DNA of 64,000 nt from Brasilonema angustatum HA4187-MV1 (GTDB taxonomy: Bacteria > Cyanobacteriota > Cyanobacteriia > Cyanobacteriales > Nostocaceae), in NCBI GenBank assembly GCA_019359695.1, contig JAHHGV010000017.1, positions 62,001 through 126,000 on the forward strand, in the 5' to 3' direction. Below the pieces are notes generated by a model. The model was not told the DNA's origin. It saw only the letters and a program-made list of their open reading frames with translations, and did not search any database. This document shows, one piece after another, positions 1-64,000 of the stretch (position 1 is its first letter; each line of letters opens with the position of its first letter). The translations under genes were made by a program, and so were the position numbers.

Positions 1-125
1 ACTCCAAAACAAGCATGTCACTATGGGATGTAGTGGTTTGTTGAGAGATATTGTGATTGGTTTGTCGATGTGTTGAGTGACAACGCCAGAATCGTATAAT
101 TTTCTCTTTTGATGACATCAATCTG

Positions 126-374
126 TTAAAGCGACAAACAATCTGTTAACCGACATCCGGTCAGCTCCACGTTGGGAACACCGGGAAGGTTTTTCGCCTC
201 CTGACACCCCTGCACTATCGCTGCGAACTCGGCCCAAGTGAGAAAACTCCCAAAAAAAACTATCTCCTGTTGCTGGTTCAACAAGACCATACAGATAAAA
301 ATTTTTTCGTTGCCAACCAACAATACCTTCAGGTTTAACCCTGTATAGTGACTTTTTATTTGTTGCAGTGCCAA
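126..374 (-). pseudogene. Hypothetical ORF, probably a 5'-truncated gene remnant
   Basis: The 82-residue reading frame has no ATG and could start only at TTG. The frame stays open upstream to a stop near 430 and the added codons still look protein-like, which suggests the true 5' end is gone. I recognise no domain; there is a hydrophobic middle (IFICMVLL). Its last codons run through the left arm of the 20-bp inverted repeat at 137-156, so the C-terminus is defined by that repeat. It may be a gene fragment truncated by the neighbouring cassette. Confidence 0.3.
137..156. repeat. Left arm of 20-bp inverted repeat bounding the GC-rich cassette
   Basis: AACAATCTGTTAACCGACAT is the exact reverse complement of 4475-4494. 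An 11-base part (CAATCTGTTAA) is also repeated directly about 20 bases to the left. I see no target-site duplication outside the arms. Confidence 0.75.
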
Positions 375-548
375 ATTAATGTCATCAAGAGTGTAAAGCT
401 TGAACTCAAAGAGCGTTAAGCGTAAGAACTAGCACAGAGAACTTACAACTCTTCCTTATTTCATCTATTTCACCAAATTCATCCTTGATTGCGCGAACGG
501 TGAGTACCTTAATACCTTATTTTGGTTTTCTTTTTTGTTTAAGTCCCG

Positions 549-1289
549 CTAAGTCATATAACGACCAGCGTTGAGGTGAATCGTCTGCCCTGTGATGTAT
601 CCACACTCGATTAGCAGTCGTGCGACTTGTCCGACCTCATCCGGATAACCGAGGCGACCCATGGGTAAGCTCTCCAATGGAGGTAAGTCCATAGCCGCGA
701 CCATGTCGGTTTCAATCAACGCGGGTGCTATAGCGTTGGCCGTGATCCCGCTGTCCCGCAATGACGCCGCATAGTGGTGCATCATGCCGATCAGTGCCGC
801 CTTGGAACTGGCGTAAGCAGTGGAGATCATCCCGCCGGTCATTGCAGCCAGTGAAGAAAGGTAGATCAACCGTCCGAACCCTTGCTTGCTCATCTCGGGT
901 ATTACTGCCTGAGTCAGTGCGAAGGCAGCTCTCACGTTGATGGAAAAGGTTTGGTCGAAATCTTCGAGACTGTTCTCGAATACTTCAGTCTTTCGCCCGA
1001 CACCAGCATTGTTGACTAAGATGGTAATCGGTCCCAATGCCTCATACGCCTGTCGCACCAACGCTGTCACGCTCGCTGAATCGGAGATGTCGGCCTGCAC
1101 GATTGTGGCCCGGACACCTGCCAAGCGAACAGCTTCTGCCGCTTGTTCGGCTGCATCGCGTCCTTCACGATAGTTGATCGTGACGTCACAACCTGCCGCA
1201 GCGATCGCAACGGCGATCGCTGCACCGATACCCCGGTTACCGCCCGTTACCAGAGCGTGTTGATGTCGACTGGCCTTTTGCTGCGTCAT
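549..1289 (-). CDS. SDR-family oxidoreductase, 3-oxoacyl-ACP reductase (FabG)-like
   Basis: A 246-residue classical short-chain dehydrogenase, expected to use NAD(P)H on a carbonyl or alcohol substrate in the cytoplasm. The Rossmann glycine motif TGGNRGIG is at 15-22, NNAG at 93-96, catalytic Ser at about 146, and YASSK (Tyr159, Lys163) follows. The length is normal for FabG-like SDRs. GAGGAAG precedes the ATG. It is the last of three co-directional genes (SDR, lipocalin-like, SDR) divergent from an AraC regulator. Base composition is richer in GC than the surrounding genome, and it lies inside the 20-bp inverted repeat, so recent acquisition is likely. The true substrate is unknown; a housekeeping FabG role is less likely in this context. 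Confidence 0.85.
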   Translation of the reverse strand: MTQQKASRHQHALVTGGNRGIGAAIAVAIAAAGCDVTINYREGRDAAEQAAEAVRLAGVRATIVQADISDSASVTALVRQAYEALGPITILVNNAGVGRKTEVFENSLEDFDQTFSINVRAAFALTQAVIPEMSKQGFGRLIYLSSLAAMTGGMISTAYASSKAALIGMMHHYAASLRDSGITANAIAPALIETDMVAAMDLPPLESLPMGRLGYPDEVGQVARLLIECGYITGQTIHLNAGRYMT

Positions 1290-1445
1290 TGTGTCAATGC
1301 TTCCTCAAAATCATGGTATGGTTGTGTTCTTAGTTCAATGTGTTTATTAAGGCATCTAGACTGTCAAAATGTGCCCTAAGTGAACGAGAGGCGCTCCTCT
1401 CGCCACCATGATGACTCGATTACCATGCTGGCTGAAGAGTCGCGC

Positions 1446-1554
1446 GGTTGTGTTGCAAAAATTTTCATACCCGTTACCTATAGCGTGCTAACAGGTAATT
1501 TTTCTTGTCTAAGCTGCTACTTGTAGTGTGCTTCTGATTTTTTGCAACACAACC
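1446..1554. mobile_element. IS6-type terminal inverted repeats (109-bp MITE or IS remnant)
   Basis: GGTTGTGTTGCAAAAA (1446-1461) is repeated exactly in inverted orientation at 1539-1554. IS6/IS26-family ends have the form GGnnnTGTTGCAAA, which this fits. Only about 77 bases with no ORF lie between the arms, so it is a deletion derivative or MITE. I find no 8-bp target duplication. It lies between two GC-rich cargo genes, and may mark how the cassette was assembled. Confidence 0.6.
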
Positions 1555-1597
1555 CGGACGGAAGCGTCCGGCTGCGGTTACGGTGGCCGCCCCATTC

Positions 1598-2095
1598 CTA
1601 CCGCACCCGCTCGAACACGATGACGATCTTCGTCCCGTCAGGACGGGTGAAGTTCTCGGTCATCCGACCCCCCTCGACCACGATGCGCAGGTCCTTGCGG
1701 GTCCGCACGTCGCCGATCCAGTTCGGGAAGGTCGACCCCTCGACGCGATCGCCAGTGAACTCGCCATTCTCATCGACCGTGTACGTGCCGAACATGCCGA
1801 TGTTCTTCGCCATCGCGATGCGGTTCTCTTCGTCCGTGCCTTGGCCGCGCACGTCGGACTTGAAACGGGGCACGTCGCCGTCGGTCAGGACCTCGACGTA
1901 ATGCATGTCGGGCGCGAAGATCAGCAGCCCGCTCGGATGCTTGCCGTAGGCGGGCTCGTTGCCGCTTGGCTTCTCGATCTCTGCCGACACCATTCGCCAG
2001 GTGCCAACGACTTTGTTGCGGGGGGCTGCTTCGGCTGCACTGCTCATTAGTAACACTCCGATCAGGATGGGGACAAGGGCTCGACGGATCAGCAA
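1598..2095 (-). CDS. Secreted lipocalin-like domain protein
   Basis: About 165 residues when started at TTG 2095, which sits 7 bases behind a strong AAGGAG. The longer ATG frame (to 2152) would add an Arg-rich stretch in front of the signal peptide and has a weaker ribosome site. The N-terminus is a signal peptide (RR, then VPILIGVLLM, then SSAAEA). The mature part begins VVGTWRMVSAEIE and resembles the lipocalin-like family found in proteobacteria and actinobacteria (GTW opening, a YTVDENGEF strand, a closing FTRPDGTK segment). It probably folds as a small beta-barrel binding a hydrophobic ligand outside the cytoplasmic membrane. Very GC-rich with long antisense ORFs, unlike the host; it lies between two SDR genes. 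Confidence 0.7.
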   Translation of the reverse strand: MLIRRALVPILIGVLLMSSAAEAAPRNKVVGTWRMVSAEIEKPSGNEPAYGKHPSGLLIFAPDMHYVEVLTDGDVPRFKSDVRGQGTDEENRIAMAKNIGMFGTYTVDENGEFTGDRVEGSTFPNWIGDVRTRKDLRIVVEGGRMTENFTRPDGTKIVIVFERVR

Positions 2096-2171
2096 GGGCG
2101 ATCTCCTTCGTTTCAGGTCATGTACCAGCCGGCGTCGACGTGGAGTTTCCATTCAATTAATTTCCTCTATC

Positions 2172-3002
2172 TCATACCGCTTTATCTGCGTTAGTAGATG
2201 CGGAAAGCTCTTTCCCCGCCGTGAACTCCTGATGCAGCGTCTCCAGCTTCTTGCCCACGTATTCGTCGGCGATGGAGCCCAGCAGCGCATGACCGGGTGG
2301 GTTCGGGTCTGCCAGGATGGTGAGTATGGCTTTTGCCCCCTTTGTCAGGTCGCCGCTGAAAGGCATCGGTTGCTCGTTTCGCCCCTTTCGCAACGCATCG
2401 TAGTCGCGGATAGTGGCTGGAGCCTGCCGTTGTGACCGCCCGAACCAGTCGGTCTTGAATACGCCAGGCTCGACTGCGGTGACCAGGATGCCGAAGCTCT
2501 TGACCTCTTGACTCAAGACCTCCGTAACCGCTTCCATCGCAAATTTCGTGGCGTTATAAATGCCAACCATAGGAAACGTGACGAGACCGCCCATTGAAGT
2601 GATGTTCAGGATGCGACCCGCACGCCGCTTTCGCATATAGGGCAAAACCGCCTGGAGCATGGCGATACATCCAAACACATTGACCTCAAACTGCTGCCGG
2701 ATCTCATCGAGCGGAGCTTCTTCGATGGTTGACCAAAGCCCGTAACCCGCGTTGTTGACCAGCACGTTGATCGCACCCACGTTAGCCTCGACCTCAGCGA
2801 CGAGGTCTGCCATGCGTACGGTGTCCCGCACATCCAGAATGCGTCCGAACGCATGACCGGGTTTAGTCGCTTCAAACTTGGCAACGGCCTCCTCGCTGCG
2901 GACTGTACCGACAACTCGCCAACCTTGATGCAGCGCCTCTTCCGCCAGGGCTTTCCCTAGACCAGAACTTACGCCCGTGATCAGAATTGTGTTTTCTTTC
3001 AT
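2172..3002 (-). CDS. SDR-family oxidoreductase (oxidoreductase/retinol-dehydrogenase-like)
   Basis: 276 residues from the ATG at 3002, chosen because AAGGAC precedes it; a longer frame to 3086 exists but starts at a less likely Met. The motifs are classical SDR: TGVSSGLG near the N-terminus, NNAGYG in the middle, a Ser in NITSMGG and YNATK as catalytic Tyr/Lys. The C-terminal extension fits the larger SDRs that oxidise or reduce hydrophobic alcohols or aldehydes. It is the promoter-proximal gene of the cassette; AraC is divergent about 490 bp away. GC content and closest-looking motifs suggest a proteobacterial origin. The substrate is not predictable from sequence. Confidence 0.85.
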   Translation of the reverse strand: MKENTILITGVSSGLGKALAEEALHQGWRVVGTVRSEEAVAKFEATKPGHAFGRILDVRDTVRMADLVAEVEANVGAINVLVNNAGYGLWSTIEEAPLDEIRQQFEVNVFGCIAMLQAVLPYMRKRRAGRILNITSMGGLVTFPMVGIYNATKFAMEAVTEVLSQEVKSFGILVTAVEPGVFKTDWFGRSQRQAPATIRDYDALRKGRNEQPMPFSGDLTKGAKAILTILADPNPPGHALLGSIADEYVGKKLETLHQEFTAGKELSASTNADKAV

Positions 3003-3496
3003 TCTGTCCTTCCCTTCTAAACTCGATTGCAAGCTAGTTAAGACTCCGGAAATTTTGTGTGAAGTGAGTTTTGGAACACGGCACAAAACTTAAATAGTAC
3101 GCGCCGTATCTGTAACCAAGTCAGTCTGACGCGCAGCATATTTAAATGCACACTTGGTCAGTTCGGCGACCAGAAGCCAGAGTTTATCTCACCCGTTGCC
3201 AAACGATAACGATTGGTGGACTAGCCGGATCATTCAAGTGCTCAATCATTTTGTCTCCCTTAACAAAAGTGTGCATTTGCTTCCTCTTTACTGGACTCAA
3301 CAAACTCGGTTTTCGTTCATGCGTCTCGTGCTTCTGCATCTTCAGGTGCGAAACCTCTGATCTTCATTCAAGGTAACGCGCAAGTCATTGCTCGTAGCAG
3401 CCCAATCCTTCCTATTTCCTGCCTAATCCTCTCGCTTGCGGAATTTTAAGCTATGCTTTAATTGTTGTCACTGTCTTGTTCATACAGAATGAAGAG
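3003..3496. promoter_or_regulatory. Divergent promoter region between SDR and araC-type gene; direct-repeat operator candidate
   Basis: No gene is seen in these 494 bases. CCAATCCT (3402-3409) and CTAATCCT (3423-3430) are direct repeats 21 bases (two helical turns) apart, about 70 bases upstream of the regulator start. Two half-sites in direct orientation and helical phase is the usual AraC/XylS operator layout. Assignment to the adjacent regulator is inference. Confidence 0.35.
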
Positions 3497-4438
3497 ATGC
3501 TCATAAGGCAGTCCGAAGCAGAAGCCGTTGGCGATATTGCACATATTGCCGCGCTACGCCAGAACCTCATTGCCAAAATTTCCCGCTGGACAGAATCTGA
3601 ACCGGACAAACTGACCGCAGTTCCTGGACTAGTGCTGTACAAACGTCCGCAGCCGACTGTTGAGACCTGCGAATTTCACCTTCCGGGCCTCGCCCTGATT
3701 GTCCAGGGAAGCAAGAAAGTTCAACTTGGAGGAGAAAGCTACACATATGATGAGTCGCATTTCCTGCTCACAACCGTAGATCTCCCGACAATAAACCAGG
3801 TAGTGAAGGCCACCAGAAGCCGACCATATCTTTCAGCCGTATTGAGACTAAATCTCCAAGCGGCAAGACAGCTCATTCTTGATTACGACTTGGACACTAT
3901 GAGATCGATGTCGGTCATGCGCGCTATCGGTACAGGACCTGCTACCGGGAAGGTGTTCGATGCCTTCATACGAATGCTTGATTTGTTGGACCAGCCACAA
4001 GATATTCCGATCCTCGCTCCCCTAATTGAGCGGGAGCTGTTGTATCGGCTGTTGACAAGCGAAGAGGGAAAACGCCTACGGGCAGTTGTCTCATCCGGAT
4101 CCCAAAGCAGCCGTATAGCGAAAGCCGTCGCTTGGTTCAAGGAAAACTACCGGGAACCTTTAAGGGTTAAGGAACTCGCGCAAAGTGTTCACATGGGAGT
4201 TTCCACATTTCATCACCACTTTCGAGCGATGACAGCGCTAAGTCCGTTGCAGTATCAAAAGCAACTCCGTCTCCACGAAGCACGGCGTCTGATGCTGTTA
4301 GAGGAATTCGATGTTGCTTCTGCCGCCGCAAACGTGGGCTACGAGAGCTCAACACAGTTCAGCCGAGAGTACAGCCGACTATTCGGGCAGTCAGCCTCAA
4401 GCGATATCAAGCTTTTCAGGATTAGTCACAAGTTATAA
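3497..4438 (+). CDS. AraC/XylS-family transcriptional regulator (AraC_N type)
   Basis: About 313 residues from the first ATG. The N-terminal half (FHLPGLALIVQGSKKV, then YTYDESHFLLT) matches the AraC_N cupin-like sensor domain of regulators often placed next to oxidoreductase genes. The C-terminal 100 residues form the double HTH DNA-binding domain (RVKELAQSVHMGVSTFHHHF; then VASAAANVGYESSTQFSREYSRLFG). It is divergent from the SDR/lipocalin/SDR genes and probably activates them and itself in response to an unknown effector. Its GC content is intermediate. It ends 36 bases before the right 20-bp inverted-repeat arm, so it is the last gene of the cassette. Confidence 0.88.
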   Translation: MLIRQSEAEAVGDIAHIAALRQNLIAKISRWTESEPDKLTAVPGLVLYKRPQPTVETCEFHLPGLALIVQGSKKVQLGGESYTYDESHFLLTTVDLPTINQVVKATRSRPYLSAVLRLNLQAARQLILDYDLDTMRSMSVMRAIGTGPATGKVFDAFIRMLDLLDQPQDIPILAPLIERELLYRLLTSEEGKRLRAVVSSGSQSSRIAKAVAWFKENYREPLRVKELAQSVHMGVSTFHHHFRAMTALSPLQYQKQLRLHEARRLMLLEEFDVASAAANVGYESSTQFSREYSRLFGQSASSDIKLFRISHKL

Positions 4439-4474
4439 AGTAAACGAATTTTGTCACTACGTCTTTAAGTAGAA

Positions 4475-4494
4475 ATGTCGGTTAACAGATTGTT
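4475..4494. repeat. Right arm of 20-bp inverted repeat bounding the GC-rich cassette
   Basis: Exact reverse complement of 137-156. The 4.3 kb between the arms contains all four GC-rich cargo genes and nothing that looks like a host gene except the doubtful ORF at the left edge. Confidence 0.75.
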
Positions 4495-4540
4495 GAATAG
4501 CAAATTGTGTCCGAAGGACATATGCGTGCAATACATGGTT

Positions 4541-4568
4541 GTAGAGACGTTGCATGCAACGTCTCTAC
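4541..4568. repeat. Perfect 28-base palindrome (dispersed REP-like hairpin)
   Basis: The half-site is GTAGAGACGTTGCA followed immediately by its complement. It is a perfect self-complementary hairpin or cruciform and resembles short palindromes scattered through Nostocales genomes. It may double as a transcription terminator for the AraC gene, but no T-run follows. Confidence 0.6.
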
Positions 4569-4629
4569 ATTGATCGCGGTGGTGTATGTGATTTAAAAGA
4601 TAACCGCTATAAACTTTCCAAACATTTTT

Positions 4630-4745
4630 CTATAGCAGTCCTATTTCATTTGTGAAAAAACAAAGTACATTCTTCTTCCCTGTTCCCTGTTAAGCGTTCC
4701 CTACCTCAACGAGTAATTTCACAACTCCTGCACGGATTGCTATAG
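4630..4745. mobile_element. MITE-like element with CTATAGCAGTCC ends
   Basis: About 116 bp with imperfect terminal inverted repeats: CTATAGCAGTCC at the left, and the complement of CTATAGCAATCC at the right. The interior holds TTCCCTG heptamer repeats and no ORF. The ends match those of 7042-7133. Confidence 0.45.
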
Positions 4746-4755
4746 AGCACAAAAT

Positions 4756-5106
4756 TTACCACTTCTGACTCAGCAAGACTTCAAATTCTGTTTTTAAAGC
4801 CTTAATATCCGCGATTCTTGCTACTAACAAGTTATTACTACCTGCATCCACAAGACGTGAGTTCCAATAACAGATACTCTCTGAATTCTTCATCCAAAAC
4901 GAAATCACTGTATCTACAACTTCATCTATATTCCAGCCCCACTTTGGTGGCAATGGTTCTACAGATTTGATGATCGCATCAAGCGTACACTTATGAGTTC
5001 CCACATATTCCACCGCTTGATGCTGTGGTTTGTGTAAATTGTGCTGTTGATGACTAAAAAAATCTAAAACTGGAGAAACGCCTACAATATCAAAAGTGTA
5101 TTTCAT
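4756..5106 (-). CDS. Conserved-looking hypothetical protein
   Basis: 116 residues from the ATG at 5106, chosen because GGAG stands 7 bases upstream; a longer frame to 5142 lacks such a site. It is soluble, with no signal or membrane segment. It starts MKYTFDIVGVSPVLDFF and has a middle patch rich in Trp and Pro (PLPPKWGWNIDEVVDTVISFW). I recognise no family. It is divergent from the EamA transporter, and the shared upstream region contains three CIRCE-like elements, the nearest 135 bases from its start, so it could be heat-shock controlled. Confidence 0.6.
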   Translation of the reverse strand: MKYTFDIVGVSPVLDFFSHQQHNLHKPQHQAVEYVGTHKCTLDAIIKSVEPLPPKWGWNIDEVVDTVISFWMKNSESICYWNSRLVDAGSNNLLVARIADIKALKTEFEVLLSQKW

Positions 5107-5241
5107 TCTACTTCTCCAAATTATGACGTGAATTTTCTTCAAACCAGAGTTGCTAAAAAGTTTAATGTCTTAAAAATCTCTTGAGTCTCACCAGAAAAAA
5201 CTTCCAATCCTCCTATCTTATAGGTAATAAAATCCCAAAAA

Positions 5242-5268
5242 CTAGCACTCTAGTCTTGAGAGTGCTAG
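5242..5268. promoter_or_regulatory. CIRCE-like operator 1 (perfect inverted repeat)
   Basis: CTAGCACTC, nine bases, GAGTGCTAG. This differs from the HrcA-binding CIRCE consensus (TTAGCACTC-N9-GAGTGCTAA) only at the outermost base of each arm, and the arms are fully complementary. Confidence 0.7.
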
Positions 5269-5287
5269 GCTTTCTCCCCAAAAAGAG

Positions 5288-5314
5288 TTAGCAGTAAAAA
5301 ACGTTGAGTGCTAA
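5288..5314. promoter_or_regulatory. CIRCE-like operator 2
   Basis: TTAGCAGTA, nine bases, GAGTGCTAA. The right arm is the exact CIRCE consensus; the left arm matches at 7 of 9 positions. Its centre is 46 bases from element 1. Confidence 0.65.
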
Positions 5315-5331
5315 AAGTTGTCCCAAGAAAA

Positions 5332-5358
5332 TTAGCAGTGAAGTGCATTGAGTGCTAA
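5332..5358. promoter_or_regulatory. CIRCE-like operator 3
   Basis: TTAGCAGTG, nine bases, GAGTGCTAA. The right arm is the exact consensus; the left arm is 7 of 9. Its centre is 44 bases from element 2 and it ends 55 bases before the transporter start. Confidence 0.65.
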
Positions 5359-5412
5359 AGTTTATAGAGGTCTTGATATGAAAATATTATAAAATTTATT
5401 TAAAAAAAACGG

Positions 5413-6351
5413 ATGTTTGTTACTATTAATAATTATTTAATATTGTCTGTAACAAGTTTTCAGGGTGAAATAGCAGCTTTGTCTGCTGCCTGTTTGTGGG
5501 CGCTGGCATCAGTATTGTATGGGCGCTTGGGAGAACGTATCCCGCCATTGCAACTCAACTTGATCAAAGGGATAATTGCGATCGCCTTCCTATTGCTCAC
5601 CATCGTTATCCGTGGCGAATTGTTTCCTAGTATTCCACCCCTGTCTGTGTATCTCATCCTCCTGAGTGGTTTTGTAGGCATTTGTTTAGGCGATACAGCT
5701 TTTTTGGCAGCTATAAATTTTATCGGCGCACGTCGTGTCTTACTGATTGGAACTCTTGCCCCACCGATAACGGCAATACTGGCGTTGATTTTTCTTCAAG
5801 AGCAGTTAAATGTGAGTGCTTGGTGCGGTATTTTGCTGACTGTTTTGGGTGTTGCTTGGGTTGTTACCGAAAGAGTCCCCAGTACAAGTGAGAATTCCTC
5901 AACGCACCTGTGGCAAGGAATATGTTTTGCTTTGTTGGCGGCGATCGCAAATGCGACAGGGGGTGTCCTTTCGCGTGCAGCTTTGGCAAACACGAGTATC
6001 AGCCCCTTGTGGGCAGCTTTGTTGCGATTGACAGCAGCCGTGTTGATGCTTTTGATTTGGATACTTTGCCGCAAGCAACAAGTCAGCAGCGTTCAGTTAA
6101 AAATATTACAAGAACCTCGATTTATTCTCGTGGCTATCTTAGCTTCCTTTTGTGGCACTTACTTAGGAATTTGGTTGCAACAGACAGCAATTAAACTTAT
6201 ACCTGCGGGAATTTCCTTCACTTTGTTGCAGACGAGTCCATTATTTGTCATCCCCATTGCGATCGCGATGAAAGAGAAAGTCAGCGTCAGGGCGATCGCT
6301 GGTGTTATAGTTGCGATCGCAGGGATTGGATTGTTGTTTTACCTGAAGTAA
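5413..6351 (+). CDS. EamA/DMT-family transporter
   Basis: 312 residues with about ten hydrophobic helices arranged as two EamA repeats (roughly 20-150 and 165-310), as in drug/metabolite exporters of the inner membrane. The first repeat opens GEIAALSAACLWALASVLYG and the second LWQGICFALLAAIANATGGVLSR, the paired helix-1 signature of the family. The substrate is unknown. There is no clear ribosome site at the ATG. The acetyltransferase starts 10 bases after its stop, so they probably form an operon. Three CIRCE-like operators lie immediately upstream, which is unexpected for a transporter. Confidence 0.85.
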   Translation: MFVTINNYLILSVTSFQGEIAALSAACLWALASVLYGRLGERIPPLQLNLIKGIIAIAFLLLTIVIRGELFPSIPPLSVYLILLSGFVGICLGDTAFLAAINFIGARRVLLIGTLAPPITAILALIFLQEQLNVSAWCGILLTVLGVAWVVTERVPSTSENSSTHLWQGICFALLAAIANATGGVLSRAALANTSISPLWAALLRLTAAVLMLLIWILCRKQQVSSVQLKILQEPRFILVAILASFCGTYLGIWLQQTAIKLIPAGISFTLLQTSPLFVIPIAIAMKEKVSVRAIAGVIVAIAGIGLLFYLK

Positions 6352-6361
6352 TGTTTTAGTT

Positions 6362-6874
6362 ATGCTAAATTGTGCGCCAGAAACACACAACCAAAGAGCA
6401 AAGATTAGTCAAGTGATCACGGATGCTTTCGGTAGAACACAAGAAGCATCACTTGTAGATAAAATCCGCAACTCTGCGAATTTCATACCTGAATTATCCC
6501 TTGTCGCGCTAGAAAATGGGGATGTACTGGGACACATTCTTTTTAGCCGCATTTTCATTAAAGCATCAGAGCAAATTCCAGCGCTAGCACTAGCACCCTT
6601 AGCCGTAACACCACAACGCCAGCGCCAAGGTATCGGTAGCCAGTTGGTGCAAGTAGGTTTATCGAAATGTCGTGAGTCAGATTATTCTGTTGTTGTCGTT
6701 GTTGGCGAACCGCACTATTACAGACGTTTTGGTTTTCAAAAGGCGAGTCAATTTGGCTTGCACTCATCGTTACCAATTCCTGATGAGGCATTTATGGTGT
6801 TAGAACTCAAGCCGAATGCTTTGATGAATATTAATGGGAACGTGTCCTATCCAGCTTACTTTAATGAGGTTTGA
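6362..6874 (+). CDS. GNAT-family N-acetyltransferase (YhbS-like)
   Basis: 170 residues. The acetyl-CoA pyrophosphate-binding motif QRQGIG is at 87-92 after the LAVTP strand, followed by the EPHYYRRFGF segment (116-125) typical of YhbS-like GNATs, which transfer an acetyl group from acetyl-CoA to an amine. It is cytoplasmic. It is coupled to the DMT transporter (10-base gap), suggesting that the pair modifies and exports the same small amine, or share only regulation. The acceptor is unknown. Confidence 0.85.
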   Translation: MLNCAPETHNQRAKISQVITDAFGRTQEASLVDKIRNSANFIPELSLVALENGDVLGHILFSRIFIKASEQIPALALAPLAVTPQRQRQGIGSQLVQVGLSKCRESDYSVVVVVGEPHYYRRFGFQKASQFGLHSSLPIPDEAFMVLELKPNALMNINGNVSYPAYFNEV

Positions 6875-7041
6875 AAAATAAAAATCTGGTTTTATTTGGT
6901 GAAATTACTTGTGTAGAGAGCGATCGCTTAACGCTTAACAGGAAAAAAGGCTCTTTGAGGTGTACGAAGCTTCGCAAAAATCAAATAGTAGTCCTATATA
7001 ATTTTCCAAGTTGTCAGACTTCCGACTCTTGTCAGTTTCCT

Positions 7042-7133
7042 ATATAGCAGTCCTAAATGAGATTGTAAATTGTCCCATGAGGACGCTTAACAAGGAACAG
7101 GAATTGTTTATAAATGATTTAGGATTGCTATAT
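7042..7133. mobile_element. MITE with ATATAGCARTCCTAAAT ends
   Basis: A 92-bp element whose left end (ATATAGCAGTCCTAAAT) is inverted at the right end with one mismatch in the first 17 bases. It has no ORF and lies just past the 3' end of the dioxygenase-like gene. It is the same end family as 4630-4745. Confidence 0.6.
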
Positions 7134-7141
7134 CACTGTTA

Positions 7142-8032
7142 CTAAGATTCTTCTCGCCAAAAAACACAGCGCTTTTGGTGTTCGGAAAACATCGGAGAGA
7201 GTGAATGCAAATCTTCCATAGGTAGTGAAGATTTACAATAGAAAGGAAATTTTGGTTGTCTGGAAGTGTAATCAAAAAATATTGCCAATCTATCGTCAGC
7301 TACAGGTACTTTTCCCCGATGAAAGACGCTAGCTGTGCCTGCAATAACTACCGTACCAGCTAAGCCTGTACAAGATTTGCAATTTGATGGAGATACAAAT
7401 CGTTGTATAGATTCATCTTTAATGTAGCCAGACTTATATCCTAATGAATGAGCAACTTTTGAAGTGATATCTTTTGGAATATATTGAAATGGACCTGCAT
7501 CATCATTTATGTCATTTAGATATATAATGACTTTGAATAATTTTCGGTCTTCCGTGTCCATGTGCCATAACCTTGATTTCCTCTGTACTTTATTGACAAG
7601 GTCTCTACGAAAATAAGCACCATGATAAGCTACAGGTAGACCAAAATAATTCTCAGCAATATTGAGTAAACGTTGTTCTAATCCCCAAAGAAAAATTTCT
7701 GGATATTCCATTATTTGCTGGGAAGTTGCATGAATAACAAATTCATTTTCATCACCACAAAGGACTCTTGGGATTTTTGGCATTAAGTTTTTTGCGGCTT
7801 GCAGCGTTTCTGGAGTAGAAGGAATCGAAAGTTCTTCTAACGAAGTGATAAAAACTCCCTCAGTATTAAGAGTCTCTACTATAGCCCTGTCAGTGCTCGA
7901 AAGGATCGGCAGATGACTCATGTGTTTTGCTAATGCTGCTTGATAAGCAAACTCAGCAGGAGTTTTTATCAGTGAGATTTCGTAAATATTCTTTAAGAAT
8001 TGGTTACGTACCTGTGTTGCAAGTGTCTTCAT
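7142..8032 (-). CDS. Phytanoyl-CoA dioxygenase-like Fe(II)/2-oxoglutarate protein
   Basis: 296 residues. The double-stranded beta-helix ligands are readable: His157 and Asp159 in WHMDTED, His238 in VFHRGK, and Arg248 as the likely 2-oxoglutarate carboxylate ligand. The stretch FKVIIYLNDINDDAGPFQYI is the usual core of the phytanoyl-CoA dioxygenase family (PhyH). It is expected to hydroxylate or halogenate a small molecule or lipid in the cytoplasm; the substrate is unknown. A Cys pair (CKSC, 218-221) in the insert before the second His is unusual. It is monocistronic, and a MITE sits at its 3' end. Confidence 0.75.
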   Translation of the reverse strand: MKTLATQVRNQFLKNIYEISLIKTPAEFAYQAALAKHMSHLPILSSTDRAIVETLNTEGVFITSLEELSIPSTPETLQAAKNLMPKIPRVLCGDENEFVIHATSQQIMEYPEIFLWGLEQRLLNIAENYFGLPVAYHGAYFRRDLVNKVQRKSRLWHMDTEDRKLFKVIIYLNDINDDAGPFQYIPKDITSKVAHSLGYKSGYIKDESIQRFVSPSNCKSCTGLAGTVVIAGTASVFHRGKVPVADDRLAIFFDYTSRQPKFPFYCKSSLPMEDLHSLSPMFSEHQKRCVFWREES

Positions 8033-8459
8033 ATTGTCATCTCTTTGACAAAGATAGATCTGAGTATTATAAGTAAACCTACTGTTGATGTCTATTTTTT
8101 TGTTTTTGTAGTAACATTCTTTAGATGAACTTCACATAAAATCGGTGACAAGATGACTGTGCTTTACTTTTTCTGAATATTCATCCAAAAAAACCAACTT
8201 TCTGGGTGATTTTTTGTGAAAAAGCTTAAATTCAATTTCAGAAATTGACTTGATGATAGACATAGATAAGTCATTCGCAATGGGTATAAGTCCCAGGATT
8301 ACTTAGTTGTATATAGCAAATATCAAGCAAATAATATTATGTTCTTAAAAGTCTCAATTATTACTAATATTTTTGCCACAAATAGTTAGATCATGAGACC
8401 AGCAACAGCTTATACTATCGCTTTGGAATAGCAGACATGAGTATAGAGGAGGTTCGGTG
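8033..8459. other. Intergenic region, AT-rich, no gene seen
   Basis: 427 bases between the divergent dioxygenase-like and lipoprotein genes. I see only AT-rich sequence and the strong ribosome site GAGGAGG at its right end; no repeat family or ORF. Confidence 0.5.
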
Positions 8460-8864
8460 ATGGTGCGGCGAATGATCGCGATTATTCTGGTGTGGCTATT
8501 AACTGCGTGTACCACGAGTGTTCTCGCACCAACTACCCAGTTAGTGGAAAAAGCAATTGCATTTGAATTACAGCAAACCCAACAGCAACTCAACCAACAA
8601 TTAGGTTTAGATTTTCAGGGATTTGAAATCAATCGGCTATCAATTACTCAGCGAAAAGCTTTAACAGTTGATAATTTACCCACATACCGCGTTAAGGGAA
8701 ACTACAACCTTACGTTCAAACTTCCAAAACGAAAATTGACACAACCTCAAAAACCTTTTGAGGTTTACCTGCAACTCCAGAAAGAAGGTAAAACTTGGCG
8801 CTTACTGGTTCCTGAAGATCATGGCAAGGATTCTAAACAAGTTTGGCGCAGTTATTCTATCTAA
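8460..8864 (+). CDS. Putative lipoprotein, hypothetical
   Basis: 134 residues from the ATG 7 bases behind GAGGAGG; an overlapping GTG is less likely. The N-terminus is a lipoprotein signal (IAIILVWLLTAC), so Cys17 or Cys18 should be lipidated. The rest is a small alpha/beta domain with a Gln-rich helix (QQTQQQLNQQLG) and basic strands (FKLPKRKL). I recognise no family. It is probably anchored in the outer or cytoplasmic membrane facing the periplasm. Confidence 0.7.
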   Translation: MVRRMIAIILVWLLTACTTSVLAPTTQLVEKAIAFELQQTQQQLNQQLGLDFQGFEINRLSITQRKALTVDNLPTYRVKGNYNLTFKLPKRKLTQPQKPFEVYLQLQKEGKTWRLLVPEDHGKDSKQVWRSYSI

Positions 8865-8958
8865 TCTGTGTGTAACTCTAAAAACCATCACAAGCATTTG
8901 TGCGTGTCTGTTAACCCTTCGCCAAGATTGAGATCATATCTTTTGAACACAAGACAGT

Positions 8959-9732
8959 ATGTATTCTAACTTCTTTATAGGTTCCAGTTTTGGAATTATG
9001 GTTCTAGTGCTGCTGGGTTTTAGTGTATTGCAATGGTTCCATATTCCTACTGGCAACTTTCTTGACTGGGTGATTGGAGGAGCAAATTTTTGGTGGTTGT
9101 TGGTGATTGTGACTGTACCGTGGAATGTTCATTTTCAGGCAAAAGAAGTCTTGGCAGAAGGGGCACAATCAACTGAAAAAGGAATTCCAGTGGATGAGAA
9201 ACAACTGGAGTACGTTAAAGTTTTGGCACAGCGATCGCTTATCGTTGCTCTTGCCTTACACTTATTTTCAGCTATTGCTCTTTACCTTCTCGCCGCCACT
9301 GGTATTAGTGCAGTCGGCTATATTAGTTCTGGTGCTGCTTTGTTATTAACTGGATTACGTCCAGCCATCAGTGCTTATGAGTACTTGTATGCAAGATTGG
9401 TTATGATTCGCCAAGAATGGAAGTATCCACGTGAAGATGTTGTTGAACTTCGCTCCCGTTTCAACACTCTAGAAGAAACCGTCAAGCGTTTAGAAGAACA
9501 ACTTAATCCAGAACAGCCCTACTCCTTAGCCGCAAATCAGCAAACTTATATAGAAGACACGCGTAAAGAATTAGCCAAAATTGCCGCTGGTGTAGAAGAA
9601 TTACGTGCCACAAATAAAACAGAACATGAACGTCTGGCAAAAGAAGCACGGGGGGCGATCGCTCAACTTTCTACAGATGGGCAATTTTTGGATCATGTGC
9701 GCGAAATTATTCGTTTTTTCAAAACAGCGTGA
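8959..9732 (+). CDS. Membrane protein with C-terminal coiled coil, hypothetical
   Basis: 257 residues. There are four predicted membrane helices (about 5-25, 37-55, 93-112, 115-135) and then a long charged alpha-helical region (about 150-245) with heptad spacing (RSRFNTLEETVKRLEEQL; RKELAKIAAGVEELRATN). No enzyme motif is visible. It may scaffold or tether something at the cytoplasmic membrane. It looks like a conserved cyanobacterial hypothetical, but I cannot name the family. Confidence 0.7.
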   Translation: MYSNFFIGSSFGIMVLVLLGFSVLQWFHIPTGNFLDWVIGGANFWWLLVIVTVPWNVHFQAKEVLAEGAQSTEKGIPVDEKQLEYVKVLAQRSLIVALALHLFSAIALYLLAATGISAVGYISSGAALLLTGLRPAISAYEYLYARLVMIRQEWKYPREDVVELRSRFNTLEETVKRLEEQLNPEQPYSLAANQQTYIEDTRKELAKIAAGVEELRATNKTEHERLAKEARGAIAQLSTDGQFLDHVREIIRFFKTA

Positions 9733-9947
9733 TACGCGCGTTGCATTCATACAGAGAATTTTTCTTCTCTCTTTCTCTGCGCTCTGGTGCGCCCACCGCG
9801 AACTTTGCGGGAGGAACATCCACACCGCAAATTCGCTCTGGTGCAGTTTTTTTTTCTTTGTTCGCGTAAGCGTGTCCCCTTGAAACATACGCAACTTAGT
9901 ATGAATAACCTACACCGACTCTCCCAGTACGATGTAGGCTTCTGGCT

Positions 9948-9992
9948 TCAAAATCGCAGCAAAAAATAAAGCTTATCTTGCTGCGATTTTGA
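9948..9992. terminator. Strong hairpin 3' of chlM
   Basis: TCAAAATCGCAGCAA (9948-9962) pairs perfectly with 9978-9992: a 15-bp stem with a 15-base loop, ending 2 bases from the chlM stop codon. There is no T-run on the chlM strand, so it may stabilise the 3' end rather than terminate. Confidence 0.55.
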
Positions 9993-9994
9993 GA

Positions 9995-10690
9995 TCACTG
10001 ACGTGTCGCTTCCAGTAGACGAGAGAAATAAAAGCGAGTTCGAGTCATAGATTGACGTTGAACAGAAAAACCATTCTTTGCCAAAATTTTCACCACATCA
10101 GCTTCACGATGCAGATAAGCGCGAGTCGCTTTACTAGCACCTGGAAAGAAACTGCCTATCTTCTTTAATAAACTGAGGGCGAAAGTTTTCGGTGCAAAAC
10201 TGAGAATAATCCGTGACTGCGCTGAAGAACAGAGGTGAGAAATCATCTCATCTGCCTTTTGCTGAGGGTAGTGAATCAGAACATCCAAGCAAATCACCGT
10301 ATGGTAGCTACCACTAATCGTTTCTAAATCCTGTACAGCAAATGTTGGATTTTCTGCATTTGCGAGAATTTCTAAAGCTTTTTCCTTAGCTTCTCCTACC
10401 ATTTTTTCTGAAATATCGCTGGCATAGACTTTTGCTCCAGCTTCCGCAAGTGGTATGCTGAGACTACCTGTGCCACATCCAGCATCGCAGATAGATAGCC
10501 CTGGTAAATTGTTATCAGCTTTAAGCCAACTGAGTACTGTCTCTACAGTTTGCTGGTGCCCAGTACGGATATCCAGCTGGACTTTGTTGACTTCGCCATC
10601 ACCGTAGATACGTCTCCAACGGTCGAAGCCTGTAGAATTGAAATATTCTTTAACAATCGTCTTATCATCTGTTACGTTCATAAAACTCAA
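9995..10690 (-). CDS. chlM: Magnesium-protoporphyrin IX methyltransferase
   Basis: 231 residues (227 if started at the second Met). It transfers a methyl group from S-adenosylmethionine to the C13 propionate of Mg-protoporphyrin IX, the step after Mg-chelatase in chlorophyll synthesis. The opening YFNSTGFDRWRRIYGDGEVN is diagnostic for ChlM/BchM; the SAM motif I is DAGCGTGS (69-76), followed by acidic ASDIS. Length is normal. It is transcribed alone, followed by a strong hairpin. I saw no nearby chlorophyll gene. Confidence 0.95.
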   Translation of the reverse strand: MSFMNVTDDKTIVKEYFNSTGFDRWRRIYGDGEVNKVQLDIRTGHQQTVETVLSWLKADNNLPGLSICDAGCGTGSLSIPLAEAGAKVYASDISEKMVGEAKEKALEILANAENPTFAVQDLETISGSYHTVICLDVLIHYPQQKADEMISHLCSSAQSRIILSFAPKTFALSLLKKIGSFFPGASKATRAYLHREADVVKILAKNGFSVQRQSMTRTRFYFSRLLEATRQ

Positions 10691-10774
10691 TATCTATCCA
10701 TTCCAAAGCTAAAAAGTACCATGTAAGGAACCACCAGAAATATTTTTGCGCCTGGTGTACCTTGGGGCAAAATC

Positions 10775-12061
10775 TTAAGAGAACAACCTCTGCCATGAAA
10801 GTTCTTGTGTAGATTCGTCCAAATGCCAACGCAATAATTGACTAGCACAAGCGCCAGAGAGAATTGCAGACAAGCCGATACCTTCGGTAAGCTCCGCTAA
10901 CGCACTTCGTGGTGCAATTGTTGAGAGTGCGATCGCCCTGTCTACATCACATATTCCCCACTTCACCAAATTTTGCGCACCTACCAATAAAGGTAAAGTC
11001 GTTCCTGATAAAGTTCCATCTGCAAGTCTTGCAGTTTTGTTCTTCACTGAAATCTGGCGATTATCCCAAGGATACACCCCATCGGGCAATCCTAGAGGGG
11101 CAAGGGCATCACTCACAAGGAAAAGTTTTTGTTTGCCTATCTCCCCTTCTTTCTGCTGAGAAACAGGAGTGCTGGCGCGTAGTAGAATTTGCAGCATTGT
11201 TGGTGAGACGTGTTCACCATCCGCAATAAAACCACACATAACATGAGGATGGACAATTGCCGCCCCTAACAATCCGCTTTCGCGGTGGTGTAATGGTGGC
11301 ATAGCATTAAAAGCATGAGTCACCATTGTTGCACCTAGTTCAAAAGCACGTTGCGCTTCTGCTGCTGTCGCTTGGGAATGTCCTAAACTCACAGTGATAC
11401 CCAAAGAACGTAAATATGGAATCACCTCACCCGTTGGATCTAACTCTGGCGCTAGCGTCATGACTTTCACAAGATGAGCGTAATTTCCCAAAACCCTCTT
11501 TACTTCCTCAAGATTAAGTGGTTTTAGGTATTCTGGGGAGTGTGCACCACGCTTTTGAAAATTTAAAAATGGTCCTTCTAGATGCACTCCCAAAATTTTC
11601 GCATAACTTGTTTGCGCACCTTCCCTTCCTCCCCGAACTTCAGGCGGGATAGAGGGGGGGTTGAAGTTCATACAATCAGCAATCACAGAAAGCGCACGCT
11701 GAATATTGTCTACCGAAGTTGTCACCAGGGTAGGTAAAAAAGCATCTACCCCCTCATACCATAAATAACGACAAATATCTAGCAATTTGTGAGAGTTTTC
11801 TGTTGATAAATCAGGAAACGCCAATCCCAACGCGCCGTTAATCTGTAAATCTACACCACCCAGTGAAATCCAGTCGCCACCAATATCCAACACCCGTAAG
11901 TCAACTGGCGGAACACGTTTAAGGACTTTAGACATTGGCAGGATTTGTTCAACTATACCCTGCGGGTTAACTGAGAGAATCTGCAAATCTGTGTAACCAG
12001 GTATTCTAGCATTGATAATATCTACAGGAGTACCTGGCAAGCTGTGTGTTGCTTCGATCAT
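10775..12061 (-). CDS. nagA: N-acetylglucosamine-6-phosphate deacetylase
   Basis: 428 residues, an amidohydrolase TIM-barrel enzyme removing acetate from GlcNAc-6-phosphate in amino-sugar recycling. Visible motifs: GGVDLQINGALG in place of HxH, as in NagA; HLEGP (160-164); GHS (227-229); HAFNAM (249-254); and the catalytic Asp318 in VSDA. Oddities: two stretches, residues about 134-150 (SIPPEVRGGREG) and 298-311 (SQQKEGEIGKQK), look like translated dispersed repeats inserted in frame at surface loops; both lie between conserved motifs, so activity is probably kept. It is separated from chlM by 84 bases on the same strand. Confidence 0.92.
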   Translation of the reverse strand: MIEATHSLPGTPVDIINARIPGYTDLQILSVNPQGIVEQILPMSKVLKRVPPVDLRVLDIGGDWISLGGVDLQINGALGLAFPDLSTENSHKLLDICRYLWYEGVDAFLPTLVTTSVDNIQRALSVIADCMNFNPPSIPPEVRGGREGAQTSYAKILGVHLEGPFLNFQKRGAHSPEYLKPLNLEEVKRVLGNYAHLVKVMTLAPELDPTGEVIPYLRSLGITVSLGHSQATAAEAQRAFELGATMVTHAFNAMPPLHHRESGLLGAAIVHPHVMCGFIADGEHVSPTMLQILLRASTPVSQQKEGEIGKQKLFLVSDALAPLGLPDGVYPWDNRQISVKNKTARLADGTLSGTTLPLLVGAQNLVKWGICDVDRAIALSTIAPRSALAELTEGIGLSAILSGACASQLLRWHLDESTQELSWQRLFS

Positions 12062-12389
12062 TACATCAGCACAAAGATAATGAAATCTGACCTGATTTTA
12101 GAGGTAAGAGGCGACGATGAATCAAAAATCATAACAATTAGGGGTGTAAGAGTGTAGGGGTGTAAGGGTATAAGGGTGTGTTAGCGCAGCGAGCCGTAGG
12201 CTGGGTGTAGGGAATAAAAATATAAATGCATTTCCCCTACACCCGTGATCCCCTACTCCCATATCCCCCTAGTTCTGGTCAGCAGATACACACAGAGTGA
12301 GATGATTGTTAATCGGAAAGTCAAATTCCAATTTTGAATTTTGAATTTTGTTCGCGTAGCGTGTCCGAAGGACATATTTTGAATTGCTT
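12062..12389. repeat. Repeat-filled intergenic region before purE
   Basis: It holds an octamer tract of GGGTGTAA/GGGGTGTA variants (about 12142-12180), its reverse form near 12235-12275, and a TTTGAATTTTG...GTTCGCGTAGCGTGTCCG module that ends directly at the purE start codon. Confidence 0.6.
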
Positions 12390-12908
12390 ATGGCTCCTCT
12401 TGTCGGCATCATTATGGGTAGCGATTCGGATTTACCAACCATGCAAGGTGCGATCGCAGTTTGTGAAGAGTTTGGCGTTGATACCGAGGTAGCAATTATC
12501 AGTGCTCATCGCACTCCGGAACGGATGGTGGAATATGCCAAATCTGCTCACCAAAGAGGTATTAAGGTGATTATCGCTGGGGCGGGTGGAGCAGCTCATC
12601 TTCCGGGAATGGTAGCATCTTTAACTCCTCTGCCTGTTATTGGTGTTCCTGTTTCTAGCCGTCACTTGCAAGGAGTTGATTCATTGTATTCTATAGTACA
12701 AATGCCAGCAGGTATACCAGTAGCAACTGTTGCTATTGGCAATGCTAAAAATGCTGGACTTTTGGCGGTACAAATTATTGCAACTCATCAAAGCGAATTA
12801 CTAGAAAAGGTGCTGCAGTATCGTCAAACCTTGTCTGAATCAGTGATCGCAAAGCAAGCAAAACTAGAAGAACTTGGTTACGAGCAATATTTAAAACAAA
12901 TGCCATGA
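12390..12908 (+). CDS. purE: N5-carboxyaminoimidazole ribonucleotide mutase
   Basis: 172 residues from the ATG; a TTG two codons earlier is possible. It converts N5-CAIR to CAIR in de novo purine synthesis, as a cytoplasmic octamer. The class I PurE motifs are complete: [18 protein letters not shown] with the catalytic His, and AGAAHLPGM. Length is normal. It is odd that the dispersed GTTCGCGTAGCG repeat abuts the start codon, so any ribosome site or leader must lie within the repeat. Confidence 0.95.
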
Positions 12909-13291
12909 TGAGAGTCAACAATTAGGGGTGTAAGGGTGTAAGGGTGTGATTGGTGGGGGCAATAGGGCGGTCATTTGCGTTTCGGTAGAGTTGTTGAAGG
13001 CATTTTTACAAATCTTTATATAACTGGATTTATTTCCGCCTGTCTACTAAAAAAATAAAAAAATAGATGATATAGGACTCTTCCAAAGATTTTTGCGAAG
13101 CTTGCTACACCTTTATTCCTTCTTCCCTGTCCCCTGTTCCCTGTTAAGCGTTCCCTGTTAAGCGTGATTCACAAAAATCAAGTCGGATTGCTATATATCT
13201 ACACAATTATCAAAAATGGACAACAAAATCTCAATGAAATTTATATTATAATTTTGCCTTACTAAAATTTTAGTAACTTTCCACACTGAAT
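12909..13291. other. Intergenic region with short tandem repeats, upstream of amt
   Basis: It contains GGGTGTAA octamers (about 12921-12950) and TTCCCTG/TTAAGCG heptamers (about 13120-13165). I saw no ORF, and no good NtcA box close to the amt start. Confidence 0.5.
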
Positions 13292-14767
13292 ATGAGCATC
13301 AAAAATTGCTCAAATCAACTTACTATAGACAAAATTATTGGTGCCGAGGGACAAAAACAAGTGTTAAAGAAACTTGTGATGATTGGGGCTATGACCCTGC
13401 TGCTTCTTGGTGTACCTGTGATGGGCAATGCCTTCGCTGCACCCGTTGATGTCAACGCAGCGATAACTAATGCTCAAACAGCAGCCGATACAGCGTTTAT
13501 GCTGATTTGCGCGGCATTAGTGCTGCTGATGACTCCCGGACTGGCGTTTTTCTACGGTGGATTTGTGCGATCGCGCAACATCCTCAATACTCTGATGATG
13601 AGCTTTGTGCTCATGGCAATTGTGGGAGTAACTTGGATTCTGTGGGGGTATAGTCTCGCCTTTGCTCCAGGTAACCCCATTATTGGTGGACTGGAATGGT
13701 TAGGTTTGAATAATGTCGGATATGAGGTAACTGATTATCTCAAGGGGTCAAATCCTGCTGATGTAGTTTCCTACGCTCCGACTATTCCCCACCAGGCATT
13801 CATGATTTACCAAGCCATGTTTGCCATTATCACCCCAGCACTGATTAGTGGTGCGATCGCAGAGCGGATGAGCTTTACTGCTTACTCTTTGTTTGTGCTC
13901 TTGTGGTCAACTTTTATTTACGCTCCCCTCGCGCACATGGTATGGGCGAAAGGTGGATTGTTGGGATTATACGGTGGCTTGGGTGCTCTCGACTTTGCTG
14001 GTGGTACAGTCGTCCACATCAGTTCTGGTGTTTCTGCTCTTGTAGCGGCGATCGTCCTCAAACCTCGCAAAACCTATCCTGAGCGTCTCAGCCCTCCTCA
14101 CAACGTTCCTTTCATTTTGCTGGGAGCAGGCTTGCTGTGGTTTGGCTGGTTCGGCTTCAACGCTGGCAGTGCTTTGGCTTCTGGTGCGTTGGCAACAGCC
14201 GCTTTTGTTGCCACCAACACAGGTGCAGCAGCGGCGGCTTTAACCTGGCTGATCCTAGAAAAGGTATTGCGCGGCAAACCAACAGCAGTTGGGGCCGCGA
14301 CAGGAGCAGTTGCAGGCTTAGTGGGCATCACCCCAGCCGCAGGATTCGTCACACCGCTGGCAGCAATTTTAATCGGTAGCATTACCAGTGTTGTTTGCTT
14401 CTATGCAGTTAACCTCAAACACAAGTTACTAGTTGATGATGCCTTGGATACATTTCCCGTGCATGGCATAGGCGGTACAGTAGGAGCGATTCTCACAGGC
14501 ATCTTTGCAACCACGACAGTTAACTCAGCAGGGAAAAATGGCTTGTTGTATGGTAATCCATCTCAAGTGATTACACAAATAGCAGCAATTGCCATTGCGT
14601 ATGTCGTTGCTGCTGTTGGTACTTGGATCATTCTGAAAATCCTAGCTGTCACAGTTGGTTTGCGGGTGAGGGAAGAAGCTGAACTGCAAGGCATGGATAT
14701 CAATGAACATGGCGAAGAAGGTTACAATGAGGAGTTTGGAGAGCGCATCAATTTCAGCAACAAGTAG
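13292..14767 (+). CDS. amt: Ammonium transporter, Amt family
   Basis: 491 residues with a signal-like first helix (VMIGAMTLLLLGVPVMG) followed by about 11 membrane helices, the bacterial Amt topology. It carries ammonium across the cytoplasmic membrane. Conserved family stretches are LMTPGLAFFYGGFVR, AIAERM, LLWFGWFGFNAGS and DDALDTFPVHGIGG, which includes the second pore His; the first is in PLAHMVWAKGG. The cytoplasmic C-tail (REEAELQGMDINEHGEEGY) is the conserved GlnK/PII contact region. It is monocistronic; no glnB/glnK neighbour is present. Confidence 0.95.
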   Translation: MSIKNCSNQLTIDKIIGAEGQKQVLKKLVMIGAMTLLLLGVPVMGNAFAAPVDVNAAITNAQTAADTAFMLICAALVLLMTPGLAFFYGGFVRSRNILNTLMMSFVLMAIVGVTWILWGYSLAFAPGNPIIGGLEWLGLNNVGYEVTDYLKGSNPADVVSYAPTIPHQAFMIYQAMFAIITPALISGAIAERMSFTAYSLFVLLWSTFIYAPLAHMVWAKGGLLGLYGGLGALDFAGGTVVHISSGVSALVAAIVLKPRKTYPERLSPPHNVPFILLGAGLLWFGWFGFNAGSALASGALATAAFVATNTGAAAAALTWLILEKVLRGKPTAVGAATGAVAGLVGITPAAGFVTPLAAILIGSITSVVCFYAVNLKHKLLVDDALDTFPVHGIGGTVGAILTGIFATTTVNSAGKNGLLYGNPSQVITQIAAIAIAYVVAAVGTWIILKILAVTVGLRVREEAELQGMDINEHGEEGYNEEFGERINFSNK

Positions 14768-15097
14768 TGGAGATTTTTTTCTCTACTAATCAATGTTGTT
14801 TTTATATTGGCGTTAAGCGTAGCTCTGCCGTAGGCAATCGCTTTACGCTCCTGCACTCCTGACTCTGTGCAGAGTCCCCCAGCTTGACTCGGTTGACACT
14901 CTTCAAGGCGATCGCTTTACGTTATCGCCCTGCTTTTTTCTTTCGTCTGCTGTTCTACTTTAAAACTATATAGTCAAATAAAATTGCAAGCACATAAAAA
15001 ATAATCTTACCCAAAAGCACAAACAGACTCTTGGCGTCTTTGCCTCTTTGCGCGAGAAAATAAAAAATAGTAACTTTTAGATGAAACAGAAAAAACA
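14768..15097. other. Intergenic region, no gene seen
   Basis: 330 bases with a GCGTAGCTCTGCCGTAGGC dispersed repeat and a HIP1 octamer. No ORF or clear regulatory element was found. Confidence 0.4.
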
Positions 15098-16306
15098 ATG
15101 GATACCAAAGCTTTTAAACGTTCGCTCCAACAATCAGAAAATTACCATCGTAAAGGATTTGGTCACCAAGCAGAAATAGCTACTCAGTTGCAGTCTGAGT
15201 ATCAAAGCAGTTTAATTCAAGAAATTCGCAATAACAACTATACTCTGCAAAGAGGAGACGTCACCATTCATTTAGCACAAGCCTTTGGCTTTTGTTGGGG
15301 TGTAGAACGTGCTGTAGCTATGGCTTATGAAACCCGCAAACATTTCCCCACTGAACGCATTTGGATTACGAATGAGATTATTCACAATCCTTCTGTGAAT
15401 CAGCGGATGCAGGAAATGGAAGTAGGATTTATCCCTGTTGAGGGAGGTCAAAAAGACTTTTCTGTTGTCGATTCTGGTGATGTCGTCATTTTACCTGCTT
15501 TCGGGGCAAGTGTGCAAGAAATGCAGTTGCTTAACGAGAAAAGTTGCAAAATTGTTGATACAACTTGCCCTTGGGTTTCTAAAGTTTGGAATGCTGTTGA
15601 AAAACATAAAAAAGTCGATTACACATCAATTATTCACGGTAAATATAAACACGAAGAAACTGTTGCAACAAGTTCCTTTGCCGGGAAATATCTGATTGTG
15701 CTGAATATGCAGCAAGCAGAATACGTTGCTAACTACATTTTGAATGGTGGAAATCGGGAAGAATTCTTGGCAAAATTCAGTAAAGCTTGCTCTGTTGGAT
15801 TTGATCCTGATAAAGATTTGGAACGGGTTGGTATCGCTAACCAAACCACAATGCTCAAAAGTGAAACCGAGCAAATGGGGAAACTCTTTGAGCGGACGAT
15901 GATGACAAAGTATGGTCCCACTGAGTTAAATCAGCATTTCCAAAGCTTCAACACCATTTGTGACGCCACCCAAGAACGCCAAGATGCAATGTTGGATTTA
16001 GTGGAACGAAATCTAGATTTGATGATAGTCATTGGTGGGTTTAATTCATCAAATACAACACAGTTGCAACAGATTGCACTAGAGCGAGGAATTCCTTCTT
16101 ATCATATCGATAGAGAAGTGCGGATTCTGTCAGGAAATCGCATTGAGCATCGGGAATTAAATGGAGATTTGAAGATTACAGAAAACTGGTTACCAGATGG
16201 AGAAATTGTTGTCGGAATTACTTCTGGTGCTTCTACACCGGATATAGTTGTGGAAGATGTGATTGAGAAGATTCTGGAATTGAAGGCGACTGCGGTGGTG
16301 GTTTAA
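15098..16306 (+). CDS. ispH: 4-hydroxy-3-methylbut-2-enyl diphosphate reductase
   Basis: 402 residues, the longer cyanobacterial/plant form. It catalyses the last step of the MEP isoprenoid pathway, giving IPP and DMAPP, using a [4Fe-4S] cluster. The three cluster cysteines are Cys66 (FGFCWGVE), Cys157 (TTCPWV) and Cys288 ([11 protein letters not shown]). The catalytic Glu lies in HEETVATSS (about 186). It is monocistronic. The pathway feeds chlorophyll and carotenoids. Confidence 0.96.
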
Positions 16307-16466
16307 GAATAATTCCCTGCTTGTGGGAAGGAAGAGCAGCAATCAAGCAGTCAGAAAAACACTTTAATCTGTGATTTGGGTCAGTATTGATTGTGACTAC
16401 AGTCAGTGCTGACTACACTTATACTTTGGTAAATATTCAAAGTACTTTATCAGGAAGCTTTTACCC

Positions 16467-18119
16467 ATGACCAATTCTCCACACAGGTCAAAGGCTCAAA
16501 ATTCCCTTTCGCAGCTGATACCCAGAAGAAGTACTGTAAAAGGCTTTTGTCTTATATTGCTTGCTTTCGGACTCACTTCTAGTATATTCATCGCAACCGC
16601 CTATTGGGAGTCACCATACAAGAACGACGCAGGTAAACCTCTATGCGAGGAAAATCTCCCTTGGAAAGATTACTTGATCTGTAGAGTTGCAAATTCAAAA
16701 GTATTACAGCAAGTTCAGAACTTTAGTGTTCTTTTTGCTGCGTGGTTATTTATTTTTGATACATTTGAACGCAAGAAACAGGCATACCGCGAGGCATGGA
16801 GTTTGATAGATGGAGCTAGAGAGTCTGAAACAAGCGGAGCAAGGATTTTGGCTCTTAATGAGCTACATGAAGATAAGGTCTCTCTGAGAGGACTTGATGC
16901 CGAGGGTGCAGATATGGTCGGGATTAACTTGAAAGGAGCTTTTTTGGAAAATGCTAATCTTCGAGGCTCTCTACTTCAACGTTGCAACTTAATAGGTGCT
17001 AAACTTCAAGAATCTGAACTTCAAGATTCTCAACTTCAAGAAGCAAAGCTACGCAGAGCCGATCTACGAATGGCTTATCTCCAAAGGGCTAACTTAGAGA
17101 AAGCTGAGCTTCAAGGCGCAAAACTTGGTGGAGCAGTTCTTAGGCAAGCAATCTTAGCAGAAGCTCAACTTCAAGAAGCTGATCTATCAGGTGCTGACTT
17201 TCGAGGTGCTAATTTGTGGCGAGCCGAGCTTAAGGAAGCCGATGTAGAGCATGCCAACTTTGCAGGTGCAAAAAAACTTGATATAAATCAAGTTAAGAAA
17301 GCTAAAAATTGGGAAAAGGCTACATATGGAAAAGACTTTGCACCAGAACTAGGCGAGTTGTTGTCGCGAGAGGAATATACTGACGAATTTGTAATGAAAG
17401 ACAAAAGAAAAACTTCAGCAGAAAATGAGTTATTTAAACGTTTAGTCAACATCTTGATTTCTACTGAGTCTGTTGAAAGAAAAGAACGTTTAATGCTACA
17501 GAATAAGCTTGATAAAGCAATGGAGTTACTCAGTGGTGAGAAAACCGTTTCAACACAAGATACAATTTCTGCAGAATTAATTGTTAGAGATGTTGTAGAA
17601 GAGTTGCTTCAGAAAAACTCAGATGACAATAATAGAGATTTAGATGAAAAACTCAGGAATCAGTTACAGGCTTTTCAAGATACTGCTGATATAGCAATAC
17701 AGAATGTTGACAAGCGACAGAAATTTGAGAGTATTGCCAGTGAGTGGTTAAAACTTAAGTGTCAAAGCTTGAAAGATTGTGGAATAAAAGCTATTCTCAC
17801 TAAAAAACCTGAGATCAAAGAGGCGGGAGGTCTTCTGTATCCACCTGAGAAAATCAATCAACTTAGCGAGGATATTGAAAGATTGTTAAATCTTTTGGTA
17901 GAAAGTCTCTCTGCACACCAGAATCTTTCTATTTCAGAGGCAATGAAGCTTAAACTGCCTAGTTCTGTATACTTAGACATATTTAGGGTAATTTGGGAGG
18001 AGATAATTCCAAGATGTCTAGATAGTGAGTCTGAGCAGATATCTGATGAAGTGTTAGAGCGGCTGAAAATATACTTTTTGCTTCTTAGGGATGAACTCAA
18101 AAAAATTAAATCACTTTGA
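16467..18119 (+). CDS. Membrane-anchored pentapeptide-repeat protein
   Basis: 550 residues in three parts. The N-terminus has two membrane helices (about 26-48 and 82-97) around a loop with two Cys (LCEEN and LICRV). Residues about 140-270 are some 25 pentapeptide repeats (A[D/N/E]LQ[E/G] pattern), forming a right-handed quadrilateral beta-helix. Residues about 280-550 are a charged helical region of unknown family (ERLMLQNKLDKAMELL; FRVIWEEIIPRCLDSE). The repeat probably acts as a protein-interaction surface at the membrane. The long helical C-terminal domain is unusual for pentapeptide proteins. No operon partner. Confidence 0.8.
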   Translation: MTNSPHRSKAQNSLSQLIPRRSTVKGFCLILLAFGLTSSIFIATAYWESPYKNDAGKPLCEENLPWKDYLICRVANSKVLQQVQNFSVLFAAWLFIFDTFERKKQAYREAWSLIDGARESETSGARILALNELHEDKVSLRGLDAEGADMVGINLKGAFLENANLRGSLLQRCNLIGAKLQESELQDSQLQEAKLRRADLRMAYLQRANLEKAELQGAKLGGAVLRQAILAEAQLQEADLSGADFRGANLWRAELKEADVEHANFAGAKKLDINQVKKAKNWEKATYGKDFAPELGELLSREEYTDEFVMKDKRKTSAENELFKRLVNILISTESVERKERLMLQNKLDKAMELLSGEKTVSTQDTISAELIVRDVVEELLQKNSDDNNRDLDEKLRNQLQAFQDTADIAIQNVDKRQKFESIASEWLKLKCQSLKDCGIKAILTKKPEIKEAGGLLYPPEKINQLSEDIERLLNLLVESLSAHQNLSISEAMKLKLPSSVYLDIFRVIWEEIIPRCLDSESEQISDEVLERLKIYFLLLRDELKKIKSL

Positions 18120-18320
18120 TAACTTACCTACTTTCTACTCTCCAACTAATCTCCTATAAATTCTAGACTGCTCTAGGTCAAAAATTGACATTTTAGCTCT
18201 GGAGATTGGGTATCTGGAAGAAATTTCATCCTTTTCCCAGTTTCCAGAACAAAAAATGTCCTTTTAGAATCGTGTAAAGTATAAATATAGAGTCAATCAG
18301 CTATTGGTCAACTCTTCTAC

Positions 18321-18873
18321 TAGACCTCTCCAAAAATGGCTATGAAACCTTTACTCCTAACTTGCACATTTTAGAACCGTTATACAGTAAGGCATTGAGA
18401 AACATCATAAAAATGTGCTTGTTTCATATTTTGCGGGAGCGTTAATCGCGCCCGTGAGAGGCTCAGATCTTGCATCTCCACCTGATCACACCTTGAACTG
18501 AAGTTCAAGGCTAATAGCTTAAGTCCGTTAAAACGGAACGGCACATGCTTCAAGTCGGGAAACCCGGACGCCAGATACCTACGGAGGGAGACCCTCCTGC
18601 AGTACTGGCTCCCCAACGCAGTGCCTCCTCAAAGACTTATCCAGTCCGTTTTAACGGACTTGAACTTTGAGCCAAGAAATTTATTTCTTGGCGGACGAAA
18701 ATAATGGTGCAAGATCTGAGCGCCCGACTAGCCGCGTTTTTTCGCCGCTAGCAACAAATAAAACTTGTACATTTTTCAAAGGAGGGCTAAAAGCTTTGCT
18801 ATATAAGGCTTATAAAATGTGCAAGTTAGGAGTTTACCGCGCTTGCACTAACAATCATTTTTGGAGGGGTCTA
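18321..18873. repeat. Nested palindromic repeat element
   Basis: The outer arms TAGACCTCTCCAAAAATG (18321-18338) and 18856-18873 are inverted with one mismatch; inner arms ACTCCTAACTTGCACATTTT (18353-18372) and 18814-18833 are perfectly inverted; innermost arms CTCAGATCTTGCA (18462-18474) and 18708-18720 are perfectly inverted. Between them stand further hairpins: GTCCGTT/AACGGAC near 18649-18661 and CCAAGAAA/TTTCTTGG near 18672-18691. There is no ORF of note. The right arm reaches into the end of the small gene at 18848. The core matches the element at 58638-58817 in layout. Confidence 0.7.
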
Positions 18874-19105
18874 CTGGACATGCACACTGATGCCAAAGCT
18901 CTGGGTTCTCAGCCATTAAATCAGGAAACTCCTCCAGAATCTTACAAACCCTTGTACGGTGGGTTATAGCCTGATCGGGATATTTCTTTATAGTCTCCTT
19001 GATCTTAATCAGAATTAAGCGCAGAGCATCGATATCTTTTTTTTCCAGAGCATCGCCAATCTGAACATCTAAAGGCAATTCCTCATCAAAATCAAAATTA
19101 CTCAT
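18848..19105 (-). CDS. Small hypothetical acidic protein
   Basis: 85 residues starting MSNFDFDEELPLDVQIGDALEKKDID, with AAAGGAAAG just before the ATG. It is predicted helical and soluble, with a basic central helix (RLILIKIKETIKKY). I recognise no family. The last 14 codons (after ENPELW) lie in the outer arm of the palindromic element, so the present C-terminus, rich in Cys, was probably created when that element inserted. Confidence 0.5.
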   Translation of the reverse strand: MSNFDFDEELPLDVQIGDALEKKDIDALRLILIKIKETIKKYPDQAITHRTRVCKILEEFPDLMAENPELWHQCACPVDPSKNDC

Positions 19106-19474
19106 ACATTCTTTCCTTTGCTATAAAAAAAGCTACTTTTGCTGAGACATCCATTGAACTGTTTTTTCAAGTCCAATCGTTGGCGCTCTAGTAACATTAA
19201 GCACAAAAGATTCTCAGAAATCGGGACACTTTATACTGACTTTGCAAATATGCTCTAGGTGTTTGTCAATGCTTCATCAAGAACTCAAGCAAATCGTTGC
19301 TTTCCTAAAAGCAGATGCACCAAGTTGTGATTTATCTGCAACAAACCACCTCAGATCTCCTGTGGCACAGCACCTTTACTTAGGAAAGAATCCTTCGGAC
19401 AGAGGAATTGTAACAAGATTATAACGACAATCTAAAATAATCCAGTTGTTTTATTGATACATTTTCTAGTGTTA
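19106..19474. other. Intergenic region, no gene seen
   Basis: 369 bases with one short ORF (19242-19424) that lacks a ribosome site and coding character. It presumably contains the carotenoid oxygenase promoter, but no motif stands out. Confidence 0.4.
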
Positions 19475-20944
19475 ATGCATACAATAGATAAAAAGTCAAC
19501 AAAAAAAACCTGGGCACAAGCTCTTGCCCAACCCGCAAAAGAATTCCCTCTCACCCAATTGCAAATCCTTTCTGGCACAATACCTGAAGGCTTACAGGGC
19601 ACACTGTACCGCAATGGTCCGGCAAGGTTAGAACGCGGCGGTATGAACATGGGACACTGGTTTGATGGCGATGGCGCGATTCTTGCCGTACATTTCAACT
19701 CTCCTTATGAAGAGGGGAAAAAGGAGGGTGCAACAGCAGTTTACCGCTACGTACAAACTGATGAATATAAAGAAGAAGCAGCAGCAGGACAACTGCTTTA
19801 CGGCAATTATGGAATGACTGCACCAGGGGCATTTTGGAACAGATGGTTGAAACCAGTTAAGAATTCTGCCAATACTTCTGTGCTGGCGTTACCAGATAAA
19901 TTACTTGCACTGTGGGAAGGCGGTAACCCTCATGCCCTCGACTTGCAAATGCTCCACACTTTGGGCAAAGATGATTTAGGAGCATTGAAGAATGGATTGC
20001 CTTATTCTGCCCATCCTAAAATTGAGCAAAAATCTGGCTCAATTTTTAACTTTGGTATCTCCATAGGATTAAATGGGATACTGAATATATATAAGAGCGA
20101 TTTTACGGGTAAAATTCAACAAAAAACATCGTTTGAACTTGATGGTTTCCCGTTAATACATGATTTTGTTCTCGCTGGGCAATATCTAGTATTTTTCGTT
20201 TCTCCGTTGCGGTTAAATGCCCTAGCAGTATTAACTGGATTTAGCAGCTATAGTAATTCTTTTGAATGGAAGCCGCAACTGGGTACTCAGGTTCTGGTGT
20301 TTGACTGTGAAACTCTGTCTCTGGTAAGTCGTGGTGAAACCGAACCTTGGTTTCAGTGGCATTTTGGTAATGGGTATGTGGATGATAGTGGATTGATAGT
20401 AGTCGATGTCGTGCGTTATGAAGACTTTCAAATCAACGAGTATCTAAGGCAAGTCGCAACAGGTCAGACTCACACTCCTGCTGTAAGTACTTTGTGGCGA
20501 ATACATATTGAACCGAGTACAGCTAAAGTCAAGGGAATTGAGGAAATTGTAGATCGCCACTGTGAATTTCCAGTTGTACCACCGCAAGAGACGGGACAAT
20601 ACAGTAACCAAACTTATCTCGTCGTACATCGCCAAGGGGCTTGTGCGAGCAAAGAAATATTTGGGGCGATCGCCCGTTTCGATCACAAAACCGATACCCT
20701 CACAATTGCTGACTGTGGCGAAAACCGCTATCCAAGTGAACCCATTTATGCTCAAAATCCCCAAAATCCTGAGCAAGGATGGATCATCACAGTTGTGTAT
20801 GATGGCAATTCTGATTGTAGTGAAGTTTGGGTTTACGATGCAGATAGGTTAGATGATTCACCTGTGTGCAGATTGGCATTACCTGGCGTGATTCCCCACA
20901 GTTTCCACGGTACTTGGAAACCTGCTCATATCGACTCAGTTTGA
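19475..20944 (+). CDS. Carotenoid cleavage oxygenase (RPE65/apocarotenoid oxygenase family)
   Basis: About 489 residues from the ATG at 19475, normal for the family. It is a seven-bladed propeller enzyme using Fe(II) held by four His to split carotenoids or apocarotenoids. Typical stretches: GTLYRNGPARLERGGMNMGHWFDGDGA, GGNPHALD, AHPKIEQKSGSIFNFG, LIHDFVL, QWHFGNGY and the final SFHGTW with its His. It may supply retinal or apocarotenals. Whether the substrate is a full C40 carotenoid or an apocarotenal cannot be read from sequence. Monocistronic. Confidence 0.9.
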   Translation: MHTIDKKSTKKTWAQALAQPAKEFPLTQLQILSGTIPEGLQGTLYRNGPARLERGGMNMGHWFDGDGAILAVHFNSPYEEGKKEGATAVYRYVQTDEYKEEAAAGQLLYGNYGMTAPGAFWNRWLKPVKNSANTSVLALPDKLLALWEGGNPHALDLQMLHTLGKDDLGALKNGLPYSAHPKIEQKSGSIFNFGISIGLNGILNIYKSDFTGKIQQKTSFELDGFPLIHDFVLAGQYLVFFVSPLRLNALAVLTGFSSYSNSFEWKPQLGTQVLVFDCETLSLVSRGETEPWFQWHFGNGYVDDSGLIVVDVVRYEDFQINEYLRQVATGQTHTPAVSTLWRIHIEPSTAKVKGIEEIVDRHCEFPVVPPQETGQYSNQTYLVVHRQGACASKEIFGAIARFDHKTDTLTIADCGENRYPSEPIYAQNPQNPEQGWIITVVYDGNSDCSEVWVYDADRLDDSPVCRLALPGVIPHSFHGTWKPAHIDSV

Positions 20945-21041
20945 ACTTCGGCAATCGGGGAACTCTTAACACCTTTATTCCTTCTTCGGTGTTAAGAATT
21001 TTTTTTAAAAATAATTATTGAAATTAGGGAGTTTATAGCCT

Positions 21042-22973
21042 GTGATTCAACCAGAGGTAGCATCTTACGGTTCTTGGAGATCACCGATCACAACAGACTT
21101 AATTACTGCACGTACAATTGGATTGGGGCAAATTGTTATTGATGGCGAAGACATTTATTGGAGTGAGTTACGACCGTCCGAGCAAGGCAGAACTGTGGTA
21201 GTGAGACGGAGTGCCAATAATCAAATTCAGGATGTCACTCCTGCGCCCTTCAATGTGCGTACCCGTGTTCATGAATATGGCGGTAACTCTTTTTTCGTTG
21301 TTGATGACACTGTTTACTTTAGCAACTTTGCCGACCAACGTCTCTATCGTCAGGAGATTAATACTGAACCGCAAGCCATCACACCCCTAGTTGCTGTGCG
21401 CTATGCAGACGGAATTTTTGACCGTCAACGCCACCGAATTATTTGTGTATCTGAGGATCACACCATTCCTGACCGTGAGCCAATCAACACACTGGTGAGT
21501 CTAGGATTAGAAGGAGATAGCAAACCGTTAGTATCTGGAAACGACTTTTACGCCTCACCCCGTCTTAGCCCTGATGGCTCTCGCTTGGCTTGGCTGGCTT
21601 GGAACCATCCAAATATGCCTTGGGATGGTACTCAACTATGGGTGGGGGAACTTCTAGCAGATGGCTGTTTAGGTAATACTCAACAAATTGCTGGTGGTTT
21701 CAATGAATCCATATTTCAGCCGGAGTGGTCTAGTGATGGCAAATTGTACTTTATCAGTGACCGTACTGGTTGGTGGAATCTTTACCGTTGGCAAGATGGA
21801 GAAATACAAGCTTTGACACAAATGAAGGCAGAGTTTGGTCGTCCCCAGTGGCTTTTAGGTATGTCAACTTATGCTTTCGAGTCAGCTAACCGCATTATCT
21901 GCACATATACCCAACAAGGTACTTGGCACTTAGCGAGTCTTGACACAACAACAACTCAATTGAAACCGCTGCCAACACCATATACGGAAATTAGTGGTAT
22001 TCAGGCAACCTTAGGACGAGTTGTTTTCCGAGCAAGTTCTCCGACTGAGTTATCCGCTATTGTGCAACTTGATTTGGCTACCGAAAAACTGGAAGTGTTA
22101 CGCCCTTCTAATGATGTAACAATTGATCCTGGTTATCTTTCCCTGCCTCAGCCAATTGAGTACCCGACAGCTAACGGTCAAACCGCCTATGCTATATTTT
22201 ACCGACCTCAAAACCTTGATTGCACTGCTCCTGAAACTGAGAAACCTCCTCTGATTGTCAAAAGCCACGGTGGGCCAACCGCAGCTGCTTCTAGTAACCT
22301 GAGCTTTAGTATTCAGTACTGGACTAGCCGGGGTATAGCGGTTCTAGATGTAAATTATGGTGGTAGCACAGGTTATGGACGAGAGTATCGTCAAAGATTA
22401 GATGGTCAGTGGGGAATTGTTGATGTAGATGATTGCGTCTTTGGTGCGCGTTACCTAGTAGAACAAGGGATAGTTGACGGCGAGCGTTTGGCAATTTCCG
22501 GTGGCAGTGCTGGTGGTTATACAACGCTTTGTGCCTTGACTTTCCGTAATACCTTCAAAGCCGGTGCCAGCTACTACGGAGTCAGTGACCTAGAAGCTTT
22601 AGCACGGGATACACACAAATTTGAATCGCGATACTTGGAGCGTTTAATTGGTGCTTACCCACAACAGCGTCAGATTTATCAACAACGCTCGCCAATCAAT
22701 TTTACTGACCGTCTTGCCTGCCCTGTAATTTTTTTTCAGGGACTAGAAGATCAAGTCGTTCCACCAAGCCAAACACAAGCAATGGTTACAGCCTTGCAGG
22801 CTAAAGGTCTGCCAGTGGCTTATGTTCCCTTTGAAGGTGAACAACATGGCTTCCGCAAAGCCGAAAACATCAAAAAATCACTAGAAGCGGAACTCTACTT
22901 TTATTCACGTATTTTCGGCTTTGAACTGACTGAATTAATCGAATCGGTAATTATTGAAAATACTCGATTCTAA
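21042..22973 (+). CDS. Prolyl-oligopeptidase (S9) family peptidase
   Basis: 643 residues from a GTG start. The N-terminal two-thirds is a WD40-like/propeller domain (repeats such as [15 protein letters not shown] and [19 protein letters not shown]). The C-terminal alpha/beta hydrolase carries the triad Ser489 (GGSAGGY), Asp570 (GLEDQVVPP) and His602 (EQHGFRK). It should cleave short peptides, of the acylaminoacyl- or dipeptidyl-peptidase type. There is no signal peptide, so it is cytoplasmic. It follows the carotenoid oxygenase by 97 bases, and may be co-transcribed, but the functions are unrelated. Confidence 0.92.
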
Positions 22974-23093
22974 TATCTTAAGTTGGCGTAGATGGGGTAC
23001 AGCCCAGAGGTAGAGTCGAGGGGAATGGCAACATTTCCCTCCATTCGTGAGAGGTTAAGGTCTGACACCATTTATCAATAAGCAATAATACTT

Positions 23094-23245
23094 AAAATAT
23101 GGCAAAAAATTGAGGAGAAAGAGTTTGAGGAGATTTTAAAACTTCAACTTCTTGTCCTGGACGATAGATTTCTACTTCCTGTTTTTGCTGGTTAATCAAC
23201 CAACCAAGCTGACAACCATTTTCGATATATTCTTGCATCAAAAGT
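23094..23245 (-). pseudogene. Uma2-family (DUF820) C-terminal fragment
   Basis: Reading the minus strand from about 23245 gives MQEYIENGCQLGWLINQQ, then VEIYRPGQEVEVL and a stop at about 23094. This is the conserved middle-to-C-terminal part of the Uma2/DUF820 PD-(D/E)XK-type proteins that are abundant in cyanobacteria. The N-terminal catalytic part is missing: upstream is a hairpin and then a MITE. Confidence 0.65.
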
Positions 23246-23250
23246 TAAAC

Positions 23251-23286
23251 AAGAACTCAGAAGTCCATTCTGACTTCTGAGTTCTT
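23251..23286. terminator. Perfect 15-bp hairpin
   Basis: AAGAACTCAGAAGTC, a 6-base loop, then the exact complement. It sits between the Uma2 remnant and the MITE and forms the left edge of the MITE target duplication (TTCTT). It could be a terminator for the S9 peptidase or a REP-type palindrome. Confidence 0.5.
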
Positions 23287-23428
23287 TAGGACTTACGCAC
23301 GCGCTACTTTAAAAGAGCCGGTTGCGATTGCTTCCCTATGCCTAACGGCACGCTGCGCGTTAGCGTAGCGTCTCCGCAGGAGATGCGGTCGCAATGAGTA
23401 TAGTTACGTTGTTCGTGCGTAAGTCCTA
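23287..23428. mobile_element. MITE with 15-bp TIRs and TTCTT target duplication
   Basis: TAGGACTTACGCACG (23287-23301) is exactly inverted at 23414-23428. The flanks 23282-23286 and 23429-23433 are both TTCTT, a 5-bp target-site duplication. The 142-bp interior has no ORF and carries a GCGTTAGCGTAGCG module. It ends 6 bases before the stop codon of the ABC1 kinase gene. Confidence 0.8.
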
Positions 23429-23434
23429 TTCTTG

Positions 23435-25099
23435 TTAACGTAGCCGTCCTGAGCGCAAAATACTGATAATTAACCACAGCCCCAATAAACTAGCAGTAGC
23501 AAACAACACATTGCTCAATAACAACAACTGAGATGTCCTCGCGTTGCTAGAGATAATTGCTGCACCCATAATCAGTGAACCCACTAAGATGCTAAAAGAA
23601 AGACGATTTGCAGCATCATCTGTTGTTCGGCGTAAGCTATCTAAACCACGCAGTGAGATATTCCACTGTAATGTTTCCGAGGTAATTCGCTCTAGCAGAA
23701 ACTCTAGGAGTCGAGGAGATTGTAAAGAAAGACTTTTGACATCCAAAGCTGTTCTAAGGAGCGATCGCACGGGATTGTCACCAAGCAACTGTTGGCGAAA
23801 CACATCTGTCAGCAATGGCTGAATTTCATCGAGAAAGTTCAACTCTGGGTTAAATCCTCGTGCCACTCCCTCTAAGTTAGCCAGGGTTTTGGCATATAAA
23901 CCCATGTTACTGGGCAAGCGAATTTTGTTGTTACGAGCGACTTGCAAAAGTTCGTAGATGATTTGACTGAAATTAATTTGCGATACGCTCAAGTTGTAAT
24001 ACTTTCGCAGCATTCGGTCATAATCATTTTCCAGTTTAACCATAATCACTGGCTGTGTAGACTCCGCCAGCTGCAAAGTTAACTGAGCACACCGCTGAGC
24101 ATCTAGATCTACAATTGCCAACAACATTTCTATCAATATGCCTTGTGTACGGGGATCAAGCCGTCCCACCATGCCACAGTCCAACAGAGCAACGCGACCA
24201 TCTTTTAGATAAAATAAGTTACCAGGATGGGGATCAGCGTGGAAAAAGCCATCAATATACAGTTGCTGAAAGAAAGCTCGGAATAGTAATGTAGTAATTT
24301 CTTTACGTTTTTCGGCTGGATCTTTGCCATTGTTGTCACTCTCAAGATCTGCGTCTAACAGAGGACCTCCGTTGAGCCACTCCATCACGAGTAATTTTGG
24401 TGTCGTCAAATCCCAGAAAATTTCGGCAACAACTAATTGTGTGGGATCAAACCAGCGACTCTGGGATAAATTGCGTCGTAACTGATCGGTGAAACTTGCT
24501 TCCCGTGTAAAATCTAATTCATCTTCTAAGGCTTTGGTAAATTCTTCGGCGATCGCTTTGATTTCATAATTTTGCCCAAATTCGGTACGAGCCACTAAAT
24601 CGGCTATACCTTGAATTAAGGCGATATCCTGGGGAACAGTGATATCAATTCCTGGACGTTGCACCTTGAGAGCGACTTCCCGCCCATCTACGAGTGTGGC
24701 TTTGTGTGTCTGGGCAATCGAGCCTGCTGCGACTGCGATCGCATTTATTGTAGCGAAGGTTTCTTCTAAAGGACGTTTGAGCTGTTTGCGAATGACGACT
24801 TCTACATCTGCCCAAGGAACTGGTGGTACTTCATCTTGTAGTGTTGACAATTCCTCTATGTATGCTCCGCTCAGCAAGTCTGGACGGGTAGACATTAACT
24901 GACCTAGCTTGATGTAGACTGGTCCTAAGTCTACCAAGATGTTCTTTAAAACAGCAGGTGGGGGTAGCTGGGGTTCATCGGCTTTTCCTCCAGTCAGCAG
25001 TCGTCGCATATAGTCCCAACCATTACGAAGCAGGACTTCAATGATTTCTCTTTGACGAGGAACAGTTTGGGTGAGGAACATAGTTTTATTGAGCCGCAA
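23435..25099 (-). CDS. ABC1 atypical kinase (UbiB/AarF family)
   Basis: 554 residues, possibly starting at the Met 6 codons in. It has the ABC1-kinase signature KxGQ (Lys64 to Gln67), LEDELDFTREASF, then the catalytic-loop HADPHPGNLFY and the metal-binding LLDCGMVGR. Two hydrophobic helices end the protein (about 500-545), so it is membrane-anchored. Cyanobacterial and plastid members act in quinone and tocopherol metabolism or lipid homeostasis. It is the usual length. A MITE inserted just past the stop. Confidence 0.92.
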   Translation of the reverse strand: MRLNKTMFLTQTVPRQREIIEVLLRNGWDYMRRLLTGGKADEPQLPPPAVLKNILVDLGPVYIKLGQLMSTRPDLLSGAYIEELSTLQDEVPPVPWADVEVVIRKQLKRPLEETFATINAIAVAAGSIAQTHKATLVDGREVALKVQRPGIDITVPQDIALIQGIADLVARTEFGQNYEIKAIAEEFTKALEDELDFTREASFTDQLRRNLSQSRWFDPTQLVVAEIFWDLTTPKLLVMEWLNGGPLLDADLESDNNGKDPAEKRKEITTLLFRAFFQQLYIDGFFHADPHPGNLFYLKDGRVALLDCGMVGRLDPRTQGILIEMLLAIVDLDAQRCAQLTLQLAESTQPVIMVKLENDYDRMLRKYYNLSVSQINFSQIIYELLQVARNNKIRLPSNMGLYAKTLANLEGVARGFNPELNFLDEIQPLLTDVFRQQLLGDNPVRSLLRTALDVKSLSLQSPRLLEFLLERITSETLQWNISLRGLDSLRRTTDDAANRLSFSILVGSLIMGAAIISSNARTSQLLLLSNVLFATASLLGLWLIISILRSGRLR

Positions 25100-25132
25100 A
25101 GATCACAAAAAAATACAAAGCAAACAGAGGGG

Positions 25133-25429
25133 TTATAGAGGTAAGCAGCAGGGAATGATGATACACCTGAAGCCGTTGGTACTGCTGTTGGTTTTAAGGG
25201 TTTGGCTTGCTCTAGTGCAATCCTTAAATCTTGATAAAGATGATTTGACAGCTTCTATAAAACTGCGTTCGCTCAGCATCCGCCTAACGTAATTTGAACA
25301 GGAATCCCCACCGTGTAATAAACGATGGGGACACGAAAATCCTTTACGAGGAGAAATCTGCTTTTGATAGGCAATAATGCTGTTTATTGCCATGCTTTTG
25401 GCTAGAGGCTGATAACGACTAATTTGCAT
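25133..25429 (-). CDS. YidD-like membrane protein insertion efficiency factor
   Basis: 98 residues. IIAYQKQISPRKGFSCPHRLLHGGDSC matches the YidD (DUF37) pattern YQxxISPxxGxxCxxxxxCS, in the longer version with an LHGG insert that I associate with cyanobacteria. It is thought to help YidC-dependent insertion at the membrane. It has Cys in the expected spacing and a C-terminal FKDCTRASQTL segment. A second possible start is at codon 13; no strong ribosome site is seen for either. It lies between the ABC1 kinase and manC on the same strand. Confidence 0.65.
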   Translation of the reverse strand: MQISRYQPLAKSMAINSIIAYQKQISPRKGFSCPHRLLHGGDSCSNYVRRMLSERSFIEAVKSSLSRFKDCTRASQTLKTNSSTNGFRCIIIPCCLPL

Positions 25430-25508
25430 AATTGTTCAAATGAAATAACAGACACAAATGTTATACTGGTTGATACACCTCATGCGCCTCTGCCAGGGGT
25501 TTTAAGTT

Positions 25509-26573
25509 TTAAAGCAAGTTAGAAAATCGCGCATCACTTTGTAAGGTTTTGAGGACTTGCTTAATTTCTTGGGTACGGTCTTTTTTGACAATCAGGGTAA
25601 CGTTGCGATCGCGCACAATCACCACATCTTCTAACCCAATTGTAACAATGACATCCTCCTCATTTGTGGAATAGACTATAGCTCCCTGTGTGTCCAGTCC
25701 GATATGAGTCGCAAATTCAACATTGGGGATGCCTTCTTTTTTCAGTAAACGCTCGATCGCATTCCAATCTCCCAAATCATCCCAGCCAAATTCTGCGGGT
25801 AAGACATAAGCAATATCTGTCTTTTCCATCAAAGCATAGTCTATACTTTTCTTAGGGAGATCCTGGTAGATATCAGGACCGAACTTTTCTATCGGTTCGA
25901 TAATTTCTGGAGCGTGTCTGTGCAGTTCCTTGAGAACAACACCTACTCGAAAAACAAACATCCCGCTATTCCAGCTAAAACGTCCTGTAGAGAGAAAGTT
26001 TTCAGCCGTTTGACGGTCAGGCTTTTCAGTAAACCGGTTGACGTGATAAGCTGGCAACTCCTTAAAACTGCCAATCTTTTCCCCTTGTTCGATATAGCCG
26101 TAACCAGTTGATGGAAAGGCAGGCTTAATCCCGAGTGTGACAATTGCTGCCTGGGTAGCTGCAAGCTGAATTGCCGCATCTATTGTACATAGAAATGCTT
26201 CTTGGTCGGCTATCCAATGGTCAGCGGGGAAAAAACCGATAATAGCGTCGTCTCCATAACGTCTTTGAATTTCCAAACTTGTCCAGGCAACCGCTGCAGC
26301 GGTGTCCCTTCCCTGCAACTCAACAAGTAGGTTATCTGATGGCAACTCGGGTAGTTGTTCTGTAACTCCTTGAGCTATCTGACCAGAAGTAATAACCCAC
26401 AGGTTATCCCAACCACCTGCAAGTGTCAATAGTCGGTCAGCCGTTGCTTGTAGGAGGCTTCTGTCAGTACCATCAAGATTCAAAAATTGCTTGGGTCGAT
26501 TTTGACGACTCAAGGGCCAAAAACGCTCACCTTTCCCACCAGCAAGGATTACAGGGAACAAAGTTCTAGTCAT
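25509..26573 (-). CDS. manC: Mannose-1-phosphate guanylyltransferase
   Basis: 354 residues. It makes GDP-mannose from mannose-1-phosphate and GTP for polysaccharide and glycoconjugate synthesis. The nucleotidyltransferase signature ILAGGKGERFWPLSRQNRPKQFL is at 8-30; FFPADHWI, FTEKPD, WNSGMFVF and EFGWDDLGDW follow in family order. It lacks the C-terminal isomerase domain of the bifunctional AlgA/ManC type. The LCP gene is divergent upstream, which fits a cell-envelope sugar theme. Confidence 0.92.
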   Translation of the reverse strand: MTRTLFPVILAGGKGERFWPLSRQNRPKQFLNLDGTDRSLLQATADRLLTLAGGWDNLWVITSGQIAQGVTEQLPELPSDNLLVELQGRDTAAAVAWTSLEIQRRYGDDAIIGFFPADHWIADQEAFLCTIDAAIQLAATQAAIVTLGIKPAFPSTGYGYIEQGEKIGSFKELPAYHVNRFTEKPDRQTAENFLSTGRFSWNSGMFVFRVGVVLKELHRHAPEIIEPIEKFGPDIYQDLPKKSIDYALMEKTDIAYVLPAEFGWDDLGDWNAIERLLKKEGIPNVEFATHIGLDTQGAIVYSTNEEDVIVTIGLEDVVIVRDRNVTLIVKKDRTQEIKQVLKTLQSDARFSNLL

Positions 26574-26844
26574 TGGGTCAGAGTAACTTACTAAAGAATA
26601 CTACAAGTGTACTGTGACAAATAAAAGTAATGAAGTATAAATATACTTGGATCAAGTCAGAGGAAATGACACAAATAGACACCATAAAAAGCGAATGGTA
26701 AAGGTATAGAGCGACTCTGGGGGACTTACCGTAGGATAGCTAGGATGAGGTTAGATGATAAATTTACACTCTTACTCAAACTTCGAGTAAGGTAGTTCAC
26801 CGGCAAGATTTTTAAGTTGCATTAACATTACGTTTAGGGAGTGG

Positions 26845-28293
26845 ATGAGTGGGGAAAGTATTGTGGTCAAGCAAATAGCAAGTCAAAAACACCAGAGCAG
26901 CTCAAATAAATTACAACAATCCTCAAATGGGGTAACACTCACAAACCAAAAAAGTATTTCTCGTAAATTCGTATCTTCGGGTTCTGTTCCCAGCCAGCTG
27001 TATCATCGGCTGGGGTTAGCCATGCCTCGATGGCTTTTTTGGGTATTGACAATTGTTGTAGGAATGACCTTGTCGGGTTTGCTGGTATCGAGTTTGGCAC
27101 TTTGGACTCCACTGTGGAGTGACATTGATCGAACAGATGAAGAAGTAGGATTGGGTGGGAAAGACCAAAAAATACCTCTACCAGGGGAGCTGTGGAGTAA
27201 CATTTCACAATATCACCTCACTCGACCAATGAATATTTTGGTCATGGGTATTGAGCCAGTACCTGGCAGTGTAGATGGAACTCCCGAAAGTTTTGCAGGT
27301 CATAGCGATACGATACTGCTGATACGACTCGATCCAAGCAACAAAACAATCCGGGTACTTTCTATCCCTAAAGATACCATGACAGCTATTCCAGGAAAAG
27401 GATTAACTAAGGTATCTGATGCCAACGCGCAAGGAGGTAAAGTTTTAGCAGCGCGGGTTGTCAGTCGTACTCTCAGTAATGCACCTATTGACCGCTATAT
27501 TCGTATTTCTACCAGTGGGTTACGACGCCTAGTGGATCAGTTGGGTGGAGTAGAGGTTTTTGTTCCTAAACCAATGGTTAACAAAGATCCTGCAACACGA
27601 TTTTCGATTAACTTAGTCAACGGCTGGCAAACACTCAATGGTGAACAGGCAGAACAGTTTGTGCGGTTTCGCGAACCAGGTATGGGCGATTTGGAAAGAG
27701 TCCAGCGACAGCAAGCACTTTTGGTGGGATTGCGCGATCGCCTAAACAGTCCTACTGTTTTACCCAAATTGCCTCAGATCATCCGCGTTATGGGAAGGCA
27801 CTTCGACACTAACCTCAAGCTGGAAGAAATGATGGCAATAGTGAACTTTACTTTGAATATAGAGCGAGATAATTACCAGATGACCATATTACCTGGAATT
27901 TTCAGCCGTCTGAGCCAAGATCCGAGTAGCTATTGGTTGGATCTGACTGGGCGAGTTGACTTGCTACAAGATTACGCTGGGGTGACAATAGGGGGTGTGT
28001 CCTCAAGTGTCAAACCGCCCGCTAGCCTGAAAATTGCCATTCAGAATGCTTCTAGAAAACCTCAACTAACTCAAAAAGTTATCAATAATCTTAAACAGCA
28101 AGGATTTACAAAAGTTTACGCTATACCAGATTGGTCTGATAACCGAAGCGAAACTAAGATTATTGTCCAAAAAGGCAACCGACAAGCAGGAGAACAATTA
28201 CAAAAAATCTTAGGTTTGGGTCAGGTTGAAGTGTCCGCGACGGGCGATCTAGAATCTGATATCACAATCCGGATTGGTAAGGATTGGAAGTAG
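26845..28293 (+). CDS. LytR-CpsA-Psr (LCP) family glycopolymer ligase
   Basis: 482 residues. A disordered N-terminal tail and one membrane helix (about 62-86) place the rest outside the membrane. The LCP domain (about 145-330) shows GHSDTILLIRLDP, IPKDTM and the conserved Arg/Asp-rich FVRFREPGMGDLERVQRQQALL. A LytR_C-type domain follows (about 395-482; LKIAIQNASRKPQLTQKV, then IVQKG). Such enzymes transfer lipid-linked glycopolymers to peptidoglycan. It ends at a good hairpin terminator. It is divergent from manC. Confidence 0.92.
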   Translation: MSGESIVVKQIASQKHQSSSNKLQQSSNGVTLTNQKSISRKFVSSGSVPSQLYHRLGLAMPRWLFWVLTIVVGMTLSGLLVSSLALWTPLWSDIDRTDEEVGLGGKDQKIPLPGELWSNISQYHLTRPMNILVMGIEPVPGSVDGTPESFAGHSDTILLIRLDPSNKTIRVLSIPKDTMTAIPGKGLTKVSDANAQGGKVLAARVVSRTLSNAPIDRYIRISTSGLRRLVDQLGGVEVFVPKPMVNKDPATRFSINLVNGWQTLNGEQAEQFVRFREPGMGDLERVQRQQALLVGLRDRLNSPTVLPKLPQIIRVMGRHFDTNLKLEEMMAIVNFTLNIERDNYQMTILPGIFSRLSQDPSSYWLDLTGRVDLLQDYAGVTIGGVSSSVKPPASLKIAIQNASRKPQLTQKVINNLKQQGFTKVYAIPDWSDNRSETKIIVQKGNRQAGEQLQKILGLGQVEVSATGDLESDITIRIGKDWK

Positions 28294-28307
28294 TTATTAA
28301 TCATAAG

Positions 28308-28340
28308 TCATTTGTCCTTTGTTGGGGACAAATGATTTTT
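28308..28340 (+). terminator. Rho-independent terminator after the LCP gene
   Basis: TCATTTGTCC pairs with GGACAAATGA across an 8-base loop and is followed directly by TTTTT. It stands 14 bases past the LCP stop codon. Confidence 0.8.
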
Positions 28341-28360
28341 GACAAAAGACCAAGCACAAC

Positions 28361-28459
28361 ATGATGAAACAAATCCTACTTCGTATATTGGGATTAATTA
28401 TGATTTGGGTTCTTGCCTGGTTATGGGTGCTGCTTTACGCTAGTCCAGCTTATGGTTAA
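28361..28459 (+). CDS. Very small hydrophobic protein (32 aa)
   Basis: ATGATG starts a 32-codon frame reading MMKQILLRILGLIMIWVL, then AWLWVLLYASPAYG and a stop. It has two basic residues, a hydrophobic helix rich in Trp, and a C-terminal A-S-P-A-Y-G that resembles a signal-peptidase site. It could be a single-pass membrane microprotein or a relic signal peptide. It lies after a terminator and has no clear ribosome site, so it remains tentative. Confidence 0.4.
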   Translation: MMKQILLRILGLIMIWVLAWLWVLLYASPAYG

Positions 28460-28642
28460 CTGATGGGCAAGTGCTTCACAATTATAAAATAAATCGAAGC
28501 TGCTAGGTGTACACTCAGAATAGGATACCCAATCTAATTGGCTAATCAAGTATAAAGATAAATTATAGGTTTTTAGCAATTAATGATTTTTAAATTAAAT
28601 AAAATAATAACAGTAAAATCTATAAGAAATCAAGAGTAGAAT

Positions 28643-29926
28643 ATGAAAATTTCGTTTTTAAACAAAAATTCAGGATTCATCGGACAAAAAATTCAACAAT
28701 ACTTACAGGCTGGTAACAAACGGTTCCTGAGTACACCAGAAAGAGCACTATTAGAAGCTTACGAGGCTGCTCAAAGAATTAGAAATATTGAGATCGATCA
28801 GTTTAATGGTAAAAAAATTACACCTTATTTAAGCAACTACACTGACAGTGTCAGGGCTTATTGGCAGGTTTCTCTTAACAAGAACTTAATGATTATCAAG
28901 GCAAAATTAGCAGAGTTCCGTTTAAGTTCTTCTCTGTTGAATATGTCAAGTTCTGCTTTTTTAGAGAAACTAACTTTTATTGATGAGGTGAGCCTCAAAT
29001 ATAATTTAGAACAAGAATTAAATCAGGACGGGATAACACCAGTCTCTCAACCATTAGAAATTAACCGTGACGAAGTTAATAACCAGTCAGATTCATCTGG
29101 TGTAAACAATATAAAAGGTGACCCTCTTTTTAATAAAACAGGTATATTTCCTAGATCAATTGGAAGAACATTAAATAGAATTAAAGCAGATTTTTCGCCG
29201 GAAGCAGAACAACAATATATTAGAAATTTTCAAAGTTCTAGAAAGAGAACAAGAAGTGCTGTCAGATTTTTGGTAATCCTAGTTATTGTGCCGCTCTTAA
29301 CTCAGTATCTCTCTAAACAATTCTTAGTTAGTCCAATTGTAGAGCGGATAAGAGGCGAAAATCTAAGTCACGTTTTCCTCAACTATGAAATGGAAGAAGA
29401 AGCTTTGACAGAGTTAAAAACTTTTGAAGAAAAATTAAAGTTTCAGAGCCTAATTAGTAAAGCACCACCACTTTCTTCAGAAGCCGTAGAGGAAAAAGTA
29501 AAAAATAAAGTCCACGAAATTGCTGAAGAATTTAAAGAGAAAGGCAATAGCGCTATTAGCAATGTTTTTGCTGATTTGCTGTCACTTGTAGCTTTTGCAT
29601 TCGTAATTGTTACAAGCAAAAGAGAAATTGCAATTGTGAAATCTTTCATGGATGATGTTATCTATGGTTTGAGTGACAGTGCTAAAGCTTTCTTGATTAT
29701 TTTATTCACAGATATATTTGTCGGATTTCACTCACCACATGGTTGGGAGGTGATTCTTGAAGCATTTGCGGAACATTTAGGGCTTCCAGCACAAAAAAGC
29801 GCAATATCTCTTTTTATTGCCACTTTTCCTGTGATTTTGGACACTATTTTTAAATACTGGATATTCCGCTATCTGAGTAAATTGTCTCCTTCAGCCTTGG
29901 CGACAATGAAAGAAATGAACGAGTAA
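28643..29926 (+). CDS. pxcA: Proton extrusion protein PxcA (CemA family)
   Basis: 427 residues. The soluble N-terminal half includes STPERALLEAYEAAQRIRNIEI; the C-terminal half has the CemA domain with about four membrane helices (RFLVILVIVPLLTQYLSKQF; SLVAFAFVIVTSKREI; FLIILFTDIFVGFHSPHGWEV; LFIATFPVILDTIFKYWIFRYL). HSPHGWE is the family signature. It is needed for light-dependent proton release and inorganic carbon uptake in cyanobacteria. Length is normal. Monocistronic. Confidence 0.93.
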   Translation: MKISFLNKNSGFIGQKIQQYLQAGNKRFLSTPERALLEAYEAAQRIRNIEIDQFNGKKITPYLSNYTDSVRAYWQVSLNKNLMIIKAKLAEFRLSSSLLNMSSSAFLEKLTFIDEVSLKYNLEQELNQDGITPVSQPLEINRDEVNNQSDSSGVNNIKGDPLFNKTGIFPRSIGRTLNRIKADFSPEAEQQYIRNFQSSRKRTRSAVRFLVILVIVPLLTQYLSKQFLVSPIVERIRGENLSHVFLNYEMEEEALTELKTFEEKLKFQSLISKAPPLSSEAVEEKVKNKVHEIAEEFKEKGNSAISNVFADLLSLVAFAFVIVTSKREIAIVKSFMDDVIYGLSDSAKAFLIILFTDIFVGFHSPHGWEVILEAFAEHLGLPAQKSAISLFIATFPVILDTIFKYWIFRYLSKLSPSALATMKEMNE

Positions 29927-30227
29927 TAAGCTGTGATTATGTAATTTTTCATACTTATGTATGAGGATGTTCCTTAGTTCTGGTAAGTTAATCCAAACCG
30001 AATTATCTTCAGTAACTAGTATAGATGACAACTGTTCTGGGGGATTTATGGTTGCTGACTTATCTCGTTCCATTTGCGTGTATGCAACGGAAAAGCACTA
30101 TAAGTGCGCGTGCAGCAAAGCAGCAGCGCTAGCCCCGGAGGGGCGCTACGCAAACGCTATCGCCAAAAAAAATTCTGATATTCCTCTAAATTTGTGTTAA
30201 ATAAGTTATTGATTTAGAGGATATTCT
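29927..30227. other. Intergenic region with dispersed palindromic repeat
   Basis: About 300 bases. A GCTAGCCCCGGAGGGGCGCT module stands near 30128-30148. A short ORF through here lacks coding character. Confidence 0.4.
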
Positions 30228-30833
30228 ATGCATTTTGATTTAGTAGAAACAATAAAGTCTTTAGGCTACTTTGGAGTATGGGCAATTGTATTTGCAGAGT
30301 CTGGGTTACTGATTGGCTTTTTTCTACCTGGAGATAGTTTGCTATTTACTGCTGGATTTATAGCATCTGTTCCGCAATCACCGCTTAATATCTGGATTCT
30401 CATCATTGGCGCTTTTCTTGCTGCAGTACTTGGTGATAATGTCGGTTATGCGACTGGATACAAATTTGGTCGTAGGCTCTTTCAAAAAGAAGATTCATGG
30501 TTATTTCATAAAAAACATTTGATCTCAACAACCAAATTTTATCAAAAACATGGTAAAAAAACGCTTATCTTAGCTCGATTTGTTCCAATTGTGCGGACTT
30601 TCGCGCCCATTATTGCTGGCGTTGGTAGCATGGATTATCGCACATTTATGTCCTATAACTTGATTGGTGGGTTTCTTTGGACATTCGGCATCACTCTGTT
30701 AGGATTTTTCTTAGGAAAATCTCTACCAGCTGAACAGCTAGATAAGTATTTGTTACCCATTATTGGATTAATTATTGTTGTTTCTTTATTGCCATCAATT
30801 CTTCATCTTATTAAAGAAAACAAGAATAAATGA
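30228..30833 (+). CDS. DedA-family (VTT-domain) membrane protein
   Basis: 201 residues. There are five hydrophobic segments with the DedA/VTT landmarks: FAESGLLIGFFLPGDSLLF, GAFLAAVLGDNVGYATGYKFGRRL, then the F..ARF.P..R motif (LILARFVPIVRTFAPIIAGVG) and YNLIGGFLWT. The family consists of putative lipid scramblases or transporters in the cytoplasmic membrane, needed for envelope homeostasis. Normal length; monocistronic. Confidence 0.93.
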   Translation: MHFDLVETIKSLGYFGVWAIVFAESGLLIGFFLPGDSLLFTAGFIASVPQSPLNIWILIIGAFLAAVLGDNVGYATGYKFGRRLFQKEDSWLFHKKHLISTTKFYQKHGKKTLILARFVPIVRTFAPIIAGVGSMDYRTFMSYNLIGGFLWTFGITLLGFFLGKSLPAEQLDKYLLPIIGLIIVVSLLPSILHLIKENKNK

Positions 30834-31167
30834 CGGAGAAGGTTTAGAGGATGTTTGAGAAGTATAAAATATTTTGGTCGAGCCCCTCTTTGTCCCCCCC
30901 TTAAAAAGCTATCCATTACCCGCATCTTTCTCAACATTTATACAACTTATACCATTTCTTTGTGAGGATGCGCCAAATTTTCTTGACTTCTTCTTTCTTT
31001 GTGTGCTTTGCGCCCTACCCTGCGGGAAGCCGCTGCGCGTCTACGCGGTTCGTTCCTCATATAATTGGGCGCATGTTCATACAGAATTGGTATTAGTTAA
31101 AATATGCCAAAAACATTGATAGGTATAGTTTTTGAGAGAAGAGAATATTTGCGGGTAATAGTGGATC
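30834..31167. other. Intergenic, repeat-rich, up to the IS4 remnant
   Basis: It carries a GCGGGAAGCCGCTGCGCGTC hairpin module (31020-31040). The left end of the IS4 element must lie here, but no clear terminal repeat can be seen because the right end is lost. Confidence 0.4.
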
Positions 31168-31446
31168 ATGGAAAAATGGGCTTCAGTTGAATTAAAACAG
31201 GCAGATTTAGGAGACACAAGACGAAACAAGCGTCTAGTAAGGATCGTAGAAGATTTGGCAGTACAACCAAGCAGTAGCGTACCTCAAGCCTGTGGAAACA
31301 TAGCCGCAACCAGCGCAGCATACGATTTTTGGAACTCACCCTACTTTCAGCCAGATGATATACCTAACGCCCATGTAAAAAGCACAGTTGCTCGAATCAA
31401 AGAACATGATGTGGTGTTGATGATTCAGGACACGACGAGTATATAG
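31168..31446 (+). pseudogene. IS4-family (Tn5-like) transposase, N-terminal fragment
   Basis: 92 residues. MEKWASVELKQADLGDTRRNKRLV is the typical N-terminal DNA-binding domain of Tn5-like IS4 transposases, followed by VPQACGNIAATSAAYDFWNS and the start of the DDE core (MIQDTTS, with the first catalytic Asp). The frame stops at the first bases of the IS630 element. I could not find the rest of the core after the IS630 right end, so the C-terminal part has been deleted. Confidence 0.85.
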
Positions 31447-31451
31447 GACTC

Positions 31452-32075
31452 CTATTTGATTTTTGAAAAAACTCCGTACATCCCAAGAGTGGGGAAATCA
31501 AAGGTAGTGTGTCGAATAAACCACTCAAACATCCACTTCAAATGCGAGAATTTTGGAATCAAGGCGCAGAAACGTCGAACCCATGTTTTAGCTTGCAACC
31601 AAATATCCTCAATTGGATTTTGTTCTGGACAATTGGGAGCAAAGCGAACGCAGTATATTTGCCATTGGTTGGTCGGTAGTCCTTGATTAATCTCATCCAA
31701 AAAACCTCGAACTTGTTTGGAACGGTGATACATCGCACCATCCCAAAAAATCAGTAATCTCTGGTTGGGGGACTGTGTTAGAAGATAGCGTAGATAATCA
31801 ATAGTCGAATCTGAGTTTCCTGCATCGTAGGCTTTGAGCAATAATTATCCTGTAATATAGTCTACTGCCCCATAGTAAGTTTGTTTATTTCGCTCATTTA
31901 CAACTGGAACCGCAATTTCTGAGTCTGTTTTCCCCCAGACATAGCCGCTTAAGTCTCCCCACATTAAATGGCACTCATCAATTAATAGTACTCTTAGCTT
32001 TCGTGTTTGGATTTTGTAGCGGTGGTTTGCCAACAATGACTGAATCTCTTTTTTTTTCTGCAACAGCTTCTGCAT
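31452..32075 (-). pseudogene. IS630 transposase, DDE part (OrfB), with a nonsense codon
   Basis: The frame gives LLIDECHLMWGD (first Asp), then after an in-frame TAA at 31845-31847 continues LLLKAYDAG, LIFWDGAMYHRS (second Asp) and CPEQNPIEDIW (Glu). All DDE residues are present, so one base change to TAA has split the protein. It overlaps OrfA by about 98 bases in a +1 frame. Confidence 0.8.
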
Positions 32076-32556
32076 CGGCTTTCGGATTTAGCTTTGTTGT
32101 TTTCTTCCAACTGATGTCAGCTGCATCGAACAAGTCATAGTAACTTTGTTTTGACTCATAAACCAGGTCGTATTCAAAAGCTAACTTATACTCTAGTTCT
32201 CCAAGCTCCCAACAGTCCTTGGTTTGCAACCATCTCAATACTTCTTCTCGTTGTTCGCTACTCAAGTAGCTTTTCTTCCCTTTGTAGTTTAACCGTAGTC
32301 CATCAACTCCATCTTGCTCATAGGCTTGTTTCCAACCTGTTATCGAGCCTAAAGACACATCTAAAATAGTTTGGATTTCTTCGTACAAGTAATCTTGGTA
32401 AACCAACTTGACCGCCAAGGCTTTTCTTGCCTCACGGGCATCACGACAACCTGCGATAAAATCCTGTAACTCCGCGATACGCTTTGCGTCAAGCCTCCGG
32501 CTTATCGCAGTTGCCACTACAGGGCGTGTTGCCGTTTGTAGATCCTGATTGGTCAT
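31978..32556 (-). CDS. IS630 transposase N-terminal part (OrfA, HTH)
   Basis: 192 residues with a winged-helix/HTH region (YEEIQTILDVSLGSITGWKQAY, then GVDGLRLNYKGKKSYLS) as in IS630/helix-turn-helix 23-type transposases. It meets OrfB at a run of nine A (complement of 32049-32057), a likely slippage or +1 frameshift site. The downstream DDE half has a nonsense codon, so the full transposase cannot be made. Confidence 0.8.
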   Translation of the reverse strand: MTNQDLQTATRPVVATAISRRLDAKRIAELQDFIAGCRDAREARKALAVKLVYQDYLYEEIQTILDVSLGSITGWKQAYEQDGVDGLRLNYKGKKSYLSSEQREEVLRWLQTKDCWELGELEYKLAFEYDLVYESKQSYYDLFDAADISWKKTTKLNPKADAEAVAEKKRDSVIVGKPPLQNPNTKAKSTIN

Positions 32557-32626
32557 TGTCTACTCTTACACTTGTACACTTATCCGTATTTTCTCGTGAT
32601 TTTTTTCAAAAATCAAATAGGATTTT

Positions 32627-33173
32627 TATATTAGGAATTATTGTCTTCAATCATCGCTACTTAAATCTTTCTTTAGATTTATTTGCCTGTTATTAAAAGT
32701 CATACATAAGTCTGAATCGATGTAAATTTTTTTGTGTTGATGAATACAAATCCTAAATGGTAATTTTCTGTCTTATCAACGAAAAACTAGTAATTATCCC
32801 CATAATCCGATGTGGTTGTGGGGTTTTGTTTTTGGTAGACAAGCACCTCATTCCGTAGCCAAGCCTTATCCAATAAATAGTTCTTCCAGGATGAGCTAGT
32901 ATGGGTTTGTTTTTAGCGGTGCGGTAGTCACGGCTGTTTTTGGGTATAGACGCGTTGCAGGCAATTTTAGCAGGTATATCCCAAAACTAACTAATCAACG
33001 GTTACTTAGTAGGATTTAAGAGGTTACCAACCTTGGAAACCTTTGTAATATTTTATATTGTAGTTAAACAAATAACCCCAGAAATGAAACAGTAGCCTGT
33101 CATGCTGTAGGTAAATCAATAAGACATCACTCATCCTACACTCGGTTTTTTACGAATAGGAAATTAACTGCAA
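32627..33173. other. Intergenic, with a candidate terminator
   Basis: About 550 bases without a gene. CCCCATAATCCGATGTGGTTGTGGGG-type hairpin (about 32798-32823) is followed by a T-rich run, similar in size to the terminators of the array at 34441-35403. Confidence 0.4.
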
Positions 33174-33798
33174 TGGTACATAATTTGCTGAATTACGTGG
33201 TTATCACTTAACAGTTAAAGGACTGCAAACTAAACGTGACAAATTGTTAGAAGAATGGGCAACCACTATTAATCCAGGTGTAGCTGAAATGACGATTGGG
33301 ACAGGTATGTGTTCAAATAAGAAATTTCCGACTAATCTTCAGTCCCTCCAAGGGCTGCGAGTACTTGTTGTAGACGATAATGTCGATTTGTGCGAATTGC
33401 TCGCAGTGTTACTGCAACCCTATGGTGTCCAGGTGCAAACAGCATTTTTAACCCAGCAAGCTTTGAAAATATTTGTGGAATGGCAACCTGATGTCCTCGT
33501 AAGTGACATTGCCCTGCCAAAGGAGGATGGCTATTCGCTGATTCAACAAGTGAGAACCAAAACAGGAGAGCAAGGGAAAGTGGTGCTAGCCATTGCTGTG
33601 ACAGACTATATCAATGAAAGGATGCTTCAACGTGCTCTGTGTGTTGGCTTTGACCTGTGGTTCACCAAACCCCTGGATTTTGATGAGTTCGTTGTTATGC
33701 TTGCCTGTTTAGCGATGACACAACTGGTTTTGGCTCATGCCTCTAGACATGGTGAGCTAAGTCTCGAAAAGCAGTTAGAACTCGAATTCCAAAGTTAG
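33174..33798 (+). pseudogene. Response-regulator (REC) protein with a frameshifted N-terminus
   Basis: The open frame begins only at TTG 33244 (184 residues). Immediately upstream, ATG GTA CAT AAT begins a second segment that would continue ELRGYHLTVKG...TKRDKLLEEW if one T were restored in AATTTG. The copy at 36384 has the extra base. The REC domain is complete: LRVLVVDDNVDLCELL with the acidic pair, LVSDIAL with the phosphorylatable Asp, and the conserved Lys in FTKPLDFDEF. There is no output domain. It may still be translated from TTG; otherwise it is a pseudogene. Confidence 0.7.
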
Positions 33799-33831
33799 TA
33801 TCACCATTTTTGAAAAACTTTCAACAAATCA

Positions 33832-34017
33832 ATGTCATTTGATTCTGGGGATTTTGAAAAAATGTCATTTACTATCAAGTCTGCACACTCCATTTTTGGT
33901 GACACTCAAGTTGCTAATGCAGTTCCAGCTATTGTTGAATCATTCAATCAACTCAGTATTAAGGAGCAGTTGGTTTTACTTTGGTTCATCGGTGAGATGT
34001 TAAGGAAATTACGTTGA
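33832..34017 (+). pseudogene. Orange carotenoid protein N-terminal domain fragment
   Basis: 61 residues. FTIKSAHSIFGDTQVANAVPAIVESFNQLSIKEQLVLLWF aligns by eye with the start of the OCP/HCP carotenoid-binding domain (FTIDSARSIF...AVPATIARF.QL...DQLALIWFAY.EMG). After GEMLRKLR it stops, where the domain should run for another 100 residues; no continuation appears in other frames. It is a truncated remnant of a photoprotective gene, too short to bind a carotenoid. Confidence 0.65.
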
Positions 34018-34142
34018 TGACTATTTCAAATACGACGATGAACACTCAAATTTGAAATCAAACCACAACCACAACCCCAGACATCATCACGGACTTCCAA
34101 GCTTGGTGCGACTAGTACAGCACGGCGGAAATAGAGTTACCA

Positions 34143-34342
34143 TTAAGCAGCCAAAACCTTGCCCTTATAAGTCCACTTAAATGGTTTCGCCATAGTGCGA
34201 TTAAAGTAGTTGATGAAATCTTCGATGCGGGTTTTGAGATTATCTTTGCTATAAAAGCTCGCACGCTTTAGCAATTTACGTACAAGGATACTAAACCAAA
34301 TCTCAATTTGGTTTAGCCAAGAGGAATGTTTAGGCGTGTTTC
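34143..34342 (-). pseudogene. IS630-family transposase C-terminal fragment
   Basis: The minus strand reads HSSWLNQIEIWFSILVRK, then RIEDFINYFNRTMAKPF and KWTYKGKVLAA, stop at 34143. This is the C-terminus of the common cyanobacterial IS630 transposase, including the catalytic Glu in NQIEIW. Upstream codons fall out of frame, so only the end is left. Confidence 0.8.
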
Positions 34343-34476
34343 ATAGAATCAAGCTGACTTAATCCAGTTAAATTGATATCTTGCGGATTTTTCAAAACGG
34401 TAAACTGTGGATGATTGATATCCATACAGCAATAAAAAACGTTGACGTATTGGTCAACACAGTTCTTTGTAACGAG

Positions 34477-34582
34477 CGATTCCTACAATAGACAAGGGTT
34501 TTACAAAAAACGACGTGAGTAATATTGGGACAACAATTACAAATCTCCGATGTAACCCCTAGTAGCAGATCTGGGGGTTTTT
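34477..34582 (+). ncRNA. Array unit 1, predicted small RNA
   Basis: The -35 is TTGACG at 34442, the -10-like CTTTGT at 34465-34470. The terminator stem AACCCCTAG/CTGGGGGTT (34554-34579) is followed by T-residues. The 5' end is inferred. The -10 is the poorest in the array. An unrelated GC-rich stretch (about 34600-34690) separates it from unit 2. Confidence 0.5.
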
Positions 34583-34732
34583 AATTGTAAGCTGTGACGG
34601 TTCCTGTGGCGGCTGTTGTGGACGGGCGCGGTCGGGGCAACTTGGTTGCCCGAATGTCCATAAGCGTGGCCGTAGGGGGCGCTCCAATAGAAAAAGGTTG
34701 ATGTATTGGTCAACACAGTTTATTGTAACTTA

Positions 34733-34837
34733 AATTCCTGCTTTAGAAAGGGGTTTACAAATACGACACTAGTAATATTGGAACGAATACAAGTAATTCG
34801 ACATAATCCCCTAGTAACAGGTCTGGGGATTTTTTTT
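34733..34837 (+). ncRNA. Array unit 2, predicted small RNA
   Basis: TTGATG (34698-34703), 17 bases, TATTGT (34721-34726). The terminator stem AATCCCC/GGGGATT is followed by eight T in all (34831-34837 region). The stem bases differ from unit 3 on both sides, keeping pairing. Confidence 0.6.
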
Positions 34838-34903
34838 ATTGTAAGCAGTGGACAAGGTTATGACGTGGTTGACGTATTGGTCAACACAGTTTATTGTAAC
34901 TTA

Positions 34904-35007
34904 AATCCTGCAATAGACAAGGGTCTTACAAGAAACAACACCTATAGTATTGGAACATATGGGACGTTAATTCGGTATAAACCCTCAGACCGTCACTGGG
35001 GGTTTTT
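34904..35007 (+). ncRNA. Array unit 3, predicted small RNA
   Basis: TTGACG (34869-34874), 17 bases, TATTGT (34892-34897): the best promoter of the array. The terminator is ACCCTCA/TGGGGGT (34981-35003) and TTTTT. Confidence 0.6.
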
Positions 35008-35074
35008 AATGAACAACTGTGGATCAGGTTGTGGCGTGGTTGAGGTATTGGTCAACACAGTTATTTGTAACTTC

Positions 35075-35186
35075 AACTCATGCTTGAGAAAGGGGTTTTC
35101 TAAAAACCCGATAGCTATAGTATTGGAGAAACCAAATGTTTAACAATAACTTGACAGAAACCCTCGGAGCGGCACTGGGGGTTTTT
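35075..35186 (+). ncRNA. Array unit 4, predicted small RNA
   Basis: TTGAGG (35040-35045) and ATTTGT (35063-35068). An internal hairpin GGTTTT-CTA-AAAACC is present near 35094-35108. The terminator is ACCCTC/GGGGGT (35160-35182) and TTTTT. Confidence 0.55.
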
Positions 35187-35253
35187 AATTAAGAACTGTG
35201 GATCAGGTTATGGCGTGGTTGAGGTATTGGTCAACACAGTTATTTGTAACTTC

Positions 35254-35366
35254 AACTCATGCTTGAGAAAGGGGTTTTCTAAAAACCCGATAGCTATAGT
35301 ATTGGAGAAACCAAATGTTTAACAATAACTTGACAGAAACCCTCGGAGCGCCACTGAGGGTTTTTT
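35254..35366 (+). ncRNA. Array unit 5, predicted small RNA
   Basis: Nearly identical to unit 4, but the terminator is ACCCTC/GAGGGT (35339-35361): the G.T pair of unit 4 has become A-T. Six T follow. Unit 6 after it keeps only the -35 region (35398) before a different hairpin. Confidence 0.55.
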
Positions 35367-35410
35367 ATTAAAAAGTATGGATAGGGTTATGGCGTGGTTG
35401 ACGTATTAAA

Positions 35411-35445
35411 AAACCGACAGCCAGCTAAGGAGGTCGGATTTTTTT
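35411..35445 (+). terminator. Hairpin terminator closing the array
   Basis: CCGAC (35414-35418) pairs with GTCGG (35433-35437), then ATTTTTTT. The loop AGCCAGCTAAGGAG is repeated in a weaker version near 35660-35680. Confidence 0.6.
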
Positions 35446-36056
35446 AATTAGGTAAGATAAAATGCCCTCCAGATAGTTTTGGAGGGTACAGAATTAGCTA
35501 CCATCTTTGAAAAATGGGGGCTTTTTTCTACCAGCTATTTGTAATAGTAATTAGATCAAGTTTCCTTTAATTCCCTCAAAAGATTGGGATTTGATTAAGA
35601 ATTTTTGTGCTGGCAAATACACTCGACTAATTAGCCACCGTCTGATCTAAAAAAAACTAACAGCCAGCTATGGTGGTCGTTTTTGAAGTTGAAAATTTCC
35701 GGGGTGTGGCGTGATCGCTCCAACCGGAAGGAGGGCATCTTTCAACGTAGGTGTTTTGTGCAATGTTCATCAAAAAGCCCCTCTATAATAGACTGCAACA
35801 CCTTCAAAATTTCTTTCAGGTACGTTAGTTTATTTTGCAAATATCCCATTAGAGGCGTCTATAAGCCTCATCACAACTAATGTTGTGAAACGCTTACTGT
35901 GTTGGTTTTGCGCTCTGAGAGTAGCGGGTGTGGTGGCGGGAATGGGCGGCGGTAGAATATTTGAAAATAAAAACGATAGTGTGTAGTCTTCTCGGTTGAA
36001 GAATAATTTTTATACCATAAAACGGTTTTTTTAGCATTTTTTTTTAGAATAATTAT
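35446..36056. other. Intergenic, with hairpins, no clear gene
   Basis: CCCTCCA/TGGAGGG forms a hairpin at about 35465-35486. A GGAGGGCATCTTTCAACGTAGG segment (about 35731-35752) is repeated with changes near 37366-37387. I see no convincing ORF. Confidence 0.4.
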
Positions 36057-36302
36057 ATGGAAACAGATTTACATTTAAAATCAAATAAACTATTAAGTTC
36101 TGTTGTCGTTAGACCTGATTTTAGTAGCTTTAACCCGATCAATTCATTCCCAGCTAGGTCACCCGCCAAGACTGGTGGTCTAGAAAATAAGCAACTAGGC
36201 GCTGGCTCTCAAGTAGGTCTGTTGTTTATCAGTGTTTTGTTAGGCATCGTTGTATTAGTACTCGTTACTATGCTGATGCAACAGATGCCATACCCTAGTT
36301 AA
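36057..36302 (+). CDS. Small membrane protein, hypothetical
   Basis: 81 residues. The N-terminal 50 residues are polar and Ser/Pro-rich; residues about 52-74 form one strong membrane helix (GLLFISVLLGIVVLVLVTMLM). No family recognised, no ribosome site seen. It lies between the small-RNA array and the second copy of the ELRGYHLTVK segment, in a decaying region, so it may not be functional. Confidence 0.4.
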   Translation: METDLHLKSNKLLSSVVVRPDFSSFNPINSFPARSPAKTGGLENKQLGAGSQVGLLFISVLLGIVVLVLVTMLMQQMPYPS

Positions 36303-36383
36303 AGCAAGTTGAATTTTTGCCGTGTTTACGGACGATCTACCGAATTGGTAGATTGGCTTTTTACGAATAGGAAATTAATTGCA

Positions 36384-36524
36384 ATGGTACATAATTTTAC
36401 TGAATTACGTGGTTATCACTTAACAGTCAAAACACCGCAAACTAAGTGTGGAAAATTGTTAGAAGAGTTGGCAGCCACTATTAATCCTGGTGTACCACCT
36501 AGACACCATATCTCTCCTAGGTGA
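36384..36524 (+). pseudogene. Second copy of the response-regulator N-terminal segment, truncated
   Basis: MVHNFTELRGYHLTVKTPQT, then GKLLEELAATINPGV: the same segment as upstream of the REC protein at 33174, here in one frame. After PGV the homology ends and the frame closes within 8 codons, with no REC domain. The duplicated DNA spans about 36357-36500 against 33153-33290. Confidence 0.6.
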
Positions 36525-36859
36525 CTCCTGACAGATTGCCAAAACTTAGGTGGGTGAGGGTCAGTTAACAATAGCGCGTCGTCGCCGAGCCACCCTTCAT
36601 AACTCATAATCACCTGCATCTCGATGTGTTTATGGGTGATTTTGGTGTCTGAGAACATTTTTCATCTAAAAAAAAATTGATTTCAAATCTCATATTTGAA
36701 AATGACTGAAATGAACCAAGTATTTATACTTGGATCGATTTCAGCCATCAGACAATCGCTGAAACCCTGATTATCTCCTTCAAAAATTGCTTTTAATAGA
36801 AGCATTTAGCAATAGTTGAAAGTCAAAATCTGCTCCAAAAAATCGAGTCGTCGGGTTTT

Positions 36860-36990
36860 TGGAGCAAAATTTTTGTAGTACACACAGCCTGAAACATTTA
36901 TGGAGAGCTTTTTGAAATGTACTACAAAAATATCGGGCGCAAATTTTGCTTACTCTGGGGATATAGATCCTGCGCCCGATATTTTTTTGT
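36860..36990 (+). ncRNA. Candidate structured RNA with nested stems and terminator
   Basis: ATTTTTGTAGTAC (36869-36881) pairs perfectly with 36919-36931; directly after it ATCGGGCGCA (36932-36941) pairs perfectly with 36971-36980, followed by seven T. Two adjoining perfect stems and a terminal T-run suggest a short structured transcript on the plus strand. No promoter is obvious. Confidence 0.4.
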
Positions 36991-37664
36991 AACTTTAGCT
37001 ACACTTTTTTTGAGTTGACGATAGCAGACGCGGGAGCGAAGCGACCGCGCGGTGGCGGTGCTAATGTTCGGAGTTCGGTGGAATGTTCGGAGTCGCGCGG
37101 GTCAGACGGAAGAATCAGCTTTTGAGATGAGGCAAATGCTAGCGTGCAAATTTGCAAGCACAGGTGATATCAAATCCGTTTATATCGGAATTTTTCCTCC
37201 TTCCTCTCTCTCTCTGTGTCCTCTGCGCCTCTGCGGTTTTTTTATCACTCAGATGCTACCGGATTTGATATGACACCCCAAATTTGATTGATAAGGTAAA
37301 TCTCAAAGAAGTTAGGCGTTCACACAAGTTTAACTTATAAATTTTGGCGGTGACGCCCGACCAGAGGGAGGGCGTCTATCAACGTGGATGATAGCGGCGC
37401 TTGGATGGGGCTGGAAAGCGACCTTTTTGAAAAATGGTATGTTTCTCAATAAACCTACAGCTTATACCATTTCACGAAATCCCTGATACAAATGATTGGT
37501 TTCTAATTCTTTCCCCCTGCTCCGGTGCTCCCTGCTCCCCATTTGTATCAACCTTAAAGTGAAACGGTATTAGTCATTCGCGCTCCAACATCAATAAGTC
37601 TTCAGAAACTACACAAAAGCTGATAGCGTCAAACAAAGAAGAGTCTTTTTGTGGATGTGACAGC
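36991..37664. other. Intergenic region before the ABC exporter
   Basis: A GC-rich repeat patch (about 37025-37115) and CTCTCTCTG/CCTCTGCGCC low-complexity sequence (37200-37240); no gene is supported. Confidence 0.4.
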
Positions 37665-39389
37665 TTGAAAACGCGCTCTAACTATTGGCAGCTTCTACCG
37701 TATATTCGACCCCAATGGCAAACTATCGTTAAGGGGTTCATTGGCATTTTAGGATATGTCCTGGCAACTTTGTCACTTCTGACATATGTGCGTCGATTTG
37801 CAACTGTCTTTGGTGGGGGGGATTTGAAGGCGATCGCCCTACAACTTGCCATCATCGCAGCAGTCTTTCTCGTACGAGGCTTTTTTCAGTCCGTGCAAGA
37901 TATCTACATGGCAAAAGCAGCACTGCGAGTTGCTTTTAACCTCCGTAAAAAAGTTTACTCACATTTGCAAAAGCTCAATCTCAGCTATTTTGAAACTGCC
38001 AAGTCAGGTGATTTATCTTACCGCCTCACTGAAGATATCGACCGAGTTGGGGAAGTTGTGCACAAAGTCTTCCACGACTTTATCCCCTGCATTTTGCAGC
38101 TAGTAGCAATTCCCATTTACATGATTTCTCTGAATTGGCAACTGACATTAGCCATAGTCATCGTTGCACCGTTAATGGGTATTTTAATTGGTTGGTTTGG
38201 TGAACGGTTACGCCGATTCTCTCTTAAAAGTCAAAATCGCATCTCAGACTTATCAGCAATACTCACCGAAGTTGTTAGTGGTATCCGCATAGTACAAGCT
38301 TTTGCTGCAGAAAACTACGAAACTGCCAGGTTTAGTCGGGAAGCAGAACGCACAATGAGCGCGAAATACTCAGTGGAACGGCTCAAAGCAATTCAAATTC
38401 CTATTGTAGGATTCTTAGAAGCTGTGAGTGCTTTAACACTACTATTCGTTGGCGCGGCGCAAATTGCGAATGATAACTTGACGGTGGCAGAGTTTTTCAG
38501 CTACCTGACTGCAGCAGCGTTGTTAATTGATCCTATCGGTCACGTTACGAACAACTACAATGAGTTTAAGCAAGGTGAGGCCTCTGTTGACCGAGTTTTT
38601 GAATTGTTGGCAGTTCAGCCAACTGTGGTAGAAAAATTAGATGCTCTTTTGCTTCCCCAAGTGACTGGTAAGGTGGAATATAGTCGTGTGTCTTTTGCTT
38701 ACAAACCAGGTGAACCTGTCTTAAAAGATATCAGTTTGTTGGCACAGCCGGGAGAAGCGATCGCTCTTGTCGGTGCTTCGGGTGCAGGTAAAACGACTTT
38801 TGTCAATCTTCTCCCCCGCTTTTATGATGCAACTGCTGGTGAGATCTTCATTGACGGCGTTAATATTCGGGATGTTACGCTTGACAGCTTGCGGCGACAG
38901 ATTGGAATTGTTCCTCAAGAAACTATCATGTTTTCTGGAACAATTGCCCAAAATATCGCTTTCGGGCAAGATTCTTTTGAGATGGAAGCGGTAGAGAAAG
39001 CGGCTTCAATTGCTAATGCTCACCAGTTTATTACGCAACTTCCAGATGGTTATCACACATGGGTGGGAGAAAGGGGGGTAAATTTATCTGGTGGACAACG
39101 ACAAAGAATTGCTATTGCACGTGCTGTTTTATTAAACCCCAGAATTCTGATTTTAGATGAAGCCACATCTGCTTTAGATTCAGAGTCGGAAGCTTTGGTA
39201 CAGGAAGCACTGGAACGATTGATGGAGGGGCGAACTGTGTTTATTATTGCTCATCGTTTGAGTACAGTCAGGCGGTGCGATCGCATTTTAGTTCTCGAAC
39301 GCGGGCAAATTGTCGAATCAGGAACTCATGAAGAATTGTTAACGCTTGGGCGTCGCTATGCTAGATTCTACGCGCAGCAGTTTAGTTGA
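37665..39389 (+). CDS. ABC exporter, fused permease-ATPase (MsbA-like)
   Basis: 574 residues, probably from a TTG start because no ATG or GTG fits. The membrane domain (about 15-310) has six helices; the ATPase (about 335-574) has Walker A GASGAGKTT, the Q-loop VPQET, the signature LSGGQRQRIAIARA, Walker B ILILDEATSALD and the switch His in IIAHRLS. It works as a homodimer exporting lipid, peptide or polysaccharide precursors across the cytoplasmic membrane. The substrate is unknown. It is an intact gene amid a decaying region. Confidence 0.92.
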   Translation: MKTRSNYWQLLPYIRPQWQTIVKGFIGILGYVLATLSLLTYVRRFATVFGGGDLKAIALQLAIIAAVFLVRGFFQSVQDIYMAKAALRVAFNLRKKVYSHLQKLNLSYFETAKSGDLSYRLTEDIDRVGEVVHKVFHDFIPCILQLVAIPIYMISLNWQLTLAIVIVAPLMGILIGWFGERLRRFSLKSQNRISDLSAILTEVVSGIRIVQAFAAENYETARFSREAERTMSAKYSVERLKAIQIPIVGFLEAVSALTLLFVGAAQIANDNLTVAEFFSYLTAAALLIDPIGHVTNNYNEFKQGEASVDRVFELLAVQPTVVEKLDALLLPQVTGKVEYSRVSFAYKPGEPVLKDISLLAQPGEAIALVGASGAGKTTFVNLLPRFYDATAGEIFIDGVNIRDVTLDSLRRQIGIVPQETIMFSGTIAQNIAFGQDSFEMEAVEKAASIANAHQFITQLPDGYHTWVGERGVNLSGGQRQRIAIARAVLLNPRILILDEATSALDSESEALVQEALERLMEGRTVFIIAHRLSTVRRCDRILVLERGQIVESGTHEELLTLGRRYARFYAQQFS

Positions 39390-39559
39390 AGTCACTCGCG
39401 CTCGTCGCAAAGCGACGAGCGCGTCTCCGTTTGGCGCAGCCGTGCCGCAGGCTCAGGAGATACGCTAAAATTCAAAATTCACGCATCACCGTTCGCGCAG
39501 CGTGCCCGTAAGCGCAAGCGCACGCGACTTGGGCGAACGCGCAGCGTGTCCGTAAGGAC

Positions 39560-39778
39560 TTACAAGAACGAAATAAGCGCCCCATCCTCTCTAACCTGAG
39601 AGATAGCGGCAGTATTGAGCAAGATGCCGATTTGGTGCTAATGCTTTACCGAGATGATTCTTACAACAATGATACGCAAGATAGAGGAATTGCCGAATTG
39701 ATCGTTGCAAAGCATCGTAATGATCCAACTGGCACTGTCAAGTTGCTTTTTGACTCGCACCTTACGATACTAGTTTAG
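39560..39778 (+). pseudogene. Replicative DNA helicase (DnaB) C-terminal fragment
   Basis: The frame reads RPILSNLRDSGSIEQDADLV, then LMLYRDDSYN, DRGIAELIVAKHRND and PTGTVKLLFD, and stops at 39776. This is the end of DnaB, including the SGSIEQDAD and KHRNGPTG motifs. About 400 N-terminal residues are missing; the upstream junction is a GCGCAGCGTGTCCGTAAGGAC repeat. Confidence 0.8.
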
Positions 39779-39975
39779 AAATTTCTTTCCGTAAAAGTGG
39801 CGCGATACCACGAAGTGGTTGCCAAGGGCATCGCACTTTGATCTAAAATCATCTATCACTTGCCGTAGACGTGATAATGGTACAACTGATCCTGGTACCA
39901 GTACACACAGATGGTACTTGTTTTCAACCTGTGGCACTATTGAAACTGACAGTTGCAGTAGAAAGGACGATCTTG

Positions 39976-41043
39976 ATGAGCACCAGACAGATTGCGCTTG
40001 TCGCAGGTTCGACAGGCATTGTGGGCAAGAACCTTTGCGACCACCTTGTAAGGACGAGCGATTGGACGGTGTACGGGCTAGCCCGCAACCCATCGACAGA
40101 GCAAGGAATCCTTCCCGTTTCGGCAAATCTGCTCGACCGTGACGAACTGAAGTCGGCACTGGTCCAAATCGATGTGACGCACGTTTTTTTCTGTACCTGG
40201 TCTCGTCAGGCTACCGAGCAAGAGAACTGCGATGTCAATGGTGCGATGCTTCGCAACCTGCTTGAGGCGTTGGATGAGGCACCCAGGCTTACTCACGTTG
40301 CGCTTGTAACCGGCACGAAGAATTATCTAGGCTCGTTCGAGACCTATGGACAAAGCAGGTTGGACACGCCGTTTCGGGAGGAGCAGCCTCGTGTCCCTGG
40401 TCTGAACTTCTACTACGTGCTGGAAGATATTCTGTTTGAAAAGGCAGCACAGCGAGGCTTTAAGTGGAGTGTTCACAGGCCATCAACGATCATTGGCTAC
40501 GCACTCGGCAACGCGATGAACATGGGCGTCACACTTTCAGTGTACGCGACTATCTGCCGCGAAACCGGACGCCCCTTTGTCTTTCCCGGCTCGTCCCAGC
40601 AGTACAACAGCTTGGTCGATGTTACCGACGCACGTCTGCTCGCACGGCATATCGAGTGGGCTTCGATTACGCCTGAAGCCGCCAACCAGGCTTTCAACAT
40701 CGTCAATGGTGATATCTTCCGCTGGCGCTGGCTGTGGCCACAGCTCGCGGCATTCTTTGGCATTGAGGCCGCACCTTACCCTGGGTATGCGACTCCTTTG
40801 GCTGAACAGATGAGAGAGGCTGAACCAGTGTGGGATGGTATTGTTGTTCAACACGGTCTCAAGCCGCATTTGTTGACCCAACTTGCCTCTTGGTGGCATA
40901 CTGATGCAGATTTGGACCGGGAAATCGAATGCCTCAACGATATGTCTAAGAGCAGGGGCTTTGGATTTCTCGATTATCAAAAAACGCTGCTGTCCTTCCT
41001 TGATCTCTTCGAGAGATTACGCCACGAGAATATCATTCCTTGA
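39976..41043 (+). CDS. PRISE-type SDR (progesterone 5-beta-reductase-like)
   Basis: 355 residues from the ATG preceded by AAAGGAC. The frame is open for 35 codons more upstream, but that part has no family likeness. The extended-SDR motif AGSTGIVG is near residue 9; VFFCTWSRQATEQENCDVNG, TGTKNYLG, the catalytic-like FYYVLEDILFEKA (Tyr and Lys spacing of PRISE enzymes) and HRPSTIIGYALGNAMN follow. PRISE enzymes reduce activated C=C bonds of enones with NADPH. GC-rich with long ORFs on other frames, so horizontally acquired, probably from a proteobacterium. Confidence 0.85.
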   Translation: MSTRQIALVAGSTGIVGKNLCDHLVRTSDWTVYGLARNPSTEQGILPVSANLLDRDELKSALVQIDVTHVFFCTWSRQATEQENCDVNGAMLRNLLEALDEAPRLTHVALVTGTKNYLGSFETYGQSRLDTPFREEQPRVPGLNFYYVLEDILFEKAAQRGFKWSVHRPSTIIGYALGNAMNMGVTLSVYATICRETGRPFVFPGSSQQYNSLVDVTDARLLARHIEWASITPEAANQAFNIVNGDIFRWRWLWPQLAAFFGIEAAPYPGYATPLAEQMREAEPVWDGIVVQHGLKPHLLTQLASWWHTDADLDREIECLNDMSKSRGFGFLDYQKTLLSFLDLFERLRHENIIP

Positions 41044-41176
41044 AAGCAGCAATTCATCACTTAAGTGGTATGAACAATTGTGTATGTAAGTCGCAGTTCC
41101 TGAGTTTGCAGACTGTTCCTTAAGTACAGAATTTGTCGGACAACTCATCAGGTGGCGTTTTGGCTATTTTCATCCC

Positions 41177-41359
41177 TTAATCCAACATTCCACCCAATGT
41201 GTTGGAGACATGCTTCTGGCGTTGATGACGATTACTGTCGTAGATGGACAAAGTGCGGGCATCGGCGTGACGGCTGAGGGCTTGGGCACCGCGCGTATCA
41301 CCATCAGATGAATTGAGGTAGCTGGTTATCGCGCTATGTCTAATCTGGTGAGGCGACAT
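41177..41359 (-). pseudogene. Tyrosine recombinase (integrase) C-terminal fragment
   Basis: 60 residues. MSPHQIRHSAITSYL has the HxxR box, LSRHADARTLSIYD the second His and the catalytic Tyr of phage-type integrases. The N-terminal domain and first Arg are absent. Confidence 0.75.
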
Positions 41360-41405
41360 AACTTTAGTAATACGAAGTTGCCAAAGATAGTATTGTTACA
41401 TTTCG

Positions 41406-41606
41406 TTATATTGAACACAACCAGGAAAATCCGACTTCTCCTTTGACAGTGGTTGGATTGTTCATCAACCACTGACACTGCTCAATCAAAACGGTCTCTA
41501 AAGAATCGAGGGTATCAAACACTTCATTGGCTAATCGTTCTCTAAGTAATGGCCAGATACACTCGGTAAGGCGCTGTTCTGGGCTCAAACTTCTCTCAAA
41601 ATTCAA
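41406..41606 (-). pseudogene. IS630-type transposase C-terminal fragment
   Basis: 66 residues: LSPEQRLTECIWPLLRERLA, then FDTLDSLETVLIEQCQWL. It resembles the end of IS630 DDE transposases (SPELNPAERLWP...), with the catalytic Glu in TECIW. Only the tail is left. Confidence 0.6.
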
Positions 41607-41800
41607 AAAAAAGATTCTTTAATTTTGAACTTTGTGCAGGAAGGTGGGTTAGTGTGATTGTCTGCTACGAGCATCTAGGAGAACGGATAACAGACGAAAT
41701 CCAAGCTTTTTCTGAGCAATGGAAGCTTTTCGAGATGTGACAGGGGTGACTGATGTGGAGATATTTACCAACCCTTTTACCGACCCGAAAAAGTGTCTTA

Positions 41801-41926
41801 TATCGTGTCCGGTTAAAGACTTATCATTAAGGCTGTAAGGGAGCAGGGGGTAGGGAGCACCGGAGAAAGAGTTTTCAGGTTTTGGCACAGATGCACCGAA
41901 TTATAACTAATTAGGCGGACATGGTA
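41801..41926. mobile_element. 126-bp MITE, copy 1
   Basis: Begins TATCGTGTCCGGTTAAAGA and ends GGCGGACATGGTA; the ends are imperfect inverted repeats (TATCGTGTCCG against TACCATGTCCG). Differs from copy 2 (50290-50415) by only a couple of bases over 126. Such ends are usual for IS630-type elements with TA targets. Confidence 0.7.
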
Positions 41927-42159
41927 TTACCCATATAGATTTGAGGCTTTCAGGTGGATGGAATAACAGCCCCATAAAATGGGGACTTCGACCTGTCCTA
42001 ATTTGGTGACTACTAGACTTAGTTTCTCGTTCCTTTCCAGAGGCAAGGAACGAGAGAATCTCTGATTTTGTGAGTCAGCACGGCGCAGGAGACGGGCGTT
42101 CTCGATAGCCCTCCGGGAACGCCTGTCGCCTGAGGCCACATTCTAAGAAAGCGGGAGGA
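41927..42159. other. Intergenic, dispersed GC-rich repeats
   Basis: The GCGCAGGAGACGGGCGTTCTCG and GGCCTCAGGCGACAGGCG-type modules near 42080-42140 recur near 45125-45260. No gene. Confidence 0.45.
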
Positions 42160-44595
42160 TCACGGGCGTGTGTCAGTAGGAAAATCCTGGCAGTCTTCTA
42201 TCGAATTTTCATAACGACTTGGTAGTAGAGATGTGGAAACAGCCGATTGTGAACTGTCTTCGGATATTCCTGTCCAAGGTGTGGTAGGAGTCTCTATCTC
42301 TTCTAAAGAAAAACTCCCTACTGAGTTGTGTTGAAGCAAACTTCGTTCGCTGTGTTGACTACTCAACAAAGCGAGCGCATCTAAAGCCTGGGATGCAGAT
42401 TGATAACGTTGTTGGAAGTCTTCCCGCACCATTTTAGTAAGAATATTTGACAACGAGTGGCTGACGTATGCCTTATCAACCCATTTCAATTCTCCATTGG
42501 CATCTCTTTCTATTTCGTGGGGAGCCATGCCAGTCAAGGCTTTGATGCCAATCATGCCGACTGCATAGATATCACTACTATATTGTGGACGTCCGTAGCA
42601 TTGCTCACTTGGTGCATAACCCCGAGTGCCAATTCCAATGGTGAAGGCAGTTTGCTCTGAATGATCCAGGACTTGTGTTGTAACTTCTTTAACGGCACCA
42701 AAGTCAATCAGAACCAGTTTGCCGTCTGAGTCTCGTCGTATGATGTTACTGGGCTTAATGTCTCGGTGAATAACGTTATTGTTGTGAACAAATGCCAATG
42801 TTTCTAATAAATCCTGTAAAATCTCGATAACTCGTGTTTCTAGAAGCCGTTGACCTGGCAACATTTCCTGGCTAAGAGCATGACCAATTATATATTCTTG
42901 AACTAGGTAAAATTCTTCATCTTCTTCAAAATAAGCTAAAAGTTGTGGTATTTGTTTGTAAATTCCCAGTTTTTGTAGGCTTTGAGCTTCGGAACTAAAC
43001 AAACGTCTAGCGATCGCCAACTGCTCTGGTTTGCTGTTAGCTGGTTTTAACTGCTTGACAACACACAAAGGGTTATCTGGAAGTTTGGTATCTTCAGCAA
43101 TGTAAGTTTCGCTAAATCCACCTGAACCAAGAACTTTGACAATTTTGTAGCGTCCATCCAAGATTTTTCCTGATACTGCCATCTCCCTTTTCTGTAACAA
43201 ATCTTTCAAGTCATCCTGCTGGCTAAGGATTTCTTGAACAACACGGTGAGAGGAATATTTTTGGAAAATATCGAGTAATTGGCTTTTCCTGATAATTTCT
43301 CTTGCTGCTTCTGTTCCCAGGTAACCGAGTCCAATCATGGCGATCGCCACCACCGGTACCGCAGTCGGCAAGATGAGTAAATTGTAGACAAAGGTGAGAT
43401 AGCTAATACCTCCCCAAGTTATAGCGAGGGCGATACTAATGACAAATCTAGTTATACCTCTTTTTCTTAAGGTAATAATAACTGCACATCCACTCACTAA
43501 ACAAAGCACAAATAAACCACGGATGAATGGATTCTCAATTGCTTCGCTGATTGCTTTATCTTGCATTAAAGTTGCGATCGCGTTGGCGTGAACCTCCACC
43601 CCTGACATTCGCTCTGGATACAACCAATTGCCCATAGCCGGGACTGAATGATAATCGTCCCCCTTGTCTGACTTAGCTGTTGCTCCAATTAGCACAATTT
43701 TGTCTTTAAAAAGCTTGCGCTGCTGCAAATTGTTCCAGTTTTCTGGATCGAGTACGTACCAAAAGGGAACTTGGTCAAATGTCTCTGCTGGCCCGTAAAA
43801 ATGTATGCGATCGCCCTTGGGTGGAGGATAATTTACTTCGGCTGCTCTTAATGCTGCTTCATCAAAAGAGAGCATCTTCACTGTTAAAGTATCTTCTTTA
43901 TCGATGACCTTGGGGTACTCATTAGCCAGTTTGTGAATTCTGCCATCTATCTCTAGAGGGAAATTAACAGAGCCAATTGCCACAGATCCAATGCGAAACA
44001 TTTGCCGGGGCTGTGTCAATTGCATGACAGGACCTTGAGGTGTTTGAGACTCTTCGTAGAGTTCAGCCAGAGTCACTTTACTTCCATAGCGTTGCAGCGA
44101 CTGTCGCAACTTTTGATCATCTTCAACACCGTAACTACTTGGCGTACTAAAAACTACATCTAACGCAACAGAACGTGCCCCTGCCTTGATTAACTTCTCA
44201 ATCACTTGAGCATATGCAGCACGTTTAAAGGGAAAAGCTTGGAGTGGTTCAAAGAAACTATATTTTTGTGGATCTGCTTTATAGTATTGCTCGCCAAGTG
44301 ATATGGACTGTTCATCTATTGCCAAAATCACAATATCTTTCGGAGGGGTTTGTGGTTTTCGTAATAGATAAAATGTACTTTGAGCTTGGCTCTCCATGAA
44401 ATTAGCCAAGTTCACATTCGAAGCTGCCAGGAGTGTAGCACCCACTGCGCAAACACCAGCAAGTAAATGACCCAAACGAGCTAATCGCTTTGATCGACGT
44501 GCTGATACCGTCAAAGTTGCTTTTGTAGAATTCTTTGACGGTCGATTGGCAGCAGAGACGTTTTTTTTGGTTAATGTTGTAGGTTCTGGTGCCAT
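42160..44595 (-). CDS. CHASE2-domain Ser/Thr protein kinase
   Basis: 811 residues. The order is: membrane helix (about 42-62); extracytoplasmic CHASE2 sensor (about 65-380; PKDIVILAIDEQS, GARSVALDVVF, KIVLIGATA, GVEVHANAIATL); three membrane helices (about 385-455); cytoplasmic Hanks-type kinase (about 500-760) with GSGGFSETY, the lysine in CVVKQLK, HRDIKPSN, DFGAVK and GTRGYAPSE. The tail is Ser/Thr-rich. It should sense an external signal and phosphorylate unknown targets. The catalytic residues are all present. Monocistronic. Confidence 0.93.
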   Translation of the reverse strand: MAPEPTTLTKKNVSAANRPSKNSTKATLTVSARRSKRLARLGHLLAGVCAVGATLLAASNVNLANFMESQAQSTFYLLRKPQTPPKDIVILAIDEQSISLGEQYYKADPQKYSFFEPLQAFPFKRAAYAQVIEKLIKAGARSVALDVVFSTPSSYGVEDDQKLRQSLQRYGSKVTLAELYEESQTPQGPVMQLTQPRQMFRIGSVAIGSVNFPLEIDGRIHKLANEYPKVIDKEDTLTVKMLSFDEAALRAAEVNYPPPKGDRIHFYGPAETFDQVPFWYVLDPENWNNLQQRKLFKDKIVLIGATAKSDKGDDYHSVPAMGNWLYPERMSGVEVHANAIATLMQDKAISEAIENPFIRGLFVLCLVSGCAVIITLRKRGITRFVISIALAITWGGISYLTFVYNLLILPTAVPVVAIAMIGLGYLGTEAAREIIRKSQLLDIFQKYSSHRVVQEILSQQDDLKDLLQKREMAVSGKILDGRYKIVKVLGSGGFSETYIAEDTKLPDNPLCVVKQLKPANSKPEQLAIARRLFSSEAQSLQKLGIYKQIPQLLAYFEEDEEFYLVQEYIIGHALSQEMLPGQRLLETRVIEILQDLLETLAFVHNNNVIHRDIKPSNIIRRDSDGKLVLIDFGAVKEVTTQVLDHSEQTAFTIGIGTRGYAPSEQCYGRPQYSSDIYAVGMIGIKALTGMAPHEIERDANGELKWVDKAYVSHSLSNILTKMVREDFQQRYQSASQALDALALLSSQHSERSLLQHNSVGSFSLEEIETPTTPWTGISEDSSQSAVSTSLLPSRYENSIEDCQDFPTDTRP

Positions 44596-45749
44596 ATCAG
44601 ACTGCTAATTTAATTACGTTCAACATTTTTTATCTATTGACAGAGTCTTGAAGTGCAACACACCTGAAATGAAAATCTTATAGATTTGTAAACAATTCTG
44701 TTTTCTTCTCCAAATTTCTGTGAGTGAAGCAGCCACCATTAGTGGTAGTTGTTGCGGTAGATGCACTCTCAGGCGGCTCCTCAAAAATTGTGAGTTCACA
44801 GTGGCTAAGAATTGTTTTAGTGATCAATAGGTTAGATATAGTAAATTTTAGCACCATAACCGTACTCTTAGTTTACCTTACTCTACTCAGAATTCGGAAT
44901 ATCTCCTGCCCAGACACTGCTTTGTATTTCCTCCACCAGAGGCTTTGCATAGCTCCATAACTCCTTAGCAGCAGTTCAACTGGCAGTCCACCACCTGCTA
45001 CGAATGAAAAAACACCTTTTTCTCTTACACCCCTAAACCCTTCGGCCACGCCTTACGGTGAGTCCAGCGCTGCGGGAGGGTCTCCCTCCGGAGCCACTTC
45101 TGTGCGGGGGTTCCCCCCGTTGAAGAATGTGGCGTCAGGCGACTGGCGAACCCGGAGGGCTATCGGGGAGAACCTCCGGTTCCGCTGCGCTTTAGACCTC
45201 TGGGCGTGCGCTTTGCGCATACGCCAGTCGCCGTGAGAGCAGGAGACCCCTTGGGGTTCGCCAGTCGCCTGCGAACCCCAAGGGCAGTGGCTCCCCTACA
45301 CCCCTACACCCCTACACCCTTACACCCTTACACCCCTGTGTTTCTTCACAGAGGTTACGCCAGCACAAAGCGGTCTGGACGATGCGGGCAGTCTGCTCCT
45401 TGGTAAGCGACCTAATTCTTAAACTTTTCGATACCTCTTTAGGAGTAAACTTGACTGGTATAGACTCAAGAATGCTGTTACGTAGTCAATTTTATTGGTA
45501 GATTTTGATTATAGCGGCACGCTTACCAGCCAATAGAGAAAAAAGTTAACACTACTAAACAGGAGGACAGCGACTACTAAAATGCTTCCGTCGATTTTTT
45601 CTATGCGAGAGGTTAGATAAAAGCTAGATATGACAATATATAATTTATAGATACGACCAAATTTAATATTTTCTAATTCCTGCTATCATCTATTGTTAAA
45701 TCTAAATTGCTTATATATTATTAGGTGTAACTTTACTATGGGTTTTACG
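44596..45749. repeat. 1.15-kb repeat-dense intergenic region
   Basis: No gene is supported. From about 45060 to 45340 it is packed with dispersed modules: GCTGCGGGAGGGTCTCCCTC hairpins, CAGGCGACTGGCGAACCC palindromes, and five tandem octamers (three CCTACACC, two CTTACACC) at about 45293-45336. Confidence 0.6.
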
Positions 45750-46268
45750 ATGAATCGTCTGTCTATTTTTGTAGACGGAAACAATATGTTCTATGCTCAA
45801 CAAAAAAATGGCTGGTTTTTTGACCCACGAAGAGTCTTAGAATACTTTAGGCACGAACAATCAGAGACAACATTAATCAATGCTTTTTGGTACACTGGCT
45901 TAAAAGATCTACAAGATCAGCGAGGATTTAGAGATGCTCTCATTAGTTTAGGTTATACAGTTAGGACAAAAATTTTAAAAGAATATTATGATGATTCATC
46001 TGGTCGTTACTCACAAAAAGCTAATTTAGATATAGAAATTGTTGTAGATATGTTTAATACAGTAGATCAGTACGACCGAGTTGTTTTATTTAGTGGAGAT
46101 GGAGATTTTGAAAGAGCAATAGAACTGTTACGCGGGAAAAATACGCATATTACAGTAGTATCAACAGAAGGAATGATAGCCAGAGAACTACGTAACGCTA
46201 CTGATAGATATATAGATTTAAATGATATTCGGGACAGAATAGAAAAAGTAGATTCTCAGTTACCTTAG
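45750..46268 (+). CDS. NYN-domain (LabA/DUF88-like) protein
   Basis: 172 residues from the ATG at 45750, where LabA-like proteins usually begin (MNRLSIFVDGNNMFYAQQ); earlier Mets are in poorer context. The PIN-like NYN fold has its acidic residues in FVDGNN, ANLDIEIVVDM and FSGDGDF, which fits a Mg-dependent RNase. In cyanobacteria, LabA-type proteins act in circadian output and RNA turnover. leuA starts 83 bases downstream on the same strand. Confidence 0.88.
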   Translation: MNRLSIFVDGNNMFYAQQKNGWFFDPRRVLEYFRHEQSETTLINAFWYTGLKDLQDQRGFRDALISLGYTVRTKILKEYYDDSSGRYSQKANLDIEIVVDMFNTVDQYDRVVLFSGDGDFERAIELLRGKNTHITVVSTEGMIARELRNATDRYIDLNDIRDRIEKVDSQLP

Positions 46269-46351
46269 CAATAATTTACAAGAGGAATAGCAAAGAAACT
46301 AAGGTAAAAAGTATTTTAAGTCACAAGTAAGAAGTCAACAACAAGCTGCAA

Positions 46352-47953
46352 ATGAACACGACACAAGAGAGAATCATCATATTTGACACGACACTTCGAG
46401 ACGGTGAACAGTGTCCAGGAGCAACACTGAACATAGATGAAAAACTGACTATCGCTAAGCAACTGGCACGTCTGGGTGTGGATGTGATAGAAGCAGGCTT
46501 TGCCTTTGCCAGCCCTGGAGATTTTGAGGCTGTGACTAAGATTGCTCAACTTGTGGGGACACAAGATGGTCCTGTGATTTGTAGTTTAGCAAGAGCGCGA
46601 CACGAAGATATTAAAACTGCAGCCCAAGCAATCAAGCCAGCCGCCAAAGGAAGAATTCATACCTTTATTGCAACAAGCGATATTCACCTCAAGTACAAAC
46701 TGAAAAAGACAAAATCAGAAGTTATAGCAATTGCTGAAGAAATGGTGGCTTATGCCAAAACATTCACTGATGATGTAGAATTTTCTCCGGAAGATGCAGG
46801 ACGATCTGAGCCAGAATTCCTCTATCAAGTTTTAGAGCGAGCGATCGCCGCAGGAGCAACAACAGTTAATATTCCTGACACAGTAGGTTACACCACACCG
46901 AGTGAATTTGGCGCACTGATTAAAGGGATTAAAGAAAACGTACCTAACATTGATCAAGCAATTATTTCTGTTCATGGACATAATGATTTAGGAATGGCCG
47001 TCGCTAACTTCTTAGAAGCTGTGAAAAATGGTGCCAGACAGTTAGAATGTACTATCAACGGTATTGGTGAACGTGCAGGAAATGCAGCATTAGAAGAACT
47101 GGTGATGGCTTTGCACGTCCGTCGGCAATATTTCAACCCCTTCTTTGGACGTTCAATTGATTCGGAAGAACCATTAACAAATATTGACACCAGACAAATT
47201 TACAAAACATCCCGTCTGGTTTCTAACTTGACAGGAATGCTCGTTCAACCGAATAAAGCAATTGTGGGTGCGAATGCTTTTGCTCACGAGTCTGGAATTC
47301 ATCAAGACGGTGTGCTAAAAAATAAGCTCACCTATGAAATTATGGATGCCCAACTCGTTGGCTTGACAGAAAATCAAATTGTCTTGGGCAAACATTCAGG
47401 GAGAAATGCTTTCCGGACACGCTTGAGAGAATTAGGCTATGAACTGACAGAAACTGAATTAAATAAAGCGTTCGTCAGGTTTAAAGAAGTCGCAGACAAA
47501 AAGAAAGAAATTTCTGATTGGGACTTGGAAGCAATTGTTATTGATGAAATCCAACAAGCTCCAGATTTATTCCGTGTAGAATTAGTGCAAGTTTCCTGTG
47601 GTAGTAATGCTCGTCCCACTGCAACAGTTACACTGCGGACTCCAGAAGGCGAAGAATTAATTGATGCTGCGATCGGTACAGGACCAGTAGATGCAGTTTA
47701 TAAAGCTATCAATCGTGTTGTCAACGTACCGAACCAGTTAATTGAGTTTTCTGTACAATCAGTCACAGCGGGTATTGATGCAATTGGTGAAGTCACTATC
47801 CGTCTTAAGCATGAGGGTAGAGTGTTTTCCGGTCATGCAGCAAACACAGATATCATCGTAGCATCCGCTCAAGCTTACGTGAATGCATTGAATAGACTGT
47901 ATGCATCCTTGCAAAATAAACAACAGCAAGTTGCTGTAAAGAATGTGTCGTGA
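46352..47953 (+). CDS. leuA: 2-isopropylmalate synthase
   Basis: 533 residues. It condenses acetyl-CoA with 2-oxoisovalerate, the first step of leucine synthesis. The HMGL-like TIM barrel carries [17 protein letters not shown] near the N-terminus, then [13 protein letters not shown] (metal His/Asn) and [14 protein letters not shown]. The C-terminal regulatory domain (about 400-520; leucine feedback) is present. Length is that of the full LeuA type. Monocistronic or coupled to the NYN gene. Confidence 0.96.
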
Positions 47954-48102
47954 ACTAGGGGTGTAAGGGTGTAGGGGATGAGCCTTATTCTCGTTACCAG
48001 GCTGAGCCTGGTAACGAGGGTTGGGAGCCTCTGCCTCCTTAGTCGGAGCTAAATAACAATAGTGCAGGATCTCAGTTATGATGACTTTTGCAAGAAGTCT
48101 AT

Positions 48103-49122
48103 TTAACGAGGATCATCCTCTGTAAAAGTGTAAGGTTGAGGTTCTCTCAAACGCTTTTCGATTTCCTCCCGTCGATATTTAGCAAGTTCTTGGTAAATTT
48201 TTTTCCGAGCTAAATTCACGCTACCAATTGGTTCATGTTCAGGTAAAGTATGCCAAGGGTTAAAAGATAAACCCTCATCCAATCGTTTTCGCTCATCAAA
48301 GTCAAACTTTTGGCTAGGAATTTTGATAGTAGCTACCTTGATGAAAGGTGAATCTTCCTCTTTCCACTCCTGCATTGGATTTTCAATAGAAGTTTTTTCT
48401 TCATCTACATAAAGCTGAATGAAAAAGTCAAAAAAAGCATCCTGACCTTCCTGAGTCAGATATTTGACTGCAGCTTCACGTAGATAATTATCAGACTCTG
48501 GAATTGAGTCAGAAACTGCTTCTATTTGTTGAGGTTTGACAGAGAACTTGATAGCTTGAGAACCTAATTTGTATGGTGTCGTACTCCAGTACTGAATAAA
48601 AAGTGGATTGCTGATTTTTTTACTAGCCATTTCCTGGAGTATTGCAAAAGAAGGTTGCATGGCTTGTGTTAATTCTGGATCAGCTTGTCCACCTCCTACT
48701 TTGGCAAGATCAACATATCCTTGCACATCTCGAACGAAAAAGACTGGATGATTGAGAAGAATAAAATCCTGAGTTTTTTCTTCATCATCAACAACTTTTT
48801 CGCCCTCAACACTCATTAACTTTATTGCCAAGCCATGAGCATTAGGTTGTTTATCTGAAACTAACTTACCCCGCTTTTCTGCTTCTGCAGCATTGGAAAA
48901 ACGAACCCAGATGGGATAGGTTTGAACTGTTGCGAACACGCCAACTTTTAGTGCAGCAGGAATGTCATTCTCGACGATAAATTCTCCCCAAACTAACGCA
49001 TGGCTTTTTGGGTGTAGTTGGCGTAAATCTGGTCCTTTTTCTTGCTGAGTTTTTAAGCTATTAGCTAAAACCGCATCTGTGATTGTCTCTTGCTCTGAAG
49101 CAGATAATTTTGAAATGGTCAT
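48103..49122 (-). CDS. Catalase-like heme-domain protein
   Basis: 339 residues, shorter than catalase (about 480). The stretch SHALVWGEF (His41) and VRFSNA (74-78), followed by NAHGLAIKLM, DFILLNHPVFFVRD and FNPWHTLPEHEPIGSVNLARK, is that of the small catalase-family proteins related to allene oxide synthase-type domains. Likely acts on peroxides or lipid hydroperoxides. The proximal heme Tyr motif of true catalases (RxxxY) is not visible, so catalase activity should not be assumed. Cytoplasmic; monocistronic. Confidence 0.75.
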   Translation of the reverse strand: MTISKLSASEQETITDAVLANSLKTQQEKGPDLRQLHPKSHALVWGEFIVENDIPAALKVGVFATVQTYPIWVRFSNAAEAEKRGKLVSDKQPNAHGLAIKLMSVEGEKVVDDEEKTQDFILLNHPVFFVRDVQGYVDLAKVGGGQADPELTQAMQPSFAILQEMASKKISNPLFIQYWSTTPYKLGSQAIKFSVKPQQIEAVSDSIPESDNYLREAAVKYLTQEGQDAFFDFFIQLYVDEEKTSIENPMQEWKEEDSPFIKVATIKIPSQKFDFDERKRLDEGLSFNPWHTLPEHEPIGSVNLARKKIYQELAKYRREEIEKRLREPQPYTFTEDDPR

Positions 49123-49465
49123 ACTTTCTTCCTCTCAATGTGTGCAATGAACGTGATCTTAAAGTTCAAACAACTCCTCAAGTCCTGTATAAAGAGCAAG
49201 AGGAAGGATTTCGCATTCCAACACTCCAACTTGTACCATTGACAAACTGTGCAACTGCACCATTCACAGCTTCCAAACTGCGTGCTTCAAACAACGCTGA
49301 TAGAACGAAACATGGCTGATACCCGAATGTTCTCATGCCACAACACCGCAAATATACCTTAAAGAAGAACGCAGAATACAGAAGTGATTCTAAATGATTC
49401 CTTATAAAAAAGCTCCCAGACTTCTCATCAGAAGTCCAGGAGCTTAATTTTTCAATTCTCATAAA
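49123..49465. other. Intergenic with terminator hairpin
   Basis: The stem AGCTCC.AGACTTCT / AGAAGTC..GGAGCT at about 49410-49445 is flanked by A- and T-runs, so it can end the M41-like gene on the minus strand. Otherwise nothing. Confidence 0.55.
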
Positions 49466-50161
49466 TTACGCAGTTTGGGGAGTGTCAAAAGCTTGTGCAA
49501 TTGCAGTTTGACACTCTGCGACTGTTGCGCGTTCTCGCATAGAATTCACTAAGGCTTGATATGCCGACCAGTTTTCTTGCAAAAGGGTTTTGGCTTGGAG
49601 TGTACAAAAGCGCTGTTTCTGGTCACCTAACGACTCAGAAAAACCCAAATTTGTCAAGACCATTAAGAGCTTACTTCTGTCATCAGCTCCCCCCTCTGAG
49701 TTTTCGTAAACCAATGTTTCAGCCGCAATACCAGCCATCCAAATGGTACAGTAACGATCTAGTTTTTGAGCACTGATTGTACCCCGTTCTAGTTGGGATG
49801 CTAATTCCCCATCATCAAAACTCACACCACCTTGTCCTGGTTGTTTTTGTTTGACTGCTTCCCAGGCACTGAGGGTATAGTTCATCACTGGAATTTCTAA
49901 GAGATAAGCAACGAGAAAATGTCCAGCTTCGTGGTGAATGATGCGTTCTCTGTGTTCTGGGGAAAAACCAGCTATCCAGTCTATAAGTAAACTACCACCC
50001 TTACCTTGTAAACTAAATGAATCAAGAGTTGCTATTCCCAAAACGGTAAAGGTTAGTGTAGCCGGGATTGTGGGTGATATGTGCAACAACGGTCCCAGGA
50101 GGCTAGACATCGTCATGATAAAGACAGATATTGCTATTAAGTTTAGAGATATTTTGCTCAT
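49466..50161 (-). CDS. M41 (FtsH)-like membrane peptidase without AAA domain
   Basis: 231 residues. Two N-terminal hydrophobic segments (about 5-27 and 31-48) precede a peptidase domain whose HHEAGH gives HExxH (His77, Glu78, His81), and whose later GGADDRSKL provides the expected acidic third ligand. FtsH peptidase domains have the same order, but the AAA ATPase module is absent. I associate this compact form with cyanobacteria and plastids. It could degrade or bind membrane proteins without ATP, or pair with an FtsH. Confidence 0.78.
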   Translation of the reverse strand: MSKISLNLIAISVFIMTMSSLLGPLLHISPTIPATLTFTVLGIATLDSFSLQGKGGSLLIDWIAGFSPEHRERIIHHEAGHFLVAYLLEIPVMNYTLSAWEAVKQKQPGQGGVSFDDGELASQLERGTISAQKLDRYCTIWMAGIAAETLVYENSEGGADDRSKLLMVLTNLGFSESLGDQKQRFCTLQAKTLLQENWSAYQALVNSMRERATVAECQTAIAQAFDTPQTA

Positions 50162-50289
50162 GGTTCAGCTTAATCTTTCTTAACTCTTTTTTAATTATGA
50201 ATCGATATGAGCTGAGCAGGAAATACTACTTATTACAGAAAAACAACCCCTGCGATCGCAATGACTATAGTTAGGTCGTTCGTGTATAA

Positions 50290-50415
50290 TATCGTGTCCG
50301 GTTAAAGACTTATCATTAAGGCTGTAAGGGAGCAGGGGGTAGGGAGCACCGCAGAAAGAGTTTTCAGGTTTTGGCACAGATGCACCAAATTATAACTAAT
50401 TAGGCGGACATGGTA
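50290..50415. mobile_element. 126-bp MITE, copy 2
   Basis: Same length and almost the same bases as 41801-41926. A GTTCGCG/GTTCGTG-type repeat lies just to the left. Confidence 0.7.
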
Positions 50416-50590
50416 TAAGTCCTGCTTGTTTACAAGCCTGCCCAAGCTTCCTGCTGGTGCGGTTTTAAAATCGGTATTATGACCAAAACAAATTTTGTAG
50501 TTTTGTTCGCGTAGCGTCTTTGAAGAACATACTTTAAATTTTGAATTGCTTATCATGGGGCTGGACGAATCTAGAATGTCCGGAGATACC

Positions 50591-51067
50591 ATGCCAAAAC
50601 GGATAATTATAGGATTAAATACTTGGTTCCAAAGAGATACAATCGTACGTAATCTAGAGATTTTTCAAGACTTTATTGTCATCTCTCTTTGTCTTGGTTT
50701 GTTCTGTGTGATGCTTTTACGATTGGGAGATATGTTCTTCTCTTTTTTGCATCCACTAGATTTACGGCAAGTTACATCTGATATTCTGTTTATTTTGATT
50801 CTGGTAGAGTTGTTTAGACTGTTAATTGATTACTTGCAAGACCAACGAATATCCGTAATAGCAGCAGTAGAAATTACTATTGTTTCTGCTTTGCGAGAAG
50901 TTATTTTACGCGGTGTTCTCGAAATTCCTCGTGACCAAATCTTTGGAATATCTTTATTTCTGATAGTCTTAGGCATAATTCTTGTGGTTTTACCTTGGAT
51001 GTCTAACTTTTTTGAACACGTTAAAGTTGCTAACAACAACAAAATAGAAGAGAAGCCCACAAGCTAA
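50591..51067 (+). CDS. PsiE-like (phosphate-starvation-inducible) membrane protein
   Basis: 158 residues from the ATG with GGAG 5 bases upstream; earlier in-frame Mets (50546, 50555) fall in or next to a dispersed repeat. Four hydrophobic helices: DFIVISLCLGLFCVMLL, ILFILILVELFRLLIDYL, a middle amphipathic part RISVIAAVEITIVSALREVILRG, and IFGISLFLIVLGIILVVLPWM. The pattern with LREVI matches the PsiE family. Function unknown; in the cytoplasmic membrane. Confidence 0.75.
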   Translation: MPKRIIIGLNTWFQRDTIVRNLEIFQDFIVISLCLGLFCVMLLRLGDMFFSFLHPLDLRQVTSDILFILILVELFRLLIDYLQDQRISVIAAVEITIVSALREVILRGVLEIPRDQIFGISLFLIVLGIILVVLPWMSNFFEHVKVANNNKIEEKPTS

Positions 51068-51193
51068 AATCTCAAGAGGCAGTTTGCACACTTGGAAACT
51101 TTGAGGTTGTCTGAAATAAGCAATATAGCAGCCTCGTCTTGTTGCTAATCGATAATTTTCACAACTCAAAAAGAAGTGCTATGGCTGCTTTAC

Positions 51194-52048
51194 TCATTCA
51201 AAAACGACTGTTTTATTACCATACACTAATATACGATTCTGTAAATGTAGACGCACTGCTCTTGCTAAAACAACTCGCTCTAAATCCTTTCCTTTTCTAA
51301 TCAAATCCTCAACTTCATCACGATGACTGACTCGTACCACATCTTGCTCAATAATTGGTCCTGCATCTAAATGATCAGTGACATAATGAGAGGTTGCGCC
51401 GATAATTTTTACACCTCTTTCAAAAGCTTTGTGATAGGGATTTGCTCCAACAAAAGCTGGTAAAAAGGAATGATGAATATTAATAATTTGTGGAAATTTT
51501 GCGATAAATTCTCCACTAACAATTTGCATATATTTTGCTAATACAACTAAATCTATTTTGTACTGCTGTAGTAATTCTAGTTGCTTGGCTTCCTGTTCCT
51601 GTTTGTTTTCCTTGATGATGGGGATGTGGTGATAGTCGATATCAAACTGTTCTGCTACTACTTTTAAATCAGGATGATTGCTGATAATGACAGGTATCTG
51701 TGCAGCAAATTCTTTTGCACGTTGTCGCCAAATTAAATCAAATAAACAATGGTCTTGACGACTCACCCAAATGGCAATACGCCGGACAGTATCAGAAAAG
51801 TGCAATTCCCATTTAGCTTGCAGTGGTTGAGCAATGGCACTGAATGCTGGTGCTATTAAGTCACGCGGCAAATTAAACCCATCTAACTGCCACTCAATAC
51901 GAGTGAGAAATAACCCTGCTGTAAAGTCTGTATGCTGATCAGCATGGATAATATTACCACCATTAGCGTAGATGAAGTTGGCAATTTTTGCGACCAATCC
52001 TCTTTGGTCGGGACAGGAAATGAGTAGTGTTGCTGTTGGACTTATCAT
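51194..52048 (-). CDS. purU: Formyltetrahydrofolate deformylase
   Basis: 284 residues from the ATG at 52048. An N-terminal ACT domain (TATLLISCPDQRGLVAKIANFIY) precedes the formyltransferase-like catalytic domain (IPVIISNHPDL; HHIPI; LVVLAKYMQIVSGEF; INIHHSFLPAFVGANPYHKAFERGVKIIGATSHYVTDHLDAGPIIEQD). It hydrolyses 10-formyl-THF to THF and formate. The catalytic Asn, His and Asp are visible (SNH, IHHSFLP, LDAGPI). Monocistronic. Confidence 0.95.
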   Translation of the reverse strand: MISPTATLLISCPDQRGLVAKIANFIYANGGNIIHADQHTDFTAGLFLTRIEWQLDGFNLPRDLIAPAFSAIAQPLQAKWELHFSDTVRRIAIWVSRQDHCLFDLIWRQRAKEFAAQIPVIISNHPDLKVVAEQFDIDYHHIPIIKENKQEQEAKQLELLQQYKIDLVVLAKYMQIVSGEFIAKFPQIINIHHSFLPAFVGANPYHKAFERGVKIIGATSHYVTDHLDAGPIIEQDVVRVSHRDEVEDLIRKGKDLERVVLARAVRLHLQNRILVYGNKTVVFE

Positions 52049-52342
52049 GAACACATTATAAAGACTAACAAATTTTTGAAAATGACCTTTTCCGTATAAT
52101 TACTCTTGAAAAAGGATTTTTATATACATTATTAATGTAAGAGAACTTTCTAATCTTATAGTAGGTTTTATGCAAAGTGAATAACTTCTCTTTTTTGTTT
52201 TGTCTAGAATAGAGTTGAGTCGTACTTTAAGCTAGACGTTATACGAAAGAATAAAAAAAATACATGATATATCTGAACTAGGGTCTTGTTATAAACGTGA
52301 GGCAAGATTTCTACTGTACTTGGTTTTATTTAAAACTATATT
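52049..52342. other. Intergenic region, no gene seen
   Basis: 294 AT-rich bases between divergent genes; only promoter sequence is expected. Confidence 0.4.
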
Positions 52343-52615
52343 ATGACACAAATGCTTATTACTTACCTTGCAATTATAGTCTACTTAATCATGGCTTCCT
52401 GTTTATTTAATCAATGGGTGGTATTTTTTATAGCAGATGAAGACATGGATTCAGATCAGCGCTTCTATTCTACTATCGTTTTGGTTGTAGCTACTATCTT
52501 GTGGCCAATCATTGTTCCTTTAGCTTACTTGGAATTACTGAAGTTCCATAAAAAGCATAAAAATCTCATCGATTTACTGATAAACGTACCTAAAGGTGGT
52601 AGTTATGACGAGTGA
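52343..52615 (+). CDS. Small two-helix membrane protein, hypothetical
   Basis: 90 residues with two membrane helices (about 8-31 and 42-66) and a basic C-terminal tail (KFHKKHKN). Acidic loop DEDMDSDQ between them. No family recognised. Its 3' end faces the DUF4340 gene. Confidence 0.6.
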   Translation: MTQMLITYLAIIVYLIMASCLFNQWVVFFIADEDMDSDQRFYSTIVLVVATILWPIIVPLAYLELLKFHKKHKNLIDLLINVPKGGSYDE

Positions 52616-52662
52616 AGTTTGTTGAAAATAAACTATACCATCACCTCAAATAAGAAAAGCTG

Positions 52663-53586
52663 TTATTTGCTGTTTGCTGGAGTTGGTTTATCAGTATTGG
52701 GAGTGGGTTTTTTTCCATTATCTATAGATGTCTCACTACTAGGAGTGGGCTTTTTGCTATCATCTATCGGTTTAGCAGTATTGGGAGTGGGTTTTTTGCC
52801 ATCATCTATAGATTTCTCACTACTAGGAGTGGGTTTTTTACCATCATTTATCGGTTTATCAGTATTGGGAGCGGGCTTTTTGCCATCATTTATCGGTTTC
52901 TCACTACTAGGAGTGGGCTTTTTGCCATCATCTATAGATTTCTCACTACTAGGAGTGGGTTTTTTGCCATCATCTATCGGTTTATCAGTATTGGGAGTGG
53001 GTTTTTTGCCATCATCTATCGGTTGTTTCCACTCTGACAGTTCTCGATTAACTGCATTTTCAAAATCCGTAGATACTAATAGCACATCAGTATTGCCACC
53101 TGGTTTTGTAGAAGGATCAGCTTGAGCATACAGGAAACGGCGGTTAAAGTCAGGCTTACCCAAAATCAACTGATGTGTTTTCTGATTTTTTAGTTTGACA
53201 TCGATAGTTGTTTGCGGCTGATCTAAGCCGAATTCTGCAAGCTGGTTGGGTGAGGCGGATACAATGCGATCGCTCTTTCCCTCCACTAGCAAATTCATCA
53301 AATAACCTACAATAGCACTACTTGCTCGGGCAGTTTCGGGAGATTTCATCATCCACTTGGGTTCTTCAGACTTGTCAGTACGTTCCAGATTTAAAGTCTG
53401 ATTTTGAGTTTTGACTGTCAAAGATTGCACGTCATCCTCTTTGAATGAGAAGATTTTTTGCTGCTGCTTGACTTCCTTTGGTTCAGGTGCATTCTTTATT
53501 TCATGGAAGTAGACAAAACCACCTAAACCAAGCGCTAGCAGTACCAGAATTAAAGTTGTTCGTTGTAATTTCATCTGCGTGTCCAC
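52663..53586 (-). CDS. DUF4340-domain protein with C-terminal minisatellite-coded repeats
   Basis: 307 residues. One N-terminal membrane helix (about 10-25), then the DUF4340 domain (about 40-185; SFKEDDVQSLTVKTQNQTLNLERT, ...LILGKPDFNRRFLYA). From about 190 the chain is eight 14-residue repeats of the type KPIDDGKKPTPNTD, coded by a 42-bp minisatellite. It overlaps the GldG-like gene by 16 bases and is the last gene of the Gld-type operon. The repeat tail is probably a flexible extracytoplasmic linker that changes length by slippage. Confidence 0.85.
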   Translation of the reverse strand: MDTQMKLQRTTLILVLLALGLGGFVYFHEIKNAPEPKEVKQQQKIFSFKEDDVQSLTVKTQNQTLNLERTDKSEEPKWMMKSPETARASSAIVGYLMNLLVEGKSDRIVSASPNQLAEFGLDQPQTTIDVKLKNQKTHQLILGKPDFNRRFLYAQADPSTKPGGNTDVLLVSTDFENAVNRELSEWKQPIDDGKKPTPNTDKPIDDGKKPTPSSEKSIDDGKKPTPSSEKPINDGKKPAPNTDKPINDGKKPTPSSEKSIDDGKKPTPNTAKPIDDSKKPTPSSETSIDNGKKPTPNTDKPTPANSK

Positions 53587-55430
53587 CAGAAAATAGCTGC
53601 CACCACTAGCCCAATCAAAGGTAAAATTACCAGAGATGATAACTCTAAAAGAAGGGCTTGTACTCCTGTTAGGTTGATGCGACGGTTTATTACTTCTTTT
53701 GGACTAATTGAAAGCGGTTGTTGATCCTGCTGACTTAGCCAAGTGACTGAGTTGAGAAACACGTCGCCATTAAGTTGCTTGTCGAACAAGCCATTGATGA
53801 TAAAATCTGAATTTCCTAACACCACCATTCGTGACTCACCCGAAGTTGATGAGGGAGTCGGGCTGGCTGGAGTTGCAGCAGTTGTGGGTGTAGTGGTGGG
53901 AGTTGGGCTGGCTGATTTTTGAGGTGTTGCAGTTGCTGTTGGTGTAATCGTGGGAGTCGGGCTGGCTGGAGTTGCAGCAGTTGTGGGTTTGGCGCTGGGA
54001 GTCGGGCTGGCTGGGGTTTGAGGTGTTGCAGCAGTTGTGGGTTTGGCGCTGGGAGTTGGACTGCCTGGGATTTGGGCTGTCGGTGTAGTCGTCGGAGTCG
54101 GGCTGGCTGGGGTTTGAGGTGTTGCAGTTGGTGTCGGTGTAAGGGTAGAGTTAGATGTAACTTCAGATTTGGCTGATAGTTTCCTTGTTAATGCTACGCC
54201 TAATGTTAGTGGGCCTTTGCGATCGCTCTCGGGATTAAATTGCAAGTTTTCGCTTTGCTGGTCACTTTCTGCCCAGCTATTAGGATAAGCTTTGGTGAGT
54301 AACAACGGAGTCGCCTGAATACCAGGTACTGGATTTGTGTCAATCGGTCGTGCTAAGGGATAAAAAGAGATACCATTGCCAAAATCTTTGGTAATCGGGT
54401 GTTTTCCGTATTGAGTTACCAAAGGTGCTGCAGGACCTAGTCCAACACTTGCAGAAACATCAACTGCCAAACGATTATCTAATTTTATACCCCACTGGTC
54501 AAGCAAGCTTTCGAGTTTGGGGTCTGTATCTGGATCAATCATCAGCAGTACATTTCCACCTCGATTGAGGTAGTCCTGTAGTGCTTTGACTTCGTTCTCA
54601 AATAGCGATCGCTTCGGACCTGCAACGACTACAACATTAGCATCTTGAGGAATACTGGACTTTTCTACCAGATTCAGGGCAGAAGTGGTGTAACCTTTGT
54701 CGTTTAATGCCTTAATAGCTTGCGATATAACTCCTTCCTCTTTACCAGAAAGTTCGTGTTCGCCATGACCTTGGAGGAGGTAAACTTTAGCAGAGCTTAT
54801 ACTGCTGATTTGTTGCAGACTATTTGTTAATTTTACTTCTGATAAACGTTGCTGCGGACCTACTACCTGAACTAATTGCCGTTTATCGCCAAATTCCAAG
54901 TAAACTTCTCCATAGTCTTTGACACCAAACTTACGTGCTAATCCTGGTCTTGCTTGTGGATCTACATACTCAAAACTAAACTTAGAGCTTTGCCGACGAT
55001 AATTTTCTAGTAAGTCCCTGTCTACGGGGTCTTGATTAACGTCAAACAGCAATATTTTCGCTGGTACTTGTAAGTTGCGTACCAATTCCCGTGACTGGGG
55101 TGCAAGGGTAAACAACTTAGTTTCTGTCAAGTCAACTCGTGTATCGTAGCGAGTTCCTAAAAAGTTAATCAATCCTAAAATCGCTAAAACTGCCAAAGTC
55201 GCAATCAAAGCATTAGTACTAGCTTGGGTAGAACGTTGTCCCAACCAGTTATTCTGCTTGTTTTGCCATATCAGCCACAATACAATGATGACTGTTCCCA
55301 AAATTATCAATGTGAGTTGAATTGGTCCCCAATTATCCGATACCAATCCAGATGTTAAGCCTGCTGCAAAGAGGAACGGACCAAACCAAAATAAGATTTT
55401 TAAAGGTTTCTTTTTAGCGAGAAGTTTCAT
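53571..55430 (-). CDS. GldG-family auxiliary protein of an ABC-2 transporter
   Basis: 619 residues. Two membrane helices at the N-terminus (about 10-58) and one near 75-95, a GldG/ABC-type uncharacterised domain (about 105-370; PAKILLFDVNQDPVDRDLLENYRR, VYLLQGHGEHELSGKEEG, VLLMIDPDTDP), then an 80-100 residue Thr/Pro/Ala/Ser low-complexity tract of imperfect TPTATPQTPASP-type units, NSDF, and a C-terminal helix (LVILPLIGLVVAAIFWW). In other bacteria the tract is absent. It stands between the permease and DUF4340 genes. Confidence 0.88.
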   Translation of the reverse strand: MKLLAKKKPLKILFWFGPFLFAAGLTSGLVSDNWGPIQLTLIILGTVIIVLWLIWQNKQNNWLGQRSTQASTNALIATLAVLAILGLINFLGTRYDTRVDLTETKLFTLAPQSRELVRNLQVPAKILLFDVNQDPVDRDLLENYRRQSSKFSFEYVDPQARPGLARKFGVKDYGEVYLEFGDKRQLVQVVGPQQRLSEVKLTNSLQQISSISSAKVYLLQGHGEHELSGKEEGVISQAIKALNDKGYTTSALNLVEKSSIPQDANVVVVAGPKRSLFENEVKALQDYLNRGGNVLLMIDPDTDPKLESLLDQWGIKLDNRLAVDVSASVGLGPAAPLVTQYGKHPITKDFGNGISFYPLARPIDTNPVPGIQATPLLLTKAYPNSWAESDQQSENLQFNPESDRKGPLTLGVALTRKLSAKSEVTSNSTLTPTPTATPQTPASPTPTTTPTAQIPGSPTPSAKPTTAATPQTPASPTPSAKPTTAATPASPTPTITPTATATPQKSASPTPTTTPTTAATPASPTPSSTSGESRMVVLGNSDFIINGLFDKQLNGDVFLNSVTWLSQQDQQPLSISPKEVINRRINLTGVQALLLELSSLVILPLIGLVVAAIFWWTRR

Positions 55431-55502
55431 TTTTGGGACTGTACTTGTTACGTTAAATGAACAGTATGGAACAGATCCCTGTTCCCTGTTCCCTTTTCCT
55501 AT

Positions 55503-56315
55503 CTATGAACGTTGAAAACGCAATGCATCAATTGATTGAGCAGTAAGAAAGATGCCGAGAAGAATGTAACTGGCAAATAAAATCAGGCTACTCGTATCGA
55601 ATATACCTTGTACTAAGGTATTGTAATGTTTCAGCAATGATAGATGTCCTAGCGCGTCTCCCATAGAACCACCAATATTTTTGGCAATTAAATCAACGAA
55701 CAAGAGTAATAACATTAATGCAAATGTGAATACGGCAGACAGAATTGTACTATCTGTCAAAGAAGAAATGAACATTCCCAAAGATAAAATTGCTGCTGCT
55801 AGTAAGATGAGTCCTAAATGTCCTAGTAAGGGTATGGCTGGTGGCATTGGTGGACTTGACGCACTCAAAGCAATGGTTTCTAATCCCATGATCGGCACTA
55901 CCATTGTGATGAAAAATGTCAAAACTCCTAATAATTTACCAACAGCTACTGCCCAGTTTGTCAGTGGTGATGTGGCGAGAAGTTCTAAAGTGCCGCGCTT
56001 GCGTTCTTCGGCATAAAGCCCCATAGAAAGAATTGGCAAGACAAACAACAATAGCCATCCCATTCGATCCAAAAATGCCCTGACAAGTTCGTAAGGAACA
56101 TCTATTGGTGGAACTGGCACTCCAAATTGTTGTCCTTGTAAATCTAATGCAGTGACTGTTTGCAGGATACCTTCTGGTCCCATCAAAATCAGCACCAAAA
56201 ATAACCCAGATAGAAGCCAAAAAACACCAGCAATTGCATATGCCAAAGGTGATACAAAATAACTCTGTAACTCTCGGCGGTAAATGGCAATAATATTACC
56301 CAGTACGACACCCAT
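55503..56315 (-). CDS. ABC-2 type permease (GldF-like)
   Basis: 270 residues with six membrane helices. YRRELQSYFVSPLAYAIAGVFWLLSGLFL at the start and LYAEERKRGTLELLATSPLTNWAVAVGKLLG are typical of ABC-2 (GldF/NosY-type) permeases. Its ATG follows the ATPase stop with no spacing, so translation is coupled. Likely substrate unknown; the Gld system in gliding bacteria is the best-known relative. Confidence 0.9.
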   Translation of the reverse strand: MGVVLGNIIAIYRRELQSYFVSPLAYAIAGVFWLLSGLFLVLILMGPEGILQTVTALDLQGQQFGVPVPPIDVPYELVRAFLDRMGWLLLFVLPILSMGLYAEERKRGTLELLATSPLTNWAVAVGKLLGVLTFFITMVVPIMGLETIALSASSPPMPPAIPLLGHLGLILLAAAILSLGMFISSLTDSTILSAVFTFALMLLLLFVDLIAKNIGGSMGDALGHLSLLKHYNTLVQGIFDTSSLILFASYILLGIFLTAQSIDALRFQRS

Positions 56316-57329
56316 TTAGGCTGCTTCTCCTTCCTTTGCCTCTGCGATTTCTGTTTCAGTCTCCAAAGTTTTTTCTTCTGTAGTTAGTTGTAAAAATACA
56401 TCTTCTAGAGTAGCGTTAACACGCCGCATTTCTAGTAAACCGAATCCTGTTCCGATCAACGCCGCTGCAATATCTTTTCCTGGTTCAGTTCCTGGTTGTG
56501 ATATCACCCGCAGGTATGCTTGGTTTTCCTTTAAGGAGGTATGACTGTGCATTCCCACCGCAGAAATTGATTCGACAAAGTTTACCCCTGCTACATTTTG
56601 CAGGACTTGTTTGGCGAGAGCCGCTTCTCCTTCAATTTCTATTTCATATCCAGAACCTTTTGTCAATTGGTTCATGAGATTGTCGGGTGTATCTGTTGCG
56701 ACAACTTTCCCACCGTTGATGATTGCGACACGGCTACAAGTCATGCTCACTTCTGGCAAAATGTGAGTAGAAATAACGATTGTGTGGCTTCCTGCAAGAC
56801 TTTTAATTAAATTTCGCACCTCAATGATTTGCCGGGGATCGAGTCCGATTGTGGGTTCATCTAAAATGATGGCTGGTGGATCGTGGACAATTGCTTGAGC
56901 AATGCCGACTCTCTGACGATATCCTTTAGAAAGTTTGCGAATAATGACGTGACGCTTTTCTTGCAAATTGCAGCGTTCGATTGCTGCTGTGATTTTGGTG
57001 GCGCGATCGCCCGCAGAAACTCCCTTAATCCGCGCCACAAAATACAAAAATCCCTCCACCGTCATCTCTGGATACAACGGCGGCATCTCTGGTAAGTAAC
57101 CAATCCGTTGCCGCACCGACAGAGAATTGTCATGGACATCAAAGCCAGCAATCCGCGCAGTCCCACTCGTCGCAGGCAAATAACCAGCCAAAATTCGCAT
57201 GGTTGTGGTTTTGCCAGCACCATTAGGTCCCAAAAACCCCAAAATCTCTCCTGGTTCGACGTCGAAAGTGACATCAGTAATTGCTGAGGTAGAGCCGTAT
57301 GTTTTACTCAGATGTTCAACTGAAATCAT
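56316..57329 (-). CDS. ABC transporter ATP-binding protein (GldA-like)
   Basis: 337 residues. Walker A GPNGAGKTT, the Q-loop LPEMPPLY, signature LSKGYRQRVGIAQA, Walker B AIILDEPTIGLD and the switch His in ISTHIL. The C-terminal 90 residues form the extra domain of ABC-2 ATPases. It powers the permease next to it and starts a four-gene operon (ATPase, permease, GldG-like, DUF4340). Confidence 0.92.
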   Translation of the reverse strand: MISVEHLSKTYGSTSAITDVTFDVEPGEILGFLGPNGAGKTTTMRILAGYLPATSGTARIAGFDVHDNSLSVRQRIGYLPEMPPLYPEMTVEGFLYFVARIKGVSAGDRATKITAAIERCNLQEKRHVIIRKLSKGYRQRVGIAQAIVHDPPAIILDEPTIGLDPRQIIEVRNLIKSLAGSHTIVISTHILPEVSMTCSRVAIINGGKVVATDTPDNLMNQLTKGSGYEIEIEGEAALAKQVLQNVAGVNFVESISAVGMHSHTSLKENQAYLRVISQPGTEPGKDIAAALIGTGFGLLEMRRVNATLEDVFLQLTTEEKTLETETEIAEAKEGEAA

Positions 57330-57907
57330 CCGTTTTAGCTACGTGCAAATGGTAATTCATCTTTTACAGTTACCAGTTATCAGTTACCAGTTATCAGTGA
57401 GCCAGCGCTGCCGGAAAGTCTCCCTACCTAGGCGACTGCGTATGCGCAAAGCGCACGCCCAAAGGGCTAACGCGTAGCGTCTCCGCAGGAGATACCCGAA
57501 GGGTTATCAGGTAGGAAACGGACTCGTCCACCCCTTGTTCACTGTTTACTGTTCACTGTTCACTGTTCACTGTTTTAACAAACCATGATAAATCACCAAA
57601 ACAGTTCTGAGCGTTGAGTACTGAGCAGCTACTGCATCTTTGAGTGTGGAGTCGGTCAAAAACTTGACAATTATAGGTGAGACATTTTATTTTTAGGGAG
57701 TGGGTTGAAATTTTATCGACACCACTCGTCCGATCCTTGAAAACCGCATAACTTCGTTGAGTGGTGTCGATTACGCTTGTAGCAAGGTTTCCAGCTTACG
57801 AAATGAGAGTTTTATTGAGAATATTTTTGCCCTTATTGACATTTCAAAAAGTGGTGTCGATTTGGGGGTCTCAAACCCTCTCCTAGTAAGGCTTCTACAA
57901 GTGAACT
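57330..57907. promoter_or_regulatory. Repeat region and probable CRISPR leader
   Basis: 57370-57400 and 57535-57575 hold TTACCAG/TTCACTG heptamers. Near the array, ATCGACACCACTC (57715-57727) is exactly inverted at 57759-57771, and AGTGGTGTCGAT is present again at 57850-57861. If the array is read left to right (repeat ending GGAAAC, decay at the far end), this is its leader. Confidence 0.5.
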
Positions 57908-58595
57908 CTTTACAGAACCCTTTCCCTGCAAAGGGATGGAAACACCACCGCAACAGACCCACCAACAGGCCACAGCGTCTTTACAGAACCCTTTCCCTGC
58001 AAAGGGATGGAAACAATTTGGCCTCTGCGTCTGGACCTGTGATAGTTATGACTTTACAGAACCCTTTCCCTGCAAAGGGATGGAAACAACTCTGCTCTTT
58101 GTTCAGCAGGAGTCATATTTTTGCTTTACAGAACCCTTTCCCTGCAAAGGGATGGAAACCACAGGCTGAAATTTTCTCAACATCCAAACAGCGCTGCTTT
58201 ACAGAACCCTTTCCCTGCAAAGGGATGGAAACTTGAATATTTCTATTGGTGCAAACCCAGTAGGATCCTTTACAGAACCCTTTCCCTGCAAAGGGATGGA
58301 AACGTTGTCTACATTCATTATTTTTTAGTGAATAACCATTCTTTACAGAACCCTTTCCCTGCAAAGGGATGGAAACAATCAGCTGCACTTAACAGAATTA
58401 CTCTGTTAAAATCCTTTACAGAACCCTTTCCCTGCAAAGGGATGGAAACGCTACCAGATTAGCTAAAGAAGCGTTAGAGCGGATAGACTTTACAAAACCC
58501 TTTCCCTGCAAAGGGATGGAAACGTAAGAGCACTCATTTCTTCGACAATCTGACGTGTGCTTTACAATACTTATTCCCCGTAAGGGGATGAAAAC
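57908..58595 (+). CRISPR. CRISPR array, 10 repeats of 36 bp, 9 spacers of 35-38 bp
   Basis: Repeats start at 57908, 57979, 58052, 58124, 58197, 58268, 58341, 58414, 58488 and 58560. They begin CTTTACAGAACCC and end AAGGGATGGAAAC, with the internal hairpin CCCTTTCCCTGCAAAGGG; the end ATGGAAAC fits the usual 8-base 5' tag of processed crRNA. Repeat 9 has one change; repeat 10 is strongly diverged (ends GGGGATGAAAAC), as distal repeats are. No cas gene lies in the window, so any Cas proteins act in trans. Confidence 0.95.
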
Positions 58596-58637
58596 GACTT
58601 ATGCCGCTAATTCCATTGTTAAAACTCACCACTCAAA

Positions 58638-58817
58638 CTGAGATCTTGCACTTGTGCCAACAACCGCCTAGGGTTTAAACCCCAGTCTCATAGTAAAAGT
58701 CGTCTAAAGACGACTGTATAAGCTTTTGAGTCTACTAAAGTAGACTTTAACTGTGAGCCTGGGAATTGATTCCCAGGCGGACGAGGTTATGTTCTTGAGA
58801 ATGGTGCAAGATCTCAG
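58638..58817. repeat. Structured palindromic element (relative of 18321-18873 core)
   Basis: CTGAGATCTTGCAC (58638-58651) is exactly inverted at 58804-58817. Inside are four hairpins: CCTAGGGTTTAAACCCC, GTCGTCT/AGACGAC, GTCTACT/AGTAGAC, and CCTGGGAATTGATTCCCAGG. Layout and linkers match the core at 18462-18720 while the stem sequences differ on both sides. Confidence 0.7.
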
Positions 58818-58828
58818 CGTTTTTGATA

Positions 58829-58957
58829 ATACCAATTTGAAAAAAGAATGCGACAGATACACACTCCCAACCCCAAGTTTCGTCTCGGCTTTCTTCCGGA
58901 TTGAATTTTGTTCGCGTAGCGTGTCCGCAGGACATATTTTGAATTTTGAATTGGTAT
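58829..58957. mobile_element. MITE-like element with ATACCAATT ends
   Basis: ATACCAATT at 58829-58837 is inverted at 58949-58957; the inner part includes the GTTCGCGTAGCGTGTCCGCA module and TTTTGAATTTTGAA. 129 bp, no ORF. Confidence 0.55.
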
Positions 58958-58960
58958 AAG

Positions 58961-58985
58961 CTCTTCCCCCAACGGGGATCAAAAC
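58961..58985 (+). repeat. Relic of a CRISPR repeat 3' half
   Basis: CTCTTCCCCCAACGGGGATC plus AAAAC resembles the end of the diverged repeat 10 (TTCCCCGTAAGGGGATGAAAAC): the same CCCC/GGGG hairpin and the same AAAAC end. Confidence 0.5.
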
Positions 58986-59085
58986 CTTAATCAGTGTCAA
59001 AAAGTTACATAGGTGTGCTTGTGTAAACGCAGTTGTAAAGTTATTTATGATTGTGATAATTCAAAATTTGTTTATTAGTCACTAA

Positions 59086-61173
59086 ATGGTCAACTCTACC
59101 GTCGTTGCCACACTTACAATTTATGTCAACCCTACAATTGGCAATGATGCCAATGCTGGGACACGGTTAAATCCCTATAAAACTATTACCCGTGCCCTGA
59201 AGGTAACCACAACACCCAAAGTCATTCAGCTAGCCTGTGGAAGTTACAGTGCTGCTAGTGGTGAAATATTTCCACTGGTGATTCCAGTCGGTGTGATGCT
59301 AATCGGTCATGAAGCAACCAAAGGTCAAGGAATTGTGATTTTGGGTAGTGGAAAGTATGAAAGCGAAAGTTTTGGGATACAAAATATTACGCTGGTATTA
59401 CTAAATTATGCTCAATTGATGGGCATCACTGTCGTAAATCCTACAAAAAAAGGAACTGGTGTCTGGATTGAATCCACTTCCCCAACTTTGGCTAATAATA
59501 CTTTTACCAAATGCGGTCGGGAAGCTGTGTTTGTCAGTGGTAGTGCCGAACCACTGATTCAGGACAATGTATTTCTGCAAAACGGTGTCAGTGGATTGGT
59601 TATGGCAGGCGATAGCAAAGGGGAAGTGCTAAACAATCTTTTTCAAAAAAATCTTTTGGGGATAGCTATTAGTGATAACGCTGTAAACAATGTTTTAAAT
59701 AATACTTTTTATGATAACAGAAATGCGATCGCTCTTTCGCGAAATGCTCGTCCTATCCTGCGAAATAATCTGATCGAAAACAACATTCAAACTGGCTTGT
59801 TGGTGAACGGGAATGCCGCTCCCGACCTAGGCAGTACTCAAAACCCCGGTGGTAATATTTTTCGTAACAACGGACAGTTTGATATCCAAAATGCAACCTC
59901 TGCCCACTTACTTTCTGTTGGTAATAATTTAAACTCTACAAAAAGTAAGGGAATGATAGAGTTTATTAATCCAACAGAAGATATTGTTCCAGTATCAGTT
60001 AACACAGATTTTTCTGACATGACTGGGCACTGGGCAATAGCCTTTGTAGAAGTTTTACATAAAAATAATTTGATGAACGGCTTTCCTGATGGCACTTTTC
60101 GACCTAAAGCGCCTATCACTCGTGCTGAGTATGCCGATGTTATTGCTAGGAGCTTTCAGCTACCTCCCGGAAAAAAGATACGCAAATTTACAGATGTCAA
60201 ACGAGGTTTTTGGGCATCGTCAGCTATTGAACGTGCTGCTAGTATGGAGTTTATCAGTGCATTTCCGGATGGGACGTTTCGACCAATGCAAAATTTAACA
60301 AGGATTCAAACAATAGTCTCTCTGGTGAATGGACTCAAATTGAGTGGGGGCAATCCAAATATTTTAGGTCTGTTTGGCGATAGCGCCCAAATTCCTAGTG
60401 CTGCAACAAATGCGGTAGCAGTTGCGACGGAAAATTTATTGATAGTCAATTATCCTGACATAAAACTATTAGAACCACTCAGGGACATCACCCGCGCTGA
60501 AGTGGCAGCTTGCATCTATCAGGCATTAGTAACTAGTGGGAAGCAAAAGCCAATTTCTTCTCCCTACATTGTCAATCCTAACGTGGAGATTGCCTCCGAC
60601 ACGGAGGTTATGACACACTGGGCAGCAGGATTTATCCAAGCATTGCTCAGGATGGGTTTGACTCACGGTTTTGCCTATGAGACTTTTGAACCAGATAAAC
60701 CAATCACTCGCGCCCAGTATGCAGCTTTAGTTGCGGTTTGCTTCAACCCAACTGCCAAACATCCTGCAACTGAGTTTACGGATGTGCCAAAGGATTTTTG
60801 GGCATATAATGCCATCAAAATTGCTGCGCAGGCGGGCTTTGTTGGTGGATTTCGCGATCGCACCTTCCGTCCTGAGCAAAATGTTCTCCGATTACAGGTA
60901 ATCGTCTCTCTGGTGAATGGACTTGGTCTGAAAGCCGCTGATAACAACAGCTTACTTGGCTTGAGCGATCATAACATAATTCCTAGCTATGCTCGTTCAG
61001 CAGTTGCGACTGCCACCCAAAACAAAATTGTTGTGAATTATCCCGATTCTAAACAATTCCACCCAAATCGAGAGGCGACACGGGGGGAAGTGGCTGCTAT
61101 GGTTTATCAAGCATTAGTGGCAGTGAGGCAAACTCCCAGCATTAATTCACCTTATATCTTTTCCCATTCTTGA
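59086..61173 (+). CDS. DUF1565 beta-helix protein with six SLH motifs
   Basis: 695 residues. Residues about 10-290 form a DUF1565/right-handed parallel beta-helix (YVNPTIGNDANAGTRLNPYKTIT, then repeated NNTF/QDNVF/RNNLI rungs). Residues about 305-690 hold two blocks of three S-layer-homology motifs (FSDMTGHWAIAFVE, FTDVKRGFWASSAIE, ITRAEVAACIYQAL; and again FTDVPKDFWAYNAIK, ATRGEVAAMVYQAL), each with GFPDGTFRP-like turns. It should bind the cell wall through SLH. No signal peptide can be seen at the ATG, which is odd for a surface protein; a true start or different export route may have been missed. Confidence 0.85.
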   Translation: MVNSTVVATLTIYVNPTIGNDANAGTRLNPYKTITRALKVTTTPKVIQLACGSYSAASGEIFPLVIPVGVMLIGHEATKGQGIVILGSGKYESESFGIQNITLVLLNYAQLMGITVVNPTKKGTGVWIESTSPTLANNTFTKCGREAVFVSGSAEPLIQDNVFLQNGVSGLVMAGDSKGEVLNNLFQKNLLGIAISDNAVNNVLNNTFYDNRNAIALSRNARPILRNNLIENNIQTGLLVNGNAAPDLGSTQNPGGNIFRNNGQFDIQNATSAHLLSVGNNLNSTKSKGMIEFINPTEDIVPVSVNTDFSDMTGHWAIAFVEVLHKNNLMNGFPDGTFRPKAPITRAEYADVIARSFQLPPGKKIRKFTDVKRGFWASSAIERAASMEFISAFPDGTFRPMQNLTRIQTIVSLVNGLKLSGGNPNILGLFGDSAQIPSAATNAVAVATENLLIVNYPDIKLLEPLRDITRAEVAACIYQALVTSGKQKPISSPYIVNPNVEIASDTEVMTHWAAGFIQALLRMGLTHGFAYETFEPDKPITRAQYAALVAVCFNPTAKHPATEFTDVPKDFWAYNAIKIAAQAGFVGGFRDRTFRPEQNVLRLQVIVSLVNGLGLKAADNNSLLGLSDHNIIPSYARSAVATATQNKIVVNYPDSKQFHPNREATRGEVAAMVYQALVAVRQTPSINSPYIFSHS

Positions 61174-61186
61174 TTTCAAAAGTAAA

Positions 61187-62068
61187 ATGAATACCACTTC
61201 CCCTCTATACTTGGAAGCACTGACCAAAAAAACTATCGATCAAAACAACATAGGCTGTATGGGATGGGAGCAAGATGTGTACCTGCCTGAAGCCGAGAGT
61301 CAGATGTTCACACCAAACCCAGACACATCTGCTGACTTGGCAATAGCCCTGCTAACTCATTATAGTTTCGACCTCGGTGGTTATAACGCCAGTGAGATAG
61401 TGGGTCTTTGGCAAAAGCAATACCCAGGGAACTGGCTACACATGGCAGTGATTGAAGCACTTTATCAGGGTCGTTACAAAGCTGTTTCAGTGCAGCAAAT
61501 ATTAACGTGTTGGCAGCGACGCGGACAAGCAATTTTTCACTTTAACATGGAATTTGAGCGCTTAATTTGCAGCAAATTTCCACAAAGCCTAACGGCACTT
61601 CCCCCAATTTCTTCACCTTTTGTAGAAACAACAACAGTTGTTGAGGACACTTCGCCCTCGGAATTTGCCCCGCCAGCCCGCTCAACTGTGGACACTGGAA
61701 CACCCAAATGGCTTCCCTTGAAGAAAACGTCCGTAGACAAGCAGACATCAGAACACGGGGATACAGGAAAATCACCACCACACCCCATCTCACCCCAACA
61801 GCAGTCATCTCAACGCAGAGAACCGGATCAGGCGAAAACCTCCTCTATGGAAACCCCCAGTTCCGCATCTGCTAACCAAAATGATCAGGATAACTTTCTT
61901 CCTGGGGCTACCAACAATCCCCCAATTGAGCAATTCACCCCGCAAACAAGCGCAGGATCAGAGTCATTTACATCAAAACTCAAAGCAATTTCTAGTGAAA
62001 AGCCGCAGCTTTCTGGAAAACTACTCCCCAGACGTTCACACAGTTTTATGTCACAAGAAATAGGATAG
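61187..62068 (+). CDS. Conserved-type hypothetical protein with disordered tail
   Basis: 293 residues, starting 13 bases after the SLH protein, so likely co-transcribed. Residues about 45-130 look like a compact helical domain (YSFDLGGYNASEIVGLWQKQ; WLHMAVIEALYQGRYKAVSV; QQILTCWQRRGQAIFHFNME), possibly winged-helix like. The rest is a Ser/Pro/Gln/Thr-rich disordered tail. I cannot name a family. Confidence 0.75.
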   Translation: MNTTSPLYLEALTKKTIDQNNIGCMGWEQDVYLPEAESQMFTPNPDTSADLAIALLTHYSFDLGGYNASEIVGLWQKQYPGNWLHMAVIEALYQGRYKAVSVQQILTCWQRRGQAIFHFNMEFERLICSKFPQSLTALPPISSPFVETTTVVEDTSPSEFAPPARSTVDTGTPKWLPLKKTSVDKQTSEHGDTGKSPPHPISPQQQSSQRREPDQAKTSSMETPSSASANQNDQDNFLPGATNNPPIEQFTPQTSAGSESFTSKLKAISSEKPQLSGKLLPRRSHSFMSQEIG

Positions 62069-62493
62069 GAGATGATTATAGCTATAGCCGTAGCCAGGTA
62101 GATTAGGACATGAACTAATGAGAAAATACGGACATCACGAGATTTTCAACCCTGTTCCCTGTTCCCTATTCCCTATTCCCTGCTATATTAGTAACACTTC
62201 CACGTATGTTTAAAATTATATAAAATTATATGAATCCTGCACGTATCCTCCAGCCTGGTACTAATGATACGTAAGCGCAAATATTTTGAATTACCATTAG
62301 CGCCAGCAGACATTCTCGCCGAATTTGATTGTACTTATGAACGTAAGCGATTAGATTTGCCAAGGTATCAGGGAAGTATTAAATGTATGGAGAGAGAAAC
62401 TTCTTCCATCAACCCAGAAGCAAAATGTTCAACAGTGAACAGTGAACTGATAACTGTTCACTGTTTACTGTTTACTGATAACTGTTCACTGAT
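62069..62493. repeat. Intergenic region with heptamer tracts and a doubtful ORF
   Basis: TTCCCTG/TTCCCTA heptamers (62152-62182) and TTCACTG/TTTACTG heptamers (62430-62490). Between them 62264-62400 encodes a plausible peptide (RKRKYFELPLAPADILAEF, then RKRLDLPRYQGSI) that may be a gene remnant; it then runs into repeats. No family recognised. Confidence 0.45.
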
Positions 62494-64000
62494 TCAATTC
62501 ACCGGCTCAACCACAGCTTTCAAACCATTGTTATTCAGTATTTTTATCATGCTATCTGCATTATTGCGGGTGTTGAAGACACCAATTTGCATCACTCCCT
62601 TACCGCGCCAAACAGTGGGAAAAGCATTAGGAGCAAGGAATTTGACTAACTCTTGGTCTTTTTCATTTTGGACTTCCACCACAACTCGGTAACGTAAATT
62701 CATTTGACTGTCTCCCGCTGGCGATGGGGATGAACTGTCAACATACGCTGTTGTTGAAGATCTTTGAGGTACTGCCACTTTTCGCATATTACTAGTATTG
62801 CCCAAAGGGATATTGGTATTGGGAACGGGCAAAAGAGCTGCTTCACCGACAGGCGCAGCTTCTAGTCTTGGCAATCTAGACTGTCCTTGAGTCTGTACTT
62901 TTTGTACGGGTGCTGGTGCAACTTGGTTAGAGGAAGTTGCATTAAGTTGTGGTACTTGACGCCCAGATGGAGAGAGGGGAGGACGCGCAGTCATCTGTGG
63001 TAAATTTACTCCATCTTGACTTTCCTGTTCCCTGTTAAGCGTTAAGAGTTCCCTGTTCCCTATTCCCTGTGTCCCTGTATCAACAGTGTTACTTGCTGTT
63101 TGGGGTGCAGTGAATTCTACACTCCCAGGAGAAATGCGTACGTAATTTGCTTGTCGTGATGTATTAGATGTATTTGCTAATGGTTCAATTGACTTTGTTG
63201 GCGCAACTTGCCGACTTGGTAGTGTCTGAGTTGGAGATTGTCCGCCATACCTTGTTAAGCTATTAGCAGTTGGCAAGCCAGGATTTTGAGCGTAAAGCTG
63301 TTTTTGATTGGTTGCAGTTGCAGAAAGTGGAGAATTAGCAGGTCTTAATGGTTGTAGTTGATTGTTCAATCCTGCTGAAACATTGTTAGAAGATGTGGGC
63401 AGAGGAAGACGGGGTGACGCACTCAGGTTTGCAGGAGAGTTCCCACGCGCCAATGTTGTCCCCATTCCTGCGTCTGCAACTGCTGTTGTTCCAGTCAAGT
63501 CTACCTTGCCATTGATGCGGTTGTTGGCAAGGCTGTTGCCAGAAACAGGAAAGATTTGCTTGGAGGCGCTGGCGTTAATGTCGTAGCGAGCATTGTTGCG
63601 AAACTGATTACCACCTGGTTCAGAGGCGGTGCCTAAATTGGGCATGGCTTGAGAAATGGCTACCAACCCATCTTCTTTGCTACCTTGAATAAGATTGTTC
63701 CGTAGTATTGGGCGAGCATTGGCTTGTACTACAATGCCACTTCTATTGTCTTGAATAGAATTGCTAACTACGATTGGCTGAGCATTTTGGGTAATATTAA
63801 TACCAAAGCCCGTTTGTTGAAACACATTTTCCCGCACCTCGGCTTGGGAATTTCCAGAGACGGTGATTCCATTCGCTCCATTTTGATAAAAGAAATTGTT
63901 GCGAATGTTAGGGGTACTGTTACCAGTAACCGCAATTCCATCTTGGGTACTACCAGTAAAGGTATTTTCCACAATCACTGGATTACTGTATTCAATCCAT
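62494..64000 (-). CDS. DUF1565 beta-helix protein with SPOR-like C-terminus (partial at window edge)
   Basis: At least 502 residues; the frame stays open to the window end (WIEYSNPVIVENTF precedes the first in-frame GTG), so the N-terminus is outside. Right-handed beta-helix rungs (ENTF, IRNNFF, RENVF, SNSIQDN, LRNNLIQG) as in the SLH protein at 59086, then a 250-residue disordered Pro/Ser/Gln/Asn linker, and a SPOR-like domain at the end (YRVVVEVQNEKDQELVKFLA, then GVMQIGVFNTRNNADSMIKI). SPOR domains bind peptidoglycan. A TTCCCTG-type repeat (63023-63078) is translated in frame within the linker. Confidence 0.85.
   Translation of the reverse strand, partial: WIEYSNPVIVENTFTGSTQDGIAVTGNSTPNIRNNFFYQNGANGITVSGNSQAEVRENVFQQTGFGINITQNAQPIVVSNSIQDNRSGIVVQANARPILRNNLIQGSKEDGLVAISQAMPNLGTASEPGGNQFRNNARYDINASASKQIFPVSGNSLANNRINGKVDLTGTTAVADAGMGTTLARGNSPANLSASPRLPLPTSSNNVSAGLNNQLQPLRPANSPLSATATNQKQLYAQNPGLPTANSLTRYGGQSPTQTLPSRQVAPTKSIEPLANTSNTSRQANYVRISPGSVEFTAPQTASNTVDTGTQGIGNRELLTLNREQESQDGVNLPQMTARPPLSPSGRQVPQLNATSSNQVAPAPVQKVQTQGQSRLPRLEAAPVGEAALLPVPNTNIPLGNTSNMRKVAVPQRSSTTAYVDSSSPSPAGDSQMNLRYRVVVEVQNEKDQELVKFLAPNAFPTVWRGKGVMQIGVFNTRNNADSMIKILNNNGLKAVVEPVN

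Follow-up and report, generated by a model that had tools for sequence, protein, structure and literature searches.

A tandem array of small-RNA-like genes in Brasilonema angustatum belongs to a dispersed and apparently undescribed multicopy family with a link to a small tyrosine recombinase

We report a real and apparently undescribed family of sRNA-like units, five copies of which lie in tandem in a 64,000-nucleotide stretch of the genome of Brasilonema angustatum HA4187-MV1 (the whole stretch being referred to as the window). The plan of such an array is a known one; its sequence, its distribution and its link to a recombinase gene appear to be new. Related genomes carry more units, some of them beside a recombinase gene, so that the units look like an undescribed and repeatedly copied sRNA family. 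To the reading that they are multicopy sRNA genes of mobile-element origin, which have been tandemly amplified and probably act in trans, we give a probability of roughly 0.55. Each unit would then hold a promoter block, probably bound by a regulator, followed by the gene for an RNA of ~110 nt whose 5' part is conserved and which stops at an intrinsic terminator. Such genes would have spread among Brasilonema and Scytonema-like genomes alongside a small tyrosine-recombinase element, probably together with it; this element may have carried or captured the units before they were multiplied in tandem. The RNA would most likely act in trans, pairing through its conserved 5' part, and the extra copies may raise its dose or diversify its targets, as in NsiR1. 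Because no target was found, we place the trans-acting mechanism itself at about even odds.

A repeat search of the window finds five direct repeats at 34442-35366 on the forward strand with start-to-start distances of 256, 171, 171 and 179 bp, as had been given (five tandem repeats, 171-256 bp apart) in a preliminary description of this DNA. The promoter pattern which it had read in the repeats, a -35-like TTGA(C/T/G)G, 17 bases and a -10-like hexamer, is present in all five units, and the hexamer pairs of units 1 to 5 are TTGACG/CTTTGT, TTGATG/TATTGT, TTGACG/TATTGT, TTGAGG/ATTTGT and TTGAGG/ATTTGT, with a 17-base gap in each. In the five units 108-117 nt separate the end of the promoter block from that of the T-run, and a hairpin (-10.8 to -14.3 kcal/mol) precedes the T-run in every one. 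The parts of the array are as follows.

34442..34470, + strand: unit 1, promoter-like block (TTGACG, 17, CTTTGT), read in the sequence; block kept in the family
34474..34582, + strand: unit 1, RNA body and terminator, putative start; model match of 72.5 bits, hairpin of -14.3 kcal/mol
34698..34726, + strand: unit 2, promoter-like block (TTGATG, 17, TATTGT), read in the sequence; block kept in the family
34729..34837, + strand: unit 2, RNA body and terminator; model match at 34729-34834 of 92.3 bits, hairpin
34869..34897, + strand: unit 3, promoter-like block (TTGACG, 17, TATTGT), read in the sequence and found by consensus scan; block kept in the family
34899..35007, + strand: unit 3, RNA body and terminator; model match of 93.8 bits, hairpin
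35040..35068, + strand: unit 4, promoter-like block (TTGAGG, 17, ATTTGT), read in the sequence; block kept in the family
35071..35186, + strand: unit 4, RNA body and terminator; model match of 86.4 bits, hairpin
35219..35247, + strand: unit 5, promoter-like block (TTGAGG, 17, ATTTGT), read in the sequence; block kept in the family
35250..35366, + strand: unit 5, RNA body and terminator; model match at 35250-35365 of 86.8 bits, hairpin
35398..35407, + strand: beginning of a sixth unit's promoter, truncated (TTGACGTATT), with unrelated sequence after it

Two motifs previously assigned to the RNA bodies need correction: AGAMAAGGGGTTT, said to be common to the units, has an exact match in none of the five, and AGTAWTATTGG is found in units 1 and 2 only, units 3-5 having ATAGTATTGG. 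A simple consensus scan tells little about the array, since it returns three promoter-like sites where 2.4 are expected from shuffling, one of the three being a unit promoter, and five terminator-like sites where 0.9 are expected, two of which are unit terminators and three promoter palindromes. That the repeats are more than chance follows from the recurrence of the units in other genomes and from the covariation of the terminator stem. The neighbours of the array are a receiver-domain protein gene and transposase pieces. Transposase-like remnants, presumably of the IS630 type, lie at window positions 34111-34339 and 31452-32556, with winged-helix domains at 31978-32556, and the stretch 34111-34339 has more than ten copies in genome G003. 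Two dispersed repeats of ~110 bp, at 37165-37273 and 37462-37573, recur many times in the window's genome and in those of its relatives, and a 60-aa frame at 41177-41359 on the minus strand resembles, by eye, a tyrosine-recombinase C-terminus.

The preliminary description had suggested looking for the units in Rfam and in other genomes of the group, and testing them for covariation. Rfam 15 at curated thresholds gives no match in the whole window, and at a loose threshold the array alone gives eight sub-threshold matches, the lowest E being 1.1. Units are found beyond the window by a covariance model (R1) built from an alignment of 38 of them (A1). In the window's own genome (G000) R1 finds eight units, all of which belong to its training set, namely the five of the array and three at G000:C4:48646-49194. 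At E<=0.001 it matches 8 of 217 genomes of the family and 3 of 56 genera (Brasilonema, a Scytonema-like genus and one other), with at least 17 matches in each of G003 and G004, and among 388 genomes drawn from the order it matches the window's own genome only. With the array as a plain blastn query and E<=0.001 as the limit, 6 of 59 genomes are reached, its own included and one of the six through the terminator alone. The plasmid and phage collections searched give no match at 1e-5. A pattern scan of genome contigs gave eight stretches, five of them cyanobacterial; the pattern-scan stretches L067-L069 and the lone viral L075 have no model match at E<=1, and were therefore taken as chance and rejected as members of the family. 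We found no published account of this family in the literature searched, where subscription journals are thinly covered.

When R1 was run at E<=0.02 on 17 sources with wide flanks, 72 matches were obtained and 70 kept. The two that were dropped are minus-strand matches in L087 and L089 (E 0.004) overlying plus-strand units, and two weak matches were retained (L091, 29 bits, with its 5' half replaced, and L087:10579, 38 bits, without a terminator of its own). The 70 units lie in nine genomes (G000 8, G002 1, G003 20, G004 26, G006 1, G011 7, G119 4, G120 1, G115 2), the single match in G002 being a remnant with E 0.011, and form 17 clusters, with sizes of 14, 11, 11, 9, 5, 4, 4 and 3 and nine singles. 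The training set of R1 does not contain 32 of these matches, including all those in G115, G119 and G120. Single copies lie between unrelated genes, and the family is dispersed to non-homologous sites; for the single copy L080, the matching interval measures ~450 bp in the window's genome, which has no unit there, against ~1150 bp in G004. Receiver-domain genes lie near 9 of the 17 clusters, and we give them no weight because this gene family is very common in such genomes.

The conserved upstream block of the units reads GTATT-N4-AACACA-N2-TTTTTGTAA and matches 67 of the 70 units with at most 6 mismatches in 20, and 62 with at most 3, counts which serve as description only because the block was drawn from the same units. 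Specified bases in the block carry 0.7-2.3 bits each, against 0.04-0.62 on the upstream side of GTATT, in the expected place of the -35; the TTGAC -35 that had been put forward as a family feature is only weakly conserved across the units. Given this poor conservation of the -35 region, we propose that the promoter may be a weak one of the sigma-70 type, which needs or is blocked by a regulator. The inverted repeat TTGAC-N6-GTCAA, which had been taken for a possible common operator, has fully matching arms in just two units, 1 and 3, and relatives do not conserve it; a common operator with covarying arms was rejected, the arm matches numbering 319 against a shuffled mean of 328 (1952 of 2000 shuffles were at least as high).

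In the terminator stem, with the structure derived by RNAalifold from the very alignment used for covariation, 97.1% of cells are paired and six of the nine pairs have two-sided changes, in 21 cells; none of 500 shuffles reaches either figure, and 12 of 500 reach the additional pair types. Sliding the terminator partner, as a control, leaves at most 4 pairs and 4 cells for a shift of one column, and at most 4 pairs and 6 cells over the slid versions. This shuffling test bears out the statement of the preliminary description that the stems vary and yet pair. In G003 and G004 the terminator of several copies has decayed or is missing, and many units continue after the T-run with AATTGTAAGCTGTGGATCA or a variant of it. 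The conserved 5' part of the RNA, AACTCCTGCTTTAGAAAGGGTTTTACAAA...ATAGTATTGGAA, is probably mostly single-stranded; a conserved 5' hairpin was rejected, for it can form in 57 of 69 distinct matches, yet has a mean z of only -0.7 and shows no double changes in 18 rows chosen for equal length.

The longest frame through the array, at 34706-35143, has no family-wide conserved protein counterpart, and frame matches between loci fall on the units themselves. A conserved small protein was also rejected, since by eye roughly one in three of the 38 A1 rows lacks the ATG after box 2. Taken with the upstream block, the terminator pairing and the further copies, this lack of a conserved frame gives good support to the earlier proposal of a separate multicopy family, as one that is sRNA-like. 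Among individual copies, those of Scytonema type (L082 18387-18497, L083 and L085 1186-1296) have a frame of ~17 codons after the second box which runs through the terminator hairpin. At L090 14153-14242 a unit without a terminator leads into an open frame of 171 aa for which Pfam has no match, and at L083 17772-18593 (minus strand) a gap of 22 bases separates the end of a single unit from the response-regulator-like frame, 229 aa long, that follows it on the same strand.

NsiR1 is described in Nostoc sp. PCC 7120 as 12 tandem copies, identical or slightly divergent, upstream of hetF (PMC9045159), which are ~60 nt long and have DIF1 promoters (PMC9045159, PMC6133370). That the present array is a divergent NsiR1 array is very improbable, for all that the two share a plan of tandem direct-repeat sRNA genes, in identical or slightly divergent copies with individual promoters, recognised here by sequence only, in a heterocyst-forming lineage (PMC9045159). 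The predicted RNAs of the array are ~110 nt long rather than ~60 nt, the GTATT-N4-AACACA block stands where NsiR1 has DIF1 promoters, and arrays and single copies occur at several loci with a recombinase link, against one described locus. The DIF1 motif TCCGGA has no exact match in the array or elsewhere in window positions 28273-45087, and R1 has no match in 209 of the 217 family genomes, a set which may or may not include PCC 7120. The comparison with NsiR1 made in the preliminary description thus holds for the plan but not for membership, in a comparison that covers length, promoter motif and published descriptions. Multicopy sRNAs as such are known in this group: among the predicted Nostoc sRNAs of Brenes-Alvarez et al. 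(2016), some are reported to exist in several copies that are almost identical. Sibling sRNA families (PMC4211561) also have several related copies per genome, a likeness in plan for which homology is not established.

Both the dispersal to non-homologous sites and a link to a recombinase were missing from the earlier picture of the family. At six loci, a small XerA/XerC-like tyrosine-recombinase gene, or what is left of one, has a unit or the 3' end of one on its upstream side, and these amount to about four independent cases because L077/L085 and L091/L100 are similar pairs. The unit or its end stands directly before the recombinase start in four of the places (L077, L085, L091/L099 and L100) and at a distance, on the same strand as an intact recombinase gene, in L084 (1.5 kb upstream) and L093 (1.3 kb). 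Its tail runs into the recombinase start in L077, L085 and L091, where 33, 26 and 51 aligned residues of the gene remain, and in L100 just the terminator of the unit remains before the recombinase remnant. The recombinase is a Phage_integrase by Pfam (4.4e-25) and XerA/XerC-like by NCBIfam, the best model being the XerA-type NF040815, with scores below all equivalog cut-offs; its solved relatives are the XerC-like 4a8e and XerA 5hxy.

This arrangement in all six places would also suit a unit that is the regulatory leader of the recombinase, made up of promoter, leader RNA and attenuator terminator, in which case the other copies would be leftover or amplified and have no function in trans. In keeping with such a leader, many copies have, after GGAnnnA, an ATG with which a short frame begins, and in some Scytonema-type copies this frame runs through the terminator. 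We nevertheless consider it rather unlikely, as a recombinase of this family lies near only 4 of the 17 clusters, the window's own not among them, as no unit is matched at E<=0.02 in 24 of the 28 recombinase places, and as copies without a recombinase gene retain the promoter block and the terminator. An att-like site resembling CTGTGGATCACAG is common to the recombinase start regions and the unit tails; the recombinases L102 and L109, which share the start region, have TGTAGGCTGTGGATCACAGTG before their start and no unit, which argues against a leader and indicates that the site belongs to the recombinase.

An integron-like system of XerA/XerC type has also been considered, in which sRNA-gene cassettes of ~160 bp would each end in half of the att-like site that precedes the recombinase gene and the arrays would grow and shuffle by site-specific recombination. 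If this were true the cell would have an adjustable bank of divergent regulatory RNAs, but we hold it to be improbable. Three of the recombinases score 26-29 bits on the integron-integrase model TIGR02249, for which the cut-off is 265, and are thus not IntI. The Xanthomonas sRNA-Xcc1, described as lying in an integron gene cassette (PMC12444791, PMC6557892), resembles the present family in that an sRNA gene is tied to a tyrosine recombinase and has dispersed in mobile form, and differs from it in belonging to a true integron with IntI, where here the recombinase is XerA/XerC-like.

The units might instead be a selfish non-autonomous repeat, MITE-like or satellite, whose promoter and terminator signals are incidental and whose RNA is idle. 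Their dispersed and patchy occurrence (8 of 217 family genomes), in repeat-rich intervals and with decayed copies, is what such a repeat would leave, and several copies have partly matching inverted ends, CACAG(C/T)TT ... AA(G/A)CTGTG. The compensatory changes in the terminator speak against this, however, no target-site duplication or transposase was identified, and in two of three syntenic pairs change is slower in the unit than in the tail, so that we regard an idle repeat as unlikely. In the pair L087/L089 divergence is 3.8-7.4% in the unit regions, 12.3% in the 19-base tails and 3.5% in the coding flank, and in L085/L077 it is 2.7-6.7% in the unit regions and 14.5% in the tail; L082/L076 shows no clear difference (unit 0-4.8%, tail 0%, flank 5.2%). 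Two of the three pairs therefore favour constraint on the unit, to which gene conversion could add, or which it could mimic, because array copies are related.

For sRNA genes acting in trans, the recombinase and a nearby response regulator were both tried as targets and rejected on unremarkable duplex ranks among 195 start regions, those of the recombinase start regions being 10 to 180 for seven units. In the stretch examined at window positions 57906-58598 there is a CRISPR-like array, which may extend further, with 10 copies of a ~36-nt repeat (CTTTACAGAACCCTTTCCCTGCAAAGGGATGGAAAC) ~72 bases apart, and a sequence present in many units, GAAAGGGTTTT, also occurs in the reverse complement of one form of this repeat. 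The duplex energy of unit and repeat is reached by 6 of 150 and 2 of 150 shuffles for two repeat forms; since the opposite strand does nearly as well (3 of 150 for the reverse complement of one form), we treat this pairing as only a lead.

If the units are transcribed, they would be the second tandem-array sRNA family in heterocyst-forming cyanobacteria, one that is present at several loci and linked to a recombinase. Their arrays of 1 to 14 copies in close genomes would then offer a view of how sRNA genes multiply and diverge, and would let one ask if sRNA genes can travel as cargo of a recombinase element.
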